Part shown: piece by piece, positions 1-64,000 of the stretch
Position numbering within the stretch: the stretch's first letter is position 1
How the letters are laid out: each line of letters begins with the position of its first letter
Position numbers and translations under genes: made by a program
DNA from: Sphagnum magellanicum
Taxonomy: Eukaryota > Streptophyta > Sphagnopsida > Sphagnales > Sphagnaceae
DNA length: 64,000 nt
Assembly: GCA_021904315.1 (NCBI GenBank)
Contig: CM038914.1
Span: 21,253,065-21,317,064 of the forward strand
Direction: 5' to 3'
The notes under the pieces: model-generated
What the model was told of the DNA's origin: nothing
What the model saw: only the letters and a program-made list of their open reading frames with translations
Databases searched by the model: none

Positions 1-2440
1 AATTTTTGTCACAAATGTTCAAATTAATGCCCAACCTAGATTTATTTTACAAACAATACAAGAAATTTGCATATTAATGATAGGTTTTCTCAATCATAAA
101 TGATTATTTTTCAATTGTAATTGCTTTATGTGACTACTAATTCTTCTAGTCACCTTTGATAAGTCACATGAAATTTTAATTAGAAAAGACATGACGTGGC
201 ATCTAATAAAAATGAAAATTGCATCAAGGTGTGATTAATGCAAATTTTCATTGAATTCACATTTAGACAACATAACACATCCACTTACAAATTGGTTTTT
301 ATGACTAAAATATGCAATCACTTATGCTTATGTGGCATGGTCATTTGCAACTAATTTTATAACAAAAATGTAGAGACATTGAAGTTATTTGACCATCGAA
401 ATGTTGACATGTGGCAAGCTCCAAATTGAACAAATGGCACCACATGGCCACCCATCCTAGTTAACATAGAGTCCCTAGGCTAGGTTGCTTAGCCTATTTA
501 ACCTATGTCACTTAAACCAAAAGCATGGATAATTAGGAAACCTAGGTTGTTTAAACTAGACACCTTAGCTAAAAGTAGGTATTTAAACTATTCAACCTTA
601 GACTACAATAGATAGGTTTTGACAATAAAAATTGGTTCCAACCACATTAATAGGAGCACCCCTTTAAACTTGTGCTCTTTCATTGTTTTTTTCAAGAATA
701 TTCTTGAAATCTTTTCAATACATCATTTTTAGGAAACAAATCTTCAAAATTCCAATGATGATGATTTCATTGGAGCTAGTTTAGGTGGGATGGGCTATAG
801 TCGTAGGTCGTACAAAAAGACGGTTCTAAATTACAAATTTATTAAAGGTTGATTCCAAACTAAAATCTTTAAAAAATAAACATTTTACAAGTTGTAATGT
901 TTCAAAATGTCCTTATATGGATTTCAAGATATCAAAAGAGAAACAAATCTCTTTATTTTTTTCAATGTCTTTTGAAATCTTTGTGTCCTTTCAATTTCAT
1001 AGACATGTAAACATGTAATTTGATACCAATGTAAATATTTGTGATTTCATTTGAATATGCTATTTGGTTACTTCAAGAGATTAATAAAGGAGCAAACATG
1101 TTAATGCAAAAGGTGAATACATAATCATGTTTTTGCATTTAGTATGTCAAAGCAATTATAATTCAATGTCTTTGTTTTTGTTTCGTTGTTTTTTAGAATT
1201 TTTTGTGTGCTTCCAATTTCATACACATGTATATTGTAAACATGTAGTTCCATACAAATGTAAATATGTGTTATTTCCTTTGAATATGTTGAAATTATTT
1301 CAAGAGATTAACAAAGGAGAAAATGTCACATGGCTTTGAAGTGTTCTCAATCAGCAAAAATGGTTAGTTTAAAAGATGTAGAGATATATTTGAAAGGTTC
1401 TGGAATAGTTGAAGTAATGTGTATAAATGATGTAGATACTGGTTTGAACAATTTTGGAATAGCTGATGTGGTGTAGGTAAATTTGTTTTTTAAAGTAGCT
1501 TTTGTAAAAGGTTTAGAAGCCAGTTTTGAGCTTTTGCCAATTGCCCAAGAAGATTAAATGTTGAAAAGTACCATGGAGGATAATGCACCCGTGGATGGTT
1601 AAGATTCATGGTCAAACTGTGTGCGAACTCAAGTTGTGGCATTTGGGGTTTCAAATCATGTAAGAGATTTAGAAGTAATTTTTGATCATGCATTTTGTTG
1701 CCAAAGAAAAAGATGTTGTTGAAATAGTCTTGGAAGAAGAATCAAGTGTGGATGGTGCAGATTATAGGTCACACTATAAGGAATCTTAAGTTGAGGGAGG
1801 ACAAAACTCATTCAAAATTGTTACCAAAAGTGTTGGTTCTGGTCATATTCATAGATTCCCTAACCTGACTAAGTTTTGATAGACCCAAGTTGCAAAATTT
1901 CACAAAGGTCATGCATAATCACATATTGTTGAATGTTCATGAAGGAAACTCCATGTACTATCATTTACAAGTTACAACATTAGATCAACAAGTGCAGTTT
2001 GCAAGTGGTTTTTGCTTCTGCATGGTTTAACTATGCATAGTTTTGGAGTCCTCTTCTTTTTGAAGTAGACAATCCTATGTAAACAAAGTGACCATAGGAT
2101 TTCACAAAAATAGACTTATAAGCTACTAAGTTAAAGAAGACTTGCCTCCCACATTGAGACCATACAAGTGATGTTTTCCCCCATAGCTATTATGGAGACC
2201 AATTTGTGGGATTAATAAATATTTGACACGAGGAGTTGGTTCATTCCTTGCAAATGAATTATAGAGAACTGTGCACTTTTGTCACATTGACATGAGATGG
2301 TGGTGGCAACAATTGCACATTTGTGTCTATAGTTACAATTTCATTATAAGTGTGATGGAATTTTTGTTGTATGCGGTTTGAGTAGTTGATGGGTAAATGT
2401 TGATTCTCAGTCATCCTTTTGAATATCTAGTTACAAGGAT
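1..2440. other. AT-rich intergenic DNA with decayed repeats
   Basis: There is no supportable gene. The stretch is AT-rich and holds a local direct duplication (about 958-1103 and 1163-1327) and a second pair of weakly similar segments near 1503-1620 and 1667-1780, both carrying GTGGATGGT followed by similar text. A CCTAGG-type low-complexity patch lies at about 470-610. The short open frames here have no recognisable domain. Confidence 0.6.
958..1327. repeat. Imperfect direct repeat pair (about 150 bp units)
   Basis: Two segments, about 958-1103 and 1163-1327, share an ordered series of words: TTCAATGTCTTT, then CAATTTCATA, ACATGTA, AAATGTAAATAT, TTTGAATATG and TTCAAGAGATTAA followed by AAAGGAG. 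Substitutions and small indels separate the copies. This is an old tandem duplication of unknown origin. Confidence 0.7.
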
Positions 2441-2448
2441 CCTAGAGC

Positions 2449-3790
2449 ATGGACTTTATGAAGTTGCAGCAAATGTGTTCAAATGATATGATTATTGCAC
2501 ATATTGAAGCTTTCATTAACATGCTAGAAACTAAACATACAAACCTTGACATGCACATTATAAGTTTGGAAATCACACATAGAGAAAGTGTCATCGATAT
2601 ACAATTGTGTAGGACTTCAGTGAATGTACATGAGTATGAGTTTGGTTATCGGCATTTCGTGGAAATAAATGTATCCATGAGTTTGTTCAAGGAAAGCCCC
2701 AATAAACCAAACAAGTTTCATCCACACATCACGGTATGGAAAGGGGTGTTAAGATTGCTAAGTTCACTAGGATGGCATCAAATCTTCGAATCTTTATACT
2801 TGATGCAACCTTGATGGTGCTTCCATGCATGGGGTCATTGAAACACATCACAATGTGTTTTGTGTTCCACATAGCTAGCACCAAAGCAAGGAACTTTTCA
2901 CTAAGCTTATTTGCTTCCATGCATACAATTATAGTCAACCTTCTCAATTTGGATTCAAAATCTCACAAAGCTTCACAAGGTTGTTGGAGGCATCTTGTCA
3001 CTCACTTGTAGCAAACATTCCATTAAAAATGTAGGGATATCTTGTCAACATGTTAACATTCTGAAAGGGCTTAAGTTCAAAACCTTGACTCCATGACAAA
3101 ATTACATTGATCCCAATGAACATTTCATCAAGTTGAAAAAGGGTTCAATAAAAGGATGGGAATTTTTTGTTATAGAAAGATGATAAACCTTGATTGCCAA
3201 GGGATTGGAAACTCCACAAAGAAACTCATTGTGTGCTCCATCAAGTTGACAAGTGCGTTCACTGATCTGGAGCATGTGTGCAGAACAATCATAAAAGAAT
3301 TTGGAGGCAAAATCTTCACAAGTCGGTGCTTCCTCATATGAAAGCAACAAACATTCATTGATGGTGGAATTTCATTGTTCACTAGTGAGTGGGAAAGTTT
3401 GTTGGGTACCTTTGTCATTGTCCAAATCCAAGTGGGTGCTAATAGATTTGCACTTGACAAAAAGCAAGTTTTTGAACCCTGAATACATATCCAAGTTTTT
3501 GATGAATATATATAATGTTTCCACAAGAATAATGAGTCTATCTTGTAGTTGTTTGAAGTTTTCCTTATTGGATGGTTTGTCCAAGCATTGGTTTTTGTAT
3601 AACAAGATGTAAAACTACATTTGTGAATAAGGGCATTCTTATTCTAGTAGCCTATATAAGTGAATTTTTGATATTTCGTACCCGGCCTACCACTATTAAA
3701 GCCTTGGAGTTGGGGTCATCTACAGGAATGGATTATGTGTATTTTGTGTTGATTCACATTGTTGTGGTTGTATATATAACATGGTGTTGA
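2449..3790. other. Cluster of overlapping short open frames, probably a decayed coding element
   Basis: Both strands carry several open frames of 60-120 codons here, denser than in the flanks. On the minus strand, frames at 3372-3605 and 3102-3350 lie in register, separated by one stop codon. A further minus frame lies at 2729-2947. I do not recognise a family in any of them, and no complete gene can be drawn. A decayed transposon or pseudogene is the likeliest reading, and chance is possible. Confidence 0.25.
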
Positions 3791-3799
3791 TGTTTGGAA

Positions 3800-6700
3800 G
3801 GTGAAAGTTTCATCTATACCATGTTGGATTACCTACTCCATATTGTGAAGTATGTTGTTTTTCCCATCATGGACCTAATTTGTGTAGATTCTTTTAAGAA
3901 ATACAATTCACTCTAGAAAGTTCAAAATCCACATCCCCCATTCCCAATAGTTTTAAAAATTCTTGTAGCTATGTGTGTGTCTGTTCACCAGATGCTTTGT
4001 GATGTGGGTACTAAGTAGTTGTGCCAATAATGGACATATTGAACATTTAAGCACTAAAGGAGAGGGCTGAAAGTTAACAACTCATTTACATGACCATATT
4101 ATTCTATGATCATGAATGAATATGAAAAGAACATGATTGAATTTTGTTGTAACCTACAACATGGAGTCTCTTTGTTTACTTGCACTTTATTTTCCAAAGG
4201 AGAGGCTAAGATGGTTTAAGCTTCAAGGGGATGTTTAGAACTTTTGAAGTTTTTTTAGCCTCTCCCTGAAATCTGCTAACATCAAAGGGAATCCTTTTTA
4301 TAATGTTATCAAGAAGGGTGTATTCACAATTGGGGTACCAAAAAGGAATGACCTATATTTAAAGGATTGCAAAGGACAACTTTGGATTTTTGTTTATCTT
4401 ACATTATTATAGTTGTAGTGAATTATTGTATGCCAATAGATAAAATGATGTTTTGTTAAATTAATAAAGATATAAAAAATAATCTGGATACTATGTAAAT
4501 GTAATTTTGAGTTCTATAAACTAACTATATCAAATGTCTAAATTGCATTTTTTTTTTAAAGGAATCAAAAGGAATGCATAAAGTCATACAATTGATTTCA
4601 AACTTTTTGTACAACAAAAACATGCCCCTTTCTATGAAAATATATGTTCAATATGTGAACTTGATGAAAAACCAAATTATACAAAAATTTCAAAGTCTTT
4701 AAATTTTGAAGGAAAGTGTTGCAAGGAAAAGGATGTTTTTTTCTAACCATTTGAAAAAAAAAAGTGTTCTAAATGTCTAGTTTGAAGTGTAAGTCACATG
4801 TGCAAGAAAAAATCTTACCACAAAACATGTTTGGTTATCCATTGAAATTAATTTTTGGAATTTTTGGAAATTTTTGTGTTTCCGGCTATAAACCAAAATA
4901 TTCATACATAATTATGCATGAATATGAAAATTCATCACCACCACATGAATTATTTTAAATTGGACTATTCAATTTTTTTCACTTAAATTTATTTCAAATA
5001 AATGTTATTTGCAAAAAGTAGCCCCACAAAAGTCCTTGAGTCCTGTTTTTTTTTGGGGAACCACACCCATGAATAAGCCCATAAAACAACAATAACAATT
5101 AGAAATTAAACTTATACATCATGGGTGCTAGAAATATTAAGGTTTTAATAGGTGAAAATTAAATATAATATTTTAAAATCAATGGAAATTGAAATTATTT
5201 CATGGGCAATCTATATGATCATGTATTATTAATGTTTGATAGCTAATTAATTTTTAAATAATTAATTTATCATCATTGGTAATGTGAAGTAGTGCGGAGC
5301 CCAAGTTTTGTTAACATTATAATGTTAAGGTTTGTATTAAAAAAATTTCAAAACTATGTCATTTCAAAAAATTCAAATTGTGTTTTTTCTATTTTTACTA
5401 CATAATTGCCATTTAAAAAACACCTATTACATAACATAGAAATTATTTTTGTGTATTTTTTAATTCATTAGATTGATTCTATTTTTCTTGGATATGTATA
5501 CCAAAATGTTGAAAATAACATTGTATAAAGAAAAAATCATTTGTAATTATTATTATTTTTACAATTTGAAGAACACAAAATTAAATAATGGTTACAATTG
5601 CTAATGGTATGTATTACTGCAATTGCATTTGATTTGATCCGTTCACCTTTACATTGAAGGGCAAAATGCTTACCATTACATTAACTTTTATTATTTAATA
5701 TGAAATGGAATCACATATTAACAAACATTTTTATTAACCTACCTAAATGATTTATTCAGCCTACCTTATATTATATAGACTAATTAAAGGCTTACCTAAA
5801 GACTACAAGTAAGTTATCTAAAGGTTAGTTAAAGGTTGCTAAGCTACCTAGGGGTTACCAAAAGGTTGCCTAAGTTATGTAAGGTACCTAGGAGCTACTT
5901 AGATTAATCAGGGTTCCTAAGGGTTCATTTAAGGGATGCCTAAATTAATTAAAATATTTATTAGCATACTAGGGGTTGCCTAGGTTACATGGGTTACCTA
6001 GGGGCTTCTTAGACTAATTAGGGTATCTAAACGCCTACCTAGGGGTTATTTAGCTTATCTAGGGTGCCTAAAGGTTATCTAAGGTTTGCCTAGGCTACCT
6101 AGGACATTTAAGGGTTATTTAGGGCAGCTAAAGCACTTAGGGGCTATGTTTTAGTTGTAAATGCACATGCCCCTATAGTTTTCATCTATATTGTTGGTTG
6201 TCACCAATTGTGAATGATATGAATGCACTTTTCATCTTCATATTTTGTCCAAACTAACATTAGTCACAATCATAGTAACATATACGACTTAAAATAATTC
6301 GTAGTTGAATATGCAACTATAAATAGTTCTTAATATGTGCCACATAGGACAATTAAAGAATGTTTTTTTAAATAATTTGTACACAAGTCACAAACACATG
6401 ACTTGGTATAGACATGATTCTTTGTACTAAAATAACTTGAATTTGTCCTCTACAACTTTGCCTAATGCATTTATCCTCATAGAAAAAAAATGAGCAAAAT
6501 GATTTTAAGATCATTTTTTTATTGTTTCAGCTATAATGAAGGAGGGATTTTATCAAAATCAAGGCACTTCAAGGAAACTTCATATTGCAAAGGGATTCAA
6601 ATTCAAAAAAATCAATATGAAATATGTTCTCCTTTAGACCATAACTTTAGCATGGAATGACCAACAAATTTTGTAGGTTGCAATAAACACAAGAATGTTT

Positions 6701-9160
6701 AAATTTTAAAAATTTGATGCACAATTTAATGTTCTAAAGATTCTTGAAAAGAAAATTTTAATCTTGATCACAACAATAAGATATATGAATCAATAGAACT
6801 AGTAAAATTGTGTCAAATTGCACCAAATTTAAATCATAAACAAACATTGTTGTTAGATTTCAAATGTCATGAAAATTATACCATTTAAACTTTTCAAACT
6901 CTTAATAAAGTGTTCAAAAAATTCAAATTTTGATTGTTTTTAATTACAAACATAAGGACTACTAAATGAAGATTATTTAAAGTGTTATATAGCACATATC
7001 AAACATCTAAATGTAAACTAGTGATAAATGTGAATTTAAAAAAAATCCATTTAAATGTTTTAAGTGCATGTAAATTAAGTTGCATGTGTCACACACAAAT
7101 TAAACTAGCGTAAATTGATTTTATTCCACTTTTAGGATTGCAAACACATTAATCATGCTTCCTGCGGGGTACCTTGACTGTGATTATGGTGGTGGAAACA
7201 CTATGAGTACAACATGCCCTAGGGGAAGATAATTTTTTTGAGGTGGCAAGTGAGTGATGGCAAACATGCTCAGAAACGGCCACTTTTGAACTAGAAAAAA
7301 TGAAGTCAAGAAAAGTTTGTAAATTTCTTCGTTGGATAACTTAAGTTTTAGGCATGCAATTCATAGGCAGAGTGCTTTGATGTTTTACCACATGTGTTTC
7401 TCCTTATGCAGGATGTTCCTATAATTGAAGTGCGCTTTCCATATTGTTGGCAATAGCCATACCTTTTATCCCATAATACTCTGCTCAAACATTTGGTCTT
7501 TTGACCTACAAATTTGGGCAAAACTGAAAGGCTTTGTAGAACCAATGAAAATAGAAAAGAAAAAGAGAAACATATCATTACAAATAATAAAAAGTAAGGT
7601 TAAGATCATCTATTTTCCAAAAAAAAAAACTAAAGAAAATCATAATAGATAGGGTCAAAGCTTTGGTAGAAGTGATCATTTATCTCCAAAATATCAACAC
7701 CAAAAAAATAAAAGACAAATAATATTAAAAACACTATCATTAGGGCAAACAAAGCTGTAATCTTTGATTTGGGAGTGTTTGGGGCTTGCATGTTTCTCTG
7801 TAGGGAATGTGCAAAATGTTTTAGACATATTTATGTAAGGGGACAGCCAATGATGTGAATCAATGAAGCCACTTATCAGAACAATGCACCCACATATACA
7901 CCCATATTCTTGGCTCTTCCTATTAGCCCAACTCAAAAATGGTCACAAATAATGTGAAGAATAGAAATTTATGAACATGTAGTTGGAAGGGCTAATATTT
8001 TTGTCTTTTGGAAAAAGGCAGGGGGAGAGGGAAAGCCTCTGAGGATTTTTGGATTCCTTCTCTTTAGAGAAGGTGAAGCATGCAACCACCTCATTACTAC
8101 ATTAGTGAAGGGAACCATAGTTTTCTTTCCTAGTCCTCCTTAGTCCTTTTCTTCCCCACGCATCTCTATTTGTCCCATATTGTTTGGGCACAATTCAACT
8201 CACATGTATATGTTTGAAGTGGTCACATGGAAGTGCTTCTATTTGGAGGAGTGGGGATCCAAAATGGTGCTTCTATTGGGAACCGCCCCAGTTCTAGAAA
8301 AGTTGTTGATGGGCCAATCAATGTGGCTCTTTTAAAATAAAAATTGTGGGCACATCCATGAACTAATTAATAGAAAGAATAATATACTACCAAAGAATTG
8401 AAATATGTTTTCTCAATATGTGAACAACCATTGATTATGTTAGTTTTCTCAACTTTGCACAACTAATATAATTTCTTTAAATTAGGGATTTTGTGAAGAC
8501 ATGTTTTTGCCATCAAGTAATAAAGGACAACTTCCGAATACAAAATGAAAACAAACTTGATTTCTTTTCAGGTGTCTGGTGAATGCTATGATTTAAACAA
8601 TTGCAACTGGATTTTGAGGGTGCTTTTTATGGGGTGGGTGAAAAGTCAAATTAACATGTGCTTTGTCAATTCATTTTTTTGGGTAAATATAGTTTTGAAA
8701 GAAGATTAATCACCTCCTAGATTTCATTTAGGTGGTGCATATTGGCCATGAAATGTGGACAATAAAAACACAAAGGGAAGTCAATAGTGGAAAACTTGCA
8801 AGTTTCATAATCATTATCATTTGATCACCATTGTTCCATAGAGTAAAACAAAATGGAAAGCTTCAACTAAACAATTACATCCAATTCTTCTAGATTACCT
8901 ACTACATTATTTAAAATCTAGCATGGATCTTAAAAATATGTTCCACGACAAGATCCAAAATGGGATATGGTGGCCATTATTAACATGACTATGCAGTGAA
9001 GGCATCAAGTTGGGGGGCTAACAGTTTACTGGAACGATAGATTGAAGGAACAAATTTGAAACCGGTGATTGTCACTTGGTGAGCTTGAAGTTTGAGCTTG
9101 CCCATGTTTAGGGCAGAATGGTGTGGAACATAATAAAATCAGGTGGCAGATGAAAAAAAA
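3800..9160. other. AT-rich intergenic DNA, nothing genic recognised
   Basis: The stretch is AT-rich with many homopolymer runs and no open frame with recognisable content, apart from the CCTAGG-type array at 5745-6150. A GC-richer island at about 7130-7240 and 7350-8300 has a few splice-like signals (for example TTATGCAG before 7411), but no exon chain can be supported. Confidence 0.5.
5745..6150. repeat. Degenerate CCTAGG/CCTAAGG low-complexity array
   Basis: About 400 bp are made mostly of short, irregular words such as CTACCTAGGGGTTA, GCCTAGG, TTACCTAAGG and CCTAAGGGTT, with no fixed period. Similar text occurs at about 470-610 and 54,180-54,480. Some words look like the plant telomere unit TTTAGGG, but there is no run of perfect units, so it is better described as a degenerate minisatellite. 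Confidence 0.7.
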
Positions 9161-9282
9161 GAAACAATGGTATTATTCTTTACGAATGGTTTCCATAGCA
9201 CTGATTAATGTGGGTGCTGTTTTCAAGCTACCTTCAAGTGTGTGCAACATGGAGATGTTTGAAGCAGTTGAACAAAATGTTG

Positions 9283-9735
9283 GGCCAGAGTGAACAAGCA
9301 CCCACCAGCACACCATGAAGGATGGAAGGTATGTGGATAGGAAACACTTTTCATTGTATCCCTGTCCTATAGCTAACCACAATAGTTAGATAATGTACTA
9401 AGTACTATCCATCCACATGTATTTAGTATTCACCAAGTGCCTTACCTTCCTTCCCACTTATGGACATAGTGGTTAGCTATGTACTAACTACTATTCATCC
9501 GCATGTATCTAATGGTCACCAAGTGCCCTTACCTTCCCACTTATGGACATAGTAACCACTAACCACCTACCTTCACTGCGCTCTTACTTATGATATGTAC
9601 CTAGGTATATGTGTGATGTGGAAGTAGGAGGGTCTACCGGATAGGTTACCAAGGTGGAACCTAGGTAACTCTGTTGTAGTTCATCGACAACTGAGTCATA
9701 ATGGGGTTCCAATGTGCACAGATCACATAATCCAT
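9283..9735 (+). mobile_element. Copy of a dispersed TIR (MITE-like) family, family A
   Basis: The left end reads CACCCACCAGCACACCATG followed by AAGGATGG. The same text recurs at 46,466 (CCACCAGTGCACCATGCAGG) and, reverse-complemented, at the right end of the copy at 22.78-23.35 kb. Internally the copies share a GTGGATAGGAAACACTTTT-like block, TAGCTATGTACTA and TACCTAGGT words. The right end (near 9700-9735, GGGGTTCCAATGTGCAC) is worn. No coding capacity is seen, so this is probably a non-autonomous DNA element. Confidence 0.6.
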
Positions 9736-10665
9736 TGATGTTGGATGGAGATTTGAACTTGAGGAACACAAGTTCAAGAACCATCGGCACTTCCATTTTT
9801 AAGTCTCAAGACCCAATAGAACAAATTTTGTTTTCAAAAAGTTATACATAAAGTCACTTTGTCTTTTGGCCCTGGTTTGACCCTCTAAACGCCTGTTTTA
9901 TCTCCAATTTCAGTGTATGCGTAATGTGAGCAAAATTGAGTATCTGTTCATGAAACTGGGTATCAGTTTTAGAAGATTTCCAGGATCTCATTTTGACAAG
10001 GCTTTGATTTAAATGAAGAAATCTGACAGTAGTAGTCAAGGTGCTGGTAAGGCAAATAAAAAAAAAGCGGGTGGGTGAAACTTTACTGAGGGCCAAAATC
10101 GAGGTGAGAGAATTAGTTCAATCCCGTTTTTGTTTTCCTCCTGTGTACTATTTTCATCCTGACTTCTCATTTCAACCCCAGTCTTGGCGAAACTGGGGGT
10201 CTGTTATCCAAGCTAAGAGTGAACATCCAAGTGCGGTAGTAGGCGTGTGTTGTTGGTTGTGTCTTTCAGCGGTTTGCGGCACTTCAACTACTAGCGCAAG
10301 CGCATATCGCGGCCCCCGAGATAAGCATGCGATAAAGAAGCCGTAATTGCCACTTCCCTGAAAGCTTTTTTATTAATTACATAAACTTCTTCCCCTTCCA
10401 CTCAATCTAAACTTTAAGGAAGAGCCTTCCTTTGCCTCTGGCCCCTAGTACACTGGCATGGCGCCACTACAATGAGCTTTCTAGCGTGTGAAGATCTTCA
10501 GCAACTCTTTACTGGAACTGTGTTACTACACCTGGACGTTTGTCATTAATTAATGGTACTGCAGATCAGGGCCACAGATCACTACATAGAAGTTTAGAGT
10601 CCAGTTCCAACATGAATGTTGTGGTTCTCATCCATGGAGTTCTCTCGATCTGCTTGGGTGCATGC

Positions 10666-12469
10666 CAGTGTTGGCCGGTTCTGAGGTTCTAAGAACAATC
10701 GTTGGTTCTGGTTCTTAGTTCTTACCAATTTCAAGGGATTGGTTTCCATCCAATTCCAGTTCCTTTTTTTTAAAGGAATTGGAACTTGGTTTCAATTCTT
10801 TGTTTAGGGTGGTTTCAAGTCTCGGTTTTAGAACTTAGTTTCAGATTGGATCAGTTTTGAATATTGGTTTATAACCTTTGGTTCTGGGTAACCTTCGGTT
10901 TGGGTCCTAATTATGCAAAACAATCCAAAAACTTAGAAATTTTCAAATTTGATATTCACATAAGTGAAAAATAAAACGATATTGCATATTTGCAAGCTTG
11001 TAAGTGATTTTTTCAACTCACACAAGAACAAATAAAATGATATTATATATTTGCAGGCTTGCAAATGATTTTTTAATATTCACATAGGTGAAAGAAAATA
11101 AAATATTGCACATTTATGAGCTTGCAAGTAAATTGTTATTTTGGAACCAATTTTAAAAAAATCAAAAACCCAATCTAGTTTTGCTTAAAATCACAATTTG
11201 GAATTTGACCACAGATCCAGGTTCAGTTTTAAACCTTTTAGAACTGATGGTTGGTTCTCACCCTGGTTCTAGAATCTCAATTAAACCTTCTGGTTCCAAT
11301 TCTACCCAGTTCCCAAAAGTGAACCCGAGTTCGGGTAAGTTCTAGATATCTGGATTCACAATTGTGGATTCGTCCCCCAGAATCGAAGTACCTGTCAAAC
11401 ATAAGTGTGTACCTAGTTTGGTGAGTAAGAATTACCAATTTTGGATTTGGTTAGTAGATCAAACCTGGGTTTAATTTTGTGAACCAAAATTGGAATTGGA
11501 TTATTTAAAGAATTAGGGCCACTTTAAACAAGGGTCTAGGGACCAAAAGCTTAGGGACCAATTTGAAGCAAATTGAACCTTGTATTCGACCCTTCTTCAC
11601 ATAAAGAAAACAAGTTTTCCTTAAGGTATTATGAATGTGTCTAAAAGCTTGGGGTCCATTTCAAAGGTCCAATATAAAAAATGTGTGATTGACATTTAAG
11701 AGGATTAGACTAACTTTTGATTTTTTCTTTATTCTTCTTTCTTTGTTTCATGGTTTTTTTCTATTTTCTGAATTCACTTCCATTTTGCGCACTTGAACAG
11801 GCTGAAAATGCACTCATCCTAGCAATCACCTTGTGAGGATACATAAAATCATCCATGTCAACTCTAGAATTGATAAAAAAAAAAAGGGAATTAGTGTGTT
11901 CTTAACAATGTCCTCAATCCATAACATGTCTTCTATTCTCATAGAATTTGAACAACAAAGATAAAAGAAAACAGTGAAAAAAAACAAAAAACCAAGAAAT
12001 GAGCAACCTTTGACCCTAAGTTACACTTTGGTTCTCCAAACCATGAGTTCTTATTTAAGCTATTTTTTTTTGTCTGGACCAATTGATTTTCCCTCCAAAA
12101 TGATGCCATGTAACTTAAATCACAATTTGATTTGTCTTGGTCCTGGATCCTTGTCTAAAAGCCTTGGGACCAATTTGAAACTCTTAACCAATAGAAATAG
12201 TCAATTTCATTGCACCCTGCTTTTTGGACCCTTGTCTAAAGGTTCTTGATTCTATTTATTTGTGGAACCAGAGCTGGGATTTCTAAAATATGTATGTATT
12301 TCAGAAATAAAAAATAGAATTGAGAGCCAACTGAAGGTGATTGGCAGTTAAACACTGTTTTTAGTCTGAGCTACCCAGAACCATGCCAGAACCAGAATTT
12401 AGTTCTTAATTTATTCTTTAGAATTGGAACCAAAGGTTCTTCATAAAAGTAAAGAACTGCCCAACATTG
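10666..12469. mobile_element. hAT-like non-autonomous element or nested composite
   Basis: The left end reads CAGTGTTGGCCGGTTCT and the right end, reverse-complemented, reads CAATGTTGGGCAGTTCT. These are matching terminal inverted repeats that begin in the YARTGTTG style typical of hAT elements. Inside are GGTTCTGG/GGTTCCAA-rich stretches shared with the shorter relatives at 23,403-23,608, 37,113-37,645 and 46,584-47,115. No 8-bp target-site duplication matches across these two ends, so this may be two elements nested or joined; a second left boundary may lie near 11,398. No transposase frame is visible. Confidence 0.5.
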
Positions 12470-13424
12470 GTTGGAATTGAAGAGTTGATTTTTTTCATTT
12501 TGTGAGGTAGGTAAATATCAAAATTTTAACTTTTCTTCATCAAAATATGATGGCTTTGTCCATTTTATGACCATGAAAACAAAAGGCTGGTTGTACAATT
12601 GGCCATTTCTTGCTTTTTTTTTTTTTGGGTGGAGAAATCATCAGGTCCTGGTTTAGTGTTATTAACAAAATGAATGACTGGTTGAATCAGTTTTCAGGCA
12701 ACATTTTCAAAAAGAAAATCTCATTAATTCTGGGGTGGGGTCAACTTTCTTCATTGCCGGTTCTTAAAACTGGACCCAGGTCCAAAACTTGGGGGGAAAG
12801 CCACAAGGGCTGAAGGGCCAAAACCCCATCACAAAGCAAGAGAAAAATCAATGACAACATTGATCCAAAACTTGGACACGGACAACAACGCTAGGTTGTA
12901 ACTTCTAAGTAAGGCGCCCTTCAATTACACAGAAAAGCACTTACTGACACTTCTTTCTCACTTTCTTTTTTAATTTCCATCTGCCCTGAAGCTTAACATG
13001 CAGAATTTCCAGTACAAGTTGTTAGTTCATGTAGTTGCCTCTGGTGCTAACTATTCTGTCAAACTTAACCAGTGTTCCATCACATGCAGTCTACTTTTAA
13101 CAACTAAAAGATGAGGCGTACATTTTCATCCATTTCTACAATTTTAAAGTGCTATAATCTTGAATGCAGTTACTGAGAACACTTTTAAAAATTGGGTTTA
13201 AACTTGAAACTGGAAACCATAACATTTGGATTCTGGAGGGTGGGAGAAACTGCCCAAACCCTCACATTGTCATGTCTAGCAGCATCATGTCTTGGGCATG
13301 CAGGGGAAGGCTAGGGATGTTAAGGGGCAGCCCAATTTTGGTGGGGACATGGACCCCTCAATAGTAAAGGCAGATTCCTCATCAGATCAGGAAGGCCAAA
13401 CCTTTCCACCACTTTGGGAAGCTC

Positions 13425-13795
13425 TTGATTCAAGGAGTCAGGGCAAGTTTTGGCCCAACATTATATATGTGCACACAGATTGCAGGGCTGTACTTTTGTA
13501 CTGCCTGCTTTTCTTTTTTTCTCCTTGTTTGCCCTTGGCACTTTGGAAGCATGTTATGCATGGTTTGGGCTTGTAATGGCCACTAGGTTGTGCAGTACAT
13601 GCCCAAAACCTGCATAACAGGACTCAAAGTGTCTATGGGCACCACCAAGATGTTTCTGCGCACCACCAGAAACATCTTCGATGGACAAAGGGGCAGTCAG
13701 TGAAAAAAGAAGCAAGCAGTACTGTTGTACTGCTTCCAATAACAACTATGTGCACATATACTGTTGGGGGTTTTCTTGGGACTGGTATACTTGAC
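13425..13795. repeat. Long imperfect inverted repeat (foldback)
   Basis: Left-arm words (AAGTTTTGGCCCAACA, ATATATGTGCACA, TGTACTTTTGTACTGCCTGC, CACTTTGGAAGC, TGTTATGCATGGTTTGGGC) recur in reverse complement and in mirrored order in the right arm, up to about 13,795. The arms are about 130-150 bp each, around a centre near 13,585. The transcript of either strand could form a long imperfect hairpin. It could be a foldback or MITE element, or a young small-RNA locus made by inverted duplication. A perfect small hairpin (13,647-13,678) interrupts the right arm. Confidence 0.7.
13647..13678. repeat. Perfect 12-bp hairpin stem with 8-nt loop
   Basis: AAGATGTTTCTG at 13,647-13,658 and its exact reverse complement at 13,667-13,678 flank the loop CGCACCAC. 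It sits within the right arm of the longer foldback and has no counterpart in the left arm. Confidence 0.8.
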
Positions 13796-15557
13796 AACCT
13801 TGTTTACAATTTTCACCCATTGCCCAAGAGAATCCTATGATGCTTCAGGACATGAGGTCAAAATTACGGATAAAGCCCATGAATGTCATGCGGATCCGTT
13901 CCAAATAATCAAAAAGATTTTAACATGTTTGTCCTTGGAGCTGTTTGCAGCTACTGTTCAAATTTGACACACTTTTGTTGGTTATTTTTGCACCATTTTC
14001 ATAAGATTTATCTTTTATGCATAACTTTTTAACTATGCCATGTGGTTTGCAACAGTTGGCCAGTAGAGTAGGGGCGAAGGGGATTTGTAAATAAAACAAA
14101 ATTTCCTGGAGTGGAACATAATTCTTCTATGTTCAGGGAGGCATTTGTTTGCTGTGTATTCGATCTACTCTGTGTGCACTCTTGGCTCCTGCAAACTTTG
14201 AGGAGTGTGTTTTGGGCACCTAAGAGCATAGCTAGCTAGGTTTATATATGTATTAGTTGTCTATACAATCACTAGTACATGCATACACCTAACTAGCTAT
14301 ACATCCAATGGAGGTGAATTTTTTGTGTCTCATCATGGCTTATCTGACTTTACATCCGCATGGTTATTTTATTATATTTAACATTCAATTTATGCAAGAA
14401 AAACTCAACATGACTTTAGGGGTTAATTTCTGAAGTTTAGGCCGGTGTGCCTCTCAAGTTGCAGAGGGGTTCAGGATTTTGTGTCCTTGCTTCTCATGAC
14501 CAATCCATCTATGTGTTTCCTTTGTGATCAGGTAAGTGGTACTGCTATCCAAATGGTCTCTGGTGTCTATGGTACATGGGAATTGGAATGGTACCCAACA
14601 TTGACCCAACATTCTTCTTCCATTCTAGTGTTCTGTTTTAGATGAGCTCCTTTAATTTACTTCATGACACTCATATGATGAAACATGAAACCCTTTAAGC
14701 TCTCTAGAAGCTCTCTAATAACAGTTGTTCTGCAGCCACTCCCAAAGGTCACCTATGGAACCGTTGCTATTTAGAGCCTGTGGGCCATCCCAGCTTTGAT
14801 CCCATTGAATGTGAAGGACACATATCATGAATGGAGGCAATTTCTTGCATTAGAGCCAGATACTTCACAACAGTGAATGTGAGGAGTTTGAGGCATAATT
14901 TATTCCACATTCAAAGTTAGCATTTACGGTACAATTCCTGAGATTGGCGACTGTCTCCGCTCTCCAACATTCTATGTCATCATCACACAATAATCATTGC
15001 CATGTCTTCTTCTATTGGGTACTCATATTTCCATGTCATGATAGGCTACACCATGGTTTAGTGTGAAGATTAACCTGATTCAGTTGCATCTTGAAGCTGA
15101 GTACCGCCCCCCTCCCCCACCATTAGTGTTTTAATTGCGAAATTAGTGACATACGCTAATTATGAAGCTTTTATGAGATTAGTGGGCACGAACTAATTGA
15201 TACAGCTATTGAGAAATTAATCCATCCAGTTTCAAATTTCTGTTTTCTGATGATTGGGGTTGTTTATTACAAAACCCCCTGCCCTCCCCAACCCCTGGTG
15301 TTTGATCCAAGGCAAATTTACTGCTGGAAAGCTATGCTGATTGAGTTTATTGCATGCTTCTTCAATCAATCATGTTGCGCATTTTCTCTTAAATCACTTC
15401 AACAATTCTAATAATTTCGTAATAATTTATTCCTGCTGGGTGGTGCTGGCCTGCTAGGTGGTAGTTTTCATAGAATGTCTGGAGATCAAAACAATTGATC
15501 AGGAAGCATCCAAAGTAATAGAGCATCTCGAGTGGCGCTCAGTCTGTGTCCCGCCAA

Positions 15558-15991
15558 AATATTTCTCACCTAGAAATTTAGTTATTTACTTTTTCCAACC
15601 CCACCCAGAAAATGAAAACTGGGACTGCAAAGAGGTAGGAGACTTCTAATTGCAAAGCACTGGGACCTAGATCAATACGATTGACCAATCAGAAACAGGG
15701 AGGAGCACCCAGATCATATTTATTACACTCTTCTCTAGAAGGTGTTAATCTTGGCTGTGCCTTTTACCAGCCTCAGAGTATCTCCACCCATGCTCTCTAT
15801 GTGACCCTGCATAAAACATTTCTCACATCAAAGTTTTAGTTACTAACTTTTTTCCAAACCCACCCATAAAACCAAAACGGGGCCTGCAAGTAGGTGGGAG
15901 ACTACTAATACCAACCCAGAACCACTGAAACAATCTAGCCAATCAAACATAGGGAGCAGTCAGCAAATACTACTGGACTGTGTTTATTAGA
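15558..15991. repeat. Imperfect direct repeat, two copies of about 176 bp
   Basis: Copies at about 15,558-15,733 and 15,814-15,991 share ATTTCTCAC, TTTAGTTA followed by TACTTTTTCCAA or the like, CCCACCCA, AAAACNGGG, CTGCAA, GTAGGNGGGAGAC, GACTNCTAAT, and (G/A)CCAATCA followed by A-rich text and AGGGAG. Each copy carries one CCAATCA word. The copies start about 256 bp apart. The function is unknown; it may be a decayed element or a duplicated promoter-like module upstream of the ERF gene. Confidence 0.7.
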
Positions 15992-16260
15992 CTGTTACGG
16001 AGTTCGTCCAGGGCTGTGAAAGCGGTGCATTTTTTCAGGGTCCCAGCAGCCTGTCCAGTGGATTCGCTGGATTCAACTAATGAACCTCATCCAAGATGTC
16101 CAGTGCAGGGTCACATACTCATCATTGGTGGAGATGATCTCAGCAAAATGCGCAAAAATGCAGAGCCAAACTGGCATGTTTTGACTTTTCTTCATCCAAG
16201 TTTAATTTGCAGGGTCGCATAAGTACTGAGCACTGGTGGAGTTGCTCTAAGTAAAATGTG
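15768..16260. repeat. Three-copy short repeat, one copy inverted
   Basis: A motif of about 50 bp, starting CAGGGTC(A/G)CATA and continuing through (A/T)TTGGTGGAGAT or CACTGGTGGAGTT to (C/T)TCAG(C)AAAATG, occurs directly at about 16,103-16,155 and 16,209-16,260. It also occurs in reverse complement at about 15,768-15,822. It is interleaved with the larger direct repeat at 15.56-15.99 kb. Confidence 0.55.
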
Positions 16261-16562
16261 TTTTGGCTACTGCTGGCCCGCTACTGTTCTGGCAAGACCC
16301 TGATATGATCTAATTACTGCCAGAGATCAAGAAGATCAACCGGGCAGAACTAGGTTTAGAGTTTACATATTTATTAATCTGATATGTAAAAGACGTCCCA
16401 AAATCTCTCTGGTGTCATTCCAACTACAGGACACTGTCCGGACTCCTACTAGCCTACTTCCTACTGTCATTTGGAAGAACTGCAAACACAAGTGAGACCA
16501 GACCAGACTCCAGACTCCAGACGTCCAGACAATGCTTCTGGCAACGCTTGTTTCGTGTTGTT

Positions 16563-16625
16563 TTGTCTGACGTAGTAGTAGCCGCCTACTAGTAGTAGTA
16601 GTAGTGGACTATTGTGGTAGTTGTA
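16563..16625. repeat. TAG/GTA trinucleotide microsatellite patch
   Basis: Short runs of GTAGTAGTAG and CTAGTAGTAGTAGTAGTAG. No gene is visible between this patch and the ERF leader. Confidence 0.7.
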
Positions 16626-17399
16626 GAATTATGACTATTATTATAGAGCGTGTTTGCGTTTTGTCGGTCAATAGACAAAGACCGGGAAAGAGGCCGGTGA
16701 CGTCAGAAATCTCCTGCGTGCAAGTGGAGGTAGCAAAAGGAAGTTTGACCGGCATTCAATCGGCCGTTCGTTCCTCTACACTGGGCAGGGCTGATCTGCC
16801 CTTTGGGCTTTTTGTCCCTGTTCTGAGTTCTCTTAGAATAGCAGCCATCATTCAAGATTTGAGCAAGCTGCCAAACATTTGACTAGCTACTATCCAACAA
16901 CAATATTCTGTTGTCCATCCATATTCATTATTATTATTAACAGTGGTTTTTTTCCTAGCGAAATTTTGCAAAATTTTGACCTCAAAAATAAAAAGAAATA
17001 TTCTGTCACAAACTCCTTTTCAAATATATATATAGATAAATAGCTAGAGAGTTCGAGTAGGTACCCAGAAATACAAAAGGATGCTTAACTTTTTGTCACT
17101 CCCATATTATGTTTATAGCCATATTTTGTTGGCTAAATCCTCTTATAATAGATGATCAGCACTTCAAAGCTTCAGCTACATCACAAAATTGGGGGAAAAA
17201 TAAATTGCCACTCTCACATACACTTATACATACTAGCAGCCTTCAAAAAAAATTTCAACAATTTTTATTTGCTTTTCTGGGATTTTCTGAAGGCCTTGAT
17301 CATTTTCTGAAAAAAGTTGGCCAAATGTATGCATTCTGTGGAGGGAGACCCATGTTCTGAAAAATGGAGAACTTCATAAGAAAGAATGAATTTTGTCCT

Positions 17400-18709
17400 T
17401 TTTGCTTTTGCTTTTTCTTTTGCTTTTTCTTTTTTCTGGGTTACAGATTTTGGAACAGAACTCTTCTGATGAGTCCTGCAGGCAAATTAGCTGCTGCAGT
17501 GTGTCACTGATTCTAGAGAAAAGAAGATTTGGGTGTGTTTTTATTAATTAATTAATTAAGTGATAATTATGAGCCTTTGATGATTAATGGCTCATGTGGT
17601 TCATTTACGAGGCGCTGGAGAAAAAGGCTGACACCACATATATTACAGCAGCCTCTGGGAGAGGAGAGCTGCGAAGCTGCGAGGGAGCGAGAGACACGGA
17701 ATTAGGAGGCCAGGGACACAGCTAGGACCCATCAGCACCACTGAGCAGCAGCTAGCTTCTTTCTTTCTTTCTTTCTTCTTTTTGCTTTTCCTTAATGGAA
17801 GAATAAAATGATGGAGTGCTGTACTTACTCACAAGTGACGGCGGGGGGGACTGATTTCTTGCCCACTCGCTTCCATATCGAGCTCTCCTCCTCCTCCTCC
17901 ACTTCTCTTGCCACTTCCTCTAGTCCTCTTCTTTTCCAGCAGCTTCTTGTTTAAGACTTCTTGGCTCCTCCTCCTAGCTGCTACTACACTTCTTGACTGC
18001 TACTAGCAAGTACTACTAACTAGCTAGCTAGCGTCAGTCTTGGCACCACCTGCAACACTGGAATCGTTTATATTGCAGGAGCTTGGCTCAAGTTTGGTAT
18101 AAGCTGGTGCTAACTGATGAAGCAGCTTATTAATCCCACATATAGTCTTTGGAAATTACTTCTGAGGTCCCTCGCTATGGACAACTCTTTTGGCTAGCTA
18201 GCTAACTCATTTGGTGGTGCTATGAAAATTACTTCTGCAATTGTGTCTTCTAGTTGATATCGATATTTGATGGGGTTCAGAGTAGTATAATTTGAGTCAT
18301 TTAATTCGCAGGATTCTTTCTGCACACTGGACATTGAGGTGGGAAGTAGTAATTAGTTTCAGTTCCTTGTGGAAATTTCTGTGCTTGTTCATGACGACGT
18401 GCGTGTGCTGCCATCGGGTTGTCCCGGGAAGTTTAACTGTCTGCTAAGGTGAGATCAATATCTCTTTACAAAATGAGTGCTGAGAGTGGACTCCCGACGT
18501 TCTTGAGGTCGAGTACAGCATTCTTTTGTTTTACAGCTGCTTCTGTAATAGTGCCGTCAGCCTTGATTTCCTCAAAATAGGTGGATACCCGCGTATTGGG
18601 TCTTCCACGATATAATTGATCAGTGGTTCAATAGCGAGTAGGAGGTTTGATATTCCGGGTCAGCAGCTCTGATCAGCTTCCACGAGCTGGTTGAATCACG
18701 GCCGGCCCA
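17400..18709 (+). promoter_or_regulatory. Putative promoter and long 5' leader of the ERF gene
   Basis: Base composition becomes GC-richer from about 17,600. A TATATTA word lies at 17,639-17,645, followed by a GAGAGGAG-rich stretch and CT-rich microsatellites (TTTCTTTC runs near 17,760 and CTCCTC runs near 17,890), typical of plant leaders. Several upstream ATGs are present, for example near 17,809. A possible leader intron runs from AAG|GTGAGA (18,449) to TTTTACAG (18,536), 88 bp, which would leave the coding frame untouched. The start of transcription is inferred, not shown. Confidence 0.45.
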
Positions 18710-20218
18710 ATGGCTCTGCATGACATGCTCCTCAGCACCTCCATGTCTTCGAAGCGGAAGTGGCATGACAACATGGAGCTGGAAGCAGATGACGGCCAGT
18801 CCGAGCAAGTTCTATGGGGAGCGTGCATGCGTTGTGCGGCCCCCGCTCTCTATCCCTTTTGTACCATGTGCTCGTCGGCTCAGGCTGTTGCTGAGTGCTG
18901 CAGCCCAGCTTCTTCCGAGCTGCCGCTGCAACCAAGCCATGAGGCTTGTAGCTTAGATTTCAGTAGCTGGAACGATATTCCGTCTTTGCGTGAACAGGAC
19001 TTCTCCGTGCACAGCTTTGGAGACCAGGCTCAAGTACTGCAGAGAACACTCGAGGTCGAAGTGCGCGATCCCGTACTCGATCATAAATGCCCAGGGTCGA
19101 CAAGCGCGGCGGTCGCAGATGGTGATCAGGGCTTGGATGGCATCGCTGCGGTTGTTGGGCAGCGTGCGTTGTTTGGAAGCTCAGCTGCTGGTGATCAGGT
19201 CCAGTGTTGGCCCTCGGCTGGCCATTCCTCCTGTGCATCTTCCAATCCTCCAAAGCTTGTCCAGGATGCGGCTTGGCATACAATTCCAGCAGGAGAAGCT
19301 CATGAGCAACCGTATCAGATGATGACAGGCAAGTCCTTCCTAAATTTGAAACTTCTATCACCGGAAACAGCGAACTCCACGACCTTCACTCCGGAAAGCA
19401 GCAGCTTGAGGTCGAGTATAAGTGTGGGAGTCTGTACTAACGCCCCCCAAGCTGAAGGTGGGCGCGAGAGAAACTCAGATGCATTGTTTCCCTTTCTGGA
19501 GAGTCTCAGGGCGTTCACTCCCGCAGAGAGCAGTCATAGCAAGTCGAGATCAGGTACTAGTACTACCGTGGATGGCGATGGCGCACTAGGGACGAGCGCG
19601 CCAGTGTACAGAGGTGTGAGGAAGCGACCATGGGGAAGGTGGTCGGCCGAGATCCGCGACCGCATCGGGAGATGCAGACATTGGCTAGGGACTTTTGACA
19701 CAGCAGTAGACGCAGCTCGCGCCTACGACGCTGCTGCTAGGAGGCTACGCGGAGCCAAGGCGAGAACCAATTTCCCACTCCCACTGGCGGCATGCAGCTC
19801 TAGTGCACCATCGCCATCTTCCAGCTCCTCCTCACACATAGAGCTTTTCTTTCATGGACGACGTCCTCGTGCCGACTGCATCATGAGTGAAGTCTTGTCA
19901 GATCCGGTTCTAAGGATCCAACCGCTGACGACCCAAAACAGTAGTAGTAATACCTGGCACGCTAGTACAAGTTTGCTACAGCCATGCTCTAGATCAAAGC
20001 CGATCAGCGAAGAAACCAGACGAGCGAAAGCTACTGATTCTGTTCTTATTTACGCACCAGCTGCTAGGGCAACTGGTGGCAGCGGAGGGCATTTGCAGCG
20101 ACTTGCAGCTAATCAACATTCCACTGACTTTGTTGCTGGCGGCCATGACCGGGACAGTGCAATATTAGAGCTGGAACTCAAACTAGGGTTTCGCAGGAGC
20201 AGCTCCAAGCGCCCTTGA
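18710..20218 (+). CDS. ERF: AP2/ERF transcription factor, group VIII-like, with C-terminal EAR motif
   Basis: A 502-residue single-exon gene. The single AP2 domain spans about residues 299-357: [18 protein letters not shown], then [18 protein letters not shown] and [14 protein letters not shown]. Ala and Asp at the two ERF-diagnostic positions of SAEIRD favour ERF over DREB, so GCC-box-type DNA binding is expected. The [10 protein letters not shown] and KARTNF text is closest, from memory, to group VIII (ESR/LEP/ERF4-like). Near the end, LELELKLGF (486-494) fits the LxLxL form of the EAR repression motif, which recruits TOPLESS-type co-repressors, so a nuclear repressor is inferred. The N-terminal third has a CxxC-x8-CxxC arrangement (Cys39, 42, 51, 54), unusual for ERFs. 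Ser-rich linkers flank the AP2 domain. The start is the first ATG in frame (context CCCAATGGC). The target genes are unknown. Confidence 0.93.
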
Positions 20219-20560
20219 GGCTTGCTCTAGTTTTGTAGAGTACTTTCACACACTCCTCGTCATCCGCCATAACAACTAATACTATGTCTTAATCTGATTA
20301 TAAGATTCTCAAAACTTCTCTATTTACAAAGAGTGGTGCAGTCTCTTTGTGCAATCTTCCAAACCTGTTTTCGCGTCGACTCAGCATCAGTCACACACTA
20401 CAGTCAGTTATAGTCAAATAACCCATCCACCAAAGTCATTTTCATCACGAAGCTGCTGCTGCTACAAGAACAAATTTGTATTAAGTTCCAGTCAGCTCGC
20501 GGCCGGCTTCCATAGGGGAGAAAAACAAAAGCCAAAATTTATGTTGCGCTTGTACCATGG
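20219..20560 (+). other. Probable 3' untranslated region of the ERF gene
   Basis: Non-coding, mixed-composition sequence directly after the TGA at 20,216-20,218. No clear AATAAA signal can be assigned with confidence. Confidence 0.35.
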
Positions 20561-20790
20561 TACTATATCTGTTCTTCAAGTCTCATCCAGTCGATCGATC
20601 GATCCCTCGACAGTACTACCTAGTTTGCTCTGATTCTCGACACTAGAATTTGCTCCAGTCGATCGATCCGCTGATCCTTGACGTTAGTTTAAGACGATTC
20701 TAGTACTGGATCGATTGATCGATGCCCGACACTAGTTGACTGCAGTGGTTCGATCCATCAATCCTCGGTACTTGTGACCAGTTCAAAGCT
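20560..20790. repeat. GATCGATC-rich degenerate repeats
   Basis: Three or four diverged units of roughly 50-60 bp contain a (C)GATCGATC or GATCGATTGATC core and then CTCGACA, TTGACG or CCGACACTAG text. The cores are palindromic. They sit between the ERF 3' end and the tandem array that follows. Confidence 0.6.
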
Positions 20791-20865
20791 TCGGCAGTAT
20801 CAAGCCGCTCATAGTGCAGCTCTCCTCCTCCTGGCAAGTTCAACCTTCAAACCAGCGTTGTCTGG

Positions 20866-21540
20866 TTCTGGGCTGGATCTGGGTCCGGTTCTTGAGAGCC
20901 TGTTTTGGGTCCCCATGGGGTCTCTGGGATCTAAATTTTTAAAGAAAGAGAACTGGAACTGGACTTACAAGTGGCCTCCAGCAGCTGGTTCTGGGTTTGC
21001 TTCTTGAGATGTGGTTTAGGGTCCCATGGGGGCCCTAGGATCCTAATTTTGAAAGAGGAACTGGACTTAGAAGTGGCCTCCAGCAGCTGGTTCTGCGTCC
21101 AATTCTTGACAGCCGGTTTCGGGTTCCCAATCCTAGGATCTAAATTTTGAAAGAAAGAGAACTGGAACTGGACTTAGAATTGACCTCCAGCTTCTGGTTC
21201 CGGGTCCCTTTCTTGAGAGCTGGTTTTGGGTCCCCAACCCTAGGATCTGAATTTTGAAAAAAAGAGAGAAAGAGAACCAAAACTGGACTTAGAAGCCGAC
21301 TCCGTCTAGGGTTAAAATATGAACATTTCCATCAAGTTTTTTAAAGCAAACTTACAGTTTGTAGCAACACCTATTGAACATTCCTCAAAATTTGGGACCA
21401 AATGGCTCTGCCAACTTCTGGGCCAGTTCTGGGTCCAGTTCCCCACAGCGGGTTCCACGTCCCTACACCTTAGGATCTACATTTCGAGAAAAAGAGAACC
21501 AGAGCTCAGACTTAGAAGTGGCCTCCAGCAACAGTTAAAA
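20866..21540. repeat. Degenerate tandem array, about 100-120 bp units
   Basis: Five or so units share this order: TGGTTCTGGGTCC, TTCTTGAGAGC, GGTTTNGGGTCCC, CCTAGGATCTAAATTTTGAAA, AGAGAACTGGAACTGG, then ACTTAGAAGTGGCCTCCAGC. Units start near 20,866, 20,978, 21,080, 21,185 and 21,415. The last two are separated by a segment with TTACAGTTTGTAG. The GGTTC-rich text resembles the hAT-like elements elsewhere in the window. No coding function is seen. Confidence 0.75.
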
Positions 21541-21642
21541 ATAAGAACTGTTCCTTCAAGTTTCTCAAAAAATGAACTTACAGTTTGTAGTAACACCTAA
21601 CGAGCATTCCTCAAAGTGTGTGGCCCAATGGCTCTGCCAATA
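21301..21642. repeat. Direct repeat of about 110 bp inside or after the tandem array
   Basis: Segments at about 21,301-21,414 and 21,531-21,642 share GTTAAAA, AAC(A/T)(G/T)TTCC, TCAAGTTT, AACTTACAGTTTGTAG, AACACCTA, GCATTCCTCAAA or ACATTCCTCAAA, and CAATGGCTCTGCCAA or AAATGGCTCTGCCAA. They bracket one unit of the larger array, so the array probably has a higher-order repeat unit. Confidence 0.7.
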
Positions 21643-21649
21643 AAGTCTT

Positions 21650-22770
21650 ACCTTCATCGAATTGATGGGTTGTTTTTAATCTTGTGAATGGTTACACACT
21701 AAATCCTCTTGGAATTGTGAACTGGAAGACAAAACCCTAGATATGGCCTAATATATACATTTCCCAGTGTTGGGTAGCTAAGAAACTAGTTGTGTTTGCC
21801 CCACTGCATGCTTGGTAAAAGCTACAATCGGACATGCATATCTACTATCTTAGGGCAATAACATAATTTTATAACATAAAACGCAACAACAATGCAAGAA
21901 AAATCAATCGATTAAAAATTAATTTCATTATGATTTTCGTTATTAAATTTTCATCAAAATCTTATTGAAGTTATTAAAATAATATCAAACTAATCAAAAA
22001 CATTTATATCTCAAAAAATAATTTTATATTAAAAATTTTATTTATTTTGAAGTTGATGTGTTTTATTTTAATCAATTCTAGCATAATCTTTCAAATTGAT
22101 CGTTTAAGAATTTCATTTTAATAATATCTAAAGGAATTGAAGCTAATTATTTGTATGTTTATCAAACAAATTTCAATTACAAAATTAATCATATGAATTG
22201 TTTTTATATTTCATAGTGATATGAAACTTCATGATACAAAAAGGCAAGTGACAACTCAAAGAAGTAAAATGATATAGAGGCATGATTAAATCAGTTACCC
22301 AACATTCATATTTTGAGAAGAAACTCAACAAGTAGAAGGTAAGACTTCAAAACAACCCATCAATTCGATGGGTGCACCCAAAATCGACACATGTGCATCC
22401 ATTAGCTTGGGGCAATAACAAAGAGGAACTGGCTCCCCCAAGGTTATCAGGGTGGTTCTTAGTATCCATAATCACAATTCTCAAAACAATCAAAGAGGTG
22501 AGACTGGTATATAATAAGTTTCTCAAATTTGCTGAAAATATCAAACAACTGACCTTAAAACCACTAGTCCATTGCCAGATCTATCATGAAAACCACTGGC
22601 TTTTAAAGGTTTCTGAAGTAACTGAGACTGGCACTTCTTCCATTCCAATTTCTTTTCCAAGAACCAAAACTTCACTGATTCTGGAATAATTTTTAAACCA
22701 CTGATTCTTGTTTTAATTCAAATAATCGCCAAACACTGATATGTAATCTAGGAGTTCATGCCCAGAGAGG
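21650..22770. other. AT-rich intergenic DNA
   Basis: A very AT-rich stretch with no recognisable gene or element. A short open frame on the plus strand at 22,372-22,689 has no recognisable domain. Confidence 0.5.
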
Positions 22771-22774
22771 AGTG

Positions 22775-23345
22775 TGTGACCCAGTGGCCACCAGTGCTCC
22801 ATCCATTGGAACCTGTTACCACTCAATTGTGGATTTTAATCACAACTAAGGCGGAATCTACTGTGTGAACCCTCCTACTTCCACCTGACACTACTTACAT
22901 AATCACCTATGTAAGTGGGCAAGTATCATAGGTAAGCAGGTATGCGATGTAAGTGGTTATTAAATAGGTAGGTGAAGAGGTCACACACTTGGTGACAGCC
23001 AGGGGGAACCAGCGCCCACATTGGTACCTTCACCTTTTTGAGCGAGGCCTCTTAGTGACCATATTAAGCCCCAAAAATGTTTGATTTGAACATGAAAACC
23101 CTGATTTAGTCTAAGCATTAGAAATAATTTAAATGGATTTTGGGATTTTTATCATGGTACCAACTGGTTGCTGGTTCACCCAAGGTCTTGGGGGTTACTA
23201 GCTAGTTAGCTAGATAAATGTGAATGGTTGGTACAAAACAAACCACCCTGGTTAGCTATGTGAAAAGAAAACAATGGCAAGGTGTTGTCCTCTCCTCATA
23301 CCATCCATCCTGTATGTTGTGCTGTTGAGTCCTTGTTCACTATGG
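22775..23345 (-). mobile_element. Family A TIR element, inverted copy
   Basis: Read on the plus strand, the left end is CCACCAGTGCTCCATCCATT. The right end, reverse-complemented, gives CAGCACAACATACAGGATGG, the same terminal type as the copies at 9.28 and 46.46 kb. Internal words TACTTCCACCTGACACTAC, ACCTATGTAAGTGGG and GGTTAGCTATGTG match those copies in reverse complement. No transposase is present and ends are blurred, so any target-site duplication is uncertain. Confidence 0.6.
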
Positions 23346-23402
23346 CTAGAAAATCCCTCAAAACGGTTAAGGACTCTAGGGATAGTGAAAGTAGTGGTTA
23401 AC

Positions 23403-23608
23403 TAGTATTGGATGGGTACTAGCTTTGGTGAGTAAGAACCAGTTAGTTAACTCTGGATTCTGGCCTCAGTTAGTAAATACCGCATTCAAAACTGGAACTG
23501 AAAGTGTTTTTTTTTCATGAAGAACTAGAATCCAGATAATTATTCCAAGTTATTTTTCAGAACTGAAACCAGAGGTTCTTCATAGAAGTTAAAAACTGCC
23601 CAACGTTG
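23403..23608. mobile_element. Short hAT-like MITE, 206 bp
   Basis: The ends are TAGTATTGGATGGGTAC and, reverse-complemented, CAACGTTGGGCAGTTTTT. The flanks TGGTTAAC (23,395-23,402) and TAGTAAAC (23,609-23,616) agree at 6 of 8 positions, consistent with an aged 8-bp target-site duplication. The interior (TTTGGTGAGTAAGAACC, CCAGAGGTTCTTCATA) is shared with the element near 11.4-12.5 kb. Confidence 0.55.
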
Positions 23609-23649
23609 TAGTAAACCCTTGTACCAAAAAGTGGGAGGGGAACCACTTC

Positions 23650-25217
23650 TTCAGGAACTCAAGATTGAGACAAAGTGGTTAAAGAAGGGGCACTTTGTGG
23701 TTGTTCTTCAATTGGCTCCTATGAGAGTCTGATTCATAATGTTTGTGAATTCCTAGATGGGTCAAGAGCAAATGGAAACAAGTTATAAATATAACTATCT
23801 ACGGTTCTTGTTGTTTCAAAATTTATTCACAATGTATTTTAGAAATAATCTCAGGGAGCATGATGCATTTAAAATCAATTGTTGGTCAACTAGAAAATGA
23901 ATCTATAAAAAAATTTGGTGACAATTTAGAAATCAATTTTTGGTGACGAATTCCATATTGAAAGTCAGATTTGGCATTCTAGGACAATGTCTTTGGTTGT
24001 GCAGCATGAATCCAGATAATCTACTTAGTTTGCATGTGACTCATTTACATGCACACTTGTGGGATGATAATAAAAAGCTCCACATTGCTACATGTTGTCA
24101 AGCTCAATGTTTAAATGGGGATTTAGTTAATGAGCACAAAACTAAACCAACTTAGTTGACCAATTCTAGGCCCCATTTAAACAAAAGTATGCAAATTCTA
24201 TTGGTTTTATGACAAAACGTGAAATCAATAAGGTGGTAATTAGAAGCGCATAGGGATCTAAAGGATGAATTAGAAACTCCATGAATACAGTCACACAAGT
24301 AAAAAGTTGTGCAATGGATATTTGAATAACCTTAGGGTTTAATTGGAGGTTACAATTGGTGTTGATAGCTGATTTGTTGACTCATGACTACATGTTTAAT
24401 TTATCATTCTTCAACATCACTTACCCATTTAATGTCGGACTCCTATACTTTTTTACTCATGGCCAATCATCTTCTCCTTAAATTGTAGGATACTAAAGAC
24501 AAAAACTGAATATATGGCTTTTCATAAATTATCCTATTTTTTTTAGATACTATGAATGAAGTTGAAGGTACTCCAATTTCTCTTGCATGCCAAGGTCGTT
24601 GTTACCCAAACTTTTATAACAGATCTCTGCAATTTGTGAACAGTAATGAAGCTCATGTTGGACTTGTTGGATTTTGCATGATATTCTGATAGATTAATTA
24701 TCTTATCAAATCTATGTTAATAAATTGTATCTTGTTTTATGTCTTTTTAAAAGACCTAAGTTACCCAATTGGGGGCAATTTGTGTTTGTATGCCTAACAT
24801 GGCTAGTCATTTGTGCCATAACTATAAGGTTGGTCACTAGTTAGATTGCACATAGAGAAATCTCAAAATTTTGGTGCTACTCTTTGTAGTGTGAACAAGG
24901 TTTTAGTTCCAAGTTGAGGTGCACTTGAATTTAAATATTTTCATTTTCATGAAAGAGGTTTAATGTTTTACTTGTGTATAGAAGGACTGATCTTTTTTAA
25001 AGAAAAAGGTCCAACTTCTTCAGTCTTATGTCTCACTTCAAGTCATGAGGTGCTGTTTTTTTTCATTAATGATTTGAGAAAAGTTATGGATTCCCCATTT
25101 CTAGGCTGCCTTGTTGCATGTCTTCAATGCCATTTGTAATTTTGTATGTGAAAACCATGGCTAATTCTATTGGGACAACAGAATATGGTCTTTCCTATGT
25201 CAGTAAGGCTTGGCTCA
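23650..25217. other. AT-rich intergenic DNA
   Basis: Nothing recognisable. The frame at 23,940-24,155 (+) is short and has no recognisable family. Confidence 0.5.
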
Positions 25218-25440
25218 TGATCCATGCAATCTAAAATATTGCTTCCTGTTTTCAATCCCTTGATACTTTCCACAGGTCCAAAGATTCTTTGGCAGATCAA
25301 TCCATCTTTTTCAGGCTTGTGCGTTTTATAATGGAGAGTACAAGGTATGGTCACTCATCATCCAACTTCTTCTCCATTAGGTGAAGTTGTTTCCACCCAA
25401 CTACGTATCTTTCTAGGACGAGCTAGTACCAACCAAAAAT
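25218..25440 (-). pseudogene. rpoC1: Nuclear plastid-DNA fragment of rpoC1 (RNA polymerase beta' chain), broken
   Basis: On the minus strand a frame reads [13 protein letters not shown] followed by ICQRIFGP, the conserved N-terminal segment of plastid rpoC1. Going upstream, the same coding text continues with IRSW then PNGEEVG, interrupted by two adjacent stop codons where the plastid gene normally reads on. Downstream, after a small deletion and frame change, [10 protein letters not shown] resumes rpoC1-like text, and similarity fades near 25,218. The piece lacks the rest of the gene and carries stops and frame changes, so it cannot be functional. It is a nuclear plastid insertion (NUPT) that has decayed in place. 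Identification is from memory of the family; a search against plastid genomes would settle it. Confidence 0.8.
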
Positions 25441-25564
25441 CAGCCTTGCACCCAATAACAGGTTGGTCTGAAAGTTTTTAAAAGGACCCAATACCAGGAT
25501 CAGGCTTGCACAAAAATTTCATGAAAATTTCAAAAACATCCAACACCAGTACCAAACTCAAACA

Positions 25565-26040
25565 CTAGTATATAGTGCAACCCATGCAATTGTCTGTAAA
25601 GGAAAAAAGCAGGCATGTTATGCAAACTCTTTTTGCAAAACAATCAATAGTACATTCATCTTGCATTCTCTGGTCCAAGTCATCTTCCAGCTGCAATATA
25701 TGAGTCCTACTGACTGTTCTGGAATTGATATGTCCTAGTCTAACATTGAGAGGGAGATGTGTGCTCATTACCAAATAAATTGTTTGGTGATCATAAAAAG
25801 GAATCAATTACACCATGCTGAAAGTTACAAACTCCAACACATTGACATTGGGGAACAAACAAGCTGTTCTGCTTGAACAATGCATTAGTCCCATGCTTTC
25901 TCATCTGAGACCTAGTCTCCAGAATGGAAGATTTTCAAAACCTGAAATAGCTGAACTAAATTCATTGTCAACAGGAGACTTCCCATTCACTTGCTCCTCT
26001 TTTGCCAGTGTAGACATGAGAATCAGAGATGATATCTAAG
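25565..26040 (-). other. Possible decayed duplicate of the THO7 3' end
   Basis: Between the rpoC1 fragment and the THO7 pseudogene, the minus strand has text at about 25,930-26,030 that reads STLAKEEQ, then KSPVDNEF. It resembles STLKEEQKSPVDF of the THO7 last exon (26,224-26,340). A further segment near 25,660-25,690 reads LEDDLDQRMQDE after a TTGCAG acceptor-like site. No full exon chain can be drawn. The similarity may reflect a tandem duplication of the last exon, or chance. Confidence 0.3.
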
Positions 26041-26223
26041 CGAGTTCAACTAAAATCAAGCCTCAGTCACCCCTGGTAGTGTACCTGACAATTGCTCTTG
26101 CAAACAACTTGAGAGGGGATGCTGTCCTTGTGATTCTCCATACCACAATGAGAACTTCTCTTGTGTCAGAAGAAGGTATTGACAATTTTTGGCACCTTTC
26201 AACGAGGATAAGCTTAACAAATA

Positions 26224-27778
26224 TCATGTATCAACAGACATCAGCTCTGCAGTCCTGCCCTCAGCTTCCACTAAGGCTGTTGCATCAAAATCCACAGGAC
26301 TTTTCTGCTCCTCCTTGAGTGTACTCTGTAACTCATCCACCTGTCACCTCCAAGTATTCATCTGTGAGTGAGTGGGATAAGGCCAGATCCAAAGTGCCAA
26401 CAAAAATGTTTAATTATTGTTCATGTGACCCCATGCTGTGTACATTGTGCCTACAGTAGTCACAAGTTGAAGACAAATGTCATGATGTACTAAAAGGGAT
26501 ATATCAGTACTTATTCAAGCAACAAATGACACAATTTGCACTTCAGATTACAAGTGACATATTAAAGTCTACATTTCCAGATCATATATATGAATTGAAA
26601 CTGCACAGTTACAATCTCCACAACAACAATTGGAAGGTTACATGAACAATGAGTGCAGTCATAACATTATGAGAGTCACTCACAAAGTGTCAGGCCATCA
26701 CTTTCACCAGGAACAGCAGTGACAAGCTGCCGTGACTACCCACTGACTTCATTAGCTCAAGTATATAATTATCCACCCAAAATTTTGGGCAAATCATTGT
26801 ACAAGATCTGTGTCTTCAGTTTCTGTCACATTTCTGGGACCAACTGGATGAGTTGGTCATAATGTTGGTTACCAATCACAAGACAGCACTCATGAAAACA
26901 AGTCAATTTTATCCTCATTCAAGCTGCAACAAGATTGTGAGGGTAAGTCATATGTGTATCTATTGGATGTGTACACTAATAGGTCTATAAGTCTGTTTGC
27001 TGCAATGGTTTCCCAAATTGCTATAATAGGCACTGAGCGAAGGAAAGTGCTACATTTATGCAGTACTGCGCTTCCTTCTGCATACAAACCTAAATTTCAG
27101 TTTGACCATCAATGCAAGATTATATTTGCATGAGGTTGATCAGAAAGTGGGAAACTTAGCCGTGACAAACATTCCCCTGAAGCTAATGGCACTTACCACA
27201 TGTAGAATCAGGCCAAATTGCTTCTTGTGCAGCTCCAGTTAGCGGGATGTTGCAAAATTCTCAACTTCCATCTCAACAAGTTCTTTCTCAAGATTATTCA
27301 GATGCTGCTGGGTCTCAACACGAGGTGGCTGAGCTGCTATCAATCTTCTGATGACCTTGCACTCTTCTTTGTGTTATCTTTCAATTTTTGCCTCTTCAAG
27401 CTGGATCTTCAATTCTTCTACATAACTTTGTGCCTGTCATAGCCTTCCTACCCATCATGGAAATGAAGCATGTTTGGTAAAATGAAATCTGGGACGCATC
27501 TGCCAGGCTGGTCAATATGACATCTGCCAAACCCAACATGGACAATCGTTTTTACCTTCATTACATGCTAGCACCCCAAAACAATAAGCACAATTGCATG
27601 TGTCCTTGCTGAGAAAGCTCATGCACTCCAAATTCAATACTGCAGCTGAAAGATGACCTACTAATAGTCCAACGGTCTTCTTGCAGCAACCAAAACGGAA
27701 CCTCAAGCAGCAAACCCAACAGCTCAGATGGTGCATCTTCCAGTCATTCCTAGTAACCTCAAGCTCAAAGCTGTGCAA
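26224..27778 (-). pseudogene. THO7: THO complex subunit 7 (THO7/THOC7) pseudogene with retained introns
   Basis: THO7 is a coiled-coil subunit of the nuclear THO/TREX complex, which couples transcription to mRNA export. Two exons are clear on the minus strand. Exon 27,433-27,197 (79 codons, between TGACAG and GTAAGT) reads QLEEAKIER, stop, HKEECKVIRRLIAAQPPR and later LELHKKQFGLILHV, the THO7 core. It has in-frame TAA codons at 27,376-27,374 and 27,241-27,239. The last exon, 26,340-26,224, starts after GTGACAG, reads VDELQSTLKEEQKSP, and ends MSVDT and TGA. The intron between them is 856 bp and phase 0. An upstream exon at about 27,778-27,749 (LHSFELEVT) is tentative. The N-terminal coding part was not found. 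Kept introns point to DNA-level duplication, not retroposition. The stops and the missing 5' half argue against function, though the splice sites survive. Confidence 0.8.
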
Positions 27779-27779
27779 C

Positions 27780-30700
27780 TACAGAGATGAACGCTACACA
27801 ATGTGAAAGGCTCTGAATATTAAAGGATGATCCCCCATTACACAGATTGAAAACCTAAGAGCATCATTCATACCAAAATCCAACAGCAGAGCTACAGATT
27901 GGTGCAGCATTCTACTTTCCATCACCTTTCAATGACCCAAAACTACAATATAGAGAGTGAAGCTGCATGAGAAACAAGAACTGGTCACAAAATGAAGAAT
28001 TCTCTGAATTCTTAGTGAAGCTTATGGGTTTTGGCTTTTGGGTTGAGGGATTAGGGTTTAGGTTCTTTTGCAATGTTGAACCCTCTTGGAATCTAAACCT
28101 AAACCGGTTCAAACGTTTCTTTGAACGTATATAACAATAATATTGTATGAAAATTCGATCCAAGTTTTTCAAAAAAAAAAGTGTAAACAATTTTTCGTAA
28201 TGTGCATAATTTAAAACTAGATACTTAGATGTTTGAAGCAAACAATAGGAATGAATAAATATAATTTAAATGGAAAAATTTGGGAAATTTTTTCACTTAA
28301 TTTTTAGTTTCAGTTCATTTTCAAGTTTAAAAATTCGATATTTTTTTTTTGTATTTTTTGTTGTCATATTTTGATTTTAGAATTTTTCATGAAAGGGTTT
28401 TTTTTTGTTTTTTAGATTTCATGTAGTTAATTTATTTTTAAAAAAACTCATAGAGCTTAAGTTTTGTTATTATCTTAAAATTAGTAAAGCTTAAGGTTTA
28501 TAAGCTTAAAATATTTTTTGGTTTGTTTTTCTTTGTGCAAGATTTGGATTAAACTTCTTCATATATCTATACATTCATACATATATTCAAAAAAAATTAA
28601 CTTTGTATTTTTGCACAATTGGAAAGGAGACAAATATGAAGATTTTATTTTGTAAATGTTTGCATTTTCAATTATAGTAGTATTTTGGTAGATCATAAAG
28701 TTGTTTGATTTTTTTATATATTCATTAGGCTACATTTTAAATTGTCACATTTTTTATCAAGACCATAACACATTGGCCTCCATCGTATGTCTTCAAAAGT
28801 TGTTCATACTTTGTTTTGAAATTGTTGTCAAAAACAACATGTTCAAATTCATCTTCTCCATTTGCAATCAACAATTATTTTTTACCTTTATCATCCCTTC
28901 TTCCCTTTACACCAACAATGATGACAAAAATGATAGTAAATCTTCAACTTTGAAGAGAGCTTTAAAATTCTTTTATAGCATCCATGTTGAAAACATAGGA
29001 ATCAACTTCAAAAGCAATGATTGATGACAAAATGATCATCGATTCAATTGTAATAACAACATGCATGTCACTTTTTTCAAATCTTTTTTGAACTTTGACT
29101 CAATGTCGAAATTTTTGACTTTCACAAACATGTTTGTTTGTAAATACTACTCATACATATTTATCTAAGATGATTTCATCTTAAGAATGATTGTGGTCAA
29201 AACCATTTTGTTCAACAAATCATAATGCAAATATGCATAGCTTGGATCTTACATGCTTTTATTTGCAATTTGATCAAAAGTGCCATACCTATTGAACATC
29301 TTTCCTTTAAACACAACATTTTTAACTCAAAAATCCAAACCATCCATTGTAAAAATTAATTAAATTTTTTTATTAAAACAACAACCATTGTGAAAAAAAA
29401 AGAGTAAAACTTATTGAAATGAATTTGACAACAACAAGTGAAGTAGTTAAAAAAAGGCATTTAGCAAAAATTCATGCTTTTGAAAAAATATTAGTACAAA
29501 ATGAAAGCTTAAATCAAACACAATGTTCATTTTAGTGAGAAGAAAAAATAACAAACATACAAAGTTATCTTTAGTATGGGACAAAAAACTCGATCAAAAC
29601 CCTAAATTTTTGCTATGTTTTTTTATTTAACTAATTTTGACTACATAATTGATTAACAATTAAAAATTTTCATCATGGTTCAACAATTAAATTATGATTT
29701 ACTAATGAACAAGGTATCCTATGAATTTTAATTATGCAACTCATGGGTACATTTGAACCTTAATTGTTTCAACTCGAATTTGAAATACAACACTTTAATT
29801 CTAAACATTTTTCCATTGTTTAAACCATTTTTTTCATTTTCATTTCAATACATATGTATTTGGTAAACATGAAGGTTTTGGTCATTTGCATGAAAATTTT
29901 GATGACACAAAAAGTTGAAATTGAATTGTTTTCAATTTTTGGTTGAATGTATTAAGTGTTTGATTTCAAACAAGATTTTTTTTTTCTTAAAATTTTTAAA
30001 TTAAGTTTTATTTTGTTGGTGAAATTTTGCCATCTTTGGTGCCCCCAAAAAATGACATTGATTTCTAAAAAACATTTTCTTGAGAAAAAATCTTTGTTAA
30101 GTCATCATATTATGAAGAAAAAAAAAATCTCATAAAATCCCCCCCACCCAAGAAATAATTTCTTGGAAAAAAAAAACTCCAAAACTAATCACCCCTCCCA
30201 ATACCATCCAATATAACCACACATCCAAAAAAACCCATTGAAATAGGACAAAAAAATTAAGCACTTTAAGCTCCTTTGCTCTCCTCACCCAACTTTTTTC
30301 AATAAATTTACACGTAAACTTGCAACCTTATCTAGTCAGCATACTTTTGATTCTCCGACCCTTATTTGTGCTCAAAAGGTGTTCTCACAATGACTTTGCA
30401 AGAGAAAGCCAATAAATCAATAGAATGATAATGTTGCACGAACAAGTACATACTTACTTGTCCCCAGCTACCTACCTACTATTGGTTATTATATTCTAAG
30501 AATGAACTAAACCTAACCATGTCAAAAGAGACCCAATGTTAGTGCTAAAACATGTAGGTGATGCAAAAACTTTGTCATCCTTGACATAGCAACATATGAT
30601 CTCCAATGATAATATACAATGAACTTCAACTGTAAGTATTGGAAAAGATCCCGAAATGCAAATTTTTCTATCATTTGCAACTTATTGCAATATTGACATT

Positions 30701-32290
30701 TGAGGTATATCTACAAATTATCAACTAGGACATCGAGGGGAGTTCACAATTTTTTTAATTTAGGCTAGAAAATTTAACATTGCTAGGCATTTATTCTCAG
30801 TTTCATCCATTTTTGGTGACGGGTTTGTGTAACATCTAATCATGGACATTTTTTTGAGTTTTAAGCCACATGTCACCAGCCCAGCAATCAATAGACCAAG
30901 TGAAGGGTGTCAAAAATTTCACAAGGGCCAAAGGATACACTCTTCTCTTAAATTTAAAAAGCCATTTATTTTTTTGTATAATAATTTGGCGAGGATGTGT
31001 AAAAACTATATTACTCTTGCAGAGAGATCTTACAAAATCTATAAAATATTAGGCAAATTTACCTGATATAATTGTACACAATAAACAAAATTAGATTGGT
31101 TTTTACAATATCTGAAATATCTTTATCACCCAGACCTGCACTACACTCACGTGGTTCAATGTTTAAATTTTTTTTTAAAAAATCAATTTTGTGATGTTGC
31201 TCAAGTGGTGATCACTCTTAAGTATATTTGGCCAAATTTGACAATATTCAAAATATAAAAGTAAACAATCTTAAGCACGCTTTCAAATTTCAGGCAATTG
31301 TGAAGATTTTTCCAATTAAAAAAAAAATAGGCAATTTTTTTTAAATGGGAAATTCTTGACATTTTTTTTTCTTTCCCCATAATGTTTTTTACCAAATGGA
31401 GAAAATTCGCCACCAAAACAAATATCTGCCTTGGGCGAACCAGCACTTACACTTTGTACAATGGGAAAAACTCCAAAATTAATTTTGGTTGCTTCCATAA
31501 AACATTGTAAGAAATATTCCATCTTAAGGAGTCAAGGCCAATGTTCAACTCAAATCAAGCAGTTCTATTGGTACAAAAGTTGAAATCACCCCCAAGGACT
31601 TTACACTAGGAGTCAAGGCTAAAATAGAAAAAAACATTTTCAATTTGCCCCCAAGTTACTAATAGGTACATGCCGAACGTTATGGCCTTGTATTGGCCCC
31701 AAGCCTGAAAAAAAAGGATATCATCGAATTTGGGAAGCCAATTTGCAACCCTTGGGGCCAATGTTTCAAGCATTTATTAATCAATATCCTGACATGGATG
31801 TTCTAACATTTATTAGTAAGTTGGGCCAAACAACAAGCCAAAAATGATCAAAGTTGATCTCTAGTGTTTTCAGCCCTGACTCCTAAATGCGGGCCTAAGA
31901 CTCTAGATCAAGGTCTCAGAGTTCAAATTTAACACTTCACAGGTTAAATATAGCCACTAATAAGAGAAGAGGTGGGCTCTCACTCCGGAAGGTGAAGGTA
32001 ACCAACAAGAGTAGGTGCTGGTTCACTTACTTTTGGCACCGCTTTGCACTCTGTGTGTGAAAGTGTCAATGTTGCAATCCAATTCTTCGTATACCCCGAA
32101 GAAGACACGCAAACAGGCTGTCTGGTATCTTAACAACTTTTTTTAATAGTCAAGAAACTCAACTGGGAAACATTTGTGTTGAAATATACAAGGAATTATC
32201 ATCTTCACCCCCATCTATCCATCTGCCCACCCGCCCACCCCCCCCACCACATAGCTCCCCTTTCTATTATTAGTTACTTATTAGTCTGGT
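27780..32290. other. AT-rich intergenic DNA, nothing genic recognised
   Basis: About 4.5 kb of very AT-rich sequence with long A and T runs and no recognisable gene. The longest frame (28,701-29,024, +, 107 codons) is Phe/Ile/Lys-rich and shows no family signature. No terminal repeats or target-site duplications were recognised. Confidence 0.5.
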
Positions 32291-32299
32291 CAGACGGCC

Positions 32300-32400
32300 A
32301 CATTGAACCAGCACCCATGAGTGCACCATCCACTGGATGCCCCTTGTTACTCAGTTGGGGATGAACCTCAACTGAGTTAATATTTGTTTTCACCTTGGTA
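32300..32400 (-). mobile_element. Partial family A TIR element
   Basis: CCAGCACCCATGAGTGCACC followed by ATCCACTGG matches the terminal text of family A (compare 22,785 and 47,281). It continues with GTTACTCAGTTG and ACCTTGGTAACC words found near the right end of the 9.3 kb copy. The remainder is missing or too diverged to follow. Confidence 0.5.
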
Positions 32401-32889
32401 ACCAAGTCTGTAGGAAATAGCTCTCATGTAAGGACCTGCTTGCTTGTGGGTTGTTAGTAAATAAGTAGTTAAGAAAAGCAACTGAGGCTAATCATCAAGG
32501 TTAAGTAAGGAACTGAAACCCCAACAGAAAACTGTGAACTGAAACCCAACAGAAAACTGTTTCCTGACCACTTATCATTCATCTTTCACTGTGGTCGCCT
32601 TTCTTTCCTTGAAGCTCTGGTTTACACGGTATTACAAACTGAAGGAAGGTGTCCGTTGCTGCTCGCACGCAAAGTATGGAGACCACCCACCCCCTTCTCC
32701 TTTCCCAAAGGACCCCACAAATAGAAGCAGCACACAAGAAAAAGGGAAAAAAAAGAAAAGAAAAGCCTGTCTCCCCAAAAAGTCGTGGAAACCCTATTCA
32801 CCAGATTCCACAACCACACGCATCTGTTATGGTGCAGTAAATTAAAATATAAATTAACTAATATTCGCAAAGAAAGCTTACAGCAAAAA

Positions 32890-33215
32890 CTTTAATCAAT
32901 CGACCGATCTGTTATGAACTTACATTCGATCGATTGAGCAGTCAATTTAATCTTGTAATCGAGCAATTGAACAGTTAATAACTCGTAATTGAGACATCGA
33001 ATGGTCGATAACTCGTAATGAGTAACCAGTCAGTTGATAATCTTGTAATTGAGCAATCGAACGGTCAATAGCTTGTAATCAATGGATCGAACGGTCAAAT
33101 CATGTGTAAATTGATTGATCAAACAGTCTATAGTTGTAATCTAGCCATTGATCGGATGGTCAAATAAGCTTGCAATGGATGGATTGTTTAGTCAATGAGT
33201 TGTAAGCTAATGAAT
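32890..33215. repeat. Tandem repeat, about 30-36 bp units, 9-10 copies
   Basis: Diverged units follow the pattern TTGTAATCGAGCAATCGAAC then GGTCAATA. Units differ by substitutions and small indels; examples are AGCAATTGAACAGTTAATA, AGACATCGAATGGTCGATA and AGCAATCGAACGGTCAATA. The array ends about 700 bp upstream of the transporter start codon. The first part is rich in ATCGATCG-like palindromes. Confidence 0.8.
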
Positions 33216-33918
33216 TGGCTCCCAATTGTTTTGGAAGGGGGATTCTCTGGGGTCTGGTAGATTCTGACTTCAGGAGTAAAAACTCGAGTCTTGGAAGAAA
33301 TTTTTTTTGGGGGTTTGTTTTGTACTTTACAGATCTCACGTTTTTGGCGTTGTGCGTGTGGAGTAGTCTGAGTCTTCCTCTAGAGGTCGGTTCACAGCCG
33401 TCTGGGACGAAAAAGGGTTAGTCGGCTGTTGTCACACGCGTCTCCCCGGGGCAGAGAATTTAGCCTACAATTGAAGAATCTTTTGCACACAAGAGTGAGT
33501 GTGAAGATGAGTAAGGAGTAAGATAGAAGGAAGAAGAAGACGAAGAAGAGGGGAAAAAACAAGGAGGTGAAGTCGTCTTCGTCGTCGTGGTCGTCGTCGT
33601 GGTCGTCGTGTGAAGACTTGGCGCACTAGAATATTATGTACTAGTACCTAGCGTGCACACTACTTGAAAAAGGATTAGAACATGGTGAAGAGAACGAGGA
33701 CGAGGACTAGGAGGGGGAGAAGGAAAACTACTGTCGAGAGGAGACTCTAGTAGTGCGAATCTGAACTTTGGAGTTGATGATGGGAGCGATAGAGGGAGTG
33801 GGTAGGACTTAGTAGAAGGAGTAGTTGTTTTTTCAGATGTGATGATATTGAGAATGCAAACCACAACAGCTTTTGAACACTTTTCCAACGCATTTTTGGT
33901 ATTTTGGGCATTTTTGAC
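33216..33918 (+). promoter_or_regulatory. Putative promoter and 5' leader of the amino acid transporter gene
   Basis: The GC-richer sequence contains a purine-rich AAGAAGAAGACGAAGAAGAG stretch and a GTC/GTG trinucleotide run (CGTCGTCGTGGTCGTCGTCG near 33,577-33,608). An in-frame TGA at 33,874-33,876 closes the coding frame upstream of the first ATG. No TATA element can be assigned with confidence. Confidence 0.4.
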
Positions 33919-36532
33919 ATGAAGACCACTATATTGGCGCTATGGCGGAGGAAGGCGGTGCGGCAGCATCGCCATGCCGGTCACATGGAACTGGCCAGGA
34001 GGCTCCGTGTCATGGACCTCGTGTCTATAGGTTTGCAATCCCCCCCCCCCTCTCTGCCTTGTTTGATTTCCCTAGACTGCTCATGTGTGCAGGATGTGAA
34101 TTTTGGTACTTCATTTCAGGAGTGGTGGACTTGGAACTCTAGTATCTGATAAGAATTGCAGTTGAGACTTTTTTTGAATTCCTTCAGGCTCTAGGCTAGT
34201 AGTGCAATTCACATGTGAAGAGTCCTGGAATCTTTGGAATTTGTGTTGTCTGTTGCCATGGTAACCACAGTTGCACTTGGACATCTGCATTTTTCTATGG
34301 CAGATAGAATGGATACTGGTTTGCACCACTGACTGACTGACTTACTGACAGACATAGATGTGTAAAAAAATTGCAGGGATAGGATCAACCATAGGAGCAG
34401 GGGTGTATGTGCTGGTGGGGACAGTTGCCAGGGAGCGAGCAGGGCCAGCACTCACGTTGTCATTCCTCATTGCTGGGATAGCTGCAGCTCTTGCAGCTTT
34501 GTGCTATGCAGAGCTTTCAAGCCGCCTCCCTTCTGCTGGTAGTGCTTACCATTATGCCTACACATGTGTGGGTGAGGGGTATGTAACAGCCAATACTTCT
34601 TGTTATTTTTTCTGCTCTTTGTTTTCTGTTTTGTTTGATGCAAATGCACAGCTACTTGCAAGCGCAAGCTTGATAATCAAGGGAAACCCTCATCCCTCAC
34701 AATTCTTGTTCCAAGCTGGAGTGGGGTAGAAAGAGGAAAACACACATTTGTCATTTTCACCTTGGAGTTGTTGCAATTTTCACTGTGGAGTGTGAGCAAT
34801 TGAAGGTGGGTGGCAGTAAAATCAACACAGTTATGATTTGTTTGTGTGCAGGGTGGCTTGGATCATTGGCTGGGGTCTTATATTGGAGTACACAGTGGGT
34901 GGCGCCACTGTTGCACGGGGAATCTCACCAAACTTGGGAGTCTTTTTTGGAGGGGAACAGAATTTGCCAAGCTGGATAGTACGCCGAACCATTCCTGGGA
35001 TTGATATTGTAGTCGACCCCTGTGCTGGGCTGTTGGTGTTGGTGGTCACAGGACTCCTATGTATGGGCATTCGGGAGAGTGCAAGGGTGCAGTCTGTTAT
35101 GGTAGTTCTCAACATTCTAGTGTTGGTATTCGTGGTGTTAGCAGGTTCATGGGCAGGCTTTACCAGTGGGTGGGAGGGCTACCACCAGTCTCAAGGGTAC
35201 CTGCCCTATGGAGTCAATGGGGTGCTTGGAGGTGCAGCAACTCTTTTCTTTGCATACATTGGTTTTGACACTGTTGCCAGTACAGCAGAGGAGGTGAAGA
35301 ATCCCCAGCGAGACCTCCCTCTGGGCATTGGATTTGCTCTGCTCATCTGTGGAGGCCTGTACATGTTGCTCTCTGCTGTGATTGTGGGCCTTGTCCCCTT
35401 CAATCTGATAGACCCAGACACACCTCTGTCCTCTGCCTTTGATAACCATGGCATGCCCTGGGCGACGTTTGTTGTAGCAGCAGGTGCAATTGCTGCATTG
35501 TCCACTACTCTTATGGGTTCAATTCTGCCTCAACCCAGAATTTTGATGGCAATGGCACGTGATGGCTTGATCCCGCCCTTCTTCTCCATCCTCCACCCCA
35601 TCACAGCTGTGCCTGTCAATGGTACCTTGATTACTGGTATGGTTGCAGCACTCATGGCATTCTCTATGAATGTGGACCAGCTTTCGGGCATGGTGAGTGT
35701 GGGGACATTGTCAGCCTTCACAGTTGTTGCTGTATCCCTTCTAATCCTGAGATATGTACCACCTCCAGAGGTTGCGAAGGTAGTCATCCAAGCTACGGTA
35801 CCTGACAAGGGTCCTCCATCTGTGCACATCTCATCATCAAGGCCAGTTTTCACCAAAGCCACCATGTTCTCACCTGTATTGTCAATTTTGTCAGATGCAT
35901 CCTTGCAAACACTGCCTGGCCGTGGAATTGGAGACGATTGTGCATCATCAGTGAGCAGCAGTGAGTCTCTTCTACTCCAGGATGAGGCAGGTGACCAGGA
36001 GGTGAATGCAGCCCCAGAATCCCCTAGCAGTTCCAGACCAGTGCTTCATGAATCTTTGCTGTATGCACAGGAGACTGATACACAGGAATCAAATGAAGAC
36101 TTGAGGCGATGGGCAGCAGTGTTTGCCATAACTGGAGTTTGTGTTGGTGTTGTCCTCATCAGCCTGGCTGCTGCTGCAAACGACCTTCCAATCTCTATCC
36201 GATGGCTGTTGGGGTTGCTGGGAACTCCATCATTTGTGGCTGCATCAACTGTTTTGTTCTTGATTGAGCAAGATGAAGGCCGTCACAAGTTTGGGCAAGC
36301 AGGAGGCTTCTATTGTCCATGGGTACCAGCATTACCATTGGGGAGCATTCTTGTGAATGTATACTTGCTCGTGAGTCTTGGGCTCCCTACATGGTTGCGT
36401 GTTTCAGTCTGGATGGTTTTGGGAGTAGTGGTGTATCTGTTCTATGGAATGAGCCACAGTAAGCTGGCAGGGGGGTTGCCAAAGGAGGAGCAAACCACAA
36501 CTTCCAAGCTGTTGCCAGATACACAAGTGTGA
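33919..36532 (+). CDS. CAT: Cationic amino acid transporter (CAT family, APC superfamily), three exons
   Basis: A membrane permease for cationic and other amino acids. Exons 33,919-34,030, 34,377-34,578 and 34,852-36,532 join in phase to 1,995 nt, 664 residues. Splice sites: ATAG|GTTTGC to TTGCAG|GG, and GAGG|GTATGT to GTGCAG|GG. Exon 1 gives [14 protein letters not shown] and the first helix starts at G38; the APC signature GSTIGAGVY is at about 40-48. YTCVGEG|VAWIIGW crosses the second junction. FAYIGFD (238-244) and [14 protein letters not shown] (251-264) are CAT hallmarks. A hydrophilic Ser/Asp-rich loop of about 115 residues (408-523) separates the core from the C-terminal helices, and [13 protein letters not shown] and VVYLFYG close the protein. 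Plant CAT2/3/4 relatives are about 600-640 residues and, as I recall, have many more introns. ATG 33,919 is the first in frame after a stop, giving a short N-terminus. Membrane (tonoplast or plasma) is not resolved. Confidence 0.92.
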
Positions 36533-37100
36533 GTGCTTTCACAGTAATGTGGAGCAGTAATTCTACCTGTTCAAACTACATATTCTAATCGTGGCTCTAT
36601 GCTCAACATGGCATGCCACTGACAGCTTTCACATGGAGCATATGACTCAACAAGAAGTTGAATCATGGAGTTGGGTGGCTCATTGGTCTGAGCAAGAAAG
36701 GTTTCAACTTATTTAATGGTCTCATCGGAAGCTTCATTGGCAATCCACAAGGAAGGCCAGTTTACTTACAATTATCCAAATGATTTATGTTGTTCAATTT
36801 TAGCTGCACTGCAGGCACCAAGTAGCAGCAGTTAGGGATTTCTACCATTGTTCTCAAGCAGAGATGTTGTACTATGACTGTTGCTGCCAGATTCATTCTA
36901 AAGAGTGCATGCTTTAGCAGCATTTAGGGATTGCCACCAGTGTTCTAAAGCAGAGATATTGTAATATGACTGTTGCTGCTGTAGCCATTCGAAAGGGAGT
37001 GTGCTCTTGTAATGACAGATTTAATTTGTTCTCTGACCAATTCCAGACCAGAAAATTGCACAGATACATACTGTCTTGGGCTAAAAGTTCCTGAAACCTG
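36533..37100 (+). other. Probable 3' untranslated region of the transporter gene
   Basis: Mixed-composition sequence after the TGA at 36,530-36,532. Two similar segments near 36,820-36,905 and 36,915-36,995 share CTAAAGCAGAGATATTGTA or CAAGCAGAGATGTTGTA and then ATGACTGTTGCTGC. This is a small tandem duplication. The polyadenylation site is not assigned. Confidence 0.45.
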
Positions 37101-37112
37101 TGCGTTAATTTC

Positions 37113-37645
37113 TAGTGTTGGGTGGGTATTTGATTCTGTTAATAACCATCAGTCTCTATTTCTTTAAATACTTCAGAATCAGAGAACCGCTGGTTCTGGT
37201 TTCTTTTCTTTTTTTTTAACAATTAATGAACCACGGGTACCCATTATTTCCTCAGAGAACTGCCAGGCTTGGTAGAGAACCAGTGAGTATATGAGTGCAG
37301 CTCCGTCGCTAGCTCACTTGTGGTGGTAGATGATGCCTTTTTAGTTTACATCTTCTAGTTTATTAGTGTATTAGTGGTGTCCTGATTGTTATGTTCTTTC
37401 AGAAAATGTGTTCTCTTGCTTTTATTTGCCTTGTATTTCTTGTGGACTGGTTCCAATCCCTGCCTTTTTATTTACAGGGTTTTTCTTCTATAGAACTGGC
37501 TATTTGACTTGTTCAAAACGTTGGAGAACTGTAGTTATATATCAGAACTGGTTCTTTGATTTTTTGAGAACTGTGGTGATGAACCTGGGCCATCTTGATA
37601 ACTGCCAGTGGTCTGTTGTCTGTTTCTGATAACCACTCAACATTG
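37113..37645. mobile_element. hAT-like non-autonomous element, 533 bp
   Basis: The left end is TAGTGTTGGGTGGG and the right end, reverse-complemented, is CAATGTTGAGTGG. Flanks TTAATTTC (37,105-37,112) and GTAATTTC (37,646-37,653) match at 7 of 8, the 8-bp target-site duplication length expected of hAT elements. The interior has GGTTCTGGTTTC and GAACCACGGG text and no transposase. Confidence 0.75.
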
Positions 37646-37939
37646 GTAATTTCTGACATGGTGGGGAAAATGGTTATGTCCTGGAACATGCCCTGGTAGG
37701 ACCTATTACCATTAGACAGAATGGTGTTTTTCCTTGACCATTCCTAGGGGGAATGGGTTGTACCAGGCCCATTCCATTGTACAAACAATACTTTGTCATT
37801 ATTTTAGTATTCAGTGCTAAATGTCATATTTTTACCAAACAAGCATTGCTTGATCTTGGATGGTCATGGTTTTTATGTAACCCCAGGTGTCAATGGAATT
37901 GGGTTGGATACATTGACATAGCCCATTAGAGTATTATAC

Positions 37940-38760
37940 ACATGTTGTATAGTACATGAATATTATATCATAGTAATACTCTTAGATATAACTGATTTCA
38001 GTGGCTCCTCAGATCTATGATCACCAGAGACATTTGGCTACATATATATGTATGAAACATTCTTGATGACACAATATATACAAAATCATTATTATGTTTA
38101 TCTATGTAATTTCAATATGGTATCAAAGTGCAATTTGGCCACAATCAATTTTGTCATAGATTGTTACAATGTTTGAACTTTTGATTGAGAGAACATCATG
38201 TCAAGATCAATTTTAAGAATGTTAATTGATCATATAAGTTATGATAAGCATGAAACATCTAACAAAAGAATTTAGAATTTCTTTTAATCGCTTGACTTGG
38301 ACAAATTGGTGCTATAGAGAACAAACTTTGCAAGTTTCATGTTATTTGAGCTTTATAGTGCAAAATTAGGAATGGCATTGAACAAAGTGGACATAAGTCG
38401 TTCAAAAAATTGATGATTCTTATTTTCATGTATGGAAACATATATTACTGTTGATATTCAAACAAGAAAAGCTATTGTCAATCACCTACAAAATCTTTAG
38501 AAGAACCTAATATATCACACCTCATAGTTTTTAGGTGTATAGCATATGCATTAGTTCATCAAGACAACAAACAAAAAATTGACTCACATTCTATAGCTTG
38601 TGTAAATATTTAAATTATAGTGAAAAACCAAAACCTTATTGATTGATGAAGAAGGGGTCTAATCAAATTATTATATTGAGGGATGTAGTTTTTGATGAAA
38701 TGTTGCACCTTAAGTCCAAATCTTCATTCAATCTAATTTAAAACAACCTCAAGAAGAATT
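37940..38760 (+). mobile_element. Ty1/copia LTR-retrotransposon relic
   Basis: A primer-binding site, TGGTATCAAAGTG at 38,118-38,130, close to the initiator-tRNA-Met complement TGGTATCAGAGC, follows a probable LTR end (TTCA at 38,111-38,114). The LTR start is unclear, perhaps near 37,940. Downstream, FHVWKH-like text near 38,430 resembles the copia gag region. From 38,530, FRCIAYALV and then KQKIDSHSIACV lead, after frame breaks, to RDVVFDE at 38,679-38,699, a hallmark of the C-terminal end of copia integrase. Protease, most of integrase and reverse transcriptase are missing, so the element is internally deleted and dead. Confidence 0.75.
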
Positions 38761-39390
38761 AAATTATTATTATTAATATAATCACTATAATACCATGAAA
38801 CTTTGAAGCACCTACAACCCCATGAATAATCTTCAACCAATTTTATCATTCATTGCCTTCCAAAAACAAGCTTGTCATAAGGAAAACATGCATGCATGTT
38901 GAAATAAGAAAATTCAGAAAGGACACAAAGAATGGTGAAAACAATGACAAAAGGCATGCAAAAATGGAACCAACAAAAAATTTTGTTTACAATCTTTGAT
39001 GGGTGGGGGGGGTTTGTGGTTGTAATCGACCACTATTACGACCATGAAACCCCCAACCAACAAACCCTTACCTAGTCTATAATTCCTAATCAAAACATAA
39101 GTGCCCTATGAAAAGAAGAATTACCCTCCCATGCTTTGGGTTTAGGGTTTAATCCTTTTAGGATTGAAAAAGGGGTCAAGGTCTTTACTTATAGGTAAAA
39201 GAAATGAAAAATGGAAAAACATTTTGAAATGAAATTGCTCATGTTGTGTGAGGACAGGCAATTTCAGTTCAAAATGTACCCTCCTTTTTTGGATGAATTA
39301 ATATGCAAAATAACGTGCCCTTCAAATGCACTGTAAACTTCTCACCCACTCTTTACATGTAGGGTAATGCTGGGGAGGGGAGCGTGGTGT
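38760..39390. other. Intergenic DNA
   Basis: AT-rich. There is a short TGGGTGGGGGGGGTTTGTGG patch near 39,000 but nothing recognised as a gene. Confidence 0.5.
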
Positions 39391-40655
39391 TCCCAAAGCA
39401 AGAGCCCCTAACCTTGGGAGGGAACGCGTCGATTCGAGAACCGCAAGTATACATACCAATGGGATATTTCATTTTTTATGGTCACGGTTATGACATTGAT
39501 ACCCGGAGGTTTTGGCGCAATTTCTAATACCCGCCCCACTCTGGTAGGAACCAGCAACCTCACACATTTGAAGGGTTTGCTGCAGTTCAGCGCAGGACAG
39601 CGTTCCAGAAAGAACGAGGACGCAGCACAGAAGACGGAACTGAAGAGCATCAATAACGAAGAGAGCAAAGGCGCAAGAACAATTTTCCTTTGTAGTCGGT
39701 CTCATAGAACATTGCAAATTCTGAACCCGCAATTTGCTTTCGTGTAAGTACGTTTTGTGCTCTGGCAGATCAGGGAAGACGGTAATAAGAGGAGTACCAT
39801 GGCTGGAGCTGTCATCCTGGATGCGCAAATCACGCGGGAGTTTTCCTTGTCAGTCCCCGAGCCCCACATCTTGCATTTCTTTTCTCCCTTGTGTTTTTTT
39901 TAGAGGTGTGACGAATTAATTATGGAGCTCCTTCTGATCAGAGTCCTCTTCGTATCTTGTTCAGCAATTACTACTCCCGGCTAATGTGGAAGAGGAGTGC
40001 TGTTTGTGATATTATCCTTGTTTGTTCCGCTGATGTTTTTCATACGATCTGGTTCTTAGAGAGTCTTGGATTTGAGGTGGCTTCTTCCTCTTTTTTCCTA
40101 TTATTTGTTTCGTTCTTCTCACTGTCGGTGGTCTTTAGGGAGCGTTCGTGGTGGACGTCTAGCTGGTTTCTAAGTTGTGACTATTGCGCGTCGAGTTCCT
40201 TGCGCATTTTTGGATCGATTCCTTACCGCTGCTCACAATTGCTATGCGAGAAAATTTGCTTCTGAGGAGGAAATTGCGCAATGCGCTACAGCAGTAATAA
40301 GTTATTCTTTCGGTTCCGGTATTATCATCGTCCTGTTCAATTTGTTATTTCGTGGGAGAAATATTTAGTAGCAGCATCCTCGACGGCAGATCGTCAGACG
40401 GAGGTTCTCATAGCGGCAAAAACTGCTGCGATCTTTTACCAATTTAGCCATCAAGTGCATTTTGGCATCATTTTCTGTAACAGATGCTATTGAAGGGAGA
40501 ATCGCTCACTCTGCAATCGATCTTTGTAACTCGACACTGTTCTGGATACGGTGGATTGCGTCCTGTTTGTAGAGATCCTTCTCCGGTGATCGAGGGGAAA
40601 TGATTTTGAAACAAGAATTTGCTGACATTTTTCTCTTTCGATCTTGGTCTTGATA
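39390..40655 (+). promoter_or_regulatory. Putative promoter and 5' leader of the unknown seven-exon gene
   Basis: Composition is higher in GC and TC than the surroundings, as in the other gene leaders of the window. Several short frames occur on both strands; none is convincing. One plus-strand frame, 40,177-40,368, encodes a hydrophobic segment with FGSGIIIVLFNLLF, but lacks an ATG and a link to the downstream exons. A leader intron is possible. Confidence 0.35.
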
Positions 40656-43600
40656 ATGGCGAGGTTGTTCCCTGTCGACTCTGAGCCACCGCAGCAGATA
40701 CCTGTTCCAAACTTGTCTATACACCCCTTCATAATCGTAAAGAGACAATAAGATGAAGTGTATTTGTGACCAAATATTTATTATCAATTTGCATATTTGT
40801 GACATGATCTTCTATTTCTTTTGCTGTCGAAACTTTCGTAGTCAATATGAGTAAGAATTTATCACTTGGAATAAACACTCAGACGATCTTTGTCACTTGT
40901 TTGCAGCATACAGGAACTCATCTGGTCACCTCCACACAAGAATCCCTTTCCCCGTTGCAGTGACAAGTGTGCACCTAACCTCTGTGTAGCCCATACACTT
41001 ATCCATGATGGAGATTTATCTCTGTGCCCTATGCTGTAAGAGAAGGCAAATGGAGAACTTGGTCTTTAGACTACCAGAACACACTAGCTTTGCAGGCTCT
41101 CTAACATGATCACTAACTGAATATGGAGGAGTCATTGATGATTCATATGTTGTTGATTGAGGATGTAAAATTTTTAGCCCTTTCGAGGACCTTTGAGTGT
41201 TTTGTGTTTGCAGGATCATACCAAGTTTGAAGATCAGTTGCTCAAGACCTTTTAAAGAATCCTTTCTAATTTTTTCAAGCATGAGTGTTGATGGAGACTA
41301 GATGAAGTTTCTGAACTTTCAACAAGAAACTTTGAGTGTACTTGTGTGCAGGATCATAGTAAGTTTGAAGAGGTTCCGAGACCTCTTCAAGAATTCTTCT
41401 CTGCACAATGTCCAAGTGATAATAGATAACTTTGGTTCCATTCTGGATGCTGACACACGAGCACTAATAGACCTCCGCCACTCTTATTGCAAGATTCTAG
41501 CATCCATTCAGCATCTGCCTTTCCTCAGAGGTGAGTTCACAGTGATGCATTTGTGTGCATGTCAACTGTTGATGATTTATTGATCTATCTTTTGCAGCAT
41601 GCCTAGCTATTAACGTAAGAGAAGATGAAATTGCAGTTGAAAAGCATTGGTGCAAAGAGAAACACGTCATCTTCATGTTTTAAGGTCAAAATATCTCTTA
41701 TAAGGTAAAGCTTGAACTGATGACATTCTATACTTGATTCGAATACAGATGCAATTGTCAATCTGGAGATGATGGTGGATGACACCATTGTGAAGCACAT
41801 TGAAATGGCCTGGTGATGCTATTTCTGGTCTCCTATATGCTGAAGTTATCTGACATCTGATAAGAGCTTAGAGATAAGGAAAGAATTGTGTCAATATTGC
41901 AAAGTAGTTTTAACTCTCACTGTTATGCTAAACAATAATTGCTGGCTTGGCTTTGACTAACAGGGGAAAGGTGGACAATGACCCCTTGGATTTCAAAGCT
42001 GAGATGACAACACATATAGACATTGAAGCCTTGGATGCCAATGTGAAGAAGTGTTTCCAATTGTATGATCCTCAGGCAGGAGCTAATCATGCAAAGAAAG
42101 AGAATATTCCACAGCCAGAAATCATTCCAAATGAGGAACAGGAGACCACACTCGGCTGTGTGACTCTCACTAGGAACTTTGATCAGAATCAATCAGACGG
42201 TCCTCAGTCAGATTCTAGTCCTGTGGACAATGATGGAGCAGTATTTGATGGCACTGAAGAGAAACTCCAAAATAGATTTGGCATTCTGGAAGTCAGTGAA
42301 AACTTTGGCCAGAAGGAGCAGCAAATTGGTCTGCAGCCAGAATGTGTTCCTGTGGACAATGAGAATGCCAGAGTGACCGATGGGCCATGGAAATCTGCTC
42401 CTGGAGAGGAACAGCATGCTCATTTTGATGTTCTGAAGGTAAAAAACTCCTGTGACTACTAAGCAACCATATGGCATTTTTGACATTAGTAAAACCCTAA
42501 ACTGCAGAATGCTCATATTTCTGTCTGCTGATTTCCAGGAATGGGGTATCAAGCAAGCCTCTGCAGTAGGCCTAGAGTCCGATTCCGGTATTGAGGAATG
42601 TATTTGTCAGGCCCCGGATCCAGAATTAGGGTCCTTACATGCAGACAATGAGGGGGATGGAGAGCAGGTGGGGAGCAAAGGACAAGAAGAGTTTGTGCAA
42701 CAGTTAGAATATGAAGACCAAAAGTTTCTTGCCTTATGCAACACTGAGGCAAGCAATGAGGTTAACAACTCAAGAATTCTCAACTCTTTGGATTCCTCTC
42801 CACAGAAACACGATTTGGTGAGAGACAAAACACTCTTTGAACCCAAAGACGAGCAATCAGCTATAGCAGAAGAGGATAATCAAGAAGAGAAAGGTACTCA
42901 ACAAGGGGAAAGTATCAATCAACCCCATCATGTCGAGTCCCTGGGGTACGAGGACCAGAATTCCCTTTCTAATGGCAACACTGAGGTCCATGAGGATAAC
43001 ATAATGAGCAACAATGCCAATGCTTTCAGTTCTGCAGGATGTCATTCCTGCAAACAAGAGCTGTTTACACAAGCTTATATTGACCAGTCAGCTGGAGCTA
43101 TGCAAGTTGACAGGGAAGCAGACAGTACTGAACAAGGGGGGAATTTGGATGGACACGACCAACTTCAGTCTTTGGTGTATGAAGACAACAGACTCAATGG
43201 TTGCACCACTGAGTTCCAGTATGAGCACAAGAATAACACTGCCAGGACTTGTGACCCTGTTGCCTCCCAACAAGTGCCTTCCATGCAAGCTGAAGGACAG
43301 TCAACAAAGATGAAGAACAGGCAAGTGTCAAACACTGCTGCAAATAGGAAGCTGCCTGTTGAACCAGTTTTGATTGGCAAAGCATCTGAACCCCAATTGC
43401 CATTTGTGGCTGATGTGGTCAGCCAAGGTTCAGATGCATTGTTGCTGCAGCAACCATCCTCAATTGTCAACCGACCTCTGGAGGTGGAGATGACAACAAG
43501 AGCAAAGTTGTGTGCAAAGGGCATCCTGGAACCATACTGGAATGTTATTTTTGGACTAATAAACCACAGTTGCCACCGAATTGGTGTAACTGGGCTCTCA

Positions 43601-44244
43601 TTTTGGTCCCTCAACAGTGTTAAAGATATCACAACTGTGAAGTGGTCACAAGGTGAGGTGATCCTCAAGGAGCATCCATCATTCCTCTGCTACAGCATTA
43701 AAGTTCCCTGCCAAGATTCTTTTGATTCACCACAAATGGCCTTTAGCTGGCAATACAGGTTTGCATTCTTCAATATCTGCAGGCCATATTGATTGAACTT
43801 GAGGGAGTTCATATGCTGCAAAGACAAGTTGAATCAAACAACCAATCTCTTGCAATCCACAATGTTGCTTGGACAGTCTAAGAACATCTGTAGAACCTTT
43901 TAAGACCTAGAGTCCAAGATACACAGAATCTGTGTGAAGAATTATAGTGATGGTAGTTATCCAGTTGTCATATATCATGCACATGACAGTATGATTCCAT
44001 CTAAGGCCTCAGGTTCTGTTTGTCTGCTTGCAGCAAATTCCTGGAGTGCTTCCCAAATGCAAGGGAGGTTGTCAACAACAAAGCAGAGGTAAATCCTAAA
44101 GCGCTGATTACTTTGGTCAGGACATTTTCTAATGAATGTGACTTATGGAGAAGCTGGATGTCAATAGTAAATATCATTCCCATGCAAATGCATTTGGACT
44201 GGGGTGTTAGTTGGCAACAGCCCATCTTGCAGTTATTTCCTTAG
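40656..44244 (+). CDS. Unrecognised acidic protein with internal repeats, seven-exon model
   Basis: I do not recognise a family. The model: 40,656-40,736; 40,907-40,959 (alternative 40,914-40,966); 41,352-41,530; 41,749-41,812; 41,964-42,438; 42,539-43,758; 44,034-44,244. Every junction is GT-AG and all phases agree, giving 2,283 nt, 760 residues. The start MARLFPVDSEPPQQ has ATG in context ATAATGGCG. Exons 3-4 give a Leu/Asp-rich region (DTRALIDLRHSYCKIL, EMMVDDTIVKHIEMAW) that looks helical. Exons 5-6 are acidic and Gln/Asn/Glu-rich. They contain two or three units around PVDN followed by DG (about residues 165-285) and three units of about 78 residues with L-x-YED near residues 342, 421 and 498. 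The last about 160 residues are Trp/Cys-rich (ILEPYWNVIFGLINHSCHRI, QYSKFLECFPNAREVVNN) and may be a folded domain. No signal peptide or membrane helix is visible. It converges with NTF2. A donor-like AG|GTAAAT at 44,089 could give another 3' end. Confidence 0.62.
41191..41405 (+). repeat. Duplicated splice acceptor and exon start
   Basis: Copies at 41,191-41,269 and 41,330-41,405 share CTTTGAGTGT, TTGTGTTTGCAGGATCATA or TTGTGTGCAGGATCATA, AAGTTTGAAGA, and later AGACCT(C)TT followed by AAAGAAT or CAAGAAT. The downstream copy is exon 3 of the gene model. The upstream copy reads IIPSLK and SCSRPFKESF and then reaches TAG (41,299-41,301), so it looks like a decaying duplicate exon. Confidence 0.75.
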
Positions 44245-45355
44245 CAGTGACAAGATAATGAAGATGCTCTATTCCCAGTCTGTTTCTTTGGGAACTTTGA
44301 AAAGAAATATCCTGTATAGCCAGTGGAATGCATGAATATGAGTCCTGAGTAAGAGAGAGCTATGCAGGGAAGAAGACTGAAGAAACGACTGGGGAGTGCT
44401 CTGAGCTGGGCTACTGCAAACAAGAAGGGAAAAGCACACAGTGGAGAACACCTTGCCTCCTGAAAAGCAGAACAACAACAATTTCAACCTGCCAATTTTG
44501 GTTCTATGCTCCATACTGATCACTTCTCAGGAACAGAACTCTTTGTAGCAGGAAAATTTCAACAGCTTGTTGCTCAGATCTGCCCTGCTCTACGGACAGT
44601 AACTGGTCACTGAAGTTCTTCCAATAAGCTAACATTCAAAACTTTGTGCCAAGTCATTCATGGGCTGTTGTTCAAAGAGTATGATTCTCTCCTTAAGACC
44701 TGAGCAATCATTGCAGTTGAGGAAAACAGTACTCTGCTTTGCCATGCTAACAAAATCTTCTCAGCAAGCCTTTCTTCTAACTACCCACATGTTGGGGGGG
44801 TAGAGGTAGGATGCAACAACGCAAGGCCCATCTGAAGACTATTAAAAAAGACATGAAACCATGAAGAAGAAGCTGACAGGCAACATTGGGAAATCAAGTT
44901 CCCACCCGAGAATGAGCACATGAAAATTTCAAACTCAAAAATTCCTAGTGCAACCCAAGAGAACACAATTGGTCTGTATTATGCATTGAAACTTGAAGCC
45001 CTTCTTGACTGAATTTTTTGCCTGCAAAGTTATAAAAATTGTGTGTCGGAAGATTACAACACATTGATTTGATTGACACCACCTCATTCCAGTACGTTTA
45101 CAAGTACACGAGAGACTAGAAATGACAGAAACCCACCGCCATCGACGATTTTTCCAAACTGGAAAGTTGTAGTACTAGGTATATAGGTAGCTGTTGCCTG
45201 CCCGCCATGGCTCGCGGAGTGTAACGGCGATGGCGAATGCGACAACCAACTTCCAACACATTGAAGAAGAAGAAGAAGAAGAAGTAGCAGCTTAACATGA
45301 CTTACGAGGCTTTGCTTTGTTTTGTTTTGCTACCAAGAAGGTAGGGCTGTTTTAT
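44245..45355. other. Convergent intergenic region between the unknown gene and NTF2
   Basis: About 1.1 kb probably holds both 3' untranslated regions. A short GAAGAAGAAGAAGAAGAAG run lies at 45,262-45,283. No further exon could be linked in phase. Confidence 0.45.
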
Positions 45356-45766
45356 TCACGCGTAATTGAGGCGGAAAATATCGTTGAAGATGTAGAAGCT
45401 TCCCTGTGGAGTTGGAAGCAGGTGGAACATCTGACTGAACTTGAGAGAATGCTCTTCTCCCGGAAGCTGGAGACTGCCGCTTACGAACACCAACATGCCG
45501 CCGAGGGGACCCGAAGGCTGGCAGTCGACTGTGGAAATGATGTGCTTGCACTGCTCGAAAGGCAAACCGTTGAGCTTGGCTCCAATGTTGTGTGCGCCTT
45601 GGATCTGCTGACCTTCAAACGACAGCATAGATGCCTCATCGTACAAGCTCACCAGTGCGATTCTGTTGGTGTCGAACTGCGTGTAGTAGTGCTCCACGAA
45701 TGCCTTGGACAAGCTATCCGGATCCATCATCCCCAGAATCCCCTGCTGCTGCTGCTCCGGCGTCAT
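45356..45766 (-). CDS. NTF2: Nuclear transport factor 2 (NTF2)
   Basis: A 136-residue single-exon gene. NTF2 is a homodimer that carries Ran-GDP from cytoplasm to nucleus and binds FG nucleoporins at the pore. The whole NTF2 fold is present: KAFVEHYYTQFDTNR (21-35), LSFEGQQIQGAHNIGAKL with Glu51 at the place of the conserved Ran-contacting Glu, CQPSGPLGGMLVFVSGSLQL, and MFHLLPTPQGSFYIFNDIFR near the end, finishing with LNYA. Most plant NTF2 proteins start at MDPD; here that is Met14, and the upstream in-frame ATG adds MTPEQQQQGILGM, so the true start could be Met1, 13 or 14. There is no intron, whereas plant NTF2 genes are usually interrupted as far as I recall, so a retroposed origin is possible. 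The intact frame and conserved residues argue that it works. Confidence 0.95.
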   Translation of the reverse strand: MTPEQQQQGILGMMDPDSLSKAFVEHYYTQFDTNRIALVSLYDEASMLSFEGQQIQGAHNIGAKLNGLPFEQCKHIISTVDCQPSGPLGGMLVFVSGSLQLPGEEHSLKFSQMFHLLPTPQGSFYIFNDIFRLNYA

Positions 45767-45996
45767 TTACGTCTTGTCTCCTCCTCTTCCGTGTGGTAAC
45801 TAACTGCTACAGATCACGTAGTGCGCTGAACTCGCACTTTCTCCTTCTCCCTTTAATCATTTCAGGCGTGAGCTCAAATGAGCTTGAATCTTGTGCGTGA
45901 TATTCACGCCCTTGGCATTTGTGCGCGATACGATATCCCTTTTGTCTGTGCGTGAGATCGACGCTGTCTCTTGTGCTGCGACTGTTTCCATACAGA

Positions 45997-46038
<42 letters not shown>

Positions 46039-46300
46039 CCCCAACGGGCAGGGGGTGGGGCGGGGCCCATTGGCACATGGGTTCCAATCACAAGGATTTG
46101 TCTACAATTTCAGCCGACCTGGTGCAAGCAAGCGACTCTTGGTTGCGTCCCACCTTGTGGGCTTCTGGCAAAATCACTCGGGACCTTTTCCTTTGCCATG
46201 GCAGCCCGCATTCACCCAATTGGGGACACGAAATTCGGAATTTGGGCAAACCGATTTCTTTGACTCCCAACTGGAACCGACAAAAAGCCGGCTAATTTAA
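45767..46300 (-). promoter_or_regulatory. Putative promoter and 5' leader of NTF2 with (GA)n microsatellite
   Basis: GC-richer sequence upstream of the NTF2 start. A run of about 15 GA units lies at 46,003-46,032; on the transcribed strand this is a CT run, common in plant leaders. Open frames across it on the plus strand only reflect the repeat. Confidence 0.45.
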
Positions 46301-46454
46301 CATACCCAAGTCGAAGTAAAAGAAGAATCTCCCATCCCTTTGTCCGTTGATCAATTCTTTTGAGTGGCTTAGGTGGCAGTCTGTCTCCTTCCTGTTGCCC
46401 TTTTTACCCCTCTCTAGGTTACTGCACTCTACTCTGTCTTCTTATTCGTGGATT

Positions 46455-47270
46455 AGGTCTGTGACCCACCAGTGCACCATGCAGGATGGATGATATGTGG
46501 ACAGGAAACACTTTTTCATTCTGCTCCTGTCCAATATCCAACCACTGTGTTTAGCTATGTACTGACCATCCCCATGTATCTACCAATGTTGTGAGTGTAC
46601 CTGGTTTTCAGTGTTAAAATCAAAGGTTCAGGGTCAGGTTTCTGTGACCTGAACCCAAGCTCACATCCTTTCTTTATAACTGGCATACGAACTGGACATT
46701 GGAACTAGTCTTTTGCTAGATCCAGACTCAAAATCATAAAAAAACATTCTTGAAAAAAGAGACAGGTTTTTTAAGTTTGCAAGTTGATTTTTTAAAAAAA
46801 TGTTGACTAGTGAGCTCAACTTTAAAACTAAATATTAATTTTTATTAATTATTAAATTTCATATCTATACGGACCACATATTTAATTTGATATTAAACTT
46901 TTTATCTATACAATATCTAGCATAGGTGAATGTGTAATGTTTACATGAAATCAAACTGATCCTGGAGATTCTTGAATTTGGAAAAATATGTCAAAACTGA
47001 ACTGTAATGTTTTAAAATGAAAAGAACCAAGCTCAAACCACACCCAAAAAACCTCCAAACCTTTTTTAAATTGAGACTGGAGGTTCTCTTCAAAAATAAG
47101 AACCACACAACACTCATATCTACCTACCTAGTAACCACTTGGCATCTTACCTACCAGTAAACACTTACATTACCTACCCCAACTTATCTAGGTAGTTAAG
47201 CACGCTTATACAATATGTTATCAAGGAACCTTGGTAACTCAGTTGTGATGACAGGTTTCCAATCCAATTA
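46455..47270 (+). mobile_element. Family A TIR element, split by a hAT-like insertion
   Basis: The left end has GACCCACCAGTGCACCATGC and AGGATGG. It continues with TGTGGACAGGAAACACTTTT and TTTAGCTATGTACTGACCAT, parallel to the 9.28 kb copy. The copy is interrupted at GTATCTAC (46,576-46,583) and resumes at 47,116 with CTACCTAGTAACCACTTGGC. The uninterrupted counterpart is visible near 9,502 (GCATGTATCTAATGGTCACC followed by AAGTGCC). The right end is worn. Confidence 0.65.
46584..47115. mobile_element. hAT-like non-autonomous element, 532 bp, nested
   Basis: The left end is CAATGTTGTGAG and the right end, reverse-complemented, is GAGTGTTGTGTGGTTCTTA. Flanks GTATCTAC (46,576-46,583) and ATATCTAC (47,116-47,123) match at 7 of 8, an 8-bp target-site duplication. 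Length and end type agree with the 533-bp element at 37,113. No transposase. Confidence 0.75.
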
Positions 47271-47274
47271 TGTA

Positions 47275-47715
47275 AGCCAGCACCCAGCAGTGCACCATCC
47301 CTTAGGAACCTGTAAAGACCCAGTAGAACTTCTTTTAGTGTATGTGGAAGGCCCTGAGTAAAATTTCCACCAAGGGTAAGGTTCCTCATTTTTTGAGGAA
47401 CCTTACACATAAGGTGCCTCTTTTCATAAAAAATGAACCACATTGGTCTGTTTATGAAAGCAAAATTGTACCATTTCTTTCCATTGTGTAATGAACTTGA
47501 ATAGGGCTCTTCTGAGATTTCAGGTCTTGTGCCTGTCTCCTGCCTAACTGGGGCCCTCATTCCCAGAACAGTCCCCTTCTTGGTCCTCAGAACTTACCCT
47601 ACATGTTATGACTAAGTTGTGATAGGTGCAACCCAGGTACTTAGCTTCCACCTTGACCTAACCTAGGAACAAACCATGCTATTTCCACCTGAAACTACAT
47701 ACTTAAGTGGGTAAA
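47275..47715 (-). mobile_element. Further fragments of family A
   Basis: AGCCAGCACCCAGCAGTGCA at 47,276 begins another copy in reverse orientation. Later words such as GACTAAGTTGTGATAGG and TTCCACCTGAAACTACATAC near 47,610-47,695 also match family A. The fragment structure is unclear. Confidence 0.45.
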
Positions 47716-50450
47716 TGCACACAGGCCTTAGTGGCTACTTTATCTTTGGTCTCCCCTTTTCAGATGGTGCCCTTCCCCTAGAGCTCTCATTCCTCTCTTC
47801 CCACTCAGGGCCCATCATTTTCATTGGAGTCTAGCCTTAAGGCGAGCATGGGAATATGCTCGAATTGTGAAGGCTCTTGCCCCCCTGCATCAACTTCAAT
47901 CTCTTTAGAGATCATTTCTACTTTACAAGCTCTTCATCCTTCAGATTCATTCTTATCATGCTTAGATTTTTTGATGGAGTTCTAGCCAAACGTAAATTTG
48001 GAGTTTTCCTTATACATGTTCAAGTCGACATTTACCCATTCAACTCACCTTTTAGCTAGAGAGCCTTCAAGTATGGTATTCAAACACCTTCAAGACTTGT
48101 TTAACCCAAAGGACTTAGCTACAACTTTTCCCAATTATTTCTAATCTATTCTTATGTAGCAGTAAGGTGTATCCTTGGGAGTATAGTCAAGGCCCTTTGT
48201 CCTACTAGGTTGTTAACTTTGGTCAAGCCTTTTGGTGGCATTTGCTCAATAGTAGTTAGCGATGTTTTTTATCAATTGGTGAATAGGACCCTTTGCCTTT
48301 AGTTTTACGATGCATTTGTCACTCATTTATCCCCCCATTAGTTTGGGGTCACAATCAAGGGGGGCTAGAGGCAGTGGTGTACAATATTCAAGTAATTTTA
48401 TATGTTCACCCGGATTGGGTGGTGTTGTAAATAAACATGCAAATGCCTTCAACATTATTTCCCATAGGGTTATATTCCAAGAGTTGCATGTTGTGAATAA
48501 GCAATTGTTTCAATTCATACCTTTCATCTGTTCCTTTTATGCTCCCTAGCTCCTTCTTTTTTTTAATCATCACTCCCTTCAAGGTGAGTCTATCTATTAG
48601 TTAGTCTTCCATTGGTACTTGTAAGGGGGATCTGTTGGGTGCTCCTCTTTTTGCCTTAGCTCATTTCTACGCACGTCATAATTCGATGGCCCTTTCCCCA
48701 TCTTGTTTATTTCTTTCTATCGTAAATGACACCCACATCATTAAGCATGCTTCAATTGTTTCTCAAGTTTTTCATCATTTTTTCCCTAGTTAGATTTTGT
48801 AAACCTTGTGGTTTAGCCCAACAAATGTTCTCCTTGGTCTCCTTTAGGGTTGCCTTTAAGGTTTTTGCTTCCATCAAGTTTTTATACCCCTACTAAAAGC
48901 ATTAGGGTTTTGGGTGTTCCTTTGGGGTCCTTTTCCTTCAATTCTTAATTTTTTCCAAGATGTTTTGGATGATGATGTTCAACACATAAATGTCTTTCTT
49001 AAGTTGGGGGATGTGTAGGTGGTATTTTGGGATTCTCACTCATTGTTTTGCACAAAGGCCTTATTACCTTCTTCATTCTTCCCCCTATTCCTAGATTTTC
49101 AACATCAGTTAACCTCCTTTGATTCATCTTTCATTCGCAAATTTGGGAAACTCTTAAGGCTAAGTTCTTTCCACTCCCTTAGTTTGTTGAAAAGCTTCTT
49201 TTCCCATCTCTAAAGGTGGGATAAGTCTAGTCTATGCGGGGGTTATTGCCCTAGTAGCATACTTGGGGGGTTAAGGGCTCATCATCCCAATCATTGCATT
49301 TAGATTTTTGTAGGACAACCACCCATTTTTATTGGGGACTATAGGGGTGAACAATTTAGGTCCACTTCCATTCCAAGTTCACCTTAGGTGGGTTCATGAC
49401 CTTCTACCTCCAATTGTTCAAACTTCCATCCCACCATTTGAACAACTATCAAAGAAAAGAACAAATCGTCTTCAAGAGAAAATATCATAAAATGGGCACG
49501 AGCATTCATTTTCTAGCATCATCTCAAAGATGTCTTCAAATTGTCATCACGTTCGATTGAAATCTTGTGTAGGCCCAAGTTTAGGTGTTTAGCTTTCTGC
49601 CCACCTAGTTATCCCATACTTTAAGATGGTTTCTAAAAACATTTCTTTAGCATTATGCATTGGATTAGGCTTCCCCCATCCCACGACTTGTGGTCTTTAT
49701 TAATGCATATGCAAGCCAGGCCATAAATTCGACAAGGATACACCTACTTTGTTGAGTTCATGGGGGAGAATGCATAACCACACATGATGCAATTCGAAAT
49801 TATTTCGCCTTCACTGCTAGGGATGTCGAGTTCCATGTTTTGTGTGAACAAACACATGTTTTTTCGACACCTTCTCTTTAATCATCAAGGTGACAAGTGG
49901 ATATTGTGCTTACAGTAGATGGTATTTGTATTTTGACAAATGTAATAATTGTTGACTTAATTTGTGCAAATGTAGTTTCACAAGCCACTTCTTCCTAGGG
50001 AATGGTTGCGATGATTACAGCTCAAGCAAATATTGTGTCATATTACGACCAACACCTTAAGGATGATTTCATCCCTTTAATAATAGAGATATTTAGGTGT
50101 TTACACTAGCAAGTGGACGATTGCCTTCCTTGATGTGCTAACATGGCATGGTTAATGAAGGGCTTTGGAAGTCCTATTCTTTCAATTATAGGTTCATTTT
50201 ATAGGCAGAAGGTGTTAATGGCTCATTATAAAGTTAAAGTTGCCACTATTTTGTGTATCATGTCGAGTGGTTGTGGCAATAAGAAAGGCCTCTTCTAGGC
50301 TTGGTGTCCTTCCATGTTTTTCACCCATCTACTTGCATAACTTGTTTTGTGCTACTTGTGATGGGTTTAGGTCTTAAATTTCATGATGGGTCAAGGTCCC
50401 ATTGTGCGTTCTACATTTTTAAGTGTGTTTTTTTATTTGGACTTTGATTT
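47716..50450. other. Intergenic DNA, nothing recognised
   Basis: AT- and T-rich plus strand with many CTT and CCTTT words and no frame longer than about 80 codons. It may be old retrotransposon sequence belonging to the LTR-like block that follows, but no coding signature was found. Confidence 0.4.
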
Positions 50451-50454
50451 ATTT

Positions 50455-51290
50455 TTCTTCTCTCATTCCTAACACGCTCCCAAGTCCCTAGTTAGCCCCA
50501 AGTTGGGCCTAAGTTACTTGAGTTGTGGAATTATGGGGGACGTGAGGCACGCTCCCAACTCTCAGCACTAAAAGGGGTAGAAGGGCGTGCTGAAACTCCG
50601 AGATGGGACTAGGAAAAGTGACAAGCTATTCACTTACTCAAACATGCATCAAACCAACCAACAAGTTAGTTAGTTCACATTCTGGAGCACCCTTGGTGCT
50701 AGGACAAGCCACGGGCAACTCTTGACTCACCATGGCCCGGACTCGGGGGAAGCCACCACCTTCCCCCATATAGTATACTATGTGCCTCTCTATGGCACCC
50801 ACATCCGAATGGCTTTTTGTCCTGGGATTCCCAAGGAGGAGTCCCGAAATTGTCCTAGTTTAGACTCTCGGGACTTTGCACTACCATAACTCTTTGCTTA
50901 GACCTCCGATTGGGATGAGGTCTAAAGCAAAGTTTTAGCTCTCCTCGAGAGCTTTCCAACGGTGTGTCGCACTCCACTTGCACGCACCGGGGTCGAGTCG
51001 ATTCGCGACGTTTAGTGGTCGGAGTCAAACTGCCACAGTTTGACTCCCAACCCTTCTTTTTGCCATAACTTGTGCTATAGATGTCCAAATGGCCCATGCG
51101 AGGCCATTTTCGACATCTACACTTCAATAGCTTTCCAATGATATAAAGAACACCCCAATGGGAGGTGTTTTGACCCTTACAATCGAACTCTGAAGTTTCG
51201 GGAGTCCTGGAGGACTCCCAAGTCCCCATTTCGGGAGTCTCATCCTCACATTCTCCCAAGTAGGGTTGCAACAATTCCCTTGTTGGGTGT
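50455..51290. mobile_element. Gypsy-like LTR sequence, possibly a solo LTR
   Basis: About 830 bp are clearly GC-richer than the flanks. Two internal blocks, near 50,882-50,960 and 51,060-51,145, each have CCATAACT, then GCT and a short step, TCCGATTGGGATGAGG or TCCAAATGGCCCATGCGAGG, and GCTTTCCAA. This paired layout is familiar from plant Ty3/gypsy LTRs. The exact ends and any 5-bp duplication could not be fixed, and no gag-pol is next to it. Confidence 0.45.
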
Positions 51291-51603
51291 TTTTCCTTTT
51301 TTCATTTATTTATTTATTTATTTAAACATCCTAGGCAAATAGGTGAATAATGTAAGTGGCAAAGTTTTTATTTTAAAATGGTTCAAATTCATGTTCAACG
51401 TTAAGTTCTAAAATACCCAAATCAAAAGTTTTGTGTTTTATTAGAATTTTCCTTGGAACAAGATTAGGTAATTGATTTTTTTCATAATAGAATTAAAACA
51501 TAAACCAAGGGTGTTGTTGATGAAACCCTACCAAAGGGGTGGTTACAAGGTAGGGTGGCTCATTTTTTGTGTCGCAATCTAATTTTTTGCATAATGGCAT
51601 CAT

Positions 51604-51753
51604 TACTACAAAATGTGGGTGTAGTTCATTAGTCCACGTTCCTTAGACCAGTGAATTCGCTACTTCTTCATTGGTCCCCCATTCACTACAATTGATGAAT
51701 TCACTCAAAATCCAGTGAAAATCACTTGGCATATGACACCTTTTGTTGTAGTG
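51604..51753. mobile_element. CACTA-type MITE, 150 bp
   Basis: The left end is TACTACAAAATGTGGGTG and the right end, reverse-complemented, is CACTACAACAAAAGGTGTCA, the CACTACAA-type terminus of CACTA elements. Each side is flanked by CAT (51,601-51,603 and 51,754-51,756), the expected 3-bp target-site duplication. Sub-terminal repeats with GTGAATTC are visible. Non-coding. Confidence 0.8.
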
Positions 51754-51759
51754 CATGCA

Positions 51760-53145
51760 TTTACATTCTATTAACATGACATAAAAACAATAATTTTCTA
51801 AATTTGTGGTGAGATTTAAATTTTCAACTTGAAAAAGAAGACATCTATAAAAAAAAATTGCAACATATATACACCAAATATATAGTAATGGACTTTTGAA
51901 GTTGAAAAATATGGATTAGTTTATTGTTTGTGCCTCTATATACATGCATTTTTGTGTATGAATTATATTTGGGATATATGATAGGGACTCAATATATGAT
52001 ATGTTAAAACAAAAAGAACATATCTGCAAAAAAATTGCTAAAAAACATTTGACCAAAAAAAAATTATGGACTTTTGAATGGCCTAAAATGAACCATATTT
52101 CCATTAATCCATGTCATAATCATTTTTGGGTGGATTTCAATTTTTATTTTGGTAACATGTACATTAAATAATTGTTTATAATGATTATTCTTCATATGGA
52201 CTTTTTAGTTCATTAACCACCATATAATTCCCCACTAAATTAATGATATCAAAATAAACTAACATTTTAACATCATAGTATGGACTTTTAGGGAGCGGAA
52301 CATTCATAAAAAATGAGCCACCTTAGAGTGCATATACCCAAAACAAAACACCTGATAATGGGAGAGAACAAGAAACAAAAAAAAGGACCAAAGTCCATGC
52401 AAGCAAAAAAGCCCCAAAGAGGTGAGCTACATGAAGGTAAGGGAGCCATTAAGTGTCAAAAGTGTTGTTCTTTTTTAAACAAGTTCAAGTTTCTAAATAC
52501 ATAAGTGTAATTTTTCAAAAAAATCAAAACCTTACCTTATTTTTTATGTAAGTACTTAATTTCAATTAATTGTAGATAATTAATATTATACATCATCTTT
52601 ATCTTGGGAGGTGGATAGGTTGAACAAATTAATACTTAAAAAAATATTTATGTTTAGATGTGTGTAATTTCTTTTTTAATTTAAATTTCTTGATGGAGTC
52701 AAAGTTGCAAGCATCCCTAGGCACATTTCAACTTAACTAACAACATTATTTCAAGGAATTCTCAAAATTTTAGCTAGCAAGTATAAATGTGGCAACACTT
52801 TCCCAAAAAAAAAAATTACCATTTGAAGGCAATTTTTTTGCCAAAAAAGGAAATTTTGTAGCAAAACATTAATTTTTTTTTTAAATGTCATTTTTTGATG
52901 ATTTTTCACCCCAAAAAAAGATTGGTGTGTAATGGAAATATAATTGAACTCTATCTTAAACTAGATTGAACTCCACTTTTATTAAAAAAAAGATCAAAAT
53001 TTAAGTTTTAGAATTCCAAAAAATCAATGTCGTGATTAAACTAGAGATTATATCAAAAGCTTTAAAACTTCATAAAAGGTATCAAAGGTTCCTTCTAAAA
53101 TAAAAATCAACAATTGAATAATACTAATTATTAAATTGGTAGATA
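51760..53145. other. AT-rich intergenic DNA
   Basis: Very AT-rich with long A and T runs; no gene or element recognised. Confidence 0.5.
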
Positions 53146-53149
53146 AATA

Positions 53150-53315
53150 GGTAAAACACTTGATGACTACTAACTACTAGGTAGGCATTACAAAAATACG
53201 TGTAAATGGTTAGTACATAATTAATCCATGTGATTAACTATGGCACAAAAATGCAATGAAAAAGTGTTTCCTATCCACATACCATTCATTTACATGGTGT
53301 GGTTGTTTATTCTAA
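53150..53315 (-). mobile_element. Partial family A TIR element
   Basis: Read in reverse complement, it carries the left-end block of family A: ACCACACCATGTAAATGAAT, GGTATGTGGATAGGAAACAC and TTAGCTA-like text, as in the 9.28 kb copy. The other half is missing. Confidence 0.5.
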
Positions 53316-54179
53316 TGCCATGATGCATCAATATTATGAACATGCTTCACATCTTGCAATCCTAAATTTCAAATGTGAAATAATAAAGAAATTAGTGTTG
53401 TGCATGTTTTAATGTTGGGAAGTATATGGTTTATCATATACCATCATCATAATGGTATAGAAATTTCCAAAATATCATAATAATATAAGTATTAGACAAA
53501 TTGTCAACTTTAGATATGAATGTGGAATAACCAAATCTATAATTTCTAGAGAATGATATGAATATAAATCCATGCAAAGACTAATGCTAGTAACTATTCA
53601 ACATGATTATTGTTATTATGTGAAAATGAAAAAATCCATCACATTTCAAAATGTTAGGCATTTAAATTTCTAATGCTTGGAATGAAGGAAAATAAAATGC
53701 TTTAAAGATAGAAAAAAAATTGTGAATTTCCATTATATACAAAGGAATTTTCACATTAAGGATTCAACCTCTCATTGGCACCTTGTGGTTTTGATGATGT
53801 TCAAACATTTGCTTCTGTCATAGGTGTAACTATCAAAAACATTTCAATTAACTTAGTTAACTTGGTTAATTTCCACCACATGTTGATTGTGATCCACGAT
53901 TTCTTGAAACATTCAACATAACTTCATTTAGAACCACTAAACTTGAACTTGGCTACACAAAAAAAACTAGGTTTGGCATTCAAGCTAGGAAACAAAGTCT
54001 CTTTTTGTTGCTTCACTTCCATGAAACAAGTGCAATGGATTTCACATGTGTTCCCATGTTTGTAACCAAGGTTTCCAACTATGCAAATCTTGCTTCTATG
54101 GTGTTGAACTAGCTTGGAGTTGGTTTGTGGGTCAACCTTTTATTGACCACACCTTTCCTCTTTAAACCTTTCCTTAGAT

Positions 54180-54480
54180 TATTTATAGTTATTTTACCCT
54201 AATCTATTCTAAACTATACCTTAAACTATTTTAAATTATTTTAAATTATTATACCCTATGTTATATTTTAGCCTAAGGTAAAATAGTTTAAAATGACTAA
54301 GAATAGCCTAGAATAACTTAAGGTGGCATATTTATACTAACCAAAAATAACCTAAGAGAAAATATCTTATAAATAACCTAAGGTGCAATAATTTATAACC
54401 AAAAAATAGCCTAGGGTAAACTACCTTAGAATAACCTAGGGTGAATTAACCTAAAATAACCTAGGTTCACATGGTTTAAA
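54180..54480. repeat. Degenerate CCTAAGG/TTAAACTA low-complexity array
   Basis: Irregular repeats of CTAAACTA, TTTTAAATTA, AACCTAAGG and GCCTAGGGTAAA. It resembles the arrays at 470-610 and 5745-6150. No fixed unit length. Confidence 0.65.
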
Positions 54481-55911
54481 CCTCACCCTTCGCCTAATAA
54501 ACCCATTGGTACCATTCAAAATGTCTTTTGTTTCGAAATCCTATGCCACCTTCGTGATGAACCCTAACCCAAAACCCTAGGTTCCAAACCTTAATTCCTA
54601 AAGGATGTTGAACATGCAAGATTAGGCTAACCTTAATTTTAAATAGTAGGCGCAATCACAAAAACATTCACAAAGTCAACACAACTTGGGCACACTATGA
54701 ACACAACAAATGTGGATTATTGGCCATCAACTTGATTTCACCCCCACAAACAATCATTGGGACAACTAACGATCAAATCCGAAATATACGCAATATCATG
54801 AAAACCAATTTACCAATTTTTTTTTCCCCATTAATTCCAACCTTGTTTAGTGGATAAATGCATGGGTGGGTTTTAACTTTTGACTAGTAAACTCCAACAT
54901 GGTAATCTATGTTTAAAGATTTCATCATGGAGTTACAAATTATTCACATAGTACTTAAAACTTTCAAGTCCTAAGATTTTGTCACAAAATTACAAGCCCA
55001 ACCAAACCCAACATTTTCTTCTAACGTGACTAAAACACATGCATAACCTTAATCACCACAAAGTGGGAATGAATTTTTTTCATGCAACACAAATTCCCAC
55101 TTTCATAATTTCTCATTTTTATGATATAAATTCAAAAGGTGATGGCATGACTATCCCCATTCATTGATGGCATGGCACTCTAGCACCACTTGTGAATTAT
55201 ACAAATGGGTGTTTATTGGCACAAGCACTAAACATTTGACAAAAAAATGGTTTACATGGACTAGGCCCTACACATATCAAAACTCTCCAAAACTTTATGT
55301 CTCCAAAGAACTTCAAACTCCCCATACATGTAGGCCTCCTCTCCAAGATTCCAATGGCATAAATGGATGTCATATGTCAAAGATGTGAATTTTTGAAGAA
55401 AATGCCCAATTAATTCCAAATTAAAATTTTTAATTTTTTTTCTTTGTCTAATCACAGGGGTTGAAATGTTTGAAAAATAAAAATAAAAAACCATGTCCAA
55501 TCATTAACCCCATGTTTGGCTATTAATTGGATGAATAATGGATAAATGATTTTTTTGAATAAATGGAATATCTAGAGTATGGATGAAAGGTGGCCTTCAT
55601 GGATGTAAAATTCAAAAAAAAAAAACTCAATTCTAATTAAAAATAAACTAAATCTATGCAACATGGTAGGTTTGGATTGTTGTTGAACATGTTTAATTTC
55701 AAGCCTTAAGTTTGAAAGATCCAAAAAATGAAAAACAAAAAGAAAGTCCAAGTTAAAATTGTTTTGGACCCCCCTATCATGAGGCTTTTATAAGCCTTGT
55801 GAACCCCCTAAACATCTTGAACTTGGTAGGTTCAACCTAGGTTTGGGCAAGCTTGGAATTTTTGTTAATAATGGTGATGGGACTCTAAACTCTTCCCACC
55901 ACCCAGCTCCT

Positions 55912-55945
55912 CCCCCCCTCCCCCCCCCCCCCCCCCCCCCCCCCC
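55912..55945. repeat. Poly-C homopolymer tract
   Basis: Seven C, a T, then 26 consecutive C (55,920-55,945). The length is likely unstable in sequencing and assembly. Confidence 0.9.
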
Positions 55946-57100
55946 ATCCTTCTACAATAGAAACCTCCTAAACTATTGTTGTCATTTTTTTGGTGATTCA
56001 AAAGGGTGTTCACCTACAATGCATAAGAAGCCAAGCCCAAAAACTTTCAAAAGAAAAACCACACAAACATGTGTGCCAAACCTTGCAACAAAACTTACAT
56101 AAACATACCACAAGAAATTTGTATCAACATAAAAACAAGTTTTGGAATCTCAAACATTAAACAAAAGTGATTTGAAATCATAAACACATGGGTTTTATAC
56201 CCAAATCATGAAAAGTTTGGAACCCCATTCATACAATTTTAGGCTAATTTATCATTAAACACAATTAATTAGACCAACCTAACGATAGGGTGTGATCACA
56301 TTCAAATGAGCCAAAGACCATGTCGAACAACCAAAAAATTGCATATCAAACATATTTATGTAATGTCACTTTAATGTCATGTTAATGAAAAAAAATTGTG
56401 CTAAATGATATATATATATATATGAGTGTCAAAAAGATTTTTTAAAAAATCATTTAATTTAATAAATTGAGTTTTGGTTTTAGTAAAGGACTTTTGAACT
56501 TTAACACCAAAAAATCAAATTTATAAAACATTGGGCTAAGGACTCTTTTAATAAAGAAATTTGAATGGGAAAAAAATTGAAATGATGATTACCTACCATT
56601 CACATCCAAAAAACATTCATAATTTTAAAATTGTGGTACTTGAATTTTTTAGAAATTCAAAATATAATTGCAAAATGTTCAAATTTCAAAAGTCATTTAC
56701 CAAATGTAAATGGGTCATAATGTGTATGACATATGAGCAAAGTTGTGATTTATGATACAAAAAATTAAAGCTTAAAGTTGTTGACATATTTTAGCATGAT
56801 TTGAAATTATGATCATTTTTCAAAGCGAAATGTAGAATTTGGCAAAATATGTACACTTTTAGACAATTCATATCTATTCAAGAAGGGTTAACAAAAATCA
56901 TGTAATTTATTGGGGGAATTGTATATATTTTTACAAACATGTTGCAAAAAAAACTTTCAAAATTTCCTTTCTATGAAAAAATCAAAATGATCACAAAAAA
57001 CCCATTTGTGATTGAGTTATTTCTCACCATTGGCCCATTTGATAGTGATTGCAACCCACAACATAATTAATTACTTAATGGAATTCTTTTGACACCTTGT

Positions 57101-58400
57101 AGTTAAATTGATGAAAGGCTTCAAAGTTTAAATGCCCCAACCCATATGGACTTTAAACCCCATGTTTCATTGAATTATTGACATGATATTTTTCAATCTC
57201 CTCTTTTATATAATCTCTTGGTATCTTGACTTGTTTTGGGTTCATACCCATGTAGCACAAGTCATACTTGTTTACAAAATATTTTCTTGTAAAACTACAA
57301 CCTTCTACTAGATTAACACTGAATAATGGAAGAACCTCAATGTACAATAGTGTTGTGAAACCCTTGGCACTAAAACTAAAACTCTTGCCTTCTTTCTTTA
57401 CCTTCTCATTTCCATCATTGGGCCCACTTGTGGAAGGCATAACACTTGACATGATTGAGTACCAATAATTTGTCATGCTATGTCAAATGACATGATTAGA
57501 TGCATATGCTTGAAACAAACAAACAAACACATTTGCACATGGGCATATGCTAGAAGCTTTCATGCTTTGCAACATAACGCCTACACTTGATGTCATGTGC
57601 ACAACCTTTGAAACTCATTGACGCTTGAAAACAGGCAATGTAGTTAGGCAAGAAATGATAATTCAAATCAAAATCCCTACAAAAGGAAAGTTGTGGACTC
57701 CACATTTGCTATTTTTGGTCCATGTTAAGGTGCAACCACCCTTAATAACATAATGTTGGTAGATTCTTCAAAAAAAATCCTTTTACAAACTTGAGTACAT
57801 CATTGCATCATTTTTGTCAATCATCTCCACCTATCCATCCTTGATGGCAAATTGAGTTATGGCCAACATTGCTTTTTGGACCTCCTTTTGACCTATGAAT
57901 GAACCACATCTAAAATAACAATGTAGTAGAACCCCCCATGTCATGAATGTACATATCCTACCAATCAAAATTAATAGCTTAATTTTAATTTGCACCTTGC
58001 ACCTAAAAAAAACACATATAATCCTTATATGTTACCTTCACATGTGCATTTAAATATCAAAATTTAATATTAGTGCCCTCTTTAGTTTAATATCACATCC
58101 AACCTAATATGTGAACTACCCATGTTTTCATAATACACCAACAATATTGGACTAAATGAAGTGGCCTTGCTACCCAAAAAGACAACTTTATACCTTTAGA
58201 TTATGATGAATTGAAATTTTGTTCCATATTGTCATAATCATCATTTTGAGAGGTGACTACCATTTCCTCAACCCATACTTGGGTTAGGGTTATCAATTCA
58301 CAATCCCCAAGTCCCATGTTACAAAGGGGGCAACTACTTCTTCAAAAGTAACCTTCAAACCTATGTGATCAACATTGTTTCTTGCATCAAATAACACAAG
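57101..58400. other. Decayed sequence, possibly the remainder of the CACTA relic
   Basis: The minus frame at 57,153-57,476 (107 codons) is Lys-rich and unrecognised. The region lies downstream of the transposase text in its reading direction, so it may be element-derived, but this is a guess. Confidence 0.25.
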
Positions 58401-58429
58401 CTTTAGATTAGGATCCTTACTAAATTCTA

Positions 58430-59660
58430 ACATGCACACTTTTAGTTTTTGACATGACACAACCTTCCAATTCTTTAATGACCTAACATCGATTGCAAAA
58501 AAATGTGCTCAACATCCATTGGAAAAGCAAATGATTAGGCCAAAAGATGGGTTAGATGTTCAAAGTTGACCAAAGTAAAACCATATTCATTGTTCCTCAC
58601 TATTGCACTTGATCCTTCCAATTTACAAAACCACAATCCATGTACATTTTCAAATAATCAAGTAAATGTTTATGAAACCTAAGTTTTTAAAAAGATTGAT
58701 TGTCAAATAATTAGAACCAATTGTTCTTTGAAGTTCCTTTATTGTGACTTTTAAAGAAAGACCATGTTTTCTTAAAATGGAACTGTTAGGATGTAGTAGT
58801 TCGAACCTTGTGTACCTAAGGTACTAGGAACGTTTGCCTGATACACCAACTATAAATGATGGGCCTACGTGCTAATATATGGTAGTTGGAAAAAAATGTT
58901 CTTTTGTTTTACACCATGTGTATGGACTAGGCCCTCCTTGTCATTTTGTGCCTTTGTTATACTTAATAGCCATTCCTCACATTGCTCTACTCCTTTTGGA
59001 AATTCAATTGCAAAAATATTTATTAGTGTGCATCTACGATTTGGTTGCCCATTGAAGGCAACACGATTCCTCCCATATGGATGGGCTCTACCAAGGTAAC
59101 ATTAGTGCCTCAAATACACATTGTTTTTCAAGTGCACAAAATGTTGAATATTCACATTTGTACCACATGTAGAGGGCATGCCATGTAGCCCTTCACTTGA
59201 CATCCCACAAATAAGTCATATGCAGGAAAATCGTGAATGTTAATTTCCACATATAAATGGTTCCAAGACAAAATGAATTTGACCCGTTTGACCTTGGCAC
59301 ATCAACTATTTTGACCCCTTCACATAGCCATTCCAACTCCTCAACCAAAGGTTGCAAATACACATCTATGTTTTCATTTTTTATGGACATTTAAACTAAT
59401 ATTAATAATGTTAGCATCATAAAAATCTTCTTTGTTGTTAGCCATGGTGGCAAGTTGTAGTTTAGAAGGAACACCAACCATGATATGGTTGCATTTATTG
59501 ATGTTTGAAGGGTGGTGAGGAAGTCATTACTATTGGGATGCCAAAAAAGGAACATGTAGTTGCATAATGCAAGGCATGTAGAAACATGAAAGATGGTTGT
59601 GCTTAGAAAAGAATGTGCAAAAGCCATTTTTTGTGATGTGTGACTCATATGGAAAACCAA
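58430..59660 (-). pseudogene. TNP2: CACTA (En/Spm) TNP2-type transposase relic
   Basis: The minus strand, in order, reads NYNLPPWLTTKKIFMMLTLL (about 59,460-59,390), IDVYLQPLVEELEW then EGVKIVDVPR (59,370-59,260), CQVKGYMACP (about 59,200-59,170), and GRAHPYGRNRVAFNGQPN (about 59,095-59,040). These are the conserved blocks of the TNP2 transposase family (Transposase_21). Frames change between blocks and stops intervene. Further on, at about 58,620-58,430, NNEYGFTLVNFEHL and FPMDVEHIFFAIDVRSLKNW resemble the DUF4216 domain that accompanies many TNP2 proteins. The section between is missing or replaced. The gene is dead. Element ends were not found. Identification is by memory of the family. 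Confidence 0.82.
58780..58865 (-). mobile_element. tRNA-like segment, possible SINE head
   Basis: On the minus strand, TAGTTGGTGTATCAGG is followed about 46 nt later by AAGGTTCGAACTAC. This resembles the A-box and B-box of a pol III promoter at tRNA-like spacing. It falls between the two transposase-derived parts of the CACTA relic. The B-box is imperfect, and neither a tail nor a target-site duplication was found, so this is tentative. Confidence 0.3.
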
Positions 59661-59699
59661 ACCCCTTCATCAAAACATTTGGGTAAACATGTTGTGTGG

Positions 59700-62600
59700 G
59701 TACTATGGTTGCATAAACCCAAACATAGATAATATCAATGCACTTTGCCCAACCCCATCATATGATGAATGAGGTGAGATCTAGTTTGGAGGAGAATTGG
59801 GAGTATGTTGGTTATGAATTGTTGTTTCAGGAATTCAAAGCACATTTCAATGTTTTCTTGAATAATAGACAACATGGTTTAAAGCTTTTCATTGAAGCAA
59901 ATGCATAAAAGCCTACTAATTGTGCATAAGAACATTGGGAAAATATGAAATGGTTCATTGCCTTGGAAGCAAAACATGAAGATGTAGCAAAAAATCATGC
60001 CTTGCAAGCACTAATGAACACATTTAACAATTTTGGTCATAGTGGATAATTGGGAGTTGCCAACATATTGGTGAAAATAGTTACACTAAGATTGAAGCTT
60101 ATTGTAGGATGTTATTCTAATGGATTGAATGGTTTTTTAATTTATACATGTGTGTTTTTTAAAGAACATTTGGAAATATCATTCCATGAATTGAACTAGG
60201 GCAACATCTTACACTAATTGAACTAAATGTTGAACTAGTCCACCAAGAAAAGGTCTTTACACCCACAACATCATATTCAAGATGCATCCATTTTTCATTT
60301 ATGCACATGGTATATAAGTGCACCCTCATTTGCTGATCATATTATATATTATTGAGAATGTGTATTGGTAAACCTTCTAGTTTCATATGTAGATTTTAAA
60401 AGCTATTAACATCTCTATGACCTCAAGGTGAAAGCATAATTAGGTGGACTGTTTGGACTCTCAAAATTGTAATTTTCTGGATTATAAATGAACTTAAAAT
60501 GTAAAATCATATCAAACATTAAAAATTTCAATTTTTTCATTGTCCATGTTGGAATAAACTTTAGTGAAAATCTTATTAAAAATTATGGACGAGTTTTAAG
60601 AAAAGAATGGATTCATTGTGGACTTTTGAAATGATGACATTATGTTTGTCACACACATAAAATGAAAAATGTGGACTCAAAAAATGTCATAGTAAAATCA
60701 AATTTAAAATTTAAAAATATGTCACCATAAAATGAATAATTTAATTGTAAGATGCATTGAAAATTTTCCAATATAATTTTTTTTCATATTTGAAATTTTA
60801 AGACGTCATGATTTTTGTCATTTTAAAAATTGATATTCCATTTCACATTGAAATTTTTAAAAAATTCTCTAAATTTTTTGACCAATCACATGTTTAGGGA
60901 TATTTATAGGGTGGTCTTTTAATATTTGTGACCAAAACCATAGGGGATAATTATAGGATTTATAGTTTGATAATTATTTTAAATGCAAGAATTGTAGCTA
61001 GTGTAAGATGTGGACTCTTCAAAATGTCAAACATGAACCACCTAACCATGCTTTTATTCCTCAAATCTAACATGTGTGGCACTCTAGTGCAAATAAGTTC
61101 AATGAACAAGCACCAAGGGGTAACACAATGCATGCCACATGCTAGTGATGCCAGTAGTTGAGACCACAAACTTAATGCATTGGAGGGGATGATGGCACAA
61201 GTTGTTGCCGTGACCAAGAATGATGCCTTGCAAGGGGTAGAAGTGACCATAAATCAAAACAAGGTCTTTATGGTGCAAGAAATTCTCACAAAGGCCCTCA
61301 TGAACTTCAAAAGTTTTTTGAAAATATTTTATTACAAACAACAATCTTGAGGTGGAAACCCCCCAACTTGTTTAGGTGAGTTTCTTGACTTTTTGCTTAT
61401 GATAGAAGCTCCATTTAAGCAATTTGTTGCAATCACTATGAATTGAATCATAGGTTATGGTATTGTAGGATGAAACAAACATTATTTTGCCTTTCAAGTC
61501 AAATTTTAAGGGTGCAAATGACACATCTGAACACCTCAATGATGTTAGTCATAAATAAACAAGTGCTTTATGACCTTTTTGTTTGAACAAGTCAATTTTA
61601 AATTGACAAAGAAACAAATAAAACTAAAAATCTCTTAAACAAATTAATGTTTGAACATTAATGAGCCCTAATGTGGATATGTGTAGGTTCTAAGCAAATC
61701 CATTGGGTAGTTAGAATGTTGTACCCATAATCAATTTACTGTAGAAGCCACATAGAAGGAAAACATGAAAGCAACAAGAAGCCTAGATCAACAAATCATA
61801 AATGAATCATGAACATAACTAAGTTGAAAAAATAAAGCCACAACAAAGGTGCAAAAATTCATCTCCTACTGAAAACACCACATCATGGCTAGAGATGTGT
61901 TTTATTACAACATTTGTAAAAGGTTTCCATGTGATTCATAATTGGTTGCCAATGCTAGGATGACTTGTAGTACATTTTTTCTTGTTTGTGAACTCATTTT
62001 TTGATGTTTCCATAATCTTCCAATGGCATTCAAGTATTTGGATTGGAGTGGTGTAGGGTAACAAAAGTGGGGATGATGCCCCCCATTTATCTCCTAGTCG
62101 AAAATTGAGATCATCAAAACCTCAACATGTACCAATACATTACTAGTTTATATGGTTATTCATTCATTTTTTATTACAATGTCATTTGTATTAACATGTT
62201 GGACAAATGGAAACCATGACATTTGGGCTTAATGTGGCATGTTGTAGATATAAAAACCAAGGATGAAGGTTGACCTCCTTGACCATGTTAACGGATGCAC
62301 GTCAAGGGAAATTCATGGTGTGGTAGGGATGACATTCCATCAAGCCACAATTGCATTGGGGCTTTATACTGTAGTTGTGACATGTGTGAAGAAAGGTTTA
62401 ATCAAAACACCATTTCCAAATGCAATTGGTTCAAAGATGAAAAAGATGGTAAAAAATGTTGTTATGTGGTGGGAAAAAGATGTTATATTGAATAGTCCAT
62501 TTATTGCAATTTATAGCAAATAGTTTCAATTAAAGGAAGGAAAGTTAACAATAGCTAAGACAATTGAAAATGGATTCAAAATTTGAAATTTTTAGTTGAA

Positions 62601-63280
62601 TGCTAATTTTGCATACATGTTATGACATTTTTACTTGAATGCAATATTGTCGATCCATGTTTAGCCAACAAATGTGATCTCGCCAATTGTGTAGGATGAC
62701 ACATGTAGATATAACATTTGTTCTATGGTTCAAAACTAAAGAAAAACCCAAGTCAATATATATTGTTATATATCTAGATTAATTTTAGACCCGAATCTTT
62801 GTCAAATAAGTCACTTTTTGAGACATGCAATTTAAACAATGACACATGACAATACAAGGATTCAAAAAAATAATGACATGTGACATTAGTAGATCCAACA
62901 AAATGAAAACACGTGGCATTTTAAAGATGTGACAAGATGAGGACACATGGCAAGCTAGAGACACAAGAAGACGATGGCATGTGGTGAGGAGTACACCATT
63001 GGATTGTTACACATAACATTGATAACCTAAAGGATTTATGCCATGTAACACCTCCTTATAATTTGATTACCACATTACTATCAAACAAATTGACTGGTAC
63101 ACATGATGACCAATCAAATATCCATAATTACATCAATAAAAAAGACCACCAATCAAAATGGCCCATGTTCAAAATGACTTGTCCAAAATGATAACAAGTC
63201 AAGTTGGCAAGCATAACATTTTGGTATTTTTTGACTAGATTTCAATCAATTAAATTGTAACCAAAAAAGGAGGGTGCACA
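59700..63280. other. AT-rich intergenic DNA
   Basis: No gene recognised. Plus-strand segments near 59,930-60,020 (KWFIALEAKHEDVAKNHAL) and 61,160-61,330 (MMAQVVAVTKNDAL) share a VAxNxAL-like pattern and may be traces of one repeated element. The frame at 62,263-62,523 has no recognisable family. Confidence 0.4.
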
Positions 63281-63412
63281 ATCTCATCGAACACCCTGGC
63301 AACACACAGATTCCTCACGGATTGCTAATTCCTGATGTCCCAAAACTAAATTGCGACGCCTGATCTTTCGTCTTTTCGCAGGCTCTGTTCAAGACTCAAT
63401 CGGTGTACGCGC

Positions 63413-63700
63413 CTAGATCTTCAGGCACACACAAATTGCATTCTTGGAACACTCACCACTCTGATCATGGAACTCAAAACCTTGAATCTTATTCACAAAG
63501 TACACAGACTTGAATTGCACTTCGATCTCTGCCGATCTGACATCAATCGGACAGCTCACAGGACTTGGTCCTTTCGACCAGTGATTCTTGGCACACACAT
63601 GATCAGCAAAACCACATACTTGTTTTATCAACAGAATGCAATAACAAGACCCAGACAGTGCTTTTTTTGGCCTGAAGCTCGTTCACTGCAAACATGGAAA
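63413..63700 (-). other. Possible exon of a minus-strand gene at the window edge
   Basis: From about 63,280 to the end, composition becomes mixed, as around the other genes. A minus-strand frame (63,631-63,413) includes WSKGPSPVSCPIDVRSAEIE and VQFKSVYFVNKIQGFEFHDQ, followed by a good donor-like site AGTG|GTGAGT near 63,457. The frame would be an internal or terminal exon of a gene extending beyond 64,000. I do not recognise the product, and the plus strand is also open here. Confidence 0.3.
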
Positions 63701-64000
63701 GTGTAAACATATACAAAAACATCAAATGCACAGACAGCTGAGGGCCATCCTCCTAGCATTCCACTCAGATCCTTGCAGTTCATACAAACGATTTCAATCT
63801 GTCTCTGGTTCCTAGCCTTGCTCTATAACTTCCTCAAAGCTAAGCTTCCTGATGCCAATTCCAACTGCTTGGCTGGCTACTGGCGCAGTGGAAAAAGTCT
63901 ATAACCAGTCCGAACTTCAACAACAACCCTTCCACACCTCAATCTACACATCTTACTAAGCGTCTAGCACAATCTGCCTTGCTCTTCCACTTCTGCTCTC

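Follow-up and report, generated by a model that had tools for sequence, protein, structure and literature searches.

A spliced gene for an acidic protein was identified on the plus strand of a 64,000-nt stretch of Sphagnum magellanicum DNA (contig CM038914.1; hereafter the window). That the gene as such is genuine can be stated with high confidence, and there is no reasonable doubt that its central part codes for protein. The revised product comprises 733 amino acids (2202 nt) specified by approximately eight coding exons, the exact ends being those that we infer (Table 1). It has a predicted mass of 81.6 kDa and a pI of 4.68, and contains 8 Trp and 20 Cys residues. As a plant gene of uncharacterised function the locus is nothing out of the ordinary. 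It stands largely as outlined in the original prediction, apart from exon 2 and the tail at the C-terminus, both probably mis-drawn there and revised here.

The original prediction described a chain of seven blocks bounded by GT-AG. This chain was rebuilt and exists as described: it joins with consistent phases into 2283 nt, i.e. 760 codons plus a stop, and its product has a pI of 4.69. The phases of the revised chain are likewise consistent.

Table 1. Positions, within the window, of the exons of the revised gene, of the segments as originally drawn and of neighbouring frames (ranks are among 201 donors and 307 acceptors).
Feature	Positions	Strand	Details
Exon 1	40656-40736	+	27 codons, leaving in phase 0; start ATG flanked by A (-3) and G (+4)
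Exon 2, revised	40914-41035	+	Phase 0 in, phase 2 out; originally 40907-40959
Exon 3	41352-41530	+	Donor rank 1/201; acceptor rank 10/307
Exon 4	41749-41812	+	Donor rank 11/201; acceptor rank 22/307; codon preference +0.194
Exon 5	41964-42438	+	Acidic middle begins; repeat units U1 and U2
Exon 6	42539-43758	+	Remaining acidic middle; U4, U5 and U6; most of the C-terminal region
Exon 7, revised end	44034-44088	+	Acceptor rank 5/307; donor GAG/GTAAAT, rank 4/201
Tiny terminal exon (CAG TGA), proposed	44245-44250	+	Alternative: TGA alone from 44248
C-terminal extension, as originally drawn	44089-44241	+	51 codons with four Trp; codon preference -0.055 and -0.101
Seven blocks, as originally drawn	40656-40736, 40907-40959, 41352-41530, 41749-41812, 41964-42438, 42539-43758, 44034-44244	+	All six introns GT-AG
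Neighbouring frame	18710-20218		AP2 match
Neighbouring frame	34358-36532		Amino-acid permease match with its C-terminal domain
Neighbouring frame	45356-45766	minus	NTF2 match

Coding signal in the central exons

Exon 6 is contained in a stop-free run of 449 codons, a length that was reached in none of 2000 simulations (maximum 276) and, with the stretch itself supplying the training data, in none of 1000 simulations at either of two Markov orders. The 176-codon open run of exon 5 was likewise never reached in 1000 simulations at each order (maximum 175), and a 263-codon open run within 43000-43789 was equalled in a single simulation out of 1000. Analysis of period-3 power gave values of 9.89 for 41964-42438 and 9.6 for 42539-43148 (0/500 shuffles in each case). 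The signal was weak in exon 3 (94/500 shuffles) and in 43149-43758 (62/500), and absent from 40656-41035 when the genomic sequence was measured together with intron 1 (192/500).

The model used for codon preference was trained without the locus, on three of the window's other genes. For exon 3 the value in the frame used was +0.127, compared to -0.833 and -0.129 in the other plus-strand frames; for 43149-43758 it was -0.215, and another frame reached +0.091. In that part of exon 6 the codon preference and the weak periodicity both speak against the gene model. An open frame combined with a coding signal beyond chance was found for 41964-43148 and, in weaker form, for the other exons. The proposal of a spliced plus-strand gene is best regarded part by part: exons 5 and 6 are well supported, exons 3 and 4 are backed by the rank of their splice sites, and the 5′ end is plausible.

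Composition, internal repeats and candidate families

Residues 151-620 contain 10.4% Glu, 9.4% Gln, 7.9% Ser, 7.7% Asp and 7.7% Asn, a composition that confirms the acidic, Glu/Gln/Asn/Asp-rich middle described originally. The internal repeats reported for the protein were also recovered, both by self-alignment of the middle (score 142 vs. a shuffle maximum of 73, n=200) and by comparison of the six units (U1-U6) into which it was divided by eye. U1 and U2 are related (0/1000 shuffles), as are the pairs U4-U5, U4-U6 and U5-U6 (0, 1 and 3 of 1000 shuffles, respectively). The pair U1-U4 is marginal (46/1000), and the shuffle test revealed no clear similarity for 10 of the 15 pairs, including all those with U3. 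The motifs YEDQ, YEDQ and YEDN occur at residues 365, 444 and 521. The Trp/Cys-rich end of the original description holds only in part: that model has eight Trp among its 200 C-terminal residues, four of which fall within a probable read-through (see below). Structure prediction for 121 C-terminal residues, run without an alignment, yielded a mean pLDDT of 36.3 and no confident fold.

It had been noted that the protein matches no known family, and the Pfam and PDB searches agree with this. No Pfam family exceeded its cut-off in the protein pieces scanned; below the cut-off, Neurobeachin was matched by the frame of exon 7 plus the tail (E 0.2) and Cnl2_NKP2 by the model with the original exon 2 (E 0.093; 13.2 bits vs. 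a cut-off of 27). Two N-terminal queries found no match in PDB, and a C-terminal query that included the tail gave three chance-level matches (best E 0.066, CTPR-rv4). Searches for relatives produced one pattern match in viral contigs, which was unconfirmed, and 18 in prokaryote contigs, none of which was confirmed. Rfam, at gathering thresholds, had no matches in the window.

The genome of the moss itself (438,994,042 bases in 31 contigs, with the window on contig C8) was searched with three kinds of query. The DNA of 40656-44244 retrieved only itself, with no second copy, and the frame of exon 6, with E values up to 10 admitted, likewise had no other match. The frame of exon 3 found itself and three weak places, with E of 0.27 (containing one internal stop), 0.96 and 1.0. 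No credible paralogue was detected in this genome with the DNA, exon-3 and exon-6 queries. The place on contig C5 (L005, 1501-1641) is an open stretch with 45% identity to exon 3 (genome-wide E 0.96); its score of 76 exceeds the maximum of 52 seen in 300 shuffles (six frames, 9.9 kb), for a place that was preselected and has a genome-wide E of about 1. An exon-2-like stretch upstream of it was not significant (24/200 shuffles; 9 of 78 control stretches scored as high), and six tests of this region, with exons 1, 4 and 5, the head of exon 5, exon 6 and the C-terminal part of exon 6, gave no match. The C5 stretch is possibly a decayed copy or a chance match. A local tblastn search gave an E of 3e-4 on a stretch with a nitrilase-like reading, which we take to resemble a nitrilase, and local E-values of that order were therefore treated as noise.

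Alternatively, the protein may evolve fast and belong to a known family of chromosome-associated (kinetochore or meiotic) proteins, whose orthologues in other plants were invisible with the databases used. Such proteins can show a layout in which a helical N-terminal part is followed by a long, variable acidic middle and a short C-terminal end; moreover, the comparison with plants rested on Pfam and PDB, from which distant members could escape. However, two named candidates failed (SANTA/KNL2 and the CENP-C C-terminus), and the Cnl2_NKP2 match, itself at chance level, disappeared once the revised exon 2 was used. We consider membership of such a family unlikely, though deserving of some weight.

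The first candidate, a SANTA domain at the C-terminus, was suggested by eye: compared with SANTA/KNL2 (M18BP1), the region has a similar length and a W...G..G...FP pattern. Neither Pfam nor the alignment tests supported the suggestion. With the E limit at 10, the PF09133 profile gave no match to the C-terminal region (a positive control fragment gave 1e-26), and in a profile search of the genome it matched contig C16 (E 2e-8) and C8 at 7.32 Mb (E 1.72), but nothing at the locus. Local alignment of the C-terminus with a SANTA fragment remained at shuffle level; when the SANTA stretch of this genome was used instead, scores as high were obtained with 1814 and 1834 of 2000 shuffles. Six global SANTA alignments gave p values of 0.033, 0.08, 0.09, 0.09, 0.11 and 0.14; the smallest of these comes from a set of twelve tests. 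The locus differs from KNL2 in lacking a Pfam match, the only over-cut-off SANTA match of the genome being that on C16. The latter stretch (L011, approximately 13.208 Mb) lies in a 758-residue open frame, which is presumably KNL2.

The second candidate, the C-terminal motif of CENP-C, was also proposed by eye, from a likeness in sequence (LEPYW vs. PLEYW). Local alignment was no better than with shuffled sequences, of which 1021 and 1252 out of 3000 scored as high under two scoring settings; the test was made with one Arabidopsis fragment, itself matching no Pfam family, and without a profile control. The idea of a PMF1/Nnf1-like N-terminus was rejected on its sole test, a Pfam search that gave no match over the cut-off.

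Exon boundaries and phase consistency

Splice sites were scored with plant-site weights set by hand. Exon 1 has a codon preference of +0.256 and a modest donor (ATC/GTAAAG, rank 64/201). Ahead of the proposed start codon, and directly after an acceptor-like site, there is a 39-codon upstream ORF (40484-40603), and a leader intron could begin with the GTAAGT at 39744.

The revised boundaries of exon 2 are preferable to the original ones. Two acceptors are located 7 nt apart, that of the original exon at 40907 (rank 3/307) and that of the revised exon at 40914 (rank 9/307). The original donor at 40959 ranks 120/201 and is not supported; the revised donor at 41035 (GCT/GTAAGA) ranks 24/201 and provides the phase 2 exit that exon 3 requires. 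Chaining with the codon model trained without the locus also selects the revised exon. Its codon preference is only +0.035 (40 codons), lower than that of the original short exon (+0.177; 17 codons), and one minus-strand frame is higher, at +0.110. The revised exon carries the pattern C-x3-C-x4-C-x2-H, which could bind a metal.

The junction of intron 2 and exon 3 (41343-41371) has a degenerate copy at 41205-41233 on the plus strand (90% over 29 nt, 138 bp apart). This copy has the top acceptor score listed in the region (4.53), and its frame is decayed, with negative codon preference and a stop. Within intron 3, a possible 17-nt micro-exon (41598-41614; acceptor score 3.42) is followed by GTAAGA, but it would leave in a phase incompatible with exon 4.

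At the 3′ end, exon 7 as originally drawn runs to 44244, across a high-ranking donor and into sequence with negative codon preference (Table 1), and this extension was not supported. The revised exon 7 has a codon preference of +0.034, with another plus-strand frame at +0.057. Since exon 7 should end at 44088, the last 51 residues of the original model are probably an intron read-through. Splicing from 44088 to either of two modest acceptors 3 nt apart (44245, rank 37/307; 44248, rank 23/307) would end the protein at ...VVNNKAE(Q).

The exact seven-exon, 760-residue model, including the original exon 2 and the tail to 44244, is favoured by its fitting phases, by the rank of the acceptor at 40907, by the codon preference of the short exon 2 and by a frame that stays open to 44241. 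With the low rank of the donor at 40959, the strong donor inside exon 7 and the negative codon preference of the tail set against these points, it is quite improbable that this model is correct throughout.

Phase consistency over six junctions had been presented as improbable by chance. A chaining script was run over 48 tiles on both strands, the locus being excluded from the training of its codon model. Tiles that overlap the ERF gene or face it on the other strand yielded chains in consistent phase with 12, 9 and 12 exons (424, 380 and 353 codons). A chain of 8 exons (425 codons) was obtained opposite the permease gene, and one of 7 exons (292 codons; score 47.1) on the plus strand of tile 13001-16900, which has no recognised gene. 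Scores below 10 were found in 21 of the 48 tiles, much of that sequence belonging to the background set of the codon model (1-18000, 22000-33000 and 47500-64000), where low chain scores are partly built in. The two plus-strand tiles covering the locus scored 84.8 and 70.5, ranking 7th and 9th of 48; they were outscored by shadow chains around the ERF gene and by the minus-strand tile 41901-45800 (87.3), which contains the NTF2 gene and part of which faces the locus. Since comparable chains arise elsewhere, phase consistency over chosen junctions is not rare, and the caveat that accompanied the original claim, namely that the junctions had been picked with phase in view, was justified. The lesson for the method is that hand-chosen, frame-consistent junctions are not evidence in themselves, unlike run length, periodicity and the rank of the splice sites.

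The best chain at the locus obtained with the model trained without it (score 81.7) keeps revised exons 1 to 5, splits exon 6 into 42539-42667 and 42806-43652, takes donor 43652 rather than 43758, and finishes at 44092. This chain was not adopted because it would break the long open run; its existence counts against certainty in the 3′ half of the gene. When the locus was included in the training, donor 44088 was used in all 14 listed chains, of which seven end at 44250, and the other seven replace donor 43758 with 43652 and end at 44335. This run also added a 5′ extension (39799-40585), which is unsupported.

A recently dead gene or a relic retaining a long frame, a reading that the weak periodicity and negative codon preference of 43149-43758 and the degenerate duplicate of the exon 3 start in intron 2 would suit, is highly improbable, given that the revised chain has no stop or frameshift before the end of its 2202 nt and keeps the splice dinucleotides at all seven junctions.

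Possible nature of the predicted protein

The best explanation of the locus as a whole, which we put forward tentatively, is a real single-locus moss gene encoding an acidic scaffold or adaptor of about 733 residues. Its N-terminal end would consist of a Cys/His-bearing segment and a hydrophobic-patterned region. The middle would be a low-complexity acidic linker that has grown by tandem duplication and includes three copies of a short YED(Q/N) segment, and the C-terminal end would be formed by a region of about 110 residues. The two ends may bind partners, with the duplicated acidic segments supplying multivalent docking. A scaffold or adaptor is the most likely role, where folding, binding and function are all read from the layout of the sequence. 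A more specific version, in which the protein is a moss-specific multivalent scaffold with an undescribed fold family at each end and a linker expanded by tandem duplication of the YED segment, is rather improbable.

The AP2, amino-acid permease and NTF2 matches of the neighbouring frames fit a land plant. For Sphagnum divinum, one report gives 25,227 published primary gene models, obtained partly from RNA-seq evidence (PMC9946827), and the published annotation may well already hold this locus. Predicted structures have also been published for 25,134 proteins of that species (PMC10463551). Uncharacterised or lineage-restricted genes are discussed for Physcomitrella in two further reports (PMC4301180, PMC5908804). 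The locus resembles moss orphan genes in being a spliced, real-looking gene with no match to a Pfam or PDB family; it differs from them in that its restriction to a lineage is conjectural, the comparison among plant genomes covering its own.

As long as neither homologues nor a phenotype have been described, the locus is of modest wider importance. If confirmed, it would add to the uncharacterised genes of mosses one that has a duplicated acidic segment and whose product could be tested for partners.
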